From contig JABFRX010000034.1 of assembly GCA_013140995.1 (NCBI GenBank), positions 1 to 42,694 of the forward strand: 42,694 nucleotides of DNA, given 5' to 3'. The stretch comes from Alphaproteobacteria bacterium (GTDB taxonomy: Bacteria > Pseudomonadota > Alphaproteobacteria > Micropepsales > Micropepsaceae). Under the pieces are notes generated by a model. The model ran no database searches. It was not told the DNA's origin and saw nothing but the letters and a program-made list of their open reading frames with translations. Below are positions 1 through 42,694 of this stretch, one piece after another. A program made the position numbers and the translations under genes. Position 1 is the first letter of the stretch, and each line of letters starts with the position of its first letter.

Positions 1-85
1 GTCCGGGGATCGCGCAACCGGCGAGCGCGAGCAGCGTGCCGACGAGGGCTACGCGCCGGGTCCAGGGAGAAAGTTCGATTGCCAT
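1..85 (-). CDS. Lipoprotein, N-terminal fragment (cut by window edge)
   Basis: The reverse strand reads ATG at 85 and then a short lipoprotein signal: polar start, arginine pair (RR at residues 10-11), a hydrophobic stretch and the lipobox LAGC with the lipidated cysteine at residue 24. The product should be exported and anchored in a membrane by signal peptidase II processing. Only 28 codons are visible, so the family is unknown. No strong ribosome binding site is visible before the start. The gene continues leftward outside the window. Confidence 0.6.
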   Translation of the reverse strand, partial: MAIELSPWTRRVALVGTLLALAGCAIPG

Positions 86-101
86 GGGGCCGCATATTGC
101 G

Positions 102-133
102 CGAAGGGCGCGCTCTGACAAGCGCGCCCTTCG
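102..133 (-). terminator. Perfect 12-bp stem, 8-nt loop, after the CheY-like gene
   Basis: Positions 102-113 (CGAAGGGCGCGC) are exactly complementary to 122-133, with the loop TCTGACAA between them. The hairpin lies 35 bases past the stop of the leftward CheY-like gene and before the next leftward start at 85. The stem is very stable, but in the direction of reading it is not followed by a T run. It is therefore either a terminator of atypical form or an mRNA 3' end stabiliser. Confidence 0.55.
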
Positions 134-167
134 ATCACGGCAGCGTTAGGGTTCGGTGAGCGGCGTC

Positions 168-542
168 TTAGTGCGCCTTGCCCGCCATGGCCGCGTCGAT
201 TTTGGTTTCGAGGACGGTCGCGTTGAACGGCTTCAACAGGTAGCTGTCGACGCCGGCTTCTTTCGCCGCGATCGCGTGATCGGCCTTCGCTTCGGCCGTC
301 ACCATGATGAAGGGGGTCTCTTTGAGCTTGTCGTCGCCGCGCACCTTGCGCAGAAGGTCGTAACCCGTCATCGGTTCCATGTTCCAGTCGGAGATGACGA
401 GGCCGTAGTGTGCCTCGCGCAGTTTCGCGAGCGCGTCTTCGCCGGTCGCGGCTTCGTCGATGTCGGTGTAGCCCAGCTGCGTCAGTTGGGTCTTGATGAT
501 GCGGCGCATCGTGGCGTAGTCGTCGACGACCAGAACTTTCAT
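168..542 (-). CDS. Single-domain CheY-like response regulator
   Basis: This 124-residue protein is one complete receiver domain and nothing else. It has the acidic pair DD at residues 7-8, the phospho-acceptor aspartate D52 in ISDW, the conserved threonine in MVTAEA and the lysine in LLKPF. It should pass a phosphoryl signal by protein contact, as chemotaxis CheY or stand-alone alphaproteobacterial receivers do, since it has no output domain. The start at 542 gives the canonical MKVLVVDD opening; the longer upstream reading frame has no family match. No chemotaxis genes are nearby, so its histidine kinase is unknown. A strong hairpin follows the stop. Confidence 0.9.
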   Translation of the reverse strand: MKVLVVDDYATMRRIIKTQLTQLGYTDIDEAATGEDALAKLREAHYGLVISDWNMEPMTGYDLLRKVRGDDKLKETPFIMVTAEAKADHAIAAKEAGVDSYLLKPFNATVLETKIDAAMAGKAH

Positions 543-592
543 GAGAGCACCCTTGTTTTGTCCAAGAATAGGGCAGCGGGCGTTTCGGTTTG

Positions 593-642
593 GTTGACGG
601 CGTGCGAATTCGAATGCGAAGAGAGTGTTACTTCGCGTCAAC
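593..642. promoter_or_regulatory. Widely spaced 7-bp inverted repeat before the SDR gene
   Basis: GTTGACG at 593-599 is repeated as its exact reverse complement CGTCAAC at 636-642, with 36 bases between. The pair lies in the divergent gap between the CheY-like gene and the dehydrogenase gene. It could be two half-sites of a dimeric regulator. An EcoRI-like palindrome CGAATTCG lies between the arms. No protein is implicated. Confidence 0.25.
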
Positions 643-657
643 TCAGGTGAACGGATC

Positions 658-1509
658 ATGACTTCATTGGTAGGCAAAGAGATCGTCGTGACAGGCGCGA
701 CCGACGGGATCGGCAAGGTGACTGCGCGGGAACTGGCGAAGATGGGCGCGTCTGTGACGATCGTTGGGCGCAATGCCGCAAAGGGCGAGGCGGTTGTGGC
801 CGAGCTTCGGAAGGTGGCCGGGCATGATCGCGTGGGTTTTGTCGCGGGCGATCTCGAAAACCAGAAGGGTGTGCGAGCCGTGGTTGCTGCTATCAAAGGG
901 CGGCTGAAGAAGCTCGATGTGCTCGTCAACAACGCTGGCGCAATGTTCATGAAGCGCGAGCTGACCGAGGACGGTATCGAGCGGACATTTGCGCTCAATC
1001 ATCTTGGATATTTCCTGCTGACGCACGAGCTGCTCGGCCTCTTGAAGTCGTCCGCTCCCGCGCGCGTGGTGACGGTTGCCTCAGCCGCGCATCAAGATGC
1101 GAAGCTCGACTTTAGCGATCTGCAGAACGCGAAGAGCTACTCCGGCTATAAAGTCTACGGTCAATCGAAGCTCGCCAATATCTATTTCACCTATGAGTTG
1201 GCGCGCCGGCTTAAGGGTACGAACGTGACGGCGAATTGCTTGCATCCGGGATTCGTCGCGACGCGGTTCGGGAACAACACCAGCGGTATCTTCCGGCTGA
1301 TGATCGGGTGGGCGAAGCTTGTGGCCGCGATCTCGGAAGACGAAGGGGCGAAGACGAGCGTCTATCTCGCGAGTTCGCCGGAGGTTCAGGGCGTCAGCGG
1401 AATGTACTTCGACAAGTGCGCTGCGATCCGTTCGTCGGCCGTGTCGTACGACGTGGATGTCGCACGCGAATTGTGGCGGCAGAGCGAGCGGCTGACTGGT
1501 GTCGCTTAA
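658..1509 (+). CDS. Short-chain dehydrogenase/reductase (retinol-dehydrogenase-like)
   Basis: A 283-residue classical-type SDR. It has the nucleotide-binding TGATDGIG motif near the N-terminus (residues 12-19), the structural NNAGA motif about residue 90, and the catalytic YxxSK as YGQSK with upstream serines in VASAAH. The family performs NAD(P)-dependent oxidation or reduction of hydroxyl and carbonyl groups; the layout resembles bacterial retinol dehydrogenase/WWOX-like proteins that act on lipophilic substrates. The start at 658 is chosen because AGGTGA precedes it at good distance. The gene stands alone and converges on the next one; the two stops share the four bases TTAA at 1506-1509. 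Confidence 0.88.
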   Translation: MTSLVGKEIVVTGATDGIGKVTARELAKMGASVTIVGRNAAKGEAVVAELRKVAGHDRVGFVAGDLENQKGVRAVVAAIKGRLKKLDVLVNNAGAMFMKRELTEDGIERTFALNHLGYFLLTHELLGLLKSSAPARVVTVASAAHQDAKLDFSDLQNAKSYSGYKVYGQSKLANIYFTYELARRLKGTNVTANCLHPGFVATRFGNNTSGIFRLMIGWAKLVAAISEDEGAKTSVYLASSPEVQGVSGMYFDKCAAIRSSAVSYDVDVARELWRQSERLTGVA

Positions 1510-1970
1510 CCTTCGAACAGGCTCCAACCGCCGCGGCCGGTGATGCCACGAAGCATGACATAGCTTAGAAGGCCTATCGGGCCGACCACGAACGTCAGTA
1601 GCAGCGCTGGGGCGACGAGGAATGGGCTGATGCCGGCGCGCTGCGCGTCTCGCGCGATCCAGGAGCCGACGAAGAGGTCGAAGACGATATAGTGCGCCCA
1701 GCCGGCGACGACCGCTTCTTTGACCGAAAACGTTTTCATCAAGGCGTCGAGCGAGGCGAAGCCAGCGCCATCCGGCATCGGGATCACCCCGCTCATGACG
1801 TTCGCGAGCAGCCAGGTGTAGGTCACGCCAAGCACGATGGGCGCGAAGACCGAATGCACAGCAACGTCGGTGATCTTCAGGAACGGCAGGAATATCAGCA
1901 GCGCCCAGAACGGCATCACGCCGTAGTTCATTGCGAGGTAGATGTCGTCGGCGGAGATCGTCGGAATCAT
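1506..1970 (-). CDS. ABA4-like (DUF4281) integral membrane protein
   Basis: This 154-residue protein has about four hydrophobic segments and resembles the ABA4/DUF4281 family: an N-terminal segment with NYGVMPFWALLIFLP, a middle segment GVTYTWLLANV, and a later AHYIVFDLFVGSW motif typical of the family. In plants ABA4 takes part in neoxanthin formation; the bacterial members have no firmly assigned reaction. The start at 1970 (MIPTISADD) is the best fit, but no strong ribosome binding site is visible and a start at 1997 is possible. It is leftward and stands apart from the epoxide-hydrolase-like gene upstream by about 70 bases. Confidence 0.7.
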   Translation of the reverse strand: MIPTISADDIYLAMNYGVMPFWALLIFLPFLKITDVAVHSVFAPIVLGVTYTWLLANVMSGVIPMPDGAGFASLDALMKTFSVKEAVVAGWAHYIVFDLFVGSWIARDAQRAGISPFLVAPALLLTFVVGPIGLLSYVMLRGITGRGGWSLFEG

Positions 1971-2043
1971 GGGTGTCGCTCGTGGTGACTCGCGCATGAT
2001 AGCGCGCAGGCGAATCGGCGGCAAAACTGGGTGGGGTTTAGGC

Positions 2044-3006
2044 TTAACCGAAGCGGCGTTTCAGCCAGGAAATCATAACGCGGTTCAGTTCGTCCGGTTG
2101 TTCGGCCTGGGTCCAGTGGCCACAGTTCTTGATTAGGTGCTTTTCGAGATCGGGCACGAACGCCTCCATGCCGTCGGCCATGGAGGGGCGAAGTACGATG
2201 TCGTTTTCGGCCATCACCATCAGGCAGGGGACGTTGACTTTTTGCGCGATGCCTTCGGTCGTCTGCCAATTTCGGGTGAAATTGCGGTACCAGTTGATGC
2301 CGCCGGTGAAGCTAGTGCGCGTGAACGCCTTCGCGTAGACGTCGAGTTCTTCCGCGTTGAGCAGTACGTTGCCGGGCCAGAGGCTTTCGTCGGCTTCGAG
2401 CGCGCGAACGAGCGCGAGGTTCCTTTCTTCGGCGGGGCGCTTGTCGAACTCTTCGATCGTCATGCCGGACTTGCGGTAGAAAAGACGCAGGCTCTTTGCG
2501 ACGTCCCGGCCCAGCGCTGCGTCGGCGACGCCGGGTTTCTGGAAATAGACGATGTACATTTCCTCGCCGAAGGCGGCGCGCATAAGTGCGATCGGATCCA
2601 TCGGTGCGCGCGGCATGAACGGGGTGTTGACGCCGATGACGCCGGCGACGCGCGTCGGATGCAATAACGGCATCTGCCAAGTGACAAAGCCACCCCAGTC
2701 GTGGCCGACGAAGACGGCTTTCTCGATCTTCATTGCGTCGAGCATCCCGACGAGGTCGCCGGTCAGGTGGTGGATGTCGTAGGCCTCGATCGGGGTGGGG
2801 CGATCGGTCAGGCCGTAGCCGCGCTGATCGGGTGCGATCGCGTGGAAGCCTGCGTTCGCGACCACGGGGATTTGATGGCGCCAGGAATACGCCAATTCCG
2901 GAAAGCCGTGGCACATGACGACGGGTACGCCTTTGCCTTGTTCGTACACCGCCATGCGGATGCCGTTCGTTTCGACGTAGCGCGGTGCGTTCCAGTTGAT
3001 TGTCAT
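2044..3006 (-). CDS. Alpha/beta hydrolase, epoxide-hydrolase-like
   Basis: A 320-residue alpha/beta hydrolase with the marks of soluble epoxide hydrolases: the oxyanion-hole motif HGFPE, the nucleophile loop GHDWGG with aspartate in place of serine, a lid sequence GGINWYR whose tyrosine would polarise the epoxide, the acidic ENDIV region and a C-terminal GHWTQAEQP supplying the catalytic histidine. It should hydrolyse an epoxide to a diol through an aspartyl ester, although haloalkane dehalogenases share this nucleophile. The start at 3006 (MTINWNAP) follows GAGAGA. The gene begins 8 bases after the stop of the FAD oxidoreductase gene, so the two are probably co-transcribed and may act on the same compound. 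Confidence 0.88.
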   Translation of the reverse strand: MTINWNAPRYVETNGIRMAVYEQGKGVPVVMCHGFPELAYSWRHQIPVVANAGFHAIAPDQRGYGLTDRPTPIEAYDIHHLTGDLVGMLDAMKIEKAVFVGHDWGGFVTWQMPLLHPTRVAGVIGVNTPFMPRAPMDPIALMRAAFGEEMYIVYFQKPGVADAALGRDVAKSLRLFYRKSGMTIEEFDKRPAEERNLALVRALEADESLWPGNVLLNAEELDVYAKAFTRTSFTGGINWYRNFTRNWQTTEGIAQKVNVPCLMVMAENDIVLRPSMADGMEAFVPDLEKHLIKNCGHWTQAEQPDELNRVMISWLKRRFG

Positions 3007-3014
3007 GTTGTCTC

Positions 3015-4481
3015 TCACGCGGTTTTGAGGCCGAGGGCTTCGAGCATCTCTTTGCGGTTCGGCCCGAGTTTCGGCGGATAGAGTTTCTTCGATTTCGGTG
3101 TCAGCCACATGCCCAGTACGCGCAAGACGACGGTCGGGTTGGCGAGCCAGGCGGTGGGCATCGCCAGCATGTGGAAGCCCTTCATAAGGGCGCGGAGGAC
3201 GCCCAGATTGCTGCGTGTTGCAGGGCCGATGGCATCCTCGGCAAAGCTCTTGATGAGGCGCGCTTTCAGGCGCGGTTTGTAGGTGGGGTCTTGCTCGTTC
3301 TTGGCGCGGCGGATCGCGCCCAAGTCCTGCTTCATCAGCGCGTTCCAGAACGGACGTAGCTCTTTGTGGCTGCGCTTGTCGAAGGCGATGGCTTGGTCGC
3401 GCGGATCGGTTGTCGCGTTCATCGCGTCGCCCAGGATGTGCGCGTGCAACACTGCGGAAGAACAGCCGCGGCCGTAGAGCGGGTTCGTGCGGATCGCACT
3501 GTCGCCGACGGCGAAGTAGTTGAGCACGACGGGCTCGCCCGCCTTCACGAAGTGACGCCAGACGTTGTGCAGGTTGCCCATGCCGAAGACCTTCGTCACG
3601 GGTTCGGCGCGGACCGGGTCGATCCAGCGAGCCATGCCGGGGATATGGTTGCAGATCGCGTCAAATGTCTTCGGGTTCAACGTTGCAACGCGCAGTTCGG
3701 ACTCGATTTCGGGGACGGCAAGCGTGATCGAGAAGTGCCGGTTGTCGGCTGCGAACACACCATACTTGATGTAGCCGAGATCGCCCGCGCCTGGGATCAG
3801 GTCACGCGGCGGTTCGTCTTGGCCTTCGCGCAAACGGTAGTGGCGCGTGAAGTAGAGGATGCCGGCGGGGCTTTTCTCTTCGTCGATCGTAACGCCGCGC
3901 TCGCGCAGCCAATCTGTCAGCACCGATGTGCGGCCGCAGGCGTCGATGACTGCCGCGGCGGTGAGGTCTTCCGGCGCGGCACCTTCGCGTTCGATGCGAA
4001 CGCCTTTGACGGTGTGGATCGCTGCTGTTTTGTCGAGCAACAGATCGCGCACGATTGTGCTGGTGAGAAAGCGCACGCCGGGGAGCTTTTCGACGTAGGC
4101 ACGGATCGTGTGCTCCAACGTCGTGCGGCGCGAGAACAGGAACGCCAAATCGCGGTCGCCGTCTGCCGCGGTATACTTGCCTTGCAACGAAGCGGGAAGT
4201 GTTGCTTCGAAATCGAGTTCGCGCGCGCCTGCTTTGTGCAGCATGTCGTGCAAGCGCGGGTGACGGTCGCGGATCAGCGTCACGAGGCAGCCCAAGAACA
4301 CGTGGCTGTGGCGCAATTGGGTGACGCCTTTGCGCTCCCACGTGTCGAACGCGGCTTCGACGTTCGGCGGCGGGGCGGCATCGCGGTCGACAACCACGAT
4401 CTCGCGGCCGTCGCGGGCGAGCGCCATGGCGACGCCGAGGCCCGCGATCCCGGCACCGACGACCACAATGCGGTCGGTCAT
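3015..4481 (-). CDS. FAD-dependent oxidoreductase (monooxygenase/halogenase-like)
   Basis: A 488-residue flavoprotein. The N-terminal dinucleotide-binding motif GAGIAGLG is followed by an acidic beta-2 end (VVVDRD), and the second FAD motif appears as FAVGDSAIRTNP with downstream GRGCSSA. This is the layout of group A flavin monooxygenases and related halogenase/geranylgeranyl-reductase-like proteins; I do not see the GWxWxIP motif of tryptophan halogenases. It should use NAD(P)H and oxygen to hydroxylate or epoxidise an apolar substrate. The start at 4481 (MTDRIVVVG) follows AAGGATGAG; an in-frame ATG at 4490 is an alternative. The following epoxide-hydrolase-like gene would be a logical next step if the product is an epoxide. 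Confidence 0.82.
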   Translation of the reverse strand: MTDRIVVVGAGIAGLGVAMALARDGREIVVVDRDAAPPPNVEAAFDTWERKGVTQLRHSHVFLGCLVTLIRDRHPRLHDMLHKAGARELDFEATLPASLQGKYTAADGDRDLAFLFSRRTTLEHTIRAYVEKLPGVRFLTSTIVRDLLLDKTAAIHTVKGVRIEREGAAPEDLTAAAVIDACGRTSVLTDWLRERGVTIDEEKSPAGILYFTRHYRLREGQDEPPRDLIPGAGDLGYIKYGVFAADNRHFSITLAVPEIESELRVATLNPKTFDAICNHIPGMARWIDPVRAEPVTKVFGMGNLHNVWRHFVKAGEPVVLNYFAVGDSAIRTNPLYGRGCSSAVLHAHILGDAMNATTDPRDQAIAFDKRSHKELRPFWNALMKQDLGAIRRAKNEQDPTYKPRLKARLIKSFAEDAIGPATRSNLGVLRALMKGFHMLAMPTAWLANPTVVLRVLGMWLTPKSKKLYPPKLGPNRKEMLEALGLKTA

Positions 4482-4580
4482 GGAACTCATCCTTGATGCG
4501 AATAGCTGTTGGCTTAGATTTAGCGGATCGGGGCGGCGTGTCGAGAGCCTCATGTTACGGCTACGGAACGCGACGAGAAT

Positions 4581-4598
4581 CTGTCAGGTTTATGACAG
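4581..4598. promoter_or_regulatory. Perfect inverted repeat CTGTCA-N6-TGACAG (operator candidate)
   Basis: Six-base arms at 4581-4586 and 4593-4598 are exact reverse complements around the spacer GGTTTA. The site lies in the 174-base divergent gap between the FAD oxidoreductase gene (start 4481) and the M61-like peptidase gene (start 4656). Size and symmetry fit a dimeric repressor operator. The regulator is not in view. Confidence 0.4.
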
Positions 4599-4655
4599 GA
4601 AGGTGAGTTGCCTTCGGACGGGGTTGCCAACTTGGTTCGGGCAATGGAGGGGACG

Positions 4656-6347
4656 ATGGGCCGCGTGGGATTGATTTGGCTGTGGCTCGCGATAGCCACG
4701 GTTGCTGGCGCGGACGATACGGTTCGCTACACCCTGTCGCCGGTGATGGCGAAGGGCAAGCTGCAAGCGTTAGCGATCGAGGTGCGCTTTGCGGGTGAAG
4801 CAGACGGTGAGACCGTGCTTGAACTGCCGAACGAATGGGGCGGCAAGACGGAGCTTTATCAGGGCGTGCGCGATCTGACCGTTGACGGTGACGGCGTATC
4901 GGTGTCGTCGCCGGAGGCGGCAAAGCGTGTCGTGAAGCATCGGTCTGGTGCGGCGCTACGGGTGCGTTATCGCGTGGTGCAGTATTGGCCGGGTGAGCCA
5001 GCGGTGACCGGCGACAACGAGTATCGGCCGATCGTGCAGCCGGGGTATTTTCATGTGTTGGGCAATGCGATCTTCGCGCACCCCGATGGCGACGGGTCGC
5101 GCGCAGCGGTGTTTGCCGTGAAAGGTATGCCGCGCGGATGGGCGTTCGCGTCCGACTTGGAGCATGCCGCGATGGGGCGCAAGCTCACGCTCGGCGACGT
5201 GATCGAGAGTGTTAGCGTCGGCGGCGACTTCCGCATCGTGAAGCGCGGGCCGGTGCGTGTCGCGATTCGCGGCAAGTGGTCGTTCAGCGACGAGGCGTTC
5301 ATGGGTCAGCTGCAGCCGATCATCGCGTCTCACCATCGGTTTTGGGGCGACGGCGACGAGCCCTATCTTGTGACGGTCATATCGCTGAAATCGAGCCCTG
5401 GTCAGCAATCTCTGGGCGGGACGGGGCGGAGCGACGCGTTCGCTTTCTTTGCGACCGATGGAGCGAGCGACGTCATAATAAACCGGATCCTTGCGCACGA
5501 GCATTTGCACACTTGGATTCCACGCCGGATCGGCGGGATGCCGGAGAAAGATGAGGCCGGTGCTTACTGGCTGTCGGAAGGGTTCACCGACTTCTATACG
5601 GGGCGGTTGCTGGTTCGCGACAGGATTTGGTCGATCGAGCAATTCGCCTCGGAGCTGAACGACACGCTGGCCGCGTTCGCGAACTCGACCGCGCGTGTAG
5701 CGCCGAACGCCGCGATCATCGAGGGCTTTTGGAAGGACCCAGACCTTGGCAAGTTGCCCTACCAGCGTGGACAGTTACTGGCGACGGTGTGGGACGCGCG
5801 TATCCGCACAGCGAGCAACGGGGCGCGCGATTTCGACGATGTGGTGCTGGCGATGAAGGCGCGCGCCGCGGGGCCTGGGAAGCCGCCGCTTGCCTCGGCG
5901 ATGTTCGTGGAGGAGATGACGCGGGTGGGCGCCGATGTGGCGGCGGACATGGCGCGGTTCGTCGAGAGGGGCGAGGCGGTGCTTTTGCCCGCCGACGTGT
6001 TTGCGCCCTGCGGGACGGCAGAGACGCTCGATCTTGCCGCGTTTGACCGCGGCTTCGATCCGCAGAAGACGAGCGAGAACGGCAATAGGATTACCGGTCT
6101 GCGCGTGGATAGTCCCGGTTACCGTGCGGGACTGCGCGACGGCATGCAGATCGTGAAGCGCGAGTCGGGTAAAGTCGGCGACAGCCGCGTGGACCTCAGC
6201 TATCGCGTGCTCGACAACGGCTTGGAACGGGTGATCACCTACAAGCCCGAGGGGCAGAAGCGGATCACGCTGCAGGAGTTCACGCTCAAGGCGGGGATGA
6301 TGGACGCGGAACGCAAGGCATGTGGGAGGCGGTTCGGTGGCGCGTAG
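4656..6347 (+). CDS. Secreted M61-like metallopeptidase
   Basis: A 563-residue exported protein. The N-terminal 20 residues form a Sec signal (hydrophobic LIWLWLAIATVAGA). A beta-rich N-terminal half is followed by the zinc motif HEHLHTW (HExxH) around residue 285 and the downstream glutamate in LSEGFTDFYT, the arrangement of gluzincins of the M61 glycyl-aminopeptidase family. The C-terminal part (ITGLRVDSPGYRAGLRDG) resembles a shortened PDZ domain, also usual in M61. It should cleave peptides in the periplasm. The start at 4656 is preferred over 4644 and 4608 because GGAGGGG lies 4 bases before it and it opens directly into the signal peptide. The gene appears monocistronic. Confidence 0.83.
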   Translation: MGRVGLIWLWLAIATVAGADDTVRYTLSPVMAKGKLQALAIEVRFAGEADGETVLELPNEWGGKTELYQGVRDLTVDGDGVSVSSPEAAKRVVKHRSGAALRVRYRVVQYWPGEPAVTGDNEYRPIVQPGYFHVLGNAIFAHPDGDGSRAAVFAVKGMPRGWAFASDLEHAAMGRKLTLGDVIESVSVGGDFRIVKRGPVRVAIRGKWSFSDEAFMGQLQPIIASHHRFWGDGDEPYLVTVISLKSSPGQQSLGGTGRSDAFAFFATDGASDVIINRILAHEHLHTWIPRRIGGMPEKDEAGAYWLSEGFTDFYTGRLLVRDRIWSIEQFASELNDTLAAFANSTARVAPNAAIIEGFWKDPDLGKLPYQRGQLLATVWDARIRTASNGARDFDDVVLAMKARAAGPGKPPLASAMFVEEMTRVGADVAADMARFVERGEAVLLPADVFAPCGTAETLDLAAFDRGFDPQKTSENGNRITGLRVDSPGYRAGLRDGMQIVKRESGKVGDSRVDLSYRVLDNGLERVITYKPEGQKRITLQEFTLKAGMMDAERKACGRRFGGA

Positions 6348-6374
6348 CCTTGCACTCCGCGAACGCCACAGATC

Positions 6375-6734
6375 TCACGAGTCTGCCGATTGCCAGGCCT
6401 TGCGCAGCCATTTCTTGACTTGAGCGTCGATGTCGCCGGTTTCGTTCAGTTCCAGGTGATGCGTGAAGCGGCCAGGTGCAGGCTCGACCACTTCTTTCCA
6501 TCTCCTTGAGCGGTCGCGGTCCGGCAGCGAGAGCGTGAGCACCAACGGTGCGGTCTTGCCCTTCAAGTACTGTCCCGGCATCCACACCCACGCGAACGTT
6601 CGCGCGCGGCGAAAAGCGATTTGGCTCTTTGTCGCTTTCACGGTCGGCTGTCCGATTTCGCCAATCGCGCGGCGGACTGCCGTGTAGAGCCGTCGTGCTT
6701 GTGGGTTACCGGCAAAGAACGTGGCAGGCGTCAC
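6375..6734 (-). CDS. DUF5655-like protein
   Basis: A 119-residue protein resembling the DUF5655 domain: an N-terminal helix with LYTAVRRAI, a central KSQIAFRRARTFAWVW strand region, and a C-terminal HHLEL...DIDAQVKKWL pattern. The family function is unknown; similar domains occur alone or attached to other modules in bacteria. The start is taken as GTG at 6734, because GAGG lies just upstream and the GTG overlaps the stop of the DUF423 gene by four bases (GTGA), a sign of translational coupling. An ATG start would need an unrelated long extension. Confidence 0.68.
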   Translation of the reverse strand: MTPATFFAGNPQARRLYTAVRRAIGEIGQPTVKATKSQIAFRRARTFAWVWMPGQYLKGKTAPLVLTLSLPDRDRSRRWKEVVEPAPGRFTHHLELNETGDIDAQVKKWLRKAWQSADS

Positions 6735-7111
6735 TGGCGCCTCAAGAATAGCGCGGCGGCTGCGAACAACACCCATCCCAGCATCAGGCTCGCGCCGCCG
6801 AGCGGGATCAGGGGCTTCACGCCGGCTGCGTTGGGGCCGAAGGCTGCGTAGATGCTGCCGCAGAAGAGGATGATGCCGGTGAGGAAGGCGGCGCCTGCTA
6901 GGTCGAGCAACAGTCTGCGGCCGTATTGAGCGCTCGCTAGGCCCACCGCGATGAGGCCCAGTGCGTGCACGAAATGCATCTCGCGGGCGGTGTCGAAGAT
7001 GTTGCGGATGACGGGGACGAACTCGCCCTCCAGCCGGTGGCCGACGGCGGCGGCGACGATAAGCGCGATCAGCATGTTCAGGGCGCCAGCAACGAGCCAG
7101 AGACGGGTCAT
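6731..7111 (-). CDS. DUF423 family small membrane protein
   Basis: A 126-residue protein with four predicted membrane helices, the first starting at the N-terminus (MTRLWLVAGALNMLIALIV). The pattern of conserved HALGLI and GSIYA segments, the LGGASLMLGW motif and the total length match the DUF423 family (YgdD-like), whose role is unknown. The start at 7111 follows AAAGGGAAAACC. It is the first gene of a two-gene leftward unit with the DUF5655-like gene, and it is divergent from the alpha/beta hydrolase gene at 7203. Confidence 0.82.
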   Translation of the reverse strand: MTRLWLVAGALNMLIALIVAAAVGHRLEGEFVPVIRNIFDTAREMHFVHALGLIAVGLASAQYGRRLLLDLAGAAFLTGIILFCGSIYAAFGPNAAGVKPLIPLGGASLMLGWVLFAAAALFLRRQ

Positions 7112-7147
7112 GGTTTTCCCTTTGGAATCTTGGGCGATCCGGCAGTG

Positions 7148-7181
7148 ATTGCATGAGGCGGTGGGGCACGCCAAGGTGCGC
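7148..7181 (+). promoter_or_regulatory. Leader element, copy 1 (before the hydrolase gene)
   Basis: ATTGCAT (7148-7154), 14 bases, then CGCCAAGGTGCGC (7169-7181), ending 21 bases before the ATG at 7203. The same two blocks with exactly the same 14-base spacing recur at 8181-8214, before the next gene. The matching order and spacing suggest a shared promoter or operator. The strand and the regulator are inferred only from position. Confidence 0.45.
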
Positions 7182-7202
7182 GGTCGAACGCTGGAGGGCG
7201 TC

Positions 7203-8174
7203 ATGCGCATTTTGCTTTGGATCGTGGGCATTTTGGCGGCGCTGATCGCGCTTGCGTTCTTGACGCTCGGCGATCCGGCCGTGCCGCGCGGCCTGCTCGT
7301 CAAAAAGTATGGGCAGGCGCCGTCGCAGTACGCCGACCTTGGTGGCGGAATGACGGCGCACTATCGCGATCAGGGGAATGCGCGCGGACCGGTACTGGTA
7401 TTGCTTCACGGCTCGAACGCGTCGCTCCACACCTGGGGGCCGTGGGTTAATCGCCTGGGCGATCGGTTTCGTGTCGTCACTGTCGACTTGCCTGGGCATG
7501 GTCTCACAATCGTGCCGGAAGAGTATCCGTTGTCGGCGGAGGGCATGGCTGATTTCGTCGATGCGTTTTCTACGAAACTTGCGCTGCCGCGGTTCGTAAT
7601 CGGCGGCAATTCGATGGGCGGGCATGTCGCGCTGCGCTTCGCGATCAAGTATCCGCTGCGGACGGCGGCGGTCATTCCGATCGATACGGGCGGCATCATT
7701 CCACCGAATATGCCGGAGCCGCCGGCTTTCTTTCGCATCATGTCAGTGCCGGGGCTGCGGGAGGTCTTCCGGTTGTTCCCGGGCCGGCCAATCGCGGAGG
7801 CGACGCTCAAGGCTTCGTTTGCTAACCAGGTGCTGGTGACCGACGCGATGATCGACCGGTATTGGGAGCTCAATCGTGAACCTGCAATCCGCGCGGCGAC
7901 GCGCAAACGGTTCCGCATGGGGTGGGATTATTGGCGCGGGGAAGACCGGTTCATGCGGGCGAACCTCGGCCAGATCAAGGTGCCCGCACTCGTGCTGTGG
8001 GGCGCCCAAGACAAGCTCATCCCGGTCGAGGCGGCGGAGCTTGTGAAGGGCGCGATCCCGGGAGCGCAACTCATCGTCTACCCCGACGGCGGGCACATCC
8101 TTCAGGAAGACTTGCCGGAACAATCCACGGCCGATGCACGGACGTTTCTGAAGGCCGTGTTCTCACTACCCTGA
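7203..8174 (+). CDS. Alpha/beta hydrolase with N-terminal membrane anchor
   Basis: A 323-residue protein that opens with a single hydrophobic helix (residues 2-22), then a serine alpha/beta hydrolase domain. The oxyanion motif is HGSNAS, the nucleophile elbow is GNSMGG, the acid is in GAQDKLIP and the catalytic histidine is in GGHILQEDLP. The anchor suggests attachment to the inner membrane with the catalytic domain probably outside. Substrate class is not visible; esterase or lipase-like activity is likely. The start at 7203 follows GGAGGG. It leads the rightward run of genes to 13615 and carries the first copy of the shared 34-bp leader element. Confidence 0.85.
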   Translation: MRILLWIVGILAALIALAFLTLGDPAVPRGLLVKKYGQAPSQYADLGGGMTAHYRDQGNARGPVLVLLHGSNASLHTWGPWVNRLGDRFRVVTVDLPGHGLTIVPEEYPLSAEGMADFVDAFSTKLALPRFVIGGNSMGGHVALRFAIKYPLRTAAVIPIDTGGIIPPNMPEPPAFFRIMSVPGLREVFRLFPGRPIAEATLKASFANQVLVTDAMIDRYWELNREPAIRAATRKRFRMGWDYWRGEDRFMRANLGQIKVPALVLWGAQDKLIPVEAAELVKGAIPGAQLIVYPDGGHILQEDLPEQSTADARTFLKAVFSLP

Positions 8175-8180
8175 GGCGGA

Positions 8181-8214
8181 TTGCATCGGCGGGCCGGGCG
8201 CGCCAAGGTGCGCT
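8181..8214 (+). promoter_or_regulatory. Leader element, copy 2 (before the lipocalin-like gene)
   Basis: ATTGCAT (8181-8187), 14 bases, then CGCCAAGGTGCGC (8202-8214), ending 26 bases before the ATG at 8241. It is the partner of the element at 7148-7181, with 26 of 34 positions identical, and begins 6 bases past the stop codon of the preceding gene. This implies that the gene at 8241 has its own promoter or control site rather than depending only on read-through. Confidence 0.45.
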
Positions 8215-8240
8215 CGCCTCGCCATTGAAAGCCCGCCCCC

Positions 8241-9341
8241 ATGCTCACCAAAGCCGACGACTATCCCATTCATCAGACGCCGGAGCCGATCGCCTATGCG
8301 GGGACGGACCGTAACTTTTACGACCGCTATTTCTTCAACGGCTACGCGCGGGATGGCGAGACGTTTTTTGCGGTGGCGCTCGGCGTTTATCCGGCGTTGA
8401 ACGTGATGGACGGCGCGTTCTGCGTCGTGGTTGACGGCGTGCAGCACAATCTGCGGGTTTCGCGCGTTCTTGGCATGGAGCGGATGGATACGCGCGTTGG
8501 GCCGCTCTCCGTAGAAGTCGTGGAACCGCTGCATTCGTTGCGCGTGCGTGTTGCGAAGAACGATCACGGGATCACAGCCGACATCCTATTCCGCGCGCGG
8601 TCGGCGGCGATCGAGGAGCCGCGTTTCACGTATCGCGCGGGTCCGCGTACGGTGATGGACTACACGCGGCTCACGCAAAACGGCAGCTATGAGGGTTGGA
8701 TCGAGGTGAAGGGGCGGCGGATCGATGTCGCGCATCACATCGGCACGCGCGACCGGTCTTGGGGTATCCGGCCCGTTGGTGCGCAGGACTCGCAGCCGGT
8801 TGCGCCGCCGCGCGCGCCGCAATTCTATTGGCTGTGGGCGCCGATGAATTTCGAGGATCGGATCACGCTCTATCACAACAACGCTGACGGCGGGGGGAAG
8901 CCCTGGAACACACATGCGGTGATGGCGGCGACGGGCGACAGCGCGGCTACGCATATGGCGTCGTGTTGTTCGGACGTGGTGTTCAAGTCCGGCACGCGGC
9001 ATGCGAAGGCGGCGTCAATTTCGATGCGCGATACGGAGGGGCTCGACTACCGCATCGAGCTGAAGCCGAAGTGGAATTTCTACATGAGCGGGCTTGGCTA
9101 TACGCACCCCGAGTGGGGGCATGGACGGTTTCGCGGTGAACTTGCGGTCGGGTACGACACGCTCGAGACGGCAAAGGTGAACGAGAGCGAGTTTCACTAT
9201 TTGCATGTGCAGGCGTTCTCTGACGCGACGCTAACCGGCCCGAACGGGTTGGTGCGCAAGGGGCAGGGCGTGCTGGAGCAGCTCATCATCGGCGCGTATG
9301 GGCCGAACGGCTTCACCGGATTGTTGGACGGCGCGAAATGA
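8241..9341 (+). CDS. Lipocalin-like protein, CrtC/AttH-related
   Basis: A 366-residue, beta-rich, apparently cytoplasmic protein without a signal peptide. The middle holds a GTRDRSWGIRP motif, typical of the two-lobed lipocalin-like proteins related to hydroxyneurosporene hydratase (CrtC) and AttH; many uncharacterised members sit beside an APH-like phosphotransferase gene, as here. A reaction cannot be assigned: the fold binds hydrophobic ligands such as carotenoids or acyl compounds. The four-base ATGA overlap with the phosphotransferase gene at 9338 indicates coupled translation and a joint role. The ribosome binding site is weak. Confidence 0.6.
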   Translation: MLTKADDYPIHQTPEPIAYAGTDRNFYDRYFFNGYARDGETFFAVALGVYPALNVMDGAFCVVVDGVQHNLRVSRVLGMERMDTRVGPLSVEVVEPLHSLRVRVAKNDHGITADILFRARSAAIEEPRFTYRAGPRTVMDYTRLTQNGSYEGWIEVKGRRIDVAHHIGTRDRSWGIRPVGAQDSQPVAPPRAPQFYWLWAPMNFEDRITLYHNNADGGGKPWNTHAVMAATGDSAATHMASCCSDVVFKSGTRHAKAASISMRDTEGLDYRIELKPKWNFYMSGLGYTHPEWGHGRFRGELAVGYDTLETAKVNESEFHYLHVQAFSDATLTGPNGLVRKGQGVLEQLIIGAYGPNGFTGLLDGAK

Positions 9342-10366
9342 TCACGAAAGAGCTTGAGGCGCGGATCGTTCGCTACCTCGCGCATCGCATGCCGGAGGCG
9401 GGGCGGGTTTCGGTGATTGCGCTGTCGCGCATTCATGGCGGGGCGAGTCGCGAGACGTTTCGCGTGCGCATCGATCAGGAGCGCGGGGGCGAGCGCGGCT
9501 TGATCTTCCGGCGCGATCCGGTCTCGACGTTGATTGAGACGGAGCGGGAGGTCGAGTTTGCGGCGTATCGCTCGTTCATGGGATCGGCGGTGCCGGTGCC
9601 GGGTGCCTTGTTCCTTGAGCGCGAGCTTGAATGGTTGGAGCGGCCGTTCTTCGTGATGGAGGAGATCGAGGGTTGCACGGCCGGATCGATCTTGGCGGCC
9701 GATCCTTATGGGTCGCACCGTCGGAAGATCGGCGAGCAGTTCTTCACGATCTTGGGCGCCATCGCGAAGCGCGATGCGGCGACGTCCGATCTCGCGAGAC
9801 ATGTGCCGGTCGTGAAGCCGGATGATGCTTGGAAAGTCGAACTCGCCAAGTGGGAGAAGGTCATCGACGAGGACGAGCTTGAACCTCAGCCGATCTTACG
9901 TGCGGCGATCCGCTGGATGCGGCGCAATCCGCCGCCCGCGGCGCAGAAGATTTCCGTCGTGCACGGCGACTATCGGACGGGCAACTTCCTGTTCGATGGA
10001 ACGGGCACGATTCGTGCGGTGTTGGACTGGGAGATGGCGCATCTGGGCGATCCGCTCGAAGACCTTTGCTGGGCGCTCGATCCGCTGTGGTCGACTGACC
10101 GCGCGCATCCGGGCGGGATGCTGGCGCCGGAAGAGGCGATCAAGGTGTGGGAGAAAGCGAGCGGGCTGAAGGCCGACCGACAAGCTCTTGCTTGGTGGAC
10201 GATGTTCGCGTCGTTCAAGGGGGCGGCGATTTGGATTTCGTCGGCGAAGGAGTTTCAAGCGGCGAAGAACACCGATCCGGTGATGGCGTTCTCGGGCCTC
10301 TATTGCCTGCCGTTCCACAACAAGCGGCTGGCGGACATGCTGCTTGAAGCGCGCGAGGCTGCCTGA
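9338..10366 (+). CDS. APH-fold phosphotransferase family protein
   Basis: A 342-residue kinase-like protein of the aminoglycoside phosphotransferase superfamily, closest in layout to the ACAD10/ACAD11 N-terminal kinase group. The N-terminal lobe has GGASRETFRV and ends in FFVMEEIEG; the catalytic loop is VHGDYRTGNFL (Brenner-type HGDxxxGN), and the metal-binding loop is VLDWEMAHLGDP. Members near lipid and steroid catabolism genes are thought to phosphorylate a hydroxyl group before elimination; antibiotic resistance is not implied. It overlaps its neighbours on both sides (ATGA at 9338, TGATG at 10364-10368), so the three genes 8241-10800 form a tight unit. Confidence 0.85.
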   Translation: MITKELEARIVRYLAHRMPEAGRVSVIALSRIHGGASRETFRVRIDQERGGERGLIFRRDPVSTLIETEREVEFAAYRSFMGSAVPVPGALFLERELEWLERPFFVMEEIEGCTAGSILAADPYGSHRRKIGEQFFTILGAIAKRDAATSDLARHVPVVKPDDAWKVELAKWEKVIDEDELEPQPILRAAIRWMRRNPPPAAQKISVVHGDYRTGNFLFDGTGTIRAVLDWEMAHLGDPLEDLCWALDPLWSTDRAHPGGMLAPEEAIKVWEKASGLKADRQALAWWTMFASFKGAAIWISSAKEFQAAKNTDPVMAFSGLYCLPFHNKRLADMLLEAREAA

Positions 10367-10800
10367 TGAAACCCTCACCCGAACTCGTTTTGAATCAGGC
10401 GTTCGCGAAGATCGCGATGGAGATGGCGCCCGCGTTGCCGCCCGGCTATGGCCAAGGCTCGGCAACGACTATGGCGGTATTGCTGTTGATGGTGGGCCAG
10501 GAGTTCGACCGCGCGGCGGAGGTCCGCGTCAAAGAGAACCGCGTGATGCGCGCGCTGTTCGGCGACGCCGCGAAGAATGTGAGCGGCGCGTTGGGTCAGA
10601 AGCTTAGTGCGGTCACCGGCGTGCGGGACGAGGACTTGACGGTGTCGGGCCTCGACCGCGTGAACGGTGAGTTAAAGGGACTGTTGATCGAGCTGCAGGT
10701 CCACGCGGAGCAGAAAGGGGATCGCGCTTTGGAGTTGCGCATCCTTCGGTTTTTGAGCGAAGCAGCTGCGGCGCGGCAGGTGCAACTGCCCGCGATGTAA
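10366..10800 (+). CDS. Small helical protein, possibly DUF6285-like
   Basis: A 144-residue, mainly helical protein. The pattern MAPALPPGYG followed by a helix QEFDRAAEVRVKEN and a C-terminal amphipathic helix echoes DUF6285 proteins, which are commonly encoded right after an APH-like phosphotransferase gene; I make the link from pattern and position, not from strong sequence identity. The function is unknown; a partner or regulatory subunit of the kinase is a reasonable idea. The ATG shares one base with the preceding TGA, and the MFS gene begins 2 bases after its stop. Confidence 0.65.
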   Translation: MKPSPELVLNQAFAKIAMEMAPALPPGYGQGSATTMAVLLLMVGQEFDRAAEVRVKENRVMRALFGDAAKNVSGALGQKLSAVTGVRDEDLTVSGLDRVNGELKGLLIELQVHAEQKGDRALELRILRFLSEAAAARQVQLPAM

Positions 10801-10802
10801 TC

Positions 10803-12008
10803 ATGCTCTCATCATTGTGGTCGCGGCTGCACCCGGACGCGGTGCGGTTTGTGCCGTTCTTTGTCGGGTTGAACTTCCTGAACAGCATTCACGTCGTGTT
10901 CTTCACGGTGTGGCTGGCGAGTGTCGGGTTTGATCCGCATGCGACGGGGCTTCTGCTCGCGGCCATGAATATGTTGCGCGTGTTCACCGGGCCGCTGCTT
11001 GGCGTTGCGGCGGATGCGTTTCATGCGCGGCGGCTGTTTCTCATCGGGCTGATGACGGTCGCAGGCGTTTGTTATGTGGGTTATGCGACGGTTGAGGGCA
11101 CCGTTGCCGTCGTTGTCTTTTCGTTGGTCGCGAGTGCCGCCTTCTCGGCGATCGGGGCGTTGATCGAGGGCGTCTCGATGTCGGCGGCGACGGCGCGCGG
11201 GTTTGATTATGGGCGCGTGCGGCTTACGGGGTCGGCCGCGTTCGTGGTGATGAACTTCGTGGGCGGGGCGGCGGTTGCGGCCTACGGGATCGATGCGTTC
11301 TTGCCGATCTTGATTGGGTCGGCTGCACTTGCGGCGTTGGCCGCGTTCGTGCTGCCGCGGGACGCGCAACCGGAGGTGCGCGCCGGCTTTCGCTCGACTG
11401 GGCGCGATGCGTGGCAGTTGACGCGGCAGCCGCTATTCGTGCTGATGATCGGTGCGACTGGCCTCGCGCAGGCGTCGCACACGTTCTACTACGGCTTCGG
11501 TACGCTGAACTGGCAGAAGATCGGGTACTCGGCCGATTTGATCGGCGGGTTGTGGGCGCTCGGCGTGGTCGCAGAGATCTTCGTCCTCATGTATTCCGGG
11601 CGTGTCGTGCAGCGGGTCGGGATAGTGAACCTGATGATGCTGGGTGCCGCGGCGGGGATCGTGCGTTGGACGCTGCTCGCGCTGTCGCCTGCGTTGTGGG
11701 TTGTGCTGTTGGCGCAGCTGCTGCATGCCGGTACGTTTTGCGCCGTGCATTTGGGGACGATGCATTTCATCCTGCGGGCAACGCCGGCGCACCTGGTCGG
11801 TACTGCGCAGACCCTCTATTTCGCGGTGTCGATCGGGGTTTTCTTTTCGATCGGGCAGTACGGGTCGGGGGCGCTGTTCGCGTCCGTGGGGAGCCTTGCC
11901 TACTTTCTGATGGTGGGATTTAGCGCTGTGGCGCTGGTCTTGTCGTACGTGCTCGGGCGTCTTTGGAACGGTGGCGTGCTGCTGGACGAGACGCGGCCAG
12001 TCGCCTAA
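10803..12008 (+). CDS. MFS transporter, phenylpropionate-permease-like
   Basis: A 401-residue integral membrane protein with about 12 hydrophobic helices. It follows the PPP/HcaT (MFS_1_like) branch: N-terminal RFVPFFVGLNFLNSIHVVFFTVWL, the loop MNMLRVFTGPLLGVAAD between helices 2 and 3, and GRVRLTGSAAFV in the first half. Known relatives carry 3-phenylpropionate or nucleosides by proton symport. Here it could bring in, or expel, the substrate or product of the surrounding enzymes. It starts 2 bases after the preceding stop, so it is co-transcribed with the phosphotransferase unit. Confidence 0.85.
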   Translation: MLSSLWSRLHPDAVRFVPFFVGLNFLNSIHVVFFTVWLASVGFDPHATGLLLAAMNMLRVFTGPLLGVAADAFHARRLFLIGLMTVAGVCYVGYATVEGTVAVVVFSLVASAAFSAIGALIEGVSMSAATARGFDYGRVRLTGSAAFVVMNFVGGAAVAAYGIDAFLPILIGSAALAALAAFVLPRDAQPEVRAGFRSTGRDAWQLTRQPLFVLMIGATGLAQASHTFYYGFGTLNWQKIGYSADLIGGLWALGVVAEIFVLMYSGRVVQRVGIVNLMMLGAAAGIVRWTLLALSPALWVVLLAQLLHAGTFCAVHLGTMHFILRATPAHLVGTAQTLYFAVSIGVFFSIGQYGSGALFASVGSLAYFLMVGFSAVALVLSYVLGRLWNGGVLLDETRPVA

Positions 12009-12040
12009 CCTTACTCCATCAGGATATTGGAGAGACGGCC

Positions 12041-12583
12041 ATGGGCTACCATCATCTGGCGCTCGCCACGCGCGACATGAAGGCGATCGACCACTTCTAT
12101 CGCGAGGTTATGGGGTTTGATTTGAAGAAGGTCGAGGTTGGGCCGACGCCGGACGGCGGTTGGGCGAAGCACTTCTTCTATGAGATCGAGCCCGACCGTT
12201 TCATTGCGTTCTGGGAACTGCATGGGCCGAACTACGACAACAAGACGTTCGAGACGGGCTTGGCGAAGGCCGCTGGCCTGCCGCAATGGGTGAACCACAT
12301 CTCGTTCTATTCACCGACCGAGGCGCATCTGGCTGAGAAGCGGAACATGTGGCTCGGCGGCGGCTTCGATGTGATGGAGATCGACCACAATTGGTGCCGC
12401 TCGATCTACACGACCGATCCGAACGGGACGATGGTCGAGTATTGCGTGACGACGGGACAGTTCACGCAGGCCGATAAAGACGAGGCGCTGAATGCGCTGA
12501 CGTCGAACGACGTGAAGCCGTCGAAGCCGCCGAAGTCAATTCAGGTGCACAAGGCGAAAGACTTTCGCCGCGCCGCGGAATAG
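12041..12583 (+). CDS. VOC-family (glyoxalase/dioxygenase fold) protein
   Basis: A 180-residue protein of the vicinal-oxygen-chelate superfamily. The N-terminal module opens with YHHLALATRDMKAIDHFYREVMGF, the second module with WVNHISFYSPTEAHL, and an acidic ligand sits in NGTMVEYCVTT. The histidines and the glutamate provide a likely divalent metal site. The reaction could be a ring-cleaving dioxygenase, an isomerase or a lyase. The C-terminal 35 residues are a charged tail. The start at 12041 follows GGAGAG; earlier starts would run back into the MFS gene. Its neighbours are a transporter and an oxidoreductase, which supports a catabolic role. Confidence 0.83.
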   Translation: MGYHHLALATRDMKAIDHFYREVMGFDLKKVEVGPTPDGGWAKHFFYEIEPDRFIAFWELHGPNYDNKTFETGLAKAAGLPQWVNHISFYSPTEAHLAEKRNMWLGGGFDVMEIDHNWCRSIYTTDPNGTMVEYCVTTGQFTQADKDEALNALTSNDVKPSKPPKSIQVHKAKDFRRAAE

Positions 12584-12601
12584 CAACCTCAGGAGCATGA
12601 G

Positions 12602-13615
12602 ATGAAGGTCGTTGAAATCCCGCAATACGGGATCGACAATTTGCGCGTTGCGGAGCGGCCGGATTTGCAACCGGGGCCGGGGCAGGTGTTGCTTCGGATG
12701 AAGGCGGCAACGCTGAATTATCGTGATTTGTTGACCGTGAACGGCGGCTACGGCGGCTCGTACAAGCTGCCGCTGGTGCCGCTGTCGGACGGGTGCGGCG
12801 AGGTGGTTGCCATTGGGCCCGGCGTCACGCGCGTGAAGGCGGGCGATCGGGTCGCGACGTTGTTTTTCCAAAATTGGATCGGCGGTGAGCCGTCGCGCGA
12901 AGGGCTGATGAGTGCGCTCGGCGGGTCGCTCGACGGCGTGTGGCGGGATACCTGCGTGCTGTCCGAGCAGGGTGTGTCGAAGGTGCCTTCGCATTTGAGC
13001 GATGCTGAGGTTGCGGCGTTGCCGTGCGCGGCGCTGACGGCGTGGCGGGCGCTCGTGGTCGAGGGCGGGATCAAGGCGGGCGAGACCGTTGTCGTACAGG
13101 GCACAGGCGGGGTTTCGATCTTCGCGCTGCAGTTCGCGAAGGCTTGTGGCGCGCAGGTAATCGTGACGTCCTCTTCGGACGAGAAGCTCGCGCGGGCCAA
13201 GGCGCTCGGCGCCGATCATCTCGTCAACTACAAGACGACCTCGGCTTGGGGCGGCGCCGTGCGCGAGATCACGGGCGGGCGCGGCGCGGACCATGTTGTC
13301 GAGGTCGGCGGTGCGGGCACGTTCGCGCAGAGCCTCGCCTCGATCCGCGTCGGCGGGCACATCTCGATTATCGGCGTGCTGGCCGGCGCCTCGAACGATC
13401 TCATGATCCCGTTCGTGATCGGCACGAACGCGAAGATCAAAGGAATCTCCGTCGGCGCGCGGCAGCACTTCGAGGACATGTGCCGGGCGATCGCGCTGCA
13501 CAAGATCAAACCGGTGATCGACAAGACGTTTGCGTTCGCCCAAGCGAAGGAAGCGCTCGGCCACATGGCGGGCCAAGGCCACTTCGGGAAGATCGCGATC
13601 GATTTGGCGGCGTGA
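12602..13615 (+). CDS. MDR-family NAD(P)-dependent alcohol dehydrogenase/quinone reductase
   Basis: A 337-residue medium-chain dehydrogenase/reductase. The N-terminal GroES-like domain has ATLNYRDLL and the acidic DGCGEVVAIG turn; the Rossmann domain has VVQGTGGVSIFALQFAKACGA and GADHLVNY. I do not see the four-cysteine structural zinc loop, so it is probably of the zinc-free quinone-oxidoreductase type. It should move hydride between NADPH and a carbonyl or enone. AGGAG precedes the start. It ends the rightward run; its TGA lies one base from the stop of the convergent pqqE gene. Confidence 0.87.
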   Translation: MKVVEIPQYGIDNLRVAERPDLQPGPGQVLLRMKAATLNYRDLLTVNGGYGGSYKLPLVPLSDGCGEVVAIGPGVTRVKAGDRVATLFFQNWIGGEPSREGLMSALGGSLDGVWRDTCVLSEQGVSKVPSHLSDAEVAALPCAALTAWRALVVEGGIKAGETVVVQGTGGVSIFALQFAKACGAQVIVTSSSDEKLARAKALGADHLVNYKTTSAWGGAVREITGGRGADHVVEVGGAGTFAQSLASIRVGGHISIIGVLAGASNDLMIPFVIGTNAKIKGISVGARQHFEDMCRAIALHKIKPVIDKTFAFAQAKEALGHMAGQGHFGKIAIDLAA

Positions 13616-13616
13616 G

Positions 13617-14702
13617 CTATCCGCCGATGCGGCGGAAGCGGTAGGTGCTTATGCCGCTTGCCGCGTCGGCGGTTGCCATCTCGCGCAGCTTCGTGTGTTC
13701 GGGCGATAGAGCGCAGGCCGGGTCGGTGGTGGCGGCGTTGCCGGTGATGGCGAAGGCTTGGCAGCGGCAACCGCCCCAGTCGATTTCGGCGCGGTCGCAA
13801 CCTTGGCAGGGTTTGGGCATCCAGGCGGTGCCGCGGAATTTTTGGAACGCTTCGCTGGTCTCCCAGATTTCGGCGAGTGAGCGGTCTTTGACGTTGTCGA
13901 ATGCGAAGCCGGGGAGGGTAGCTGCGGCGTGGCAGGGGAGCGCGCGGCCGTCGGGCGTCACCACGATGACCTGCCGGCCCCAACCGCCCATGCAGGCTTT
14001 TGGGCGTTCGGCGTAGTAGTCCGGGATCACGTGGTCGATCACGAGCGTGCCTTCGAGCGATTTGCGCGCGTCTTCGACAAGCTTCGCGGCGGTGAGGAAA
14101 TCTTCGCGCGCAGGCATCAGGCTTGCGCGGTTTGCGATCGCCCAACCGTGGTACTGCACGTGCGCGACTTCGAGGCGGCCTGCGCCCCACTCGACGGCGA
14201 GGTCGATGATTGCGGGGAGGTCCTTGATGTTGCCGCGGTGGATGACGGCGTTGATCGTGAGCGCCAGACCCTCTTCGACGACCACTCTTGCTGCTTCCCG
14301 TTTTGCCTTCGCGCCGCCTTTGAAATGCGCTATAGCGTCGGCGCGCGTGGGGTCGACGCCTTGGATCGAGATCTGCACGTGATCGAGCCCGGCGGCGCGC
14401 AGTTCGGTCAGGCTCTGCGCGTTCAGCCCGACGCCCGAAGTGATCAGGTTCGTGTAGAGACCGGCAAGGTGCGCGGCGTTCGTCAGTTCGGCGATGTCTT
14501 TGCGTACGAGCGGCTCGCCGCCCGAGAGGTGCACGTGCATGGCGCCCAAGGAAGCCGCATCTTCGAAGACGCGCGTCCATGTTTTGGTGTCGAGTTCTTG
14601 GTTGGCGCGGGTGAGTTCGAGCGGGTTCGAGCAGTAGGGGCAACCGAGCGGGCAGCGGTGGGTTAGTTCGGCGAGCAGGCCGATCGGTGTCAACTCGGTC
14701 AC
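13617..14702 (-). CDS. pqqE: PqqA peptide cyclase PqqE (radical SAM)
   Basis: A 361-residue radical SAM enzyme that joins the glutamate and tyrosine side chains of PqqA, the first step of pyrroloquinoline quinone formation. The SAM cluster motif is CPLGCPYC at about residues 18-25, followed by LSGGEPL. The C-terminal SPASM-type region carries further cysteines (CMGGWG, LPCHAA, CQGCDRAEIDWGGCRC) for auxiliary iron-sulfur clusters. Length is normal for PqqE. Its ATG overlaps the pqqD stop by four bases. It is the last gene of the leftward pqq operon and abuts the convergent oxidoreductase gene. Confidence 0.96.
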   Translation of the reverse strand: MTELTPIGLLAELTHRCPLGCPYCSNPLELTRANQELDTKTWTRVFEDAASLGAMHVHLSGGEPLVRKDIAELTNAAHLAGLYTNLITSGVGLNAQSLTELRAAGLDHVQISIQGVDPTRADAIAHFKGGAKAKREAARVVVEEGLALTINAVIHRGNIKDLPAIIDLAVEWGAGRLEVAHVQYHGWAIANRASLMPAREDFLTAAKLVEDARKSLEGTLVIDHVIPDYYAERPKACMGGWGRQVIVVTPDGRALPCHAAATLPGFAFDNVKDRSLAEIWETSEAFQKFRGTAWMPKPCQGCDRAEIDWGGCRCQAFAITGNAATTDPACALSPEHTKLREMATADAASGISTYRFRRIGG

Positions 14703-14962
14703 GGCTTCACGTAGCCCTTTTGCGTGAGGTCTTTGAGTAGATTTTCGATGTCGGTGCGGATGTCATCGGCGTTCGCGTCGTATTCCTTAGCGAGCGCGGC
14801 CGCGATTTCCGAGACCCGCCTTTTGCCGTCGAATTCGGCGACGATGGCTTGTGCGATGTCGTCGAGTTCGAGGATGCGTTCAGGACCGAGCAGGACGGTG
14901 CCGCGTTTGGCGTCTTTGCGCAGCTTCACGCCGGGCGCGAGTTTGGGGGCGGGGTCCGTCAT
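14699..14962 (-). CDS. pqqD: PqqA-binding chaperone PqqD
   Basis: An 87-residue protein of the PqqD/RRE fold. It holds PqqA and presents it to PqqE. The family pattern is visible: VKLRKDAKRGTVLLGPER, then LDDIAQAIVAEFDG and a C-terminal helix pair ending in LTQKGYV. The start at 14962 (MTDPAPKL) overlaps the pqqC stop as ATGA, so translation is coupled; the longer reading frame upstream lies inside pqqC. PqqD is a separate protein here, not fused to PqqC or PqqE as in some species. Confidence 0.95.
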   Translation of the reverse strand: MTDPAPKLAPGVKLRKDAKRGTVLLGPERILELDDIAQAIVAEFDGKRRVSEIAAALAKEYDANADDIRTDIENLLKDLTQKGYVKP

Positions 14963-15681
14963 GGTTTGAACGCGCCGGGTGGGATCAGACCCGGCGTCAC
15001 GTAGGCGAAGTGGAGCGCGTCGAGCATCGCCCAGAGGACGTTGCATTTGAACGTGAGCGCGTCGAGGCAGAGTTGCTGTTCTTTGCGGGTGCGGGCGTGT
15101 TCGATGCAGTAGCGCAGCGCAAAGTCGGCGTCGCGCGGGGCTTGCGTCATGCGCTTGCCGAAATAGGCGAGCGTTTCCTTGGTGACGAAGTCGTAGCCGC
15201 CGAGCATGCCCTCAACGCGTTCGGCGATGATCGTGGGCGCGAACAGTTCGGTGAGCGACGAGGCGACGGCTTCGAGCACGCTTCTGTTCTGCACGAAATG
15301 GACGTAGGCGTCGGCGGCGAAGATGGTCGCGGGTAGTGCCGCTTGTTCCGAGGTTACCATCGCGCCGTCGAGGCCGAGACCGCCGGTCAGTTTCAGCCAG
15401 CGGGCAATGCCGCCGTCGCTGCCGTCGGTGCCGTCGTGGTCTTCGATGCGCACGCGCCAGGTTGCGCGCAGTTCCGGCGTGGGAAGGCGCGAGACGATGA
15501 TCGCGTCTTTGATCGGGATGCGCGATTGGTAGATGTAGCGATTCAGCGCCCAGGCTTGCACTTGGCCCTTGTTCAGTTTGCCGTCGTGAAGGAGGCGGTG
15601 GAACGCGTGGCGGTTGTGGTAACGCTCGGCGCCGATCGCGCGGAGGCGCCCTTCGAACTCATTGGCGGAGAGCAGGGTCAC
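14959..15681 (-). CDS. pqqC: Pyrroloquinoline-quinone synthase PqqC
   Basis: A 240-residue helical oxidase that performs the last ring closure and eight-electron oxidation to PQQ without metal or cofactor. Family segments are clear: RYHNRHAFHRLLHDG near residue 20, ALNRYIYQSRIPIKDA near 45, RIEDHDG near 78, and ALTFKCNVLWAMLDAL near the C-terminus. Length is typical. The start is GTG at 15681, overlapping the pqqB stop as GTGA with GAGGATCGAG upstream; this is the only start that gives the full N-terminus. Confidence 0.96.
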   Translation of the reverse strand: MTLLSANEFEGRLRAIGAERYHNRHAFHRLLHDGKLNKGQVQAWALNRYIYQSRIPIKDAIIVSRLPTPELRATWRVRIEDHDGTDGSDGGIARWLKLTGGLGLDGAMVTSEQAALPATIFAADAYVHFVQNRSVLEAVASSLTELFAPTIIAERVEGMLGGYDFVTKETLAYFGKRMTQAPRDADFALRYCIEHARTRKEQQLCLDALTFKCNVLWAMLDALHFAYVTPGLIPPGAFKP

Positions 15682-16562
15682 AACTCGATCCTCATGCCGT
15701 CTTCGGCGACGCGCCAGCCAGCGGCTTCGACCGCCTTTCGTTCGGGCGACGCGCGGTTCAACACGGGGTTCGAGTTGTTGATGTGGATGAAGTAGCGGCG
15801 TTCCACTTTGATCCCGCGCAAGGCTTCGATCGCGTCCGTCATTGCGACGTGGCCCATGCGGCGGGCTGTCTTTTCCCCTTCGCCGGAGCGGATCATCTCA
15901 TCGTCCGTGTACATCGTACCATCGAAGAACAGGACGCCGGCGCCGTCAACCGCGCGCACGATGTCGGGCGTGATCTCGGCGCAGGACGGCAAGAAGAAGA
16001 GCGAGCTTCCGGTGGTGTCCTTCAGGTGCAGTCCGATTGAGGCGCCTGCTGCCGGGCCGATACCATCGGTGCGCTCGAGATAGAGCGGCGGCTTGCCGGG
16101 GGCGGGGAAGGGCGTGATGGTCAAACCTGCAAGCGGCGTGAAGGGACCGTCGATGGACTTGCGACCCACGAGTTCAGGGTCGAGTACGCTGAACAAGGGG
16201 TTTGCGGCTATCACCTTCGACACATACGGCGTCGCCCAGAGGTCGAGCGGTTGCCGCTCTCGCAACGTGAGCAGGCCGGTCAATGCATCGACGTCCGCGC
16301 CGGTCAGTGCGACCGCTTTGATCGGCGAGGAACGCAGTCCCGTTCGAGGGTGCAACTCGGGCGTCGCGATGATCTGCTGGCGGATGTCGGGTGAGGCGTT
16401 CAGCAGCAACCAATTTTCGCCATCGCTGGAGATGGCGAGGCTTGCTTGCGTTTGGCGGGGGCAGTTCGGGTCACCGGCGAAGCCGCGGGCATTGTTTTGG
16501 CTCGCCGCATTCCATTGCGGGAAGCCGCCGCCTGCGGCGGCGCCGAGCACGATGATTTTCAT
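15678..16562 (-). CDS. pqqB: PqqB, metallo-beta-lactamase-fold PQQ biosynthesis protein
   Basis: A 294-residue protein of the PqqB family (MBL fold). It opens with MKIIVLGAAAGGGFPQWN, contains CPRQTQASLAIS with the zinc-site cysteine region, LTGADVDALTGLL in place of the usual HxHxDH metal motif, and ends with HINNSNPVLN. PqqB is reported to hydroxylate the tyrosine-derived part of the PQQ precursor. The start at 16562 is the family start; an in-frame ATG 27 bases upstream has no family support. It follows pqqA after 31 bases. Confidence 0.95.
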   Translation of the reverse strand: MKIIVLGAAAGGGFPQWNAASQNNARGFAGDPNCPRQTQASLAISSDGENWLLLNASPDIRQQIIATPELHPRTGLRSSPIKAVALTGADVDALTGLLTLRERQPLDLWATPYVSKVIAANPLFSVLDPELVGRKSIDGPFTPLAGLTITPFPAPGKPPLYLERTDGIGPAAGASIGLHLKDTTGSSLFFLPSCAEITPDIVRAVDGAGVLFFDGTMYTDDEMIRSGEGEKTARRMGHVAMTDAIEALRGIKVERRYFIHINNSNPVLNRASPERKAVEAAGWRVAEDGMRIEL

Positions 16563-16593
16563 GGGGCGAAGGCGACCCTGGGCCGCCACGCAG

Positions 16594-16674
16594 TTACTCG
16601 GCGGAGCAGTAGCAGTTGATTTCCATTGCGGCCGAAATTTCGCGGACTTTCGGCTTGCGCCAGGACTTTTTCAT
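16594..16674 (-). CDS. pqqA: PQQ precursor peptide PqqA
   Basis: The reverse strand gives a 26-residue peptide starting MKKSWRKPKVREIS and ending in EINCYCSAE. Glutamate 18 and tyrosine 22 have the E-x3-Y spacing from which the PQQ skeleton is built. The length and the basic N-terminus match known PqqA peptides (22-29 residues). GAAAGG precedes the ATG. The tyrosine lies between two cysteines (C21 and C23). The gene lies directly before pqqB. No separate pqqF/pqqG protease gene is in the window. Confidence 0.95.
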   Translation of the reverse strand: MKKSWRKPKVREISAAMEINCYCSAE

Positions 16675-16723
16675 GGGAGTGCCTTTCGAGAGTTGTCTGT
16701 GGGGAGTTTGGGGCAAGCGGGCG

Positions 16724-16737
16724 CCTTTGCGCAAGGG
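16724..16737. promoter_or_regulatory. Near-palindrome with TTGCGCAA core upstream of pqqA
   Basis: CCTTTGCGCAAGGG is symmetric except for one base pair around the core TTGCGCAA. It lies 50 bases before the pqqA start and 15 bases past the stop of the DUF2817 peptidase gene, in the only gap (77 bases) between the two. No T run follows on either strand, so an operator is more likely than a terminator. I see no convincing -35/-10 pair beside it. Confidence 0.35.
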
Positions 16738-16751
16738 CCCTCACGAAGGCG

Positions 16752-17843
16752 TCAGGCGCGGGCCATAAGGCCTTGGACGGCCTGGGCCATCACGGTCTCG
16801 CCGCGTTTCCAGACCATTTCCTTCCAGTCGTCCTGGTCCGGGTAGAATGCGGCACGGATTTGCGCCTTGATGCTCGCGGCTTCGTTGCCTTGCGGGTTGC
16901 CGCGGGTGTGGAGCCAGTTGTCGGCACGTAGCGCCATGAAGACTTCGAACGTCGAGACGGTCCCGAACTCCAGGCAACCGACCGTCACATCCGTGCGCGG
17001 CAGGAGGCCGGGGAGACACGAATCGATGCTGCCCATGACGGCGGCCGATACCGAGTCGCCCGATTGGGTCGAGCAGATGTCGGGCCACCAGCTTTTCGCG
17101 CGTTCGTAGGCGGGGGTTCCCGCCGCCTCTTCGCTGATAAGTTCGCCGTGGCCATAGGGACCGAGGCCGGTGTGGAAGTCGATCTCACCGACGCGGTGGC
17201 AGTGGGCCAACTCGCGGCGGACGACGTGCTTAACGATACCCGCCGACCATTGTTCGCGCGTGCCGCCGTAATACATGCCGTCGGGGTGTGCGTATTGGCC
17301 CTTGCTCACCGCTTCTTGCATCGTGAAGGGGCCGTATTCCTTGATGAAGTCGCGGAAGAGTTCGCTGCCTTGGCGGAGTGTTTCCGGGTCGAGGTCTTTG
17401 GGCGCGATCGCCGTCTTCAGTTGCTCGTAGCCGTCGTTCGCGGGATAGGGCGCGTTGTGGCTGACGAAATTGCGGTTCAGGTCGACGTTGTCTTCCGTGA
17501 CGCGCCGGTTCCAGGCGAAGCCGTAAGGGTTCAGCGCGTGGATCATCACGACGCGCAGCTCGGGCGGCCAGGTTTCGTTGGTGACGGTGTTCAGCCAGCC
17601 AATTTGGCACGCCGAACCTGCGTACCCTTCGACGCCGTGGGTGCCGGATATCAGCAACAGGCCGGCGGCGGCGCGTGTGGGGCCGGAGGTTGCGACATCG
17701 ATGGTGAGGTCTTCGCCGTTCGGGCCTTTCGCGTGCGGGTGCAGATGTGCGGTCAGCTCGCAACGGCGGCGCGCGGCCGCTACGCGGAATTTTTCTCGCG
17801 CTTCGAAGTAGTTGGCGGAGAAGAGGTCGAGCGGATTCGTCAT
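16752..17843 (-). CDS. DUF2817 family M14-like metallopeptidase
   Basis: A 363-residue protein of the DUF2817 group of zinc carboxypeptidase-like (M14/succinylglutamate-desuccinylase-like) enzymes. The first zinc ligands are in SGTHGVEGYAG (HxxE) near residue 70; the substrate-binding region NPYGFAWNRRVTEDNVDLNRNF is conserved, and the third ligand is in GEIDFHTGLGPYG. There is no signal peptide, so it should act in the cytoplasm on a small peptide or amidated amino acid. AGGA precedes the start at 17843. It lies 34 bases after the adenylate cyclase gene and 77 before pqqA on the same strand, so a part in trimming the PqqA-derived peptide is possible but unproven. Confidence 0.85.
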   Translation of the reverse strand: MTNPLDLFSANYFEAREKFRVAAARRRCELTAHLHPHAKGPNGEDLTIDVATSGPTRAAAGLLLISGTHGVEGYAGSACQIGWLNTVTNETWPPELRVVMIHALNPYGFAWNRRVTEDNVDLNRNFVSHNAPYPANDGYEQLKTAIAPKDLDPETLRQGSELFRDFIKEYGPFTMQEAVSKGQYAHPDGMYYGGTREQWSAGIVKHVVRRELAHCHRVGEIDFHTGLGPYGHGELISEEAAGTPAYERAKSWWPDICSTQSGDSVSAAVMGSIDSCLPGLLPRTDVTVGCLEFGTVSTFEVFMALRADNWLHTRGNPQGNEAASIKAQIRAAFYPDQDDWKEMVWKRGETVMAQAVQGLMARA

Positions 17844-17877
17844 GTGCGTTTTCCTAGCGCATCGGACGCGGCTGGTC

Positions 17878-20175
17878 TCACTTTTCCTTGGCCGACCAGG
17901 CGCCGTCCCAGTTGGCGGGGGGCGGCTCAAGCTCGTAGTGCGCGATGCGGGATTCGTAGGTATCGAAGATTGCGCCGGGTGCGCCTTGGATCGTGCGGCC
18001 GAGCGCGATTTGTTCGCGCGCCTTGCCCCAGTTCTTCGAGCGGAAGGCCACGAACAGGGCTTGCAGCACGGTTTCCAGGTCCTGGAACGTCTTCGTTTCG
18101 CGCACGTGGGCGTGGCCCATGAGGGCGTAGATGTGGGTCGGCGTCGCGCGGCCTTTGACGGCGATGTAGTCGATTTCCAGGAACGCGAATTTATCGGCGA
18201 CAATGATTTCCGTATCTTCGCCGACCGCGATCGGGAAGCCGTAGTTGCCGCAAAACGACTGGATGCGGGCGGAGACGTTCACGGCATCGCCGAGCGCGGA
18301 ATAGTCGAACCGCAGATCCGATCCCATGTTACCAACAACGCAGACGCCCGTGTTGAGGCCGATCGTAACGTCGATCGGGTTCACCTTGTGCGCCTTGTAG
18401 AAGCCTTCGGCGGTGAGTTCTTGGTTCAACGCGACGAGCGAATCCAACATGCCGAGTGCGCATTCGCAGGCGTGCGTCGCGTGTTCGGCGTCGTCGATCG
18501 GTGCGTTCCAGAACGCCATGACGCAGTCGCCGATATACTTGTCGATGGTGCCGCGGTGGTTCAGCACTTCACGCGACAAGGGCGTCAGCACGCGGTTGAT
18601 GAGGCGAGTCAATCCTTGCGGATCGGCGCGGAAGCTTTCGGCGATCGGCGTAAACCCGCGGATGTCGGTGAACATGATCGAAAGTTCGCGCGTGTCGCCG
18701 CCGAGCTTCAACTGCGAGGGGTCGTTGGCGATGCTCTCGACGACGTCGGGCGGCAGGTACTGCGCGAACGCGCTTCTGACTGTGCGGCGCTCGGCCTCCG
18801 TGCGCATGAACTTCACGAGGCTCGCTGCGGCGAAGACGAGCGCGATGTTAAGCGATGGTGCGACGGGGTCTAGCAACCACTTCCACTGGGTGAAAGCGTG
18901 CCAGGACGAGCCTAAGGCAAACGTGACAGCGACAATGGCAACCCCGGCAATCCAAAACACGGGAACCCGCGCGATTGCGACCAAGATGATCAACCCGAGC
19001 AATGTTGCGAAAATGAACTCGGCTCCGGCAGCCCAATCGGGACGCTCAAGAAAGGATTTGAGCAGCATCTGTTCCAGTGCTTCGATATGGACCTCAACCC
19101 CCGGTGCGTCCTGCCGCATGGGTGTTGAACGCAAATCGAGCAAACCAGCGGCACTGGTGCCGATGAAAATCGCGCCCCCTTCAGCCGCCGCTAAGTCCGC
19201 TGAGCCGTCGAGTACTTTCCATGCAGGAATGCTCCGTTTGTTTCCTCCGGCCGTGTAGTGGACCCAAAACTGTCCATCCTGCGTCGAGGGAATCTCAAAT
19301 GCACCGATCCTTACGGAGACCATGCGATTGGGATTGACGCCCGCAGACACCTCATCGGAAGCACCGGCCGTCTTGATGAGGTACGACGGCGTTGCGCCTG
19401 CCTCGTCCATCTGCGCAATTCGTAGCGCTTCGAGCGCAAGGCCCGGATAGATCTTGCCCTTGTAAGCGACAAACAACGGGATGCGCCGTACGATTCCATC
19501 CGTGTCCGGCGCGGTGTTGAACGAACCCGATCCGGGGGCCGCCTGTTGAAGTTCGTCGAGCGAAACAGTTGCTCCCGCAAAGCTGCGAACGGTCGCCTCG
19601 GGTTTACCGTCACCGACAACGGCGAGGCCCGCCTTCAAAGCCGGGGTGCGACCGGTATCGACCGAGGTCATGACGAAGCCCAGCACGCTTCGCGACCGTC
19701 TCAGAGCGTCGGCAAATATCGCGTCGTTGTTCGGTAGGCCGCCAAGCTGGGCGCGTGCCGCGTCCCAACTTGGATCGGCCGGAAGCGATTTGGCTATGAG
19801 GTTCGGTGAGGTTCGATCAGGTTCCGGGAACGCCATATCGAATGCGATAACGGCTGCGCCGGCTACTTGGAGTTTGTTCGTCAATTGCGCAAGTGTTGTA
19901 CGCGGCCAGGGCCATTGACCGATGCGTTTGAGGCTCTCTTCGTCAATATCGACGTAGCGAACGGAGGCGTCGGTGTAAGAACGAGGCGCAGTTCGTTGGT
20001 AGAAATCGAACAGTTGGTTCTGCATGCCGCGCAAAACGCCGCCTGGGTCCCATACTTGCAACAGGGTTGCCAACAGCAACACAATCCACGGCACGAGCCC
20101 AAGCCAGCGCAATACGCCCGCGATGCCGGCCATCGCGAGAGCGCTGTCGCGTGTGGTTGCGTCGCGTTGTGCCAT
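17878..20175 (-). CDS. Adenylate cyclase with CHASE2 sensor domain
   Basis: A 765-residue membrane signalling enzyme. One helix near residues 25-42 leads into a periplasmic CHASE2 domain (VRYVDIDEESLKRIGQWPWPR early, then GIVRRIPLF and AGLLDLRSTPM), three closely spaced helices about residues 385-455, and a class III cyclase domain. The catalytic domain has both metal aspartates (FTDIRGF and GDCVMAFWNAP), the adenine-selecting lysine in DKYIGD and aspartate in DYSALGD, and the transition-state asparagine/arginine in NVSARI, so it should be active and make cAMP in response to an extracytoplasmic cue. It follows the DUF3754 gene after 17 bases and precedes the DUF2817 and pqq genes, all leftward. 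Confidence 0.93.
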   Translation of the reverse strand: MAQRDATTRDSALAMAGIAGVLRWLGLVPWIVLLLATLLQVWDPGGVLRGMQNQLFDFYQRTAPRSYTDASVRYVDIDEESLKRIGQWPWPRTTLAQLTNKLQVAGAAVIAFDMAFPEPDRTSPNLIAKSLPADPSWDAARAQLGGLPNNDAIFADALRRSRSVLGFVMTSVDTGRTPALKAGLAVVGDGKPEATVRSFAGATVSLDELQQAAPGSGSFNTAPDTDGIVRRIPLFVAYKGKIYPGLALEALRIAQMDEAGATPSYLIKTAGASDEVSAGVNPNRMVSVRIGAFEIPSTQDGQFWVHYTAGGNKRSIPAWKVLDGSADLAAAEGGAIFIGTSAAGLLDLRSTPMRQDAPGVEVHIEALEQMLLKSFLERPDWAAGAEFIFATLLGLIILVAIARVPVFWIAGVAIVAVTFALGSSWHAFTQWKWLLDPVAPSLNIALVFAAASLVKFMRTEAERRTVRSAFAQYLPPDVVESIANDPSQLKLGGDTRELSIMFTDIRGFTPIAESFRADPQGLTRLINRVLTPLSREVLNHRGTIDKYIGDCVMAFWNAPIDDAEHATHACECALGMLDSLVALNQELTAEGFYKAHKVNPIDVTIGLNTGVCVVGNMGSDLRFDYSALGDAVNVSARIQSFCGNYGFPIAVGEDTEIIVADKFAFLEIDYIAVKGRATPTHIYALMGHAHVRETKTFQDLETVLQALFVAFRSKNWGKAREQIALGRTIQGAPGAIFDTYESRIAHYELEPPPANWDGAWSAKEK

Positions 20176-20192
20176 GTCCCCCGATTAGCCCC

Positions 20193-21512
20193 TCATGCCG
20201 CGGCGTGAACGCCGGGTGCTCTTGTGAAGTCGTAGAGCCGATCCCAGAGCGTGTCGAGGCGCGACAGCGCTTCGGGTAGAGTGACGGCCGCTATTTTTCC
20301 GTCTTTTTGGGTTAAGAAGCCCAAGCCTTCGAGTTTCGAGAGCGCGTCGCCGACCTCGAAGTCTACGTCGATTTGGAATGTTGCCTTTACCCAGTTTTCG
20401 ATCCGGCGGTCGAGTTCGCCCGCGTGTGCGGCAGGGCCTGCCGTCAGCAACGAGTGATACGCCAGGATGACTTCTTTGACCTCTTGATCTTCGGCAGCGT
20501 TGATCAGTGTTTCGAAGACGCCGGCATCGTTCGTGATGTTCTTGAAGTAGATGTTGTCGGCGACGCGCTTTTGGTACTTTAGCTTGCGGTACGAGTAGTT
20601 CGAAAACTGGCGCCACATGAAAGCGCCTGCGCCGATAAGCACCGACAGTGCACCGACCGCCTTCATCAATTTGTCCTGTGTCACCTCGCCCGAGAAACCC
20701 AGATAGGCGCCGATCACAACGAGTACGACGGAGAGCGCCGGTAGCAGGTTCAGGGCGATCGGGATGCCGCCCAGAACCGCTGGGCCGCCCAATAGCATGG
20801 CGTCCTTGCGGCTCATGATGATTTGCACGTCGGGCAGCAACATCGGCAGTTCGATGCGCGCGATGTTGCGAAACGATTTCACCATCACGCTTCCTGGCTG
20901 GGCGCCGCCGGGAAGCTTGTTGTTGCCGCGCAGGAAACGGCGGCGCGGCGCGTCTGTCGGCTGTTTGAAGCGGACGAAGACGATGACGTCGTCGAACGTG
21001 TCGAGCGACGTTTCCTTCGCGCGGAAGCCGAGGGCCGCCGCTTGCTTTACTGTTTGCGTGCGGCAGCCGCGGTAGAAGATGCGTATCGATTCATACGCTT
21101 CCATCGGCGTGCGCGTCTTGACGTCTAAGTGCGGGTGGTCGCCCCCAAGGGCTTCGACTTGCTCTTTTGGGAGTTCGACGAAGTTGGCGCGCGCCATGAC
21201 GCTTTCGAACGTGGTCACCAGCTTGCCGAAAGCGGTGTCGGCATCGCGGGTTTCGCGGCGCACGGGATGCGGGCCAGTTGGCGAGAACCAGGCGTACGTG
21301 TCCTTCAACTCCGTCAGCTCGTCGTAGAAGTCGTGGTGAAAGTAGGCGCCGAGAAACGTCGCAAGCGTTTGGAAATCGCTGGTCTGATCGTTGGCAAGCC
21401 CCTGGTCGCGCATGGCCGCGATCAGATCGGCGCGCAACACCGGTATGAAGTGAACCTTCGCGGGGGCGGATGGTTCGCGCGAATTCTCCGCGGTGTGGCT
21501 TTCGGCAGTCAT
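20193..21512 (-). CDS. DUF3754 (TMEM143-like) membrane protein
   Basis: A 439-residue protein. The N-terminal 200 residues are soluble, with a FKQP...RRRFLRG basic segment and a KSFRNIARIELPMLLPD motif that is typical of DUF3754. Two hydrophobic hairpins follow at about residues 255-285 and 305-325, then FSNYSYRKLKYQKRVADNIYFKNI, a hallmark of the TMEM143/DUF3754 family, and a C-terminal helical domain with winged-helix-like features. The function is unknown. The start at 21512 follows GGAGG, which can pair with an upstream CCTCC. It leads the leftward unit with the adenylate cyclase. Confidence 0.78.
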   Translation of the reverse strand: MTAESHTAENSREPSAPAKVHFIPVLRADLIAAMRDQGLANDQTSDFQTLATFLGAYFHHDFYDELTELKDTYAWFSPTGPHPVRRETRDADTAFGKLVTTFESVMARANFVELPKEQVEALGGDHPHLDVKTRTPMEAYESIRIFYRGCRTQTVKQAAALGFRAKETSLDTFDDVIVFVRFKQPTDAPRRRFLRGNNKLPGGAQPGSVMVKSFRNIARIELPMLLPDVQIIMSRKDAMLLGGPAVLGGIPIALNLLPALSVVLVVIGAYLGFSGEVTQDKLMKAVGALSVLIGAGAFMWRQFSNYSYRKLKYQKRVADNIYFKNITNDAGVFETLINAAEDQEVKEVILAYHSLLTAGPAAHAGELDRRIENWVKATFQIDVDFEVGDALSKLEGLGFLTQKDGKIAAVTLPEALSRLDTLWDRLYDFTRAPGVHAAA

Positions 21513-21523
21513 CGCAAAAAGCG

Positions 21524-21554
21524 CCTCCGCGCTGCGCGCATCCGATGGCGGAGG
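21524..21554 (-). promoter_or_regulatory. Hairpin covering the ribosome binding site of the DUF3754 gene
   Basis: On the reverse strand CCTCCGC (21554-21548) can pair with GCGGAGG (21530-21524), leaving a 17-base loop. The second arm contains the GGAGG ribosome binding site of the gene starting at 21512. The structure could lower translation until opened by a factor or by temperature. Seven GC-rich pairs may also arise by chance in this DNA. Confidence 0.3.
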
Positions 21555-21590
21555 AGCGCGGGCTAAGTCCCCGTTGTCGAATCGATTTTT

Positions 21591-21604
21591 GGCCGAGTTC
21601 GGCC
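21591..21604. promoter_or_regulatory. Perfect palindrome GGCCGA-GT-TCGGCC in the divergent promoter region
   Basis: Six-base arms flank two bases, which is too tight for an RNA hairpin loop but suitable for a protein dimer site. It lies 78 bases before the DUF3754 start and 165 before the mlaE start, in the 257-base divergent gap 21513-21769. I find no other clear gene or RNA in that gap. Confidence 0.3.
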
Positions 21605-21769
21605 CTAACGCAAGCGTGGTCCTGTGGCAGCGGTCACCACGGGTTAATTCAAGGGAACGCTGTGGCTCGCAACTTGCACACGAACTTGCTGCGCTTTGAT
21701 CGCCCGGGCACACTGTTGATTCGGGGCGCAAAGCGGGTGCGCGGTATTGGCGTTTGTGGGGCCTAGTTA

Positions 21770-22906
21770 ATGACTGGGGATGCTCAGGCTTGGCTTGACG
21801 TGTCCGAAGATGCGTCGTCCCTGATGCTGCGGCCCCAGGGCGACTGGGTCGTGCGTCATGCCGAGACAATCGACAAGGTGTTGGCCGCCGTTCACACCTA
21901 CGACCGGCGCCTCGCGACGTTCGATCTTTCCCATTTGAGTCGGCTCGATACTGCTGGCGCGTGGTTGATTTACCGGACCGGGCGGGGGCTCGAACGTGCT
22001 GGGGCGAAGGTGACCTACGCCGGGGCGACGGCGGCGCAATCGACGCTGCTAAACGCGGTGGCGAATAGCGACCGGCCACTTCCTCCCACACCGCATGTCG
22101 GGAACATTTTCACGAACCTTGTCGTGCGCATGGGACATGCGCTGTCCGACGGTGGCCGCACGGGGCGTGAGTTGGTTGCGTTCTTCGGCCTGGTGCTCGA
22201 GACGCTGGCGAAGACAGTTGCCAACCCTTTCCGCATGCGCGCGACCTCGACCGTCTATCACATGGAGCAGACGGGCCTGAACGCGGTTCCGATCGTGAGT
22301 TTGATCTCGTTCTTGATCGGCGCGGTGCTGGCCTATCAGGGTTCGGAACAATTGCGCCGGTTCGGCGGCGAAATCTTCACGGTCAATCTCGTTGCTGTGT
22401 CGTTCTTGCGCGAGGTCGGCATTCTTTTGACTGCGATTATCGTTGCGGGACGTTCGGGTAGCGCGTTTACGGCGCAGATCGGTTCTATGAAGCTGCGTGA
22501 AGAGATCGACGCGATGCGCACGCTCGGCCTCGATCCGATGGAAGTTCTGGTTCTGCCGCGCGTGATCGCTCTTTTGATCATGATGCCGATCTTGGGCTTC
22601 GTTTCGGCGATGATGGGTTTGTTGGGCGGTGGGCTTGTTGTTTGGATCGAGCTTGGCATGTCGCCCGCGATGTACATCGAGCGCGTGAAAGACGCTTTGG
22701 ACGTCTGGGACGCCAGCGTCGCCTTTATCAAGGCGCCGGTGTTCGGGCTTCTGATCGCGATGATCGGGTGTTTCGAAGGTTTGAAGGTCGAGGGTAGCGC
22801 AGAGTCGGTCGGGCAGCGGACCACGGCATCGGTCGTCGAGGGCATCTTTACGGTCATCGTCGTCGATGCGTTCTTCTCCATCATGTTCGTGAAGCTCGGC
22901 ATATGA
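21770..22906 (+). CDS. mlaE: MlaE-type lipid ABC permease with N-terminal STAS domain
   Basis: A 378-residue protein. Residues 1 to about 110 form a STAS-like domain (DLSHLSRLDTAGAWLIYRTG) comparable to MlaB; residues 120-378 form the MlaE permease, with VPIVSLISFLIGAVLAYQGSEQLRRFG, VSFLREVGILLTAIIVAGRSGSAFTAQIGSM, EEIDAMRTLGLDPMEVLVLPR and a C-terminal VVDAFFSIMF. It is the membrane part of the phospholipid transporter that keeps outer-membrane lipid asymmetry, or moves other hydrophobic substrates. Fusing MlaB to MlaE removes the need for a separate mlaB gene. It overlaps the ATPase gene by ATGA. The ribosome binding site is weak. Confidence 0.93.
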   Translation: MTGDAQAWLDVSEDASSLMLRPQGDWVVRHAETIDKVLAAVHTYDRRLATFDLSHLSRLDTAGAWLIYRTGRGLERAGAKVTYAGATAAQSTLLNAVANSDRPLPPTPHVGNIFTNLVVRMGHALSDGGRTGRELVAFFGLVLETLAKTVANPFRMRATSTVYHMEQTGLNAVPIVSLISFLIGAVLAYQGSEQLRRFGGEIFTVNLVAVSFLREVGILLTAIIVAGRSGSAFTAQIGSMKLREEIDAMRTLGLDPMEVLVLPRVIALLIMMPILGFVSAMMGLLGGGLVVWIELGMSPAMYIERVKDALDVWDASVAFIKAPVFGLLIAMIGCFEGLKVEGSAESVGQRTTASVVEGIFTVIVVDAFFSIMFVKLGI

Positions 22907-23688
22907 CGCACGAGGCCATCATCTCCGTGCGCGACTTGCGCAACCAATTCGGGCCCCAGGTCGTCCACGATCATCTGGACCTTGATATCTATCGCGGTGA
23001 GGTGCTGGGCATCGTCGGCGGGTCGGGTACAGGTAAGTCGGTGCTGTTGCGCACAATTCTCGGCATCAACCGGTCGGCAGCGGGGCGGATCGAAATCTTC
23101 GGCAAGGTGCGGGGCGAGATGAGCCGCGCCGAGGAACAGTCGATCGAGCAGCGGTGGGGCGTGCTTTTTCAGGATGGTGCGCTTTTTTCGTCGCTCACCG
23201 TCGCGCAGAACATTCAGGTGGCGCTCAAAGAGCATCTGCGTATGCCGCAGAAGCTGATGGACGAGATTGCGGCGGTGAAGATTGGGCTCGTGGGCCTGCC
23301 GCCGGAGGCTGGGCCGAAATTTCCCTCGGAACTGTCGGGCGGTATGCGCAAGCGGGCCGGGTTGGCGCGGGCTTTGGCGCTGGACCCTGAGATCGTGTTT
23401 TTGGACGAACCGACCGCCGGCCTTGACCCCATCGGCGCGTCGGCTTTCGACGAATTGATCAAGAATCTTCAGGCAACGCTGGGTCTAACCGTCTTCATGG
23501 TGACGCATGACCTCGACAGCCTCTATGCGATCTGCGACCGGATTGCGGTGTTGGCCGAGAAAAAGGTGCTGGTTACCGGTACAATTCAGGAAATGATGGC
23601 CCAGGAACATCCCTGGATCCGTGAGTATTTTCATGGACCGCGCGGGCGGGCGGCGATGGCCGCTAAATCCGCGCCACCGCGGCCTTGA
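22903..23688 (+). CDS. mlaF: MlaF-type ABC transporter ATPase
   Basis: A 261-residue ATP-binding subunit. The Walker A motif is GGSGTGKS (about residues 43-50), the Q-loop is in LFQDGALFSSLT, the ABC signature is LSGGMRKRAGLARAL, Walker B and the catalytic glutamate are in IVFLDEPTAGLDP, and the switch histidine is in VTHDLDS. It drives the MlaE permease encoded just upstream. The C-terminal 25 residues are basic and alanine-rich. Its start overlaps the permease stop by four bases, and mlaD follows 17 bases later. Confidence 0.95.
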   Translation: MTHEAIISVRDLRNQFGPQVVHDHLDLDIYRGEVLGIVGGSGTGKSVLLRTILGINRSAAGRIEIFGKVRGEMSRAEEQSIEQRWGVLFQDGALFSSLTVAQNIQVALKEHLRMPQKLMDEIAAVKIGLVGLPPEAGPKFPSELSGGMRKRAGLARALALDPEIVFLDEPTAGLDPIGASAFDELIKNLQATLGLTVFMVTHDLDSLYAICDRIAVLAEKKVLVTGTIQEMMAQEHPWIREYFHGPRGRAAMAAKSAPPRP

Positions 23689-23705
23689 GGTAGGAGTTAT
23701 CGGCG

Positions 23706-24575
23706 ATGGAAACGCGCGCACACCACTTGCTCATCGGGAGTTTCGCGATCGGCATCACGCTGCTCACGATCTTGTTTCTGTTTTGGATCGGGCGGTTCGA
23801 GTTCGACCAGCAGTTTCAGATTTACGATTTGAAGTTCGAAGGCTCGGTATCGGGTCTGAGCAAAGCTGGCGATGTGCTCTACAACGGCATCAAGGTCGGC
23901 GAGGTCATCAAGATCGAGATCGACGAGGATAATCCGAATAACGTTCTCGTGCGCATTCAGGTCGGGCGTACGACGCCGGTGAAAGAGGATTCCTACGCGC
24001 GGCTTGAGACGCTGGGCTTGACGGGCGTCGCGGCCATTCAGATTGCCGGTGGCGGCCCGAAGTCGAACCCGCTGGTGGCGGAAGAGGGTCAACGCTATCC
24101 CGTTATCCAGACGAAGAGTTCGATCATCTCCGAATTGTTCACCAGCGCACCGCAGGTTGTCGATAAGGCCAATGTCGTTCTCGCTCGTGTTGCCACGTTC
24201 CTGAGCACCGACAATGAGCGGAAATTCAGCGAGACGATGGTGCATCTCGAGAAGTTGACGGCAAACATCGCCAAGGCGTCGGACAAGTTCGACTCGATTG
24301 CGACCAATCTCGACAAGATCGTGGCCGGCGATGCGAAGATGACGCTTGCCGATATTCGCGGCGTGGCGGGCGACATTCGCATGATCATGAATGAGGCGCG
24401 GGGCCCGCTGCGTGACTTCGCAAGGCAGGGTCTGCCAGAGCTGCTGCTCGCCATCGGCGATGCGCGGCAGATGATTGCGTCGATCGACCGGGCGGCACAG
24501 CGGCTTGAGAGCAGCCCGTCGTCGCTGATCTTCGGCGACAAGGCGGTCGAGTATAAGTCCGGGGGAGGGCGCTGA
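23706..24575 (+). CDS. mlaD: MlaD-type MCE-domain substrate-binding protein
   Basis: A 289-residue protein with one N-terminal membrane helix (IGSFAIGITLLTILFLFWIG) and a periplasmic MCE domain at about residues 38-120 (SGLSKAGDVLYNGIKVGEV...LETLGLTGVAAIQI). The rest is a helical tail with repeated heptad-like segments, which in homologues forms a hydrophobic channel above the hexameric MCE ring. It binds and passes lipids between the inner membrane and its partner. TAGGAG precedes the start; its TGA shares one base with the next ATG. Confidence 0.93.
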   Translation: METRAHHLLIGSFAIGITLLTILFLFWIGRFEFDQQFQIYDLKFEGSVSGLSKAGDVLYNGIKVGEVIKIEIDEDNPNNVLVRIQVGRTTPVKEDSYARLETLGLTGVAAIQIAGGGPKSNPLVAEEGQRYPVIQTKSSIISELFTSAPQVVDKANVVLARVATFLSTDNERKFSETMVHLEKLTANIAKASDKFDSIATNLDKIVAGDAKMTLADIRGVAGDIRMIMNEARGPLRDFARQGLPELLLAIGDARQMIASIDRAAQRLESSPSSLIFGDKAVEYKSGGGR

Positions 24576-25222
24576 TGCGCGGACGGTTGCGAATTCTTTT
24601 TGCCGCGGCTCTGACCGCGGTTCTCTTGTCGGCGTGCAGCCTGCCCGATTTCGGCAGCGGGCCGCCGCCTGACCTCTATGTGCTGTCGCCGAAGAGTACG
24701 TTTCCCGACGACTTGCCGTCGGTCGATTGGCAGCTTGTTGTCGAGGAACCCTCGACGGCGAAGGGTATCGACACCGACCGTATCGCGATTGCACCGACGT
24801 CGCTCGAGGTGAAGTACCTAGGAGGTTCGCGGTGGGCGGACCGGGCGCCGCGCATGTTGCAGCAGCTCTTGATCCAGTCGTTTGAGAACTCGAAGAAGAT
24901 CGTGTCCGTTGGGCGGCAGTCGATCGGGCTTCGGTCGGACTATGTGCTGAAAGTGGAACTGCGGGAGTTTCAGGCGGAGAAGACGGCGGACGGCGGCACC
25001 GTCGCGCACGTGCGGCTCAATCTGAAGCTCGTTCGCGTTTCACTGGGGCAGATCGTTGGGTCCGAGAGCTTCGATTTCTCCAAGCCGGCGAAGAGCGAGA
25101 GCGTGACCGATATCGTGCAGGCCTTCGACGACGCGGTCGGCGCCGTGTTGAAGCGCGCGGTCGCGTGGACGTTGAAAGCGGGCGAGGAGTCGAAAGACAA
25201 GAAGCCGCGCGATTGGAAGTAG
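24575..25222 (+). CDS. ABC-type transport auxiliary lipoprotein (PqiC-like)
   Basis: A 215-residue lipoprotein: basic start, hydrophobic helix and the lipobox LLSAC with cysteine 21. The mature part matches the ABC_trans_aux family (LYVLSPKS near the start, then DRIAIAP, WADRAPRMLQQLLIQSFENSKKI, DYVLKVELREFQAE and a final AFDDAVG helix). Such lipoproteins pair with MCE systems (PqiC with PqiAB) and probably link the MCE ring to the outer membrane. It is the last gene of the mla-like operon. Its stop lies four bases from the stop of the convergent coiled-coil gene. Confidence 0.88.
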   Translation: MRGRLRILFAAALTAVLLSACSLPDFGSGPPPDLYVLSPKSTFPDDLPSVDWQLVVEEPSTAKGIDTDRIAIAPTSLEVKYLGGSRWADRAPRMLQQLLIQSFENSKKIVSVGRQSIGLRSDYVLKVELREFQAEKTADGGTVAHVRLNLKLVRVSLGQIVGSESFDFSKPAKSESVTDIVQAFDDAVGAVLKRAVAWTLKAGEESKDKKPRDWK

Positions 25223-25226
25223 GGTT

Positions 25227-27497
25227 CTAAGACAACCGGCCTATCGCCGAAGCCAGCGCCACGTAAACCTTGCCGGTTTGCGAGGTGAGGTAGGTTTCGA
25301 CGAGCACGTTTTCGCGGTCGCTGCGCGCAGTTTGTTCCATCAGCGCTTCGAACTGAAGGATGTAGCGGTCGACGGTTTCGCGGAACTCGCCGTCCTCCGC
25401 GTATTTGCGGCCGATCGCTTCGGCTTGCTCGCGGCCTAGGATTTGGACCAGGCGGCGGGCGAAGACGTTGCGCTCGCCGTTGCGATAGCGGCGCAGGAGT
25501 TCGAGCGGCGGATCGTCTTCCAAGAAGCGGTCGAGATCGATCGCCATCGCTTGGAGCGTCTCGATCATGTGGCGCGACGACGTTGCGGCATGCTCGTGAC
25601 CCGCGGGGCCTTTCTTACCGCTTGGCTGCGGCGGGGTCGCCGGGTGCGGCGCGCGCTTGACCGTCGATTCCGGTACCATCTGATCGGCACGCAATTCGAC
25701 GACGCGGGGTTGCGGCGGCTGTGGCGCCGGTTGTTGCGGGCGCTGGTGCAGAACGGGCTGGTGCTGGATTGGAGGCTTGGTCGCTTCGCTTTCGGCAGCA
25801 GCGAGCAACGACTTCATATCCCAGGCCGAGCGGTCTTCCTGCGGCTCACCGTCGTCGACAGGCCGCACGAAGCGCTTGGCGCGGCCGAACCAGCCACCCT
25901 TCTGATCGGGTGCGAGGTCTTGCGGTGCGGGCGGCGGGCGTTCGCCCGGCGGCGCGACTTGGTTGCGCGGCGGCGGGGCCAGGTTGGCTTGCGGCGGCGG
26001 CACGTTGAAGTTCGGTGCCGGTTGTTGCGGCGCGGATTTGGGTTTTTCGGGTTCGGTTTGGCGGACGCGGTCGAACGCGTTGTTCACGCGCGACGAGAGA
26101 TCTCGGGCTGCTTCTGCTTGTTGGTCGAGTGCGGCGCGTAGTTGCTGCGTCTGTGCAGCCGGCATTTGATGCGCGAGTTTGCCCAAGCGCTCGACCGTGC
26201 CTTCGATGTGCTGCGAGGCGTTAGATGCGGTTTCGCGCAAGCTGATCAGGACTGAGCCCAAACGGCCTGCGGCGTCGAACGACGAGTCGCCGGCGGAGCG
26301 GATGGTCTGCATCGCTTGCTCAAGACCCGAGGTCGTGAGTTCGGTCGAGGTGCGCAGCTTCTCCGACTCGCGGGTGAAGAGTTGCGTCGTCTCGACGATG
26401 CGTTGGGCCATGATGGCCGCGGTTTCGTCCAGGCGGCGCGAGCCTTCGATCGTGAATGTGCCGATTTTCTTCGTTTCGTCGACCATGACGGCGACGAGTT
26501 TCGTCAAACCTTCGCGCTGGAAGTCGAGCGCGCGCGCCATATGGTCGTTTTCTTGCTTCAGACGCTCAATGGTGTCCGCAAACGCCGCGCGTTGGCGTTC
26601 GTGGCGCGCAACGACTTGCTCCGAGCGGGCGGCGGCGGCTTCGGACGCGGCGTCGAGGCGTTGGGCTTGGCGTTCGATTTCTTTGGCGGATTCTGCTGCG
26701 CGGTTCGAGACCGTTGCCGAGGCGTTTTGTAACGTCGAGATTAGGCCTGCGATCGCGCCGTGTTCGGTGTGCAGGCTTTCGCTGGCGTTTCGGGCGGCGA
26801 CGCGGGCTTCCTGTAGGCGCGCGGTCAGCGTATCCGACGCTGCAAGTACGGCGGTGTCGAGCGCTTGCGTGAACTGCGAGAGTTTTTCGCGCTCTGTGCC
26901 CAGCTTGCCGGTCGCGCGTTCTACGCGTTCTTGCGCCGCAAGTGCGGTGCGCTCGATCAGTTGCAGGCGTTCGTTCGCTGTCGTTTCCAGCGTCGACATG
27001 CGCGCGGTTGCGGCTTCGACGGCGGCGTTGAATGTGTCGAGTTCGCGGCGGATCGCGCGGCCCAGTTTGACCATGCCGCGCGCGGCGTGATCTTCGGGCT
27101 CTGTAAGTTCGGCAGCGGCCATCGCGAGCGCCGCGGATTGGCCACGCATAATCTTTGCTTCACGCGCCAGCAGCGCGATGAAGAGTGCGAGAACGACGGG
27201 AACTACGAGAACCGCGATAATCAAACCGTACCACGCCAGCGGTAATGCAAAGATTTGCGCCCAACCGAATAGGCCGACCAGGTATGCACTGATTCCAGCC
27301 AGCCAGAAGACGCAGAAGAAGAATGTCCCCCATCCTAGGAAGCTTCTAGAGTCTTCCGGTACGTGGACGGCCTTTGCTTCAACTGGCAGTGGTTCGGCGA
27401 ACTCGTTCGCAGGCGCGTGTTTGCGCAGCTGCGACTCCGGCGTCAGCAGTAGAGCTTCTTCGAAGTCTTGGATCTTGGATGGCTCGACGCGCTGCAT
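25227..27497 (-). CDS. Large membrane-anchored coiled-coil protein (TipN-like candidate)
   Basis: A 756-residue protein with a short cytoplasmic N-terminus, a two-helix membrane hairpin at about residues 53-110, a long alanine-, glutamate- and arginine-rich coiled coil to about residue 470, a proline/glutamine-rich linker (about 475-640), and a compact C-terminal domain (IDLDRFLEDDPPLELLRRYR...LVETYLTSQTG). This order resembles alphaproteobacterial polarity and cell-cycle scaffolds such as TipN, which also have two N-terminal membrane helices and a long coiled coil, but I cannot confirm orthology; methyl-accepting-like coiled coils could mislead. AGCGGAAGG precedes the start. It appears monocistronic. 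Confidence 0.7.
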   Translation of the reverse strand: MQRVEPSKIQDFEEALLLTPESQLRKHAPANEFAEPLPVEAKAVHVPEDSRSFLGWGTFFFCVFWLAGISAYLVGLFGWAQIFALPLAWYGLIIAVLVVPVVLALFIALLAREAKIMRGQSAALAMAAAELTEPEDHAARGMVKLGRAIRRELDTFNAAVEAATARMSTLETTANERLQLIERTALAAQERVERATGKLGTEREKLSQFTQALDTAVLAASDTLTARLQEARVAARNASESLHTEHGAIAGLISTLQNASATVSNRAAESAKEIERQAQRLDAASEAAAARSEQVVARHERQRAAFADTIERLKQENDHMARALDFQREGLTKLVAVMVDETKKIGTFTIEGSRRLDETAAIMAQRIVETTQLFTRESEKLRTSTELTTSGLEQAMQTIRSAGDSSFDAAGRLGSVLISLRETASNASQHIEGTVERLGKLAHQMPAAQTQQLRAALDQQAEAARDLSSRVNNAFDRVRQTEPEKPKSAPQQPAPNFNVPPPQANLAPPPRNQVAPPGERPPPAPQDLAPDQKGGWFGRAKRFVRPVDDGEPQEDRSAWDMKSLLAAAESEATKPPIQHQPVLHQRPQQPAPQPPQPRVVELRADQMVPESTVKRAPHPATPPQPSGKKGPAGHEHAATSSRHMIETLQAMAIDLDRFLEDDPPLELLRRYRNGERNVFARRLVQILGREQAEAIGRKYAEDGEFRETVDRYILQFEALMEQTARSDRENVLVETYLTSQTGKVYVALASAIGRLS

Positions 27498-27517
27498 ACG
27501 CCTTCCGCTGTTACATT

Positions 27518-27534
27518 TACCATATTGCTACCAT
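27518..27534 (-). promoter_or_regulatory. Direct repeat ATGGTA spaced by one helical turn, before the coiled-coil gene
   Basis: On the reverse strand ATGGTA occurs at 27534-27529 and again at 27523-27518, exactly 11 bases apart, in a short AT-rich stretch about 20-37 bases ahead of the start at 27497. The AT-rich block is the likely promoter of this gene, and the in-phase repeat may bind a regulator on one face of the helix. No clear -35 box is seen. Confidence 0.3.
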
Positions 27535-27601
27535 TTCTTACGGAGGCCCGCACTGGCGAAGATTCGCAACAGCACAAGGGGGCTGTGGATCGCGTCGTGT
27601 T

Positions 27602-27620
27602 AACGCGTGAGTTGCGCGTT
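27602..27620. repeat. Inverted repeat AACGCG-N7-CGCGTT in the 268-base divergent gap
   Basis: The arms at 27602-27607 and 27615-27620 are exact reverse complements around TGAGTTG. It lies between the divergent coiled-coil gene (start 27497) and the NnrU gene (start 27766). Apart from this repeat and the AT-rich promoter-like block at 27511-27540, I see nothing in the gap 27498-27765 that looks like a gene or RNA. Confidence 0.3.
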
Positions 27621-27765
27621 CATGCCGTTTCGATGTGTTTGTGGGCGGTGCGTGTGTGAATAACTGTTGCGCGTTCGCATCGAAGCGGCCGCTGCGGTTG
27701 CGTTAAACTCACACCTGTCGTTCGCGGCGTTCGCCGCTTTGATTCGCTTTTCGCGGAGAGACGTC

Positions 27766-28467
27766 ATGACGATGTTGATCGCGTCTGCTGTGTTCTTTCT
27801 CTTCATTCACTTGGCCGTCGCGGGCACGCGCCTTCGCGACGGACTCGTCAAGGCGGTAGGCGAGCAGACCTATCTGGGTGCGTTCTCGGTGGCGAGCGTG
27901 GCCGGGCTCGTGTGGTTCGCCATCAGCTACAATCGCGCGTCGGCCGAAGGCAGCGAGCTGCTCTGGGACCTTGGACCCGCGGTAAAGCACTCCGGCATGA
28001 TCGTCATGGCGATCTCGGCGTTCTTCGTCGTGACCGGTCTGCTTACACCCAATCCGACCACTGTCGGTATGGAGGCGGCCGCGACGCGCGAGGCGACGGG
28101 GATCGTGCGCATCACGCGGCATCCGTTCTTGTGGGGCGTCGCGCTGTGGGCCGCGTTTCATCTGGCCGCCAATGGCGATGCGGCGTCGGCTGTCTTTTTC
28201 GGCACGTTTTTAGTGCTGGCTGTTGCCGGCACTTTCTCCATCGATGCAAAGCGGTCGCGCAAGATGGCGGACGGTTGGATCGGCTTTGCGGGACGGACGT
28301 CGAACGTGCCTTTTGTGGCGATCTTGGGTGGGCGCAATTCGCTCAAGCTTGGCGAGCTTTTGACCTACCGCCAGGCCGCAGCGGTGCTCGTGTTCCTGAT
28401 CCTGCTCTTTGTCCACGCTTGGCTGTTTTCGGCCTCGCCGTTCCCGAGTGGCTGGGTGCCGTTTTGA
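27766..28467 (+). CDS. NnrU family integral membrane protein
   Basis: A 233-residue protein with about six hydrophobic helices. The NnrU pattern is visible: IHLAVAGTRLRDGLVKAVGEQTYLGAFS near the N-terminus and GIVRITRHPFLWGVALWAAFHLAANGD in the middle, where RHP-FLWG resembles the isoprenylcysteine-methyltransferase-like core. NnrU was named from denitrifier nitric-oxide gene regions, but its role is unsettled and no denitrification genes occur here; related Z-ISO proteins act in carotenoid isomerisation. The start at 27766 follows GGAGAG. Confidence 0.82.
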   Translation: MTMLIASAVFFLFIHLAVAGTRLRDGLVKAVGEQTYLGAFSVASVAGLVWFAISYNRASAEGSELLWDLGPAVKHSGMIVMAISAFFVVTGLLTPNPTTVGMEAAATREATGIVRITRHPFLWGVALWAAFHLAANGDAASAVFFGTFLVLAVAGTFSIDAKRSRKMADGWIGFAGRTSNVPFVAILGGRNSLKLGELLTYRQAAAVLVFLILLFVHAWLFSASPFPSGWVPF

Positions 28468-28492
28468 CGGTAGCTAACGCACGTTAACCGTC
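28466..28492 (+). terminator. Hairpin with T-rich tail after the NnrU gene
   Basis: GACGGT (28466-28471) pairs with ACCGTC (28487-28492), and an inner AAC/GTT can extend the stem across a bulge. The left arm overlaps the NnrU stop codon, and the sequence after the right arm is T-rich (TGGTTGTTTCTT). This fits a weak intrinsic terminator before the Hpt gene. The inner TTAACC also resembles half of a CtrA box. Confidence 0.35.
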
Positions 28493-28543
28493 TGGTTGTT
28501 TCTTGGGCTCTAGAGTCGCGGGTTCGAAGGGGTGGAGGCGCCA

Positions 28544-28864
28544 ATGACAGCTGCGGCAAAGGCCGTCGACTACGAGCACCTGCACAATCAGGCTGCCGGC
28601 AACATCGACGTCATGCGCGAAGTGCTGGGCCTGTTCGTGACGCATTGCGAGCAGGTGTTGGCGGAGCTGGAAAACGCCTCCGACGCGAAAGCTTGGAAAC
28701 AGTGGACGCATACGCTTAAGGGCTCGGCGCGCGGGATTGGCGCTTTTGCCGTGGCGGAAGCGGCAGCTGAAGCGGAGCGGCATTCCATGGATAAGGCGAA
28801 ACTCGCGCCGATCCGGGCGGCTTTCGCCGAGGCGCGAGCTTTCATCGGGAAGCATCCGTTGTGA
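28544..28864 (+). CDS. Single-domain histidine phosphotransfer (Hpt) protein
   Basis: A 106-residue four-helix Hpt domain. The phosphorylated histidine is in HTLKGSARGIGA near residue 60; a helix starting with VMREVLGLFVTHCEQVL precedes it and a long alanine/glutamate-rich helix follows. It should carry a phosphoryl group between a hybrid histidine kinase and a response regulator, neither of which is adjacent; the CheY-like receiver at 168-542 is the only receiver in the window. The start at 28544 is preferred over GTG at 28532, because GGAGG lies six bases before it. Confidence 0.88.
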   Translation: MTAAAKAVDYEHLHNQAAGNIDVMREVLGLFVTHCEQVLAELENASDAKAWKQWTHTLKGSARGIGAFAVAEAAAEAERHSMDKAKLAPIRAAFAEARAFIGKHPL

Positions 28865-28888
28865 CGTTTGTCACGCCCAAAGGTGACA
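28861..28888. repeat. Three alternating half-sites GTGAC/GTCAC/GTGAC between the Hpt and MBL genes
   Basis: GTGAC at 28861-28865 (overlapping the Hpt stop), GTCAC at 28870-28874 and GTGAC at 28883-28887 give two competing inverted repeats; the second extends to TGTCAC-N8-GTGACA at 28869-28888. It could act as an operator with overlapping dimers or as alternative RNA hairpins. A possible promoter TTGCTT-N18-GATAAA (28893-28922) lies just downstream, ahead of the MBL gene. Confidence 0.35.
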
Positions 28889-28953
28889 GGCTTTGCTTCG
28901 CGCCGGGCGTGCTGCAGATAAAGTCTTGGGCGGGCTGAGGGTCGAATACAGAG

Positions 28954-29778
28954 ATGGCGTTCAAAGTAAAATTTTGGGGGACACGGGGAACGGTTGCTTG
29001 CCCTGGGCCCAATCATCTTGCGTTCGGCGGCAACACGAGTTGCGTCGAGGTCGCGATGGGCGGCCGGCGCGTGATCTTCGACCTCGGCACCGGCGTGCGC
29101 AATCTCGGCAAGTGGTTCATGCGCAAGCAGCAGCGCGAAGCGACCGTGCTGATGTCGCACACGCATTGGGACCACATTCAGGGTTTTCCTTTTTTTCAAC
29201 CGGCGTTCGCGGAAGGGCATCACTTCCGGATCATGGCTGGGCACTTGAGTGCCGGCCTGCGGATACAAAACGTGCTTGCCGGGCAGATGACGCATCCGTT
29301 CTTTCCGGTGCCGATCGACATTATGAAGGCGAAGATCGAGTTCGAGGATTTTCGTGCGGGCGATACGTTCACGCTTGAGAACGACATCAAGGTGCGCACC
29401 GCGCCTTTGAATCACCCGGACGGCGCAACGGGCTACCGGCTCGACTATCAGGGCCGATCGCTTTGCTACATCACGGATACCGAGCACACGCCGGGTAAGC
29501 CCGATCAGAACATCTTGGGCCTCGTCGAAGGTGCGGATCTGATGATCTACGATAGCACCTATACGGACCACGAGTTCCCGTCGCGGAAAGGCTGGGGGCA
29601 CTCAACGTGGCAAGAAGGGATGCGTCTTGCGCGGGCGGCAAAGGTGAAGCGGCTTGCGATCTTCCATCACGATCCGGACCATGAGGATCACTTCATGGAA
29701 GAGGTCGAGGCGACGGCGCTCGCCGCGTGGCCGGGCTGCTTCGTGGCGCGCGACAACATGCGGATCAATTTGATCTAA
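28954..29778 (+). CDS. MBL-fold metal-dependent hydrolase
   Basis: A 274-residue metallo-beta-lactamase-fold protein. It begins with VKFWGTRGTVACPGP and FGGNTSCVEV, has the metal motif SHTHWDHIQGFPFF (HxHxDH), further metal residues in PLNHPDGATGY and ITDTEH, and a final HHDPDHEDHFM. This N-terminal signature marks a branch often found near two-component or cyclic nucleotide genes; it is related to RNase Z and class II cyclic-nucleotide phosphodiesterases, but the substrate of this branch is not known. Its neighbour is an Hpt protein. Its TAA overlaps the TAG of the convergent bicupin gene by two bases (CTAA at 29775-29778). Confidence 0.83.
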   Translation: MAFKVKFWGTRGTVACPGPNHLAFGGNTSCVEVAMGGRRVIFDLGTGVRNLGKWFMRKQQREATVLMSHTHWDHIQGFPFFQPAFAEGHHFRIMAGHLSAGLRIQNVLAGQMTHPFFPVPIDIMKAKIEFEDFRAGDTFTLENDIKVRTAPLNHPDGATGYRLDYQGRSLCYITDTEHTPGKPDQNILGLVEGADLMIYDSTYTDHEFPSRKGWGHSTWQEGMRLARAAKVKRLAIFHHDPDHEDHFMEEVEATALAAWPGCFVARDNMRINLI

Positions 29779-30707
29779 GGCGCGGGTAGAGCGACTTCCA
29801 AGATTTCGCAGTTGGTGCTGCCGGTGAGCGCGAACTCGGCGCCGGTCGGCAGAACACAGCAATCGTCGACACCCAGCGCGTGTATGCCGAGATTGCGGCT
29901 CGTCAGCTGCGCGCTGCCTTGCAGCACGTGAAGGAATAGGAAGTCGCCGGTGTGGGTGCGCTCACCTGCGTTTGCGACCCTGAGCACTCGGACGCCCGCC
30001 AGGTTGTTCGTCGCGGCTGCAATGCCGGTGTCGCGGTATTTGTAGCCGTCGGCTTCGTTCCAATTGGCGGTCGCGGCGATGTGGCGGACGAAGCGTTGGC
30101 CGCTGAAGTTGCGGTAGGGGTTCCGTGCTGGGGTTGGGAGCGCGAGGTCGTGGTCGCGCAAGGTTTCGTGTTCGGCGGGGCTGCCGATTTCGATGACTTC
30201 TAGACCCTTCGAGGCTTCGAGCACTCGGTGGCGGATCCCGGGGGGCTGCAAGACGAAGTCGCCTTCGTGCATGACGAACGGCGGGCCTTGGTCTTCGTAG
30301 ACGACGTGCACCCAGCCTTTGCGCACGAAGATCATTTGGAAGCGGACGCGGTGGTGGTGGACATAGTCGTTCACCGGGCCGCCTTCGGGCACGCGGATGT
30401 GCGAGGCGATGTAGCGTCCGCCGAGGCGGCTTGAGATCAGATCGCGATACTGCATACCGGCGCGGCCGGTGTTCCATGCGGCCGGATCGCTAGCGCGCGT
30501 GATGATGAACTCTTGCGTGCTCGGCGGAATGACGGGATGGCCGAGGCCGGTGAAGGGTTCCGCTTGGACACCCGTCGCCGATGCGGTTAGACGCAACATC
30601 TCGGTTCCCCGCGATACGACCGCGACTCGCGGGTTGTCCGCTGGCATGATCATGTCGAGGCGGTAGCCGCAGCGTTCGTAGTCGGCGATGGCCGCTTCGA
30701 GGTCCAT
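29775..30707 (-). CDS. Bicupin protein with VOC-like N-terminal segment
   Basis: A 310-residue protein. Residues 1-40 (DLEAAIADYERCGYRLDMI...) look like the first half of a VOC/glyoxalase module. A first cupin follows at about 95-205, with YVHHHRVRFQMIFVRKG as motif 1 (glutamine where the metal-binding glutamate is usual) and GDFVLQPPGIRHRV as motif 2. A second, more degenerate cupin fills the C-terminus. Bicupins of this size include gentisate- and salicylate-type dioxygenases, but the altered metal site and odd N-terminus prevent assignment. Its ATG shares one base with the stop of the PMH gene, so it is part of that operon. Confidence 0.75.
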   Translation of the reverse strand: MDLEAAIADYERCGYRLDMIMPADNPRVAVVSRGTEMLRLTASATGVQAEPFTGLGHPVIPPSTQEFIITRASDPAAWNTGRAGMQYRDLISSRLGGRYIASHIRVPEGGPVNDYVHHHRVRFQMIFVRKGWVHVVYEDQGPPFVMHEGDFVLQPPGIRHRVLEASKGLEVIEIGSPAEHETLRDHDLALPTPARNPYRNFSGQRFVRHIAATANWNEADGYKYRDTGIAAATNNLAGVRVLRVANAGERTHTGDFLFLHVLQGSAQLTSRNLGIHALGVDDCCVLPTGAEFALTGSTNCEILEVALPAP

Positions 30708-32230
30708 CAGAAGCGCGGGGTTGGGCGGGCGATCATGCCTTTGCCGGTCGCCATTAGGTGCGTCAGCGTTTGGTCCTCGTGCGCGAGGCGCCAAGACATG
30801 AGCTTCTGCGCGCAGGCGAGCGTGACCTTGGCGTAGTCGGCGGCGGTCGCGAGATTTGTGAACTCGTGTGGGTCGCGCTCCAAATCGAATAATAGCGGCG
30901 GCAGATTCGCGAAGTGGGCGTATTTGAAGCGCTCGCCCCGGAGGATGCTGAAATTGCACTGGTGAAGCGTCAGGCCTAGCGCCTGCTCCGCGCCGTCGAA
31001 ACTCGCGTCGCGGAAGTCGAACTCGAAGTGCGCCTCAGCACGCCACGCGGGCGCTAGGGCTTCCACGAGCGGCATAAGCGAGCTGCCGTCGCATTGCGGC
31101 GGGACTTCGGTGCCAATGGCATCGAGCAGCGTCGGCATGATGTCTACGTGTTCGGTAAAGGCGTGAACCGTTTGGCCTCGCGTGCGATCCGCGGCGGCAC
31201 GCGGGTCGCGGACGATCAAGGGCACTGCGTAGGTGGCGTCGAAGTAACTTGCTTTGCCGAGCAGCCAGTGGTCGCCCAGTTGCTCGCCATGATCGCTGGT
31301 GAAGACGATCAGTGTGTCGTCCCACAGGCGCTCGTGCTTCAGGTGCTCGAACAGGCGGCCGAGGTTTTCGTCCACCTCGCTTATCATTGCGAAATAGACG
31401 GCGCGCATCCGGTTCAGCTTTCGGATATCGTCGGGTGCTTGATAGAGCGGGTGTTTCAGCTGGTGGCTAAGCCAGGGGTGCTGTGCCGCCTCATCGTCGC
31501 GGGTTTCGCGGCGCGTGGGCGGTGGCAGTGTTTCGGGATCGTAGAGGCGGTTCCACGGTTCCGAGGCGATCCACGGCGGATGCGGGCGGAGCAGCGAAAG
31601 GTGCAGGATCCACGGTTCGCTGCGGTTCTGGCTCACGTAGTCGATCGCTTGGTCGACGTGCCAGGTCGTGTCGTTGTGCTCGGCCTTCACGATCCAGGGT
31701 TTCGGATGTGATGCGCCGTCTTCGTAGTCGGCGCCGCTCTCGCGCGACCAGATGATGTGGCGTTCCTCTGGCGGCATTTCGTAGCCACGGGCGCGAAGAA
31801 ACTTCGCCCAGTCGTTCGGGAAATCCATGCTGGTTGCTGCGAAGTCCGTCAGGCCCGGCAGGATGCTTTCATAGGTTGTGAGGCGCGGATCGCCGGGCGC
31901 GACGTCGCGCGGATCGACGGTCTGATCGGTGTAGCCGATGAGCGCCGGATCGTAGCCGAGCTTGCGCGCTTCGATCGCCCAATTCGTGTGCCGCCGGTCG
32001 AGCGGTGTGCCGTTCATCGCAACGCGGTGATTGTGTTGGTAGAGCCCGGTGTGCAGCGTCGCTCGCGATGGCGAACAGGGCGATGTGTTCGAAAAGTGGC
32101 GCGCGAACAACGTGCCTTCGCGGGCGAGCGCGTCGAGGTTCGGGGTTTTCACCACTGGGTGGTTCAGCGCAGACAGGCACTGGCCCCGCCACTGGTCGGC
32201 AGTGATGAAGAGGATGTTTCTGGGCTTCAT
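30707..32230 (-). CDS. Phosphonate monoester hydrolase / type I sulfatase
   Basis: A 507-residue enzyme of the alkaline phosphatase superfamily. Cysteine 52 in SPCSPSRA is the residue converted to formylglycine; metal ligands are in ITADQWR (D12) and in TSDHGEQLGDH. Many segments match my recollection of Rhizobium/Burkholderia phosphonate monoester hydrolase: GYDPALIGYT, LRPHPPW, EAAQHPW, HFEFDFRD, FKYAHFANLPPLLFDLERDPHEF and SWRLAHEDQTLTH. These enzymes split phosphonate monoesters, phosphodiesters and sulfate esters; the native substrate is unknown. There is no signal peptide, so it is cytoplasmic. It lies between chorismate mutase (ATGA overlap) and bicupin genes. A formylglycine-generating enzyme must be encoded elsewhere. 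Confidence 0.88.
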   Translation of the reverse strand: MKPRNILFITADQWRGQCLSALNHPVVKTPNLDALAREGTLFARHFSNTSPCSPSRATLHTGLYQHNHRVAMNGTPLDRRHTNWAIEARKLGYDPALIGYTDQTVDPRDVAPGDPRLTTYESILPGLTDFAATSMDFPNDWAKFLRARGYEMPPEERHIIWSRESGADYEDGASHPKPWIVKAEHNDTTWHVDQAIDYVSQNRSEPWILHLSLLRPHPPWIASEPWNRLYDPETLPPPTRRETRDDEAAQHPWLSHQLKHPLYQAPDDIRKLNRMRAVYFAMISEVDENLGRLFEHLKHERLWDDTLIVFTSDHGEQLGDHWLLGKASYFDATYAVPLIVRDPRAAADRTRGQTVHAFTEHVDIMPTLLDAIGTEVPPQCDGSSLMPLVEALAPAWRAEAHFEFDFRDASFDGAEQALGLTLHQCNFSILRGERFKYAHFANLPPLLFDLERDPHEFTNLATAADYAKVTLACAQKLMSWRLAHEDQTLTHLMATGKGMIARPTPRF

Positions 32231-32577
32231 TGCGCCGCGAGCTTAGCTCGCGGACGGTTCACCTCGTCAAACACCGCGAACTCGTGCGCGATGCAGCCGT
32301 CCATGAGGCGGCGCCAGACGGGTTCGGCGATGGCGAACGGGAAGCCTTCGCGGTCGCAGGCGGCCTTCACCTTGGCGAGTACGTCGGCGATGCGGGCTTC
32401 GTCGCGGACCGTCGCGCGGTCCTGCTTGATGTGGCCGGCGCGCTCGATATAGGTCAGCCGCTCGGCCAATATACGCACGAGCGCCCGGTCGACGCGGTCG
32501 ATCTCGCGGCGGATGTCGGTCATCGTTTGGCAGTCGGTGGCGGGCGCGCCTTGCAGGTCAGGCCAGGGGGCTGGCAT
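32227..32577 (-). CDS. AroQ-type chorismate mutase (isochorismate-lyase-like)
   Basis: A 116-residue all-helical protein with the AroQ pattern: TMTDIRREIDRVDRALVRILAERLTYIERAGHIK in helix 1, then VRDEARIADVLAKVKAACDREGFP and FAIAEPVWRRLMDGCIAHEF. Conserved arginines and the lysine of helix 1 should hold the two carboxylates of chorismate. The DC-TMTDIR opening and the AHEF end also resemble PchB isochorismate-pyruvate lyase, so either prephenate or salicylate could be the product. The start at 32577 follows AAGAGG at good distance; ATG at 32586 is possible. It is the first gene of a three-gene leftward operon. Confidence 0.82.
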   Translation of the reverse strand: MPAPWPDLQGAPATDCQTMTDIRREIDRVDRALVRILAERLTYIERAGHIKQDRATVRDEARIADVLAKVKAACDREGFPFAIAEPVWRRLMDGCIAHEFAVFDEVNRPRAKLAAQ

Positions 32578-32680
32578 GTGTTTCATCCTCTTGAGGTCTT
32601 CCGCCGACCCTTCGGATATGGCAGTGGCGGCAGTCGCACGCCAGGTGTCATCCGGACGCGCAAATGTGTAAGGCCGTTGA

Positions 32681-34109
<1,429 letters not shown>

Positions 34110-34113
<4 letters not shown>

Positions 34114-36422
34114 GCTGCTGCGCGCCCCTTGGTAATTTGCCAAATCTTCAGCGGCGTTAGCGGCATGTCGACGTGCGTGATGCCGTAGGGCTTGAGCGCG
34201 TTGACGACGGCGTTGACGAGTGCCGGTGCAGCGCCGACGGTGCCGGCCTCGCCGCAGCCTTTGACGCCGAGCGGGTTCGTCTTGCAGGGGATTTCGTTTG
34301 TCTTGAACGTCATCATCGGGAAGTCGCCGGCGCGGGGCATCCAGTAGTCCATGAACGAGCCGGTGATGAGCTGGCCGCTGTCGTTGTCGTAGACGGCGAT
34401 TTCGCCCATCGCTTGGCCGAGGCCTTGCACCACGCCGCCGTGGACTTGGCCTGCAACGAGCAGCGGGTTCACGATTTTTCCGAAGTCGTCGACGATCGTG
34501 TAGCGCGTGATGTCGGTCGTGCCGGTCTCCGGGTCGATCTCCACTTCGCAGATGTGGCAACCGTTCGGCCAGGTGTTCGACGCGTTTTTGAACTCGCCGT
34601 CGGCGGCGATGCCTTCGACATCCTCAATATTCGCTTGGGTTTTTGCGATGCGTGCGACTTCGAAGAGGCCGATGGCCCGATCGGTCCCTGCGATGCGGAA
34701 CTTTGCGTCGGCGTATTCGATGTCGGCTGTCGCCGCTTCGAGTTCGTTCGAAGCGATGGCTTTGCCCTTCTCGACGATGTCTTTCACCGCGACGCCGATG
34801 GCGCCGCCCGCCATCGTCAGCGAGCGCGAGCCGCCGGTGCCGCCGCCCGCTTTGATTGCGTCGGTGTCGCCGGAGGTGACTTTCACGATGTCGATCGGCA
34901 CGCCTAACCGTTCGGCGACGAGTTGGGCGTAGGCGGTTTCGTGGCCTTGGCCGTTCGACTGCGTGCCCGCAATGACGCGGACTTCGCCGTCGGCGCGCAC
35001 TTCGATGTGCGCCATCTCGAAGCCGCCAGCGGTTTTCTCGACGTAGTAGGCCATGCCGATGCCGGCGCGTTTGCCGCGCGCTTTGGCGGCGTCGGCGCGG
35101 CCTTCGAAGCCTTGCCAATCGGCGAGCTTGATCGCGTCGTCCATGTTGCGCGCGAACTCGCCACTGTCGAGCACGTTCTTGGACGGAAACGTGTAAGGCA
35201 TTTGCGACGGTTGGATGAAGTTCTTGCGGCGCAGGTCTGCTGCGTCGACTTTCAGTTCGGCGGCGGCGAGGTCGAGCAGGCGTTCGATCACGTAGGCGGC
35301 TTCCGGGCGGCCTGCGCCGCGGTAGGCGTCAACGGGAACGGTGTTCGTGAAGACGCACTTCGTCGCCGTGTAGAACGCTGGGATCGCATAGACGCCGACC
35401 TGCATGCCGGGTGCGGCCATCGTGGGCACGAACGGTGCGAAGTGCGAGAGGTAGCCGCCCATGGCGGCCGTCGTGATCGTGCGGATCGCCGTGATGCGAT
35501 TGTCTTTGTCGAGCGCTATGGCCGTTTCGGTGACGTGATCGCGGCCTTGCGTGTCGGAGAGGAAGGCCTCCGTGCGTTCGGAGACCCATTTGACCGGGCG
35601 GCCGAGTTGCTTCGCTGCGAACAGTACCAGCGGGTATTCGTGGTAGATGAACGACTTCATGCCAAAGCCGCCGCCGACGTCCTTTGTGATGACGCGCAGT
35701 TTTTCGTTCTCGACGCCAAGGATGAACTTTGCGATCGCCGCGCGCATGCCGTGGACGCCTTGGCTGCCGGTGCAGAGCGTGTATTTGCCGGCCGCCTTGT
35801 CGTAGGCACCCATGCACGCGCGCGGTTCCATCGAGTTCACGACGACGCGCTGGTTCACGAGTTTCAGCGTCGTCACGTGAGCGGCATTGGCGAACGCTGC
35901 GTCTGTCGCTGCTTTGTCGCCGAGTTCGTGGTCGAGCGCGACGTTCGATTTCGTGCCGGGGTGGATCGGGGCTGCGGTCAATGCCGCGACCGTGTCGACG
36001 ACCGCGGCGAGTTCGTCGTAGTGGGCGTTGATCATTTCCGCTGCGTCGCGCGCTTGGGCTGCGGATTCGGCGACGACCATCGCGACAGGTTCGCCGAGAT
36101 GGGCGACACGGTCTTTCGCCAACGCGTGGCGTTCGGGAATGAACATCGGTGAGCCGTCGCGGTTCGGCATGACGGCGACGCAGGGCAGCGGCTTGATCCC
36201 TGCGGCCGCGAGGTCCTTGTTTGTGAAGACGCCGATCACGCCCGGGGCGCTTCGCGCGTGCAGCGTATCGACCTCGCGAAGCTTTGCGTGTGCGTGCGGC
36301 GAACGCAGCAGCACCATGTGCGCAACCCCGGGCAGTGTCAGGTCGTCGGTGAACTGGCCTTTGCCCGTGATCAGACGATCGTCTTCGAGCCGGGGGACCG
36401 GCTGACCTGAACCAAACTTCAT
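34110..36422 (-). CDS. CoxL/XdhA-type molybdenum hydroxylase large subunit
   Basis: A 770-residue molybdopterin-binding subunit of the xanthine dehydrogenase/CO dehydrogenase family. It starts FGSGQPVPRLEDDRLITGKGQFTDD, has GGGFGMKSFIYHEYPL, the active loop VDAYRGAGRPEA (the AYRGAGR form of type II CoxL-like enzymes, not the AYRCSFR loop of true CO dehydrogenase), and the catalytic glutamate in GVKGCGEAG. It should hydroxylate an aldehyde or N-heterocycle. The FAD (CoxM) and two-cluster iron-sulfur (CoxS) subunits are not encoded beside it. It follows the class II aldolase gene after 10 bases. moaA, for the cofactor, is at 38884. Confidence 0.9.
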
Positions 36423-36432
36423 CGTTGTTGCC

Positions 36433-37212
36433 TTAGTTGCGGTAGCTGGGATCTTTGCGGTCGAGCAGGCGAAGCATTGCCGGCCACACCAACTTGTCAG
36501 CAAAGGCGCTGCTGTCGTTCATGCCCGACACCTGACCCGTGACGACGTCCGGAATGCCGTCGTTCGGCTGGTTGATCTTCGTGCCGCCTGCCAGCGCCTT
36601 CACTTGGATCGTGCAGGCGCGCTCAAGATTGTAGAGGCGCAGAAAAGCGTCGGCGCAGGTTTTACCAACGGTCAACGTGCCGTGATTGCGCAGGATGAAG
36701 AGGTTCTTCGTGCCAAGGTCGTTCACCAGCCGTGGACGTTCATCGTGATTGAGCGCGACACCTTCATAGTCGTGATAGGCGACGTCTCCGTGGACGAGCA
36801 TGGCATGCTGGCTGATCGGAAGGAGGCCGTGCTCTTGGCATGAGACTGCGACGCCGTCGGCGGTGTGCACGTGGATGACGGCTTGCGCGTCTTCGCGGGC
36901 CATGTGGATCGCAGAGTGGATCGTGAAGCCTGCCGGGTTTACGGGATAGGGGCTGTCCATCACCTTGTTGCCGTCGACGTCGATCTTGACGAGGCTAGAG
37001 GCGGTGATCTCATCGAACGTCATGCCGTACGGGTTGATGAGAAAATGATGTTCCGGTCCCGGCACGCGCGCCGAGATATGGGTGAATATCATGTCCGCCC
37101 AACCGTGGTGCGCGACGAGGCGATACGTTGCGGCGAGATCGGTCCGGATTTGCCATTCCTCTTTCGAGACTTTGTCGCGAACGGACGGGACAGCGTGCAA
37201 AGCGGCGGACAT
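36433..37212 (-). CDS. Class II aldolase/adducin family protein
   Basis: A 259-residue zinc-dependent lyase-fold protein. The metal histidines are in AVIHVHTADG (HxH) with a later one in LRNHGTLTVGKT; an N-terminal YRLVAHHGWADMIFTHISARVPG segment and the INPYGMTFDEITASSLVKID segment are typical of this family. Known members are fuculose- or ribulose-phosphate aldolases, epimerases and decarboxylase-like proteins; this subgroup lacks an assigned substrate. GGAGA precedes the start at 37212. Close spacing to the molybdenum hydroxylase gene suggests that the two work on the same compound, perhaps an aldehyde released by the aldolase. Confidence 0.88.
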   Translation of the reverse strand: MSAALHAVPSVRDKVSKEEWQIRTDLAATYRLVAHHGWADMIFTHISARVPGPEHHFLINPYGMTFDEITASSLVKIDVDGNKVMDSPYPVNPAGFTIHSAIHMAREDAQAVIHVHTADGVAVSCQEHGLLPISQHAMLVHGDVAYHDYEGVALNHDERPRLVNDLGTKNLFILRNHGTLTVGKTCADAFLRLYNLERACTIQVKALAGGTKINQPNDGIPDVVTGQVSGMNDSSAFADKLVWPAMLRLLDRKDPSYRN

Positions 37213-37273
37213 GGACGGGTCTCCAATGCGGGTTAGGCTTAAGAGTGGCCCCTGGGCGAGGGCGGTGTCAAAT

Positions 37274-38773
37274 CTAACGCTGCGTAAGGACGCGGCCCAC
37301 TGCTTCCTTCCAACCTGCGTACTTCGCGTTGCGTTCGTCGGCGCTGATTTTGGGGTCGAAGCGGCGCTCGCAACGCCAGCTTGAGGCGACTTCGTCGAGC
37401 GATGCATAGATGCCGGCGCCAAGGCCCGCGAGGTAGGCGGCGCCGAGCGCTGTCGTTTCCACGACTTCTGGGCGTTCAATCGGGCGGCCGGTGAGGTCGG
37501 CGAGCCATTGGCAGAAGAGGTCGTTCACCACCATGCCGCCGTCAACGCGTAGCGCGGCGGGTGAGCCTAAGCCTGCGGCGGACATGTCGGCGGCCATCGC
37601 TTCGAGCAGGTCGCGGGTTTGGAAGCAGACGGATTCGAGTCCCGCCTTAGCGATTTCGGCGTGGCCGCTGTCGCGCGTGAGGCCGACGATAGCGCCGCGC
37701 GCGTCGGCGTCCCAGTATGGTGCGCCCAGACCCACGAACGCGGGCACTAGGTAGACGCGTGAGCGCGCGTCGGCTTTGGCGGCGAAGTCAGCACTGTCTG
37801 CAGTGTTCTTGAACAGTTTTAGACCGTCACGCAGCCATTGGATTGTAGCGCCGGCCATGAAGATCGAGCCTTCGAGCGCGTATGTGCGTTTGCCGGCGGT
37901 TGCGTACGCGATCGTCGAGAGCAAGCGGTTGCGCGATGGCGCCATTGCGGGGCCGGTATTGACCAAGGCGAAGCATCCGGTGCCGTAGGTCGACTTCATC
38001 AAGCCTTCGCGGAGGCAGGCTTGACCAACGGTCGCGGCTTGCTGGTCGCCGGCGATGCCGGTGATCGGGATCGCTGCGCCGAATAATTCCTCGTCGGTCT
38101 TGCCGTAGTCAGCGGCGGAATCGTGGACGGTCGGCAATACGGCTTCGGGGATGTTGAGCCAATCCAGGATCTCGCCGTCCCAGCGGCCTTTGACAATGTC
38201 GTAGAGCAGCGTCCGCGAGGCGTTCGTGGCGTCGGTCGCGTGCACCCTGCCGCCGGTGAGTCGATAGACGAGCCAGCTGTCGATCGTACCGAACGCCAGT
38301 TCGCCCTTCTCGGCGCGGGTGCGGGCGCCGGGGACGTTGTCGAGCAGCCAGGCGAGTTTGGTGCCGGAGAAATACGGATCGATTAGGAGGCCGGTCTTGG
38401 CGGCAATCGCGCTTTCTTTGCCCTCATCTTTCATCCGCGCGCAGGCTGCGGCAGTTCGGCGGTCTTGCCAGACGATTGCTTTGTGGACGGGTGCGCCGGT
38501 TTTTCGATCCCAGAGCACCGTCGTTTCGCGCTGGTTCGTGATGCCGATGGCAGCGACGTCGTTCGCGGCGCCGCTCAAGGCTTCGCGCGTGACTTTCAGC
38601 GTCGCTTGCCAAATTTCCTCTGCGTCGTGTTCGACCCAGCCGTCTTGCGGGTAGAATTGCTTGTGTTCGACTTGCGCGACTTTGAGCGGGGTACCGCGTG
38701 TGTCGAACAGAATGGCGCGGCTCGACGTTGTGCCTTGGTCGATCGATAGGATATTGCGGGCCTTGGTGGTCAT
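37274..38773 (-). CDS. glpK: Glycerol kinase
   Basis: A 499-residue FGGY-family kinase that makes glycerol 3-phosphate from glycerol and ATP. The N-terminal phosphate loop is [27 protein letters not shown] and [10 protein letters not shown] are glycerol-kinase segments; the second domain has [23 protein letters not shown] and [13 protein letters not shown]; the C-terminal adenosine motif is [20 protein letters not shown]. Length and motifs are standard. No glpF, glpD or glpR gene is adjacent. The 61-base gap to the aldolase gene downstream shows no terminator, so partial read-through is possible. Confidence 0.95.
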
Positions 38774-38883
38774 GCGGTGAGTCCGGCAGTAAAGGAAAGT
38801 CGGCGCCGATTTTAGCCACGATTCCGGCCGGAGTGCGACTGTCTCCCTCTGGACGCCCGGGTGGCGGCTGCTAAATTGCACGC

Positions 38884-39873
38884 ATGCTCGATCCCTTTGG
38901 CCGCCAGATCACCTATCTCCGCGTGTCGGTGACGGACCGCTGTGACTTCCGTTGCACGTATTGCATGGCGGAGGACATGACGTTCCTGCCGAAGGCCGAT
39001 CTGCTGACTTTGGAGGAATTGGAGCGGCTCTGTTCGGCGTTCGTGGCGAAGGGCGTCCGGAAGCTCCGGCTGACCGGCGGCGAGCCGCTTGTCCGGCGCA
39101 ACATGATGAGCCTGGTCAACAGCCTCGGCCGGCATTTGCGCAGCGGGGCTTTGGACGAACTCACGCTGACCACGAACGGCAGTCAGCTTTCGCGGTTTGC
39201 GGGTGATTTGAGGGCGGCGGGCGTGAGGCGCGTAAACGTGTCTCTCGATACGCTCGATCCGGCGAAGTTTCGCGACATCACGCGGTGGGGGAAGATCGAA
39301 ACGGTTCTCGAGGGAATCGATGCGGCGATGGCAGCCGGTCTGAAGGTCAAGATCAACAGCGTGGCGCTGCGCGGCATCAACGAAGACGAAATCGAGACGT
39401 TGATGATTTGGGCGCACGGCAAGGGCATGGATTTCACGCTCATTGAGACGATGCCGATGGGCGAGGTCGATGCCGACCGGACGGATCAGTACTTGCCGCT
39501 GTCGTTGGTGCGCACGCGGTTGGCGCAGAATTTCACTTTGGAAGATAGCGACTATCGTACCGGTGGACCTGCGCGCTATGTGCGCGTGGCCGAGACTGGC
39601 GGGCGTCTTGGGTTCATCACGCCGCTCACGCATAACTTTTGCGAGAGCTGCAACCGGGTGCGGCTGACATGTACGGGCACGCTTTATATGTGCCTCGGCC
39701 AGGACGATGCGGCGGACTTGCGCAAGCCGCTGCGCGCGAATGCGGATGACGCGTTGCTGCATTCTGCGATCGACGAGGCGATTTCGCGCAAGCCGAAGGG
39801 GCATGACTTCGTGATCGACCGGCGTAGACACGCGCCCGCGGTCGCGCGGCATATGTCGGTGACCGGCGGCTGA
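38884..39873 (+). CDS. moaA: GTP 3',8-cyclase MoaA (molybdopterin biosynthesis)
   Basis: A 329-residue radical SAM enzyme that begins molybdopterin synthesis from GTP. The N-terminal cluster motif is CDFRCTYC (cysteines near 20, 24 and 27), followed by [11 protein letters not shown]; the second cluster binds the C-terminal cysteines in [15 protein letters not shown]. The protein ends in the GG pair needed for activity. It supplies cofactor to molybdenum enzymes such as the hydroxylase encoded at 34110-36422. The ribosome binding site is weak; the start is fixed by the family N-terminus. Its TGA shares one base with the NAD kinase ATG. Confidence 0.96.
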
Positions 39874-40640
39874 TGCGCTTCAAGAAACCCGCTTTTGCCG
39901 CATCGAATGCGCCTGAGGCGCAAGCAGCCTTGCGCGAGCTGACGAAGCGCTATGGCAACGCAAAAGCGGATGCCGATGTGATCGTCGCTCTCGGCGGCGA
40001 CGGGTTGATGCTGCAGACGGTGCACAAGAACCACAAACGCGGCTTGCCGATTTACGGCATGAACTGCGGCTCTGTCGGGTTCTTGATGAACGAGTATTCG
40101 CCTAACGATTTTCTGGAACGGTTGGATATCACCGAAGCGCAGGCGATCCATCCGTTGCGCATGAAGGTGAAGACGGCGTCGGGAAAGTCGCAGACGGCGC
40201 TTGCGTTCAACGAAGTGTCGATGCTGCGCGAGACGCGTCAGGCGGCGAAGCTGCGCATCTCGATCGATGGGATCGTTCGGCTAGAAGAGTTGATTTGCGA
40301 CGGTATATTGCTTTCGACGCCGGCGGGATCGACGGCGTACAATCTTTCCGTCAACGGGCCGATTTTGCCGATCGACGCGGCGTTGCTGGCGCTGACGCCG
40401 ATCAGCGCGTTCCGCCCGCGGCGCTGGCGCGGCGCGTTGCTCGCGCGCGCGGCGAAGGTGGTGTTCGAGATTCTTGAGGCCGACAAGCGGCCAGTCAGCG
40501 CTGTTGCCGATCACACGGAGGTGCGCCAAGTCACGGAAGTGATCGTCGCCGAAGATGCGAGTGTAGCAGCGACTATCCTGTTCGATCCCGACCGCTCGCT
40601 GCAGGAACGCATCCTGGCCGAGCAGTTCGTGACGGGTTGA
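39873..40640 (+). CDS. nadK: NAD kinase
   Basis: A 255-residue ATP-NAD kinase that makes NADP+. The motif [12 protein letters not shown] carries the catalytic [22 protein letters not shown] and [23 protein letters not shown] are standard NAD-binding and catalytic segments. It is on the short side, as in other alphaproteobacteria, which lack the longer N-terminal extension. It overlaps moaA by one base and is probably co-transcribed with it. Its TGA is directly followed by the stop of the convergent DUF1304 gene. Confidence 0.95.
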
Positions 40641-41006
40641 TCAGGTCGCTTTCGGCCGGGCCAGCAAGACGAACAATAGTGCCACTGCGGCTGGTGCAGC
40701 TTGTATGAAAAGGATCGTGAACTTCGCCGTCATGGCGCCGAACACGCCTGCGAGGATCACGCTGACCAGGAAGAAGACGCGTAGATCGCGCCGGCCCGAC
40801 CAGGCGGCCCAGGTGATCCCGCCTGCCAGCAGCAGATTGTAGATTCCCTGGTTCGCCGCAAGCACGGCGGTGGCGTTTGCGAGCTCGGGCGTTAGATTGA
40901 AAACGCGCTGGCCGATCGGACCGGTCCAGAGAAACATCTCTAGTACCGCGAAGCCCACGTGAAGCAGTGCGACGACGAACACTAAGAGACCGGCTAAAGC
41001 GTTCAT
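40641..41006 (-). CDS. DUF1304 family membrane protein
   Basis: A 121-residue protein with four membrane helices and the DUF1304 pattern: HVGFAVLEMFLWTGPIGQRVF in the first third, then AANQGIYNLLLAGGI. The family function is unknown; members are common as small inner-membrane proteins. The gene follows the Nudix hydrolase gene by 13 bases on the same strand, so it is probably the second gene of a two-gene unit. Its stop touches the stop of nadK from the other strand. Confidence 0.88.
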   Translation of the reverse strand: MNALAGLLVFVVALLHVGFAVLEMFLWTGPIGQRVFNLTPELANATAVLAANQGIYNLLLAGGITWAAWSGRRDLRVFFLVSVILAGVFGAMTAKFTILFIQAAPAAVALLFVLLARPKAT

Positions 41007-41019
41007 GAGAGGCTTCCTT

Positions 41020-41811
41020 CTATCCGCGGATCGACGTCATTGGTTCTTCGACATTGCCGTATCCTGCCTCCGGTGGGATCGTCAGTAACTGTTTGCCGTC
41101 TCTCGTGATGACTTTGGGTTCGACCGTGACGACGGGTTCGGCTTTAGCGTTCGAAATTGCTTCGGCCACGGTTTTTGCCCGGCCCAGTTTCAAGAGGTTC
41201 ATTTTTGTCGGGAAGATGATCGTCCAGCGTTTGTCTTCGATCGCTTCGTTCGGGTTGACCCAGACCGAGTCCACAGACTCCGAGCCGTCATGGCGGCCGA
41301 CTTGGCCGGGCGGTGTCGCGGCCAAGTAGAAATAAGTGTCAAAACGCTTCGGCATGAATGTAGGCGTCACCCATCGCGCGAATGGCACCAGTGCGTCACC
41401 AGCGAGGCGAAGGTTTTCGCGCGTGAGAAATTCCACCAAACCCACCTCGCTGTTGTTCAACTTGGGGCGCCAGCTTGCGAGCGCGCTAGCCGCCGCGGCA
41501 TCGATGTAATCCGGGGCGCCGGGCCTGCGCGCGGGCAGTATGCCGGACTCTTCGAAGCCTTCGCGGATCGCGCAGGCGGCGAGGCTGAGCTGCAGATCGT
41601 CCAGCTTGGCGGCACCATCTGCCAGGTTTCGCAGTGCCGGATCGTTATCGTGGGGGTCGAGTTTGCCGCCAGGAAAAACCAAAGCGCCGGACGCGAAATC
41701 GATCTGATGATGTCGCTTTACCATGAATACTTCGAGACCGGATGCGCCGTCGCGCAGTAGCAGAATCGTCGCGGAAGGCAGGGGATTGGCGGGTTTTTTG
41801 GCGTCCGACAT
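41020..41811 (-). CDS. Nudix hydrolase with long insertion in the Nudix box (NUDT19-like)
   Basis: A 263-residue Nudix protein. The opening glycines are in VFPGGKLDPHDND, and the catalytic helix ACAIREGFEESGIL follows some 30 residues later, so the box is interrupted by an insertion, as in NUDT19-type coenzyme A diphosphatases. REGFEESG holds the metal-binding glutamates. Later segments WVTPTFMPKRFDTYFYLA and ESVDSVWVNPNEAIE also fit that group. It may hydrolyse CoA or acyl-CoA. The start at 41811 (MSDAKKPAN) follows GAGAG. It leads the unit with DUF1304. Confidence 0.88.
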   Translation of the reverse strand: MSDAKKPANPLPSATILLLRDGASGLEVFMVKRHHQIDFASGALVFPGGKLDPHDNDPALRNLADGAAKLDDLQLSLAACAIREGFEESGILPARRPGAPDYIDAAAASALASWRPKLNNSEVGLVEFLTRENLRLAGDALVPFARWVTPTFMPKRFDTYFYLAATPPGQVGRHDGSESVDSVWVNPNEAIEDKRWTIIFPTKMNLLKLGRAKTVAEAISNAKAEPVVTVEPKVITRDGKQLLTIPPEAGYGNVEEPMTSIRG

Positions 41812-41939
41812 CGAAGCTCTCAGAGTTACTTCAAAACTTAGCAATTCAAATGCTCAAGGACGGCTGGAGGCTCCCTTAAAGGGTTATCCAGTAAACCTGG
41901 TGATAAGCGGCACAGGACCGCAAGCACCAGAGGTGACCC

Positions 41940-42694
41940 ATGAGCGACAAGTCATTCAGGCTCGACCCATCTGATATCGATCGGGCCTTCCAACGCAACG
42001 AATTCCGTGTGGTGTTTCAGCCGACAGTGGATTTGTCCAGCGAACGCATGACAGGCGCCGAGGTTTTCGTGCGCTGGCAGCACCCGCAATACGGGCTTCT
42101 GCCGCCGGGTCTGTTCCTCGATTTCATAGAGTCGCAGGGGCGCATGGCCGACATGACGGGCTTTGTCTTCCACGCGGCGTTGGACGGTGCGCGCAAATGG
42201 AAAGCCCAAGGCCATGACTGGTCGGTTTCGATCAACGTCGCGCCGGGCACCGTAACGGCACCGGGATTTGCGCACGGTCTTCAGCAGCTTTTGAACGAGT
42301 ACAAGCTCGACGCCGGTAAGGTCATCGTCGAGGTGCCGGAGCGTGCGGTTGCGCAAGAACCGGAGGCTTTGTGCGAAGCGCTTCATGAAGTGCGCAAGCT
42401 CGGTGTTCATGTGGCGCTCGACGGCGGTGGTATTGTGCCGGTCGACCTCGCGCAGTTTGTGCCGATGCCGTTCACGTCGATCAAGGTTGGCGGGCCGGCG
42501 AGCATTCGCTTGGCGCAACGATTGGGCTTAAAGGGCAAGGGTGCGATTGCGGCGCGTCTGCGCTTCGCACGCCAACATGAACTCGAAGCGGTTGCCGTCG
42601 GCGCCGAAGACGAGCCGACGATGTCGGGTTTGGCCGGGGTTGGATTCACAGCGGCGCAAGGCGTTTGGATCCAAAAGCCGATGCAGCTTGACGA
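41940..42694 (+). CDS. Degenerate EAL-domain protein, 3' end outside window
   Basis: ATG at 41940 follows AGAGGTGA and opens a reading frame of 251 codons without stop to the window end. The translation is an EAL-type phosphodiesterase fold: VVFQPTVDL, then GAEVFVRW at the EAL position (E41 kept, AL replaced by VF), SINVAP with N99, and QGVWIQKP near the visible end. The metal-binding DDFGTG loop is replaced by LDGGGIV (D161 kept, next D changed to G162). It probably binds rather than cleaves cyclic di-GMP, or has a purely structural role. No GGDEF or sensor domain precedes it. The C-terminal end is not visible. Confidence 0.82.
   Translation, partial: MSDKSFRLDPSDIDRAFQRNEFRVVFQPTVDLSSERMTGAEVFVRWQHPQYGLLPPGLFLDFIESQGRMADMTGFVFHAALDGARKWKAQGHDWSVSINVAPGTVTAPGFAHGLQQLLNEYKLDAGKVIVEVPERAVAQEPEALCEALHEVRKLGVHVALDGGGIVPVDLAQFVPMPFTSIKVGGPASIRLAQRLGLKGKGAIAARLRFARQHELEAVAVGAEDEPTMSGLAGVGFTAAQGVWIQKPMQLD

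Follow-up and report, generated by a model that had tools for sequence, protein, structure and literature searches.

We examined a window of 42,694 nucleotides (the whole stretch of DNA analysed) from an uncultured alphaproteobacterium, in which a block of four closely spaced genes occupies positions 8241–12008 of the plus strand. The block and the two genes that follow it are:

8241–9341, plus strand: PSL, a 25-phosphosteroid-lyase-like protein of the Rv3169 family, 366 aa, with the motif GTRDRSWGIRPVG containing Asp171
9338–10366, plus strand: APH-type small-molecule kinase, termed 'class A', 342 aa, with VHGDYRTGNFLF...LDWE
10366–10800, plus strand: SML, an all-helical protein without a family, 144 aa, proposed as an LvaB-like kinase partner
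10803–12008, plus strand: MFS transporter (MFS_1_like), 401 aa, PF12832 at 159 bits
12041–12583, plus strand: downstream VOC (glyoxalase-fold) protein, PF00903
12602–13615, plus strand: downstream zinc-type MDR reductase/dehydrogenase, PF00107/PF08240

The spacing was as described in an earlier note on this DNA: an ATGA overlap at 9338–9341, a single base (10366) common to the kinase and SML genes, and a gap of two bases (10801–10802) before the MFS gene. The same note had called the second protein APH-like and the fourth an MFS carrier, and both identities were borne out, by PF01636 (108 bits) in the first case and by PF12832 and NF037955 (182.8 bits, cut-off 100) in the second. Its 'small helical protein' agrees with the predicted model of SML, which has five helices (pLDDT 95.1). 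The nearest named model for the MFS protein was the HcaT 3-phenylpropionate transporter (PRK11128), where its 192.6 bits fell below the cut-off of 259.

The first protein scored 392.1 bits against NF053593, the model of the 25-phosphosteroid lyase (25-PSL)/Rv3169 family (cut-off 150), and matched 25-PSL in PDB entries 9fzn, 9g2i and 9g4c (phmmer, E 2.7e-46). It is identical to 9fzn at 101 of 298 residues (34%) and retains 35 of the 39 family-invariant residues in the range aligned with that structure. Asp171, the aspartate of GxRDRSWGxR, is invariant in 58/58 family members; by our own count it corresponds to Asp176 of 9fzn, which is Asn in 9g4c. Pfam gave no match to the window PSL at E ≤ 0.001 and mostly weak matches across the 58 members, with DUF7065 found in 23 (best E 0.002) and DUF7064 in 17 (best E 8e-9). 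A search of viral contigs for PSL produced no match. The proposal that a CrtC/AttH-like protein holds the ligand was not upheld, as we found instead a match to a deposited lyase and a conserved Asp171 motif. On these sequence grounds PSL is more likely a phosphate lyase, acting as the second enzyme, than a ligand holder.

In the kinase, residues H209, D211, N216 and D230 are invariant in 16/16 sequences, and the catalytic H.D....N and DWE elements are present together with the APH fold, the latter judged from the model of a relative (locus L050). The closest structural neighbour of that model was Rv3168 (PDB 3ats, Z 30.2), followed by 25-hydroxysteroid kinase (25-HSK; 29.3 and 28.9, in structures containing the 25-hydroxysteroid or its product) and 3dxp (28.0), with the next at 23.2. 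Profile scores against PDB chains gave a different order: 3dxp 85.7 bits, ACAD11 77.4, 9o56 67.9, Rv3168 55.2 and 25-HSK 48.6, so that 25-HSK is not the closest solved relative by sequence. The kinase is therefore nearest to Rv3168 and 25-HSK by fold and nearer to the LvaA/ACAD11 type by sequence. In a tree, class A clusters with DUF6285-bearing LvaA-like kinases, apart from a second group, class B. Single-sequence class B queries gave no match or one weak match in the PDB, and a class B profile matched ACAD11, 3dxp and 25-HSK weakly. By analogy with the nearest characterised relatives, the kinase may well phosphorylate a hydroxyl of a hydrophobic ligand, as the note had supposed.

Conservation was surveyed in 94 non-redundant loci (the window, 17 further stretches and 80 named loci, minus four duplicates). 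The 80 are the best of 585 confirmed, which biases this and every count from the set towards PSLs resembling that of the window. Greedy-ORF neighbour labels miss genes; the counts were taken from tblastn and HMM searches. A class A kinase was near or adjoining PSL in 59/94 loci and a class B kinase in 19/94. The remaining 16/94 had no nearby kinase of either class, a figure that includes cut contigs (e.g. L122 and L123) and one locus, L074, with an LvaA-type kinase. Similarly, 3/12 lyase genomes in a class-wide sample (G139, G146 and G114) had no class A or B kinase nearby. That distant kinase groups in the tree are paired with one lyase family argues for a functional pair. The order lyase–kinase–SML was seen again in other genera and families and the block is kept in other genomes beyond what chance would give, in line with the claim that these genes form a unit.

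In the same set, with its best 80 of 585, an MFS gene was near PSL in 22/94 loci. The MDR gene was recurrent (13/94, same strand, at least 57% identity, less than 5 kb from PSL), whereas VOC was found in 6/94 loci, all from the window's genus, which rules it out as a core part. Of the suggestion that the VOC and MDR genes complete the pathway, then, the VOC half does not hold in general, while MDR may belong. Two upstream genes, encoding an alpha/beta hydrolase (3/94) and an M61-like protein (5/94), are also not core. A CYP108-like P450 gene was near PSL in 13/94 loci, a count that takes in the query's own locus and in which 9/13 are of Phenylobacterium type (eight named loci and L124).

The distribution of SML follows the class A kinase closely. 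SML was present in 56/59 class A lyase loci and in 0/35 others (94 loci, including the best 80 of 585); two of the three exceptions are at contig ends (L088 and L097) and the third, L103, has a weak match of 14.9 bits only. By genome, SML occurred in 17/18 with PSL and 0/23 without, and the lone PSL genome lacking it (G027) has a class B kinase. Among 142 genomes sampled evenly from the class, SML was found in seven, always just after the lyase gene, corresponding to 7/12 genomes with a lyase over the cut-off and 0/130 others (Fisher p 4e-9). At two loci, L050 and L095, SML and the kinase are fused in a single frame, although both come from draft assemblies, which can contain frames opened by sequencing errors. 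The L050 fusion model is confident in its kinase part; beyond residue 340 the predicted pLDDT drops to 38–64 by block and the model is uninformative on the interface. These low values may stem from how well the SML rows were aligned.

The window SML had no Pfam match at E ≤ 10, and 16 SML relatives matched ten families, one member each (best E 0.02), with DUF6285 (PF19802) absent at E ≤ 1. Foldseek with the SML model gave no match at E ≤ 0.001 and hence no fold-based function. When an SML profile was run against 7,799 sequences, the top ten non-members were DUF6285 proteins, but weakly (best 21.6 bits, E 7e-5). In the reverse search from DUF6285, a single SML reached 19.4 bits (E 4e-4), with the next at E 0.052 and interleaved with non-members, and hhalign probabilities were 51% and 30%. 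Homology between SML and DUF6285 is thus only suggestive at the sequence level.

Contrary to the statement that the block matches no described pathway, the reactions of 25-HSK and 25-PSL in anaerobic sterol degradation by Sterolibacterium denitrificans have been described (PMC8449060, PMC11061730, PMC7411048), and structures of a 25-HSK and a 25-PSL have been deposited (9fsg, 9ft5, 9fzn and 9g4c). The two systems are alike in lyase family and Asp motif, in the APH fold of the kinase and in the proposed logic of phosphorylation followed by elimination. They differ in that no lyase candidate was seen close to the 25-HSK gene (PMC8449060), whereas the lyase and kinase genes here adjoin and overlap. 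The window kinase is also from another subfamily, and its constant small neighbour SML suggests a difference from 25-HSK, which is a monomer active alone (PMC8449060). An S25DH-type molybdenum hydroxylase (TIGR03479) was over the cut-off in 0/41 genomes, the best stretch in the window's genome (94% complete) reaching 193.9 bits against 984.75, and HsaD was below its cut-off in that genome. The substrate is therefore probably not a sterol degraded in the anaerobic way, and the P450 genes of relatives suggest an aerobic context, with a route of hydroxylation, phosphorylation and elimination.

Taken together, family membership, conserved residues, gene linkage and co-occurrence are the sequence-based support from which we infer both reactions, the partner role of SML, the substrate class and the roles of the MFS and MDR proteins. 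The reading we favour, with reasonable though not high confidence, is that the block is an ATP-dependent dehydration module. The kinase, probably with SML as its partner by analogy with LvaB and LvaA, would phosphorylate a hindered, likely tertiary, hydroxyl of a hydrophobic isoprenoid-type compound; PSL would then expel the phosphate, giving an alkene. Uptake of the compound or of its precursor would fall to the MFS protein, and the MDR protein might act on the unsaturated product.

As the kinase sequence is nearer to LvaA/ACAD11 than to 25-HSK, the substrate may instead be an acyl-CoA. An LvaA/ACAD11-like kinase would then act on 4-hydroxy- or other hydroxy-acyl-CoAs, with PSL in the eliminating place of LvaC. 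The profile and tree positions of the kinase, away from class B, favour this, as do the small partner and two Sphingomonadaceae loci, L118 and L135, which have ECH and SDR genes nearby together with a gene resembling, by eye, an AMP-forming ligase. LvaA–LvaB(–LvaC) and ACAD10/ACAD11 likewise combine hydroxyl phosphorylation with phosphate elimination, and in both LvaA–LvaB and the window a small-protein gene directly follows an APH-type kinase gene. As PMC6692424 relates from Rand et al., a pulldown linked LvaB to LvaA, and growth on levulinate depends on lvaB. However, the relative of PSL acts on a non-CoA phosphosteroid, and elimination is assigned to the LvaC/ACAD domains in the sections available of PMC11342911 and PMC12440821. 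A scan of the window genes from about 4.6 kb to short of its far end turned up neither an ACAD nor a CoA ligase, and the scanned neighbours on both sides of the kinase included no ACAD (LvaC). We consider the acyl-CoA alternative unlikely, and reject a levulinate operon in view of the missing adjoining ACAD and DUF6285 match; the window's genome has a separate LvaA-like and DUF6285 pair on another contig (C291).

Much less probable is that the AttH/CrtC-like protein has no catalytic role and serves to carry a hydrophobic ligand for the kinase: AttH/CrtC proteins are lipocalin-like and every partner is compatible with such a ligand, but PSL matches a protein deposited as a lyase, its polar motif including Asp171 is strictly conserved, and it also occurs at loci where no kinase was found. 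Least probable of all is a resistance unit pairing an MFS efflux pump with a phosphotransferase that detoxifies antibiotics or xenobiotics, where the APH family, MFS and VOC-fold neighbour are set against a constant partner that is a lyase homologue and no resistance gene, a nearest named MFS model (though below its cut-off) for 3-phenylpropionate transport, and listed resistance models scoring so far under their cut-offs (best 25.6 bits vs 205) that an antibiotic-resistance kinase is rejected.

The proposed dehydration is akin to a phosphorylate–eliminate step of anaerobic cholesterol breakdown, from which the block departs in its kinase type and in the unnamed helper SML. ATP-dependent dehydration of tertiary alcohols through a phosphoester has been described for one anaerobic sterol degrader (PMC7411048, PMC8449060, PMC11061730), its extension to non-steroidal isoprenoids being a suggestion only (PMC7411048). 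An operon conserved in many alphaproteobacteria would make phosphoester dehydration a more general catabolic tool, and the block adds a partner protein named by no searched family. More tentatively, and at odds we would place below even, there may be a widespread aerobic counterpart for non-sterol isoprenoids, consisting of a P450 acting at a tertiary carbon, a two-subunit kinase (APH and SML) and PSL. If so, SML would represent a new partner family.

The same logic, if true, would apply to Rv3168–Rv3169, making them a kinase–lyase pair rather than an aminoglycoside phosphotransferase, which we take to be the present label of Rv3168, and an unrelated neighbour. In Mycobacterium tuberculosis these genes form one operon in which a kinase-fold gene adjoins a PSL-family gene, and the portion available of PMC5340868 mentions no small protein, unlike the block with its SML. 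Rv3169 gives the PSL family its name and the kinase model finds its best structural match in Rv3168, with the window kinase closer in sequence to 3dxp, ACAD11 and 9o56. The kinase–lyase reading offers a direct, testable function for Rv3168–Rv3169.

Four open reading frames occupy 8241–12008 where the earlier note had placed them, and the tight spacing it described is exact: the first two genes overlap by ATGA at 9338–9341, the second and third have base 10366 in common, and two bases (10801–10802) separate the third from the fourth. The window genome assembly comprises 4.04 Mb in 319 contigs and is 94% complete. The genes considered here are:

8241–9341, lyase homologue (first gene)
9338–10366, kinase (second gene)
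10366–10800, small helical protein (third gene)
10803–12008, MFS carrier (fourth gene)
12602–13615, downstream MDR enzyme

The first gene gave no Pfam family match and scored 392 bits against NCBIfam Rv3169_fam (cut-off 150). When the PDB was searched to E 1, it matched 25-phosphosteroid lyase chains only (9fzn/9g2i and 9g4c, E 2.7e-46), with 101 identities over 298 aligned residues. Of the 39 residues within the aligned range that are invariant in 58 relatives, the solved lyase keeps 35. The GSRDRSWG aspartate of 9fzn (Asp176 by our count, aligned with Asp171 of the window protein) is replaced by Asn in 9g4c, presumably a deliberate inactive variant. The lyase of L057, a locus from an uncultured alphaproteobacterial MAG, is 90% identical to that of the window.

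The second gene encodes an APH-family kinase whose catalytic residues are invariant in 16 of 16 sequences. Against solved chains, its profile scored 85.7 bits with 3dxp, 77.4 with ACAD11, 67.9 with 9o56, 55.2 with Rv3168 and 48.6 with 9fsg, the 25-hydroxysteroid kinase (25-HSK) with its substrate. The predicted model of a fused relative (L050) gave a cluster of top fold matches, namely Rv3168 (Z 30.2), 25-HSK (29.3/28.9) and 3dxp (28.0), with the next row at Z 23.2. In a tree of 98 kinases, the window type (class A), a second type found beside the lyase (class B) and the LvaA-like kinases each formed one group; class A fell beside the LvaA-like group and both lay apart from class B, a placement that carries a long-branch warning.

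The third gene matched no family. The predicted model of its product is confident and all-helical, and gave no significant fold match.

Linkage was followed in the window genome and 40 relatives (41 genomes). The lyase was over cut-off in 18 and the small protein in 17, all within those 18. The remaining lyase genome, G027, has a different kinase adjoining its lyase (L055), and in G023 the lyase and small protein are on separate contigs. In a sample of 142 genomes spread evenly over the class, the lyase was over cut-off in 12 and the small protein present in seven, directly downstream of a lyase gene in 7/7. Of the five others, G027 and G041 have a class B kinase, and neither kinase class was found near the lyase in G139, G146 or G114, the last having its lyase at a contig start.

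We then compared 94 non-redundant lyase loci, a set including the best 80 of 585 confirmed and favouring window-like lyases. Class A accompanied the lyase in 59, class B in 19 and neither in 16; the small protein was present at 56 of the 59 class A loci, against 0 of the other 35. Kinase and small protein share one frame in L050 (495 aa) and L095 (465 aa), both from draft assemblies. In eight Phenylobacterium-type loci (L111, L119, L121, L124, L126, L129, L130 and L131) the two are divergent from the lyase, with the kinase ∼1.4 kb upstream and a P450 gene between.

Class B is a distant APH subfamily, never accompanied by the small protein, and its closest solved structures are weak matches. 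Examples, in addition to 16 more loci, are:

L093, 9080–10123, class B kinase
L070, 9225–10358, class B kinase
L134, 9098–10147, class B kinase

The kinase and small protein were also compared with the LvaA-like kinases and DUF6285, which we take to be the family of LvaB. In Pseudomonas putida, according to PMC6692424 reporting Rand et al., LvaB (a 12 kDa protein) and LvaA came down together in a pull-down, and levulinate use requires lvaB. Sequence comparison of the small protein with DUF6285 gives a borderline signal: a best score of 21.6 bits (E 7e-5) when searched one way, one sequence at 19.4 bits in reverse (the next at E 0.052), and 51% and 30% by hhalign. An LvaA-like kinase directly adjoins the DUF6285 gene in 17 of 20 DUF6285 stretches from these genomes and lies within 1.7 kb in two (L174, L181); the L183 stretch stopped at the gene. 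The window genome has its own separate pair on contig C291, likewise with a four-base overlap (seen as L030:1017–2455 and L177). Two mixed loci link the lyase and LvaA-type systems: at L074 (Desulfobacteraceae; 691–3281) the lyase gene faces a DUF6285 gene, with an LvaA-group kinase, and in G032 a distant lyase relative is directly followed by an LvaA-like kinase and DUF6285. L074 adds a third kind of kinase to those paired with this lyase.

Published work, in the parts of the cited sources that were accessible, describes dehydration of 25-OH-CDO as requiring ATP and proceeding via 25-phospho-CDO, and suggests that further isoprenoids or tertiary alcohols may be handled in this way (PMC7411048). 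25-HSK was characterised as a monomer, with no lyase candidate near its gene (PMC8449060), and the lyase was termed putative (PMC11061730). ACAD10/11 and LvaA/LvaC have been described (PMC11342911, PMC12440821), as has an Rv3168-Rv3169 operon under Rv3167c (PMC5340868). Among the matches listed for ATP-dependent dehydration of tertiary alcohols, the relevant literature was the sterol papers. Within the literature covered, to which most subscription journals do not belong, and as far as its accessible text goes, we found no publication that deals with the lyase gene or with this module.

The most likely mechanism for the block is uptake, phosphorylation and then phosphate elimination. The MFS protein would take up the compound, the kinase with the small protein as its putative partner would phosphorylate a hindered hydroxyl of this presumed substrate, and the lyase homologue would eliminate the phosphate; the MDR enzyme could possibly carry out a reduction. 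What the sequences show directly is the family membership of the proteins and the linkage of their genes, and the reactions, partner role and substrate are inferences. The reaction type is already known; what is new is the class of kinase, a putative partner without a family name, and the operon itself. The S25DH-type family and HsaD were over cut-off in 0/41 genomes. G013, G014 and G023 have HsaD-like proteins at 278–312 bits, under the cut-off of 400, and steroid ring breakdown may therefore occur there.

Thirteen of the 94 loci, L121 included, have near the lyase a P450 with at least 40% identity to that of L121 over >400 residues; the nearest match of the L121 protein is P450terp (E 1.4e-141). 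In L067 and L091 the P450 precedes a lyase-kinase-small protein-MFS block. Related P450s also occur in the window genome, none of them beside the block; one, on C69, is truncated at the start of its contig. Distant Rv3169-family relatives adjoin P450 genes of the CYP108-like or a related kind, and no kinase was found near them:

L199, 7929–10421, distant lyase relative and P450
L200, 7639–10705, distant lyase relative and P450
L201, 7388–9666, distant lyase relative and P450

Other neighbours recur. Upstream of the block, on the opposite strand, an alpha/beta hydrolase and an FAD-dependent oxidoreductase are recurrent (L042, L045, L046, L047, L048, L050, L065, L069). In the window, 13617–16589 follows on the other strand with a radical-SAM/SPASM protein and further genes that by eye resemble a pqqE-D-C-B set; L042, L043, L050 and L053 have a radical-SAM/SPASM homologue in the neighbourhood of the lyase gene. 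Lipid-transport genes (MlaE/ABC/MlaD/ABC_trans_aux) lie at 21770–25222, and homologues of the first three are near the lyase gene in the Henriciella loci L100, L120 and L125.
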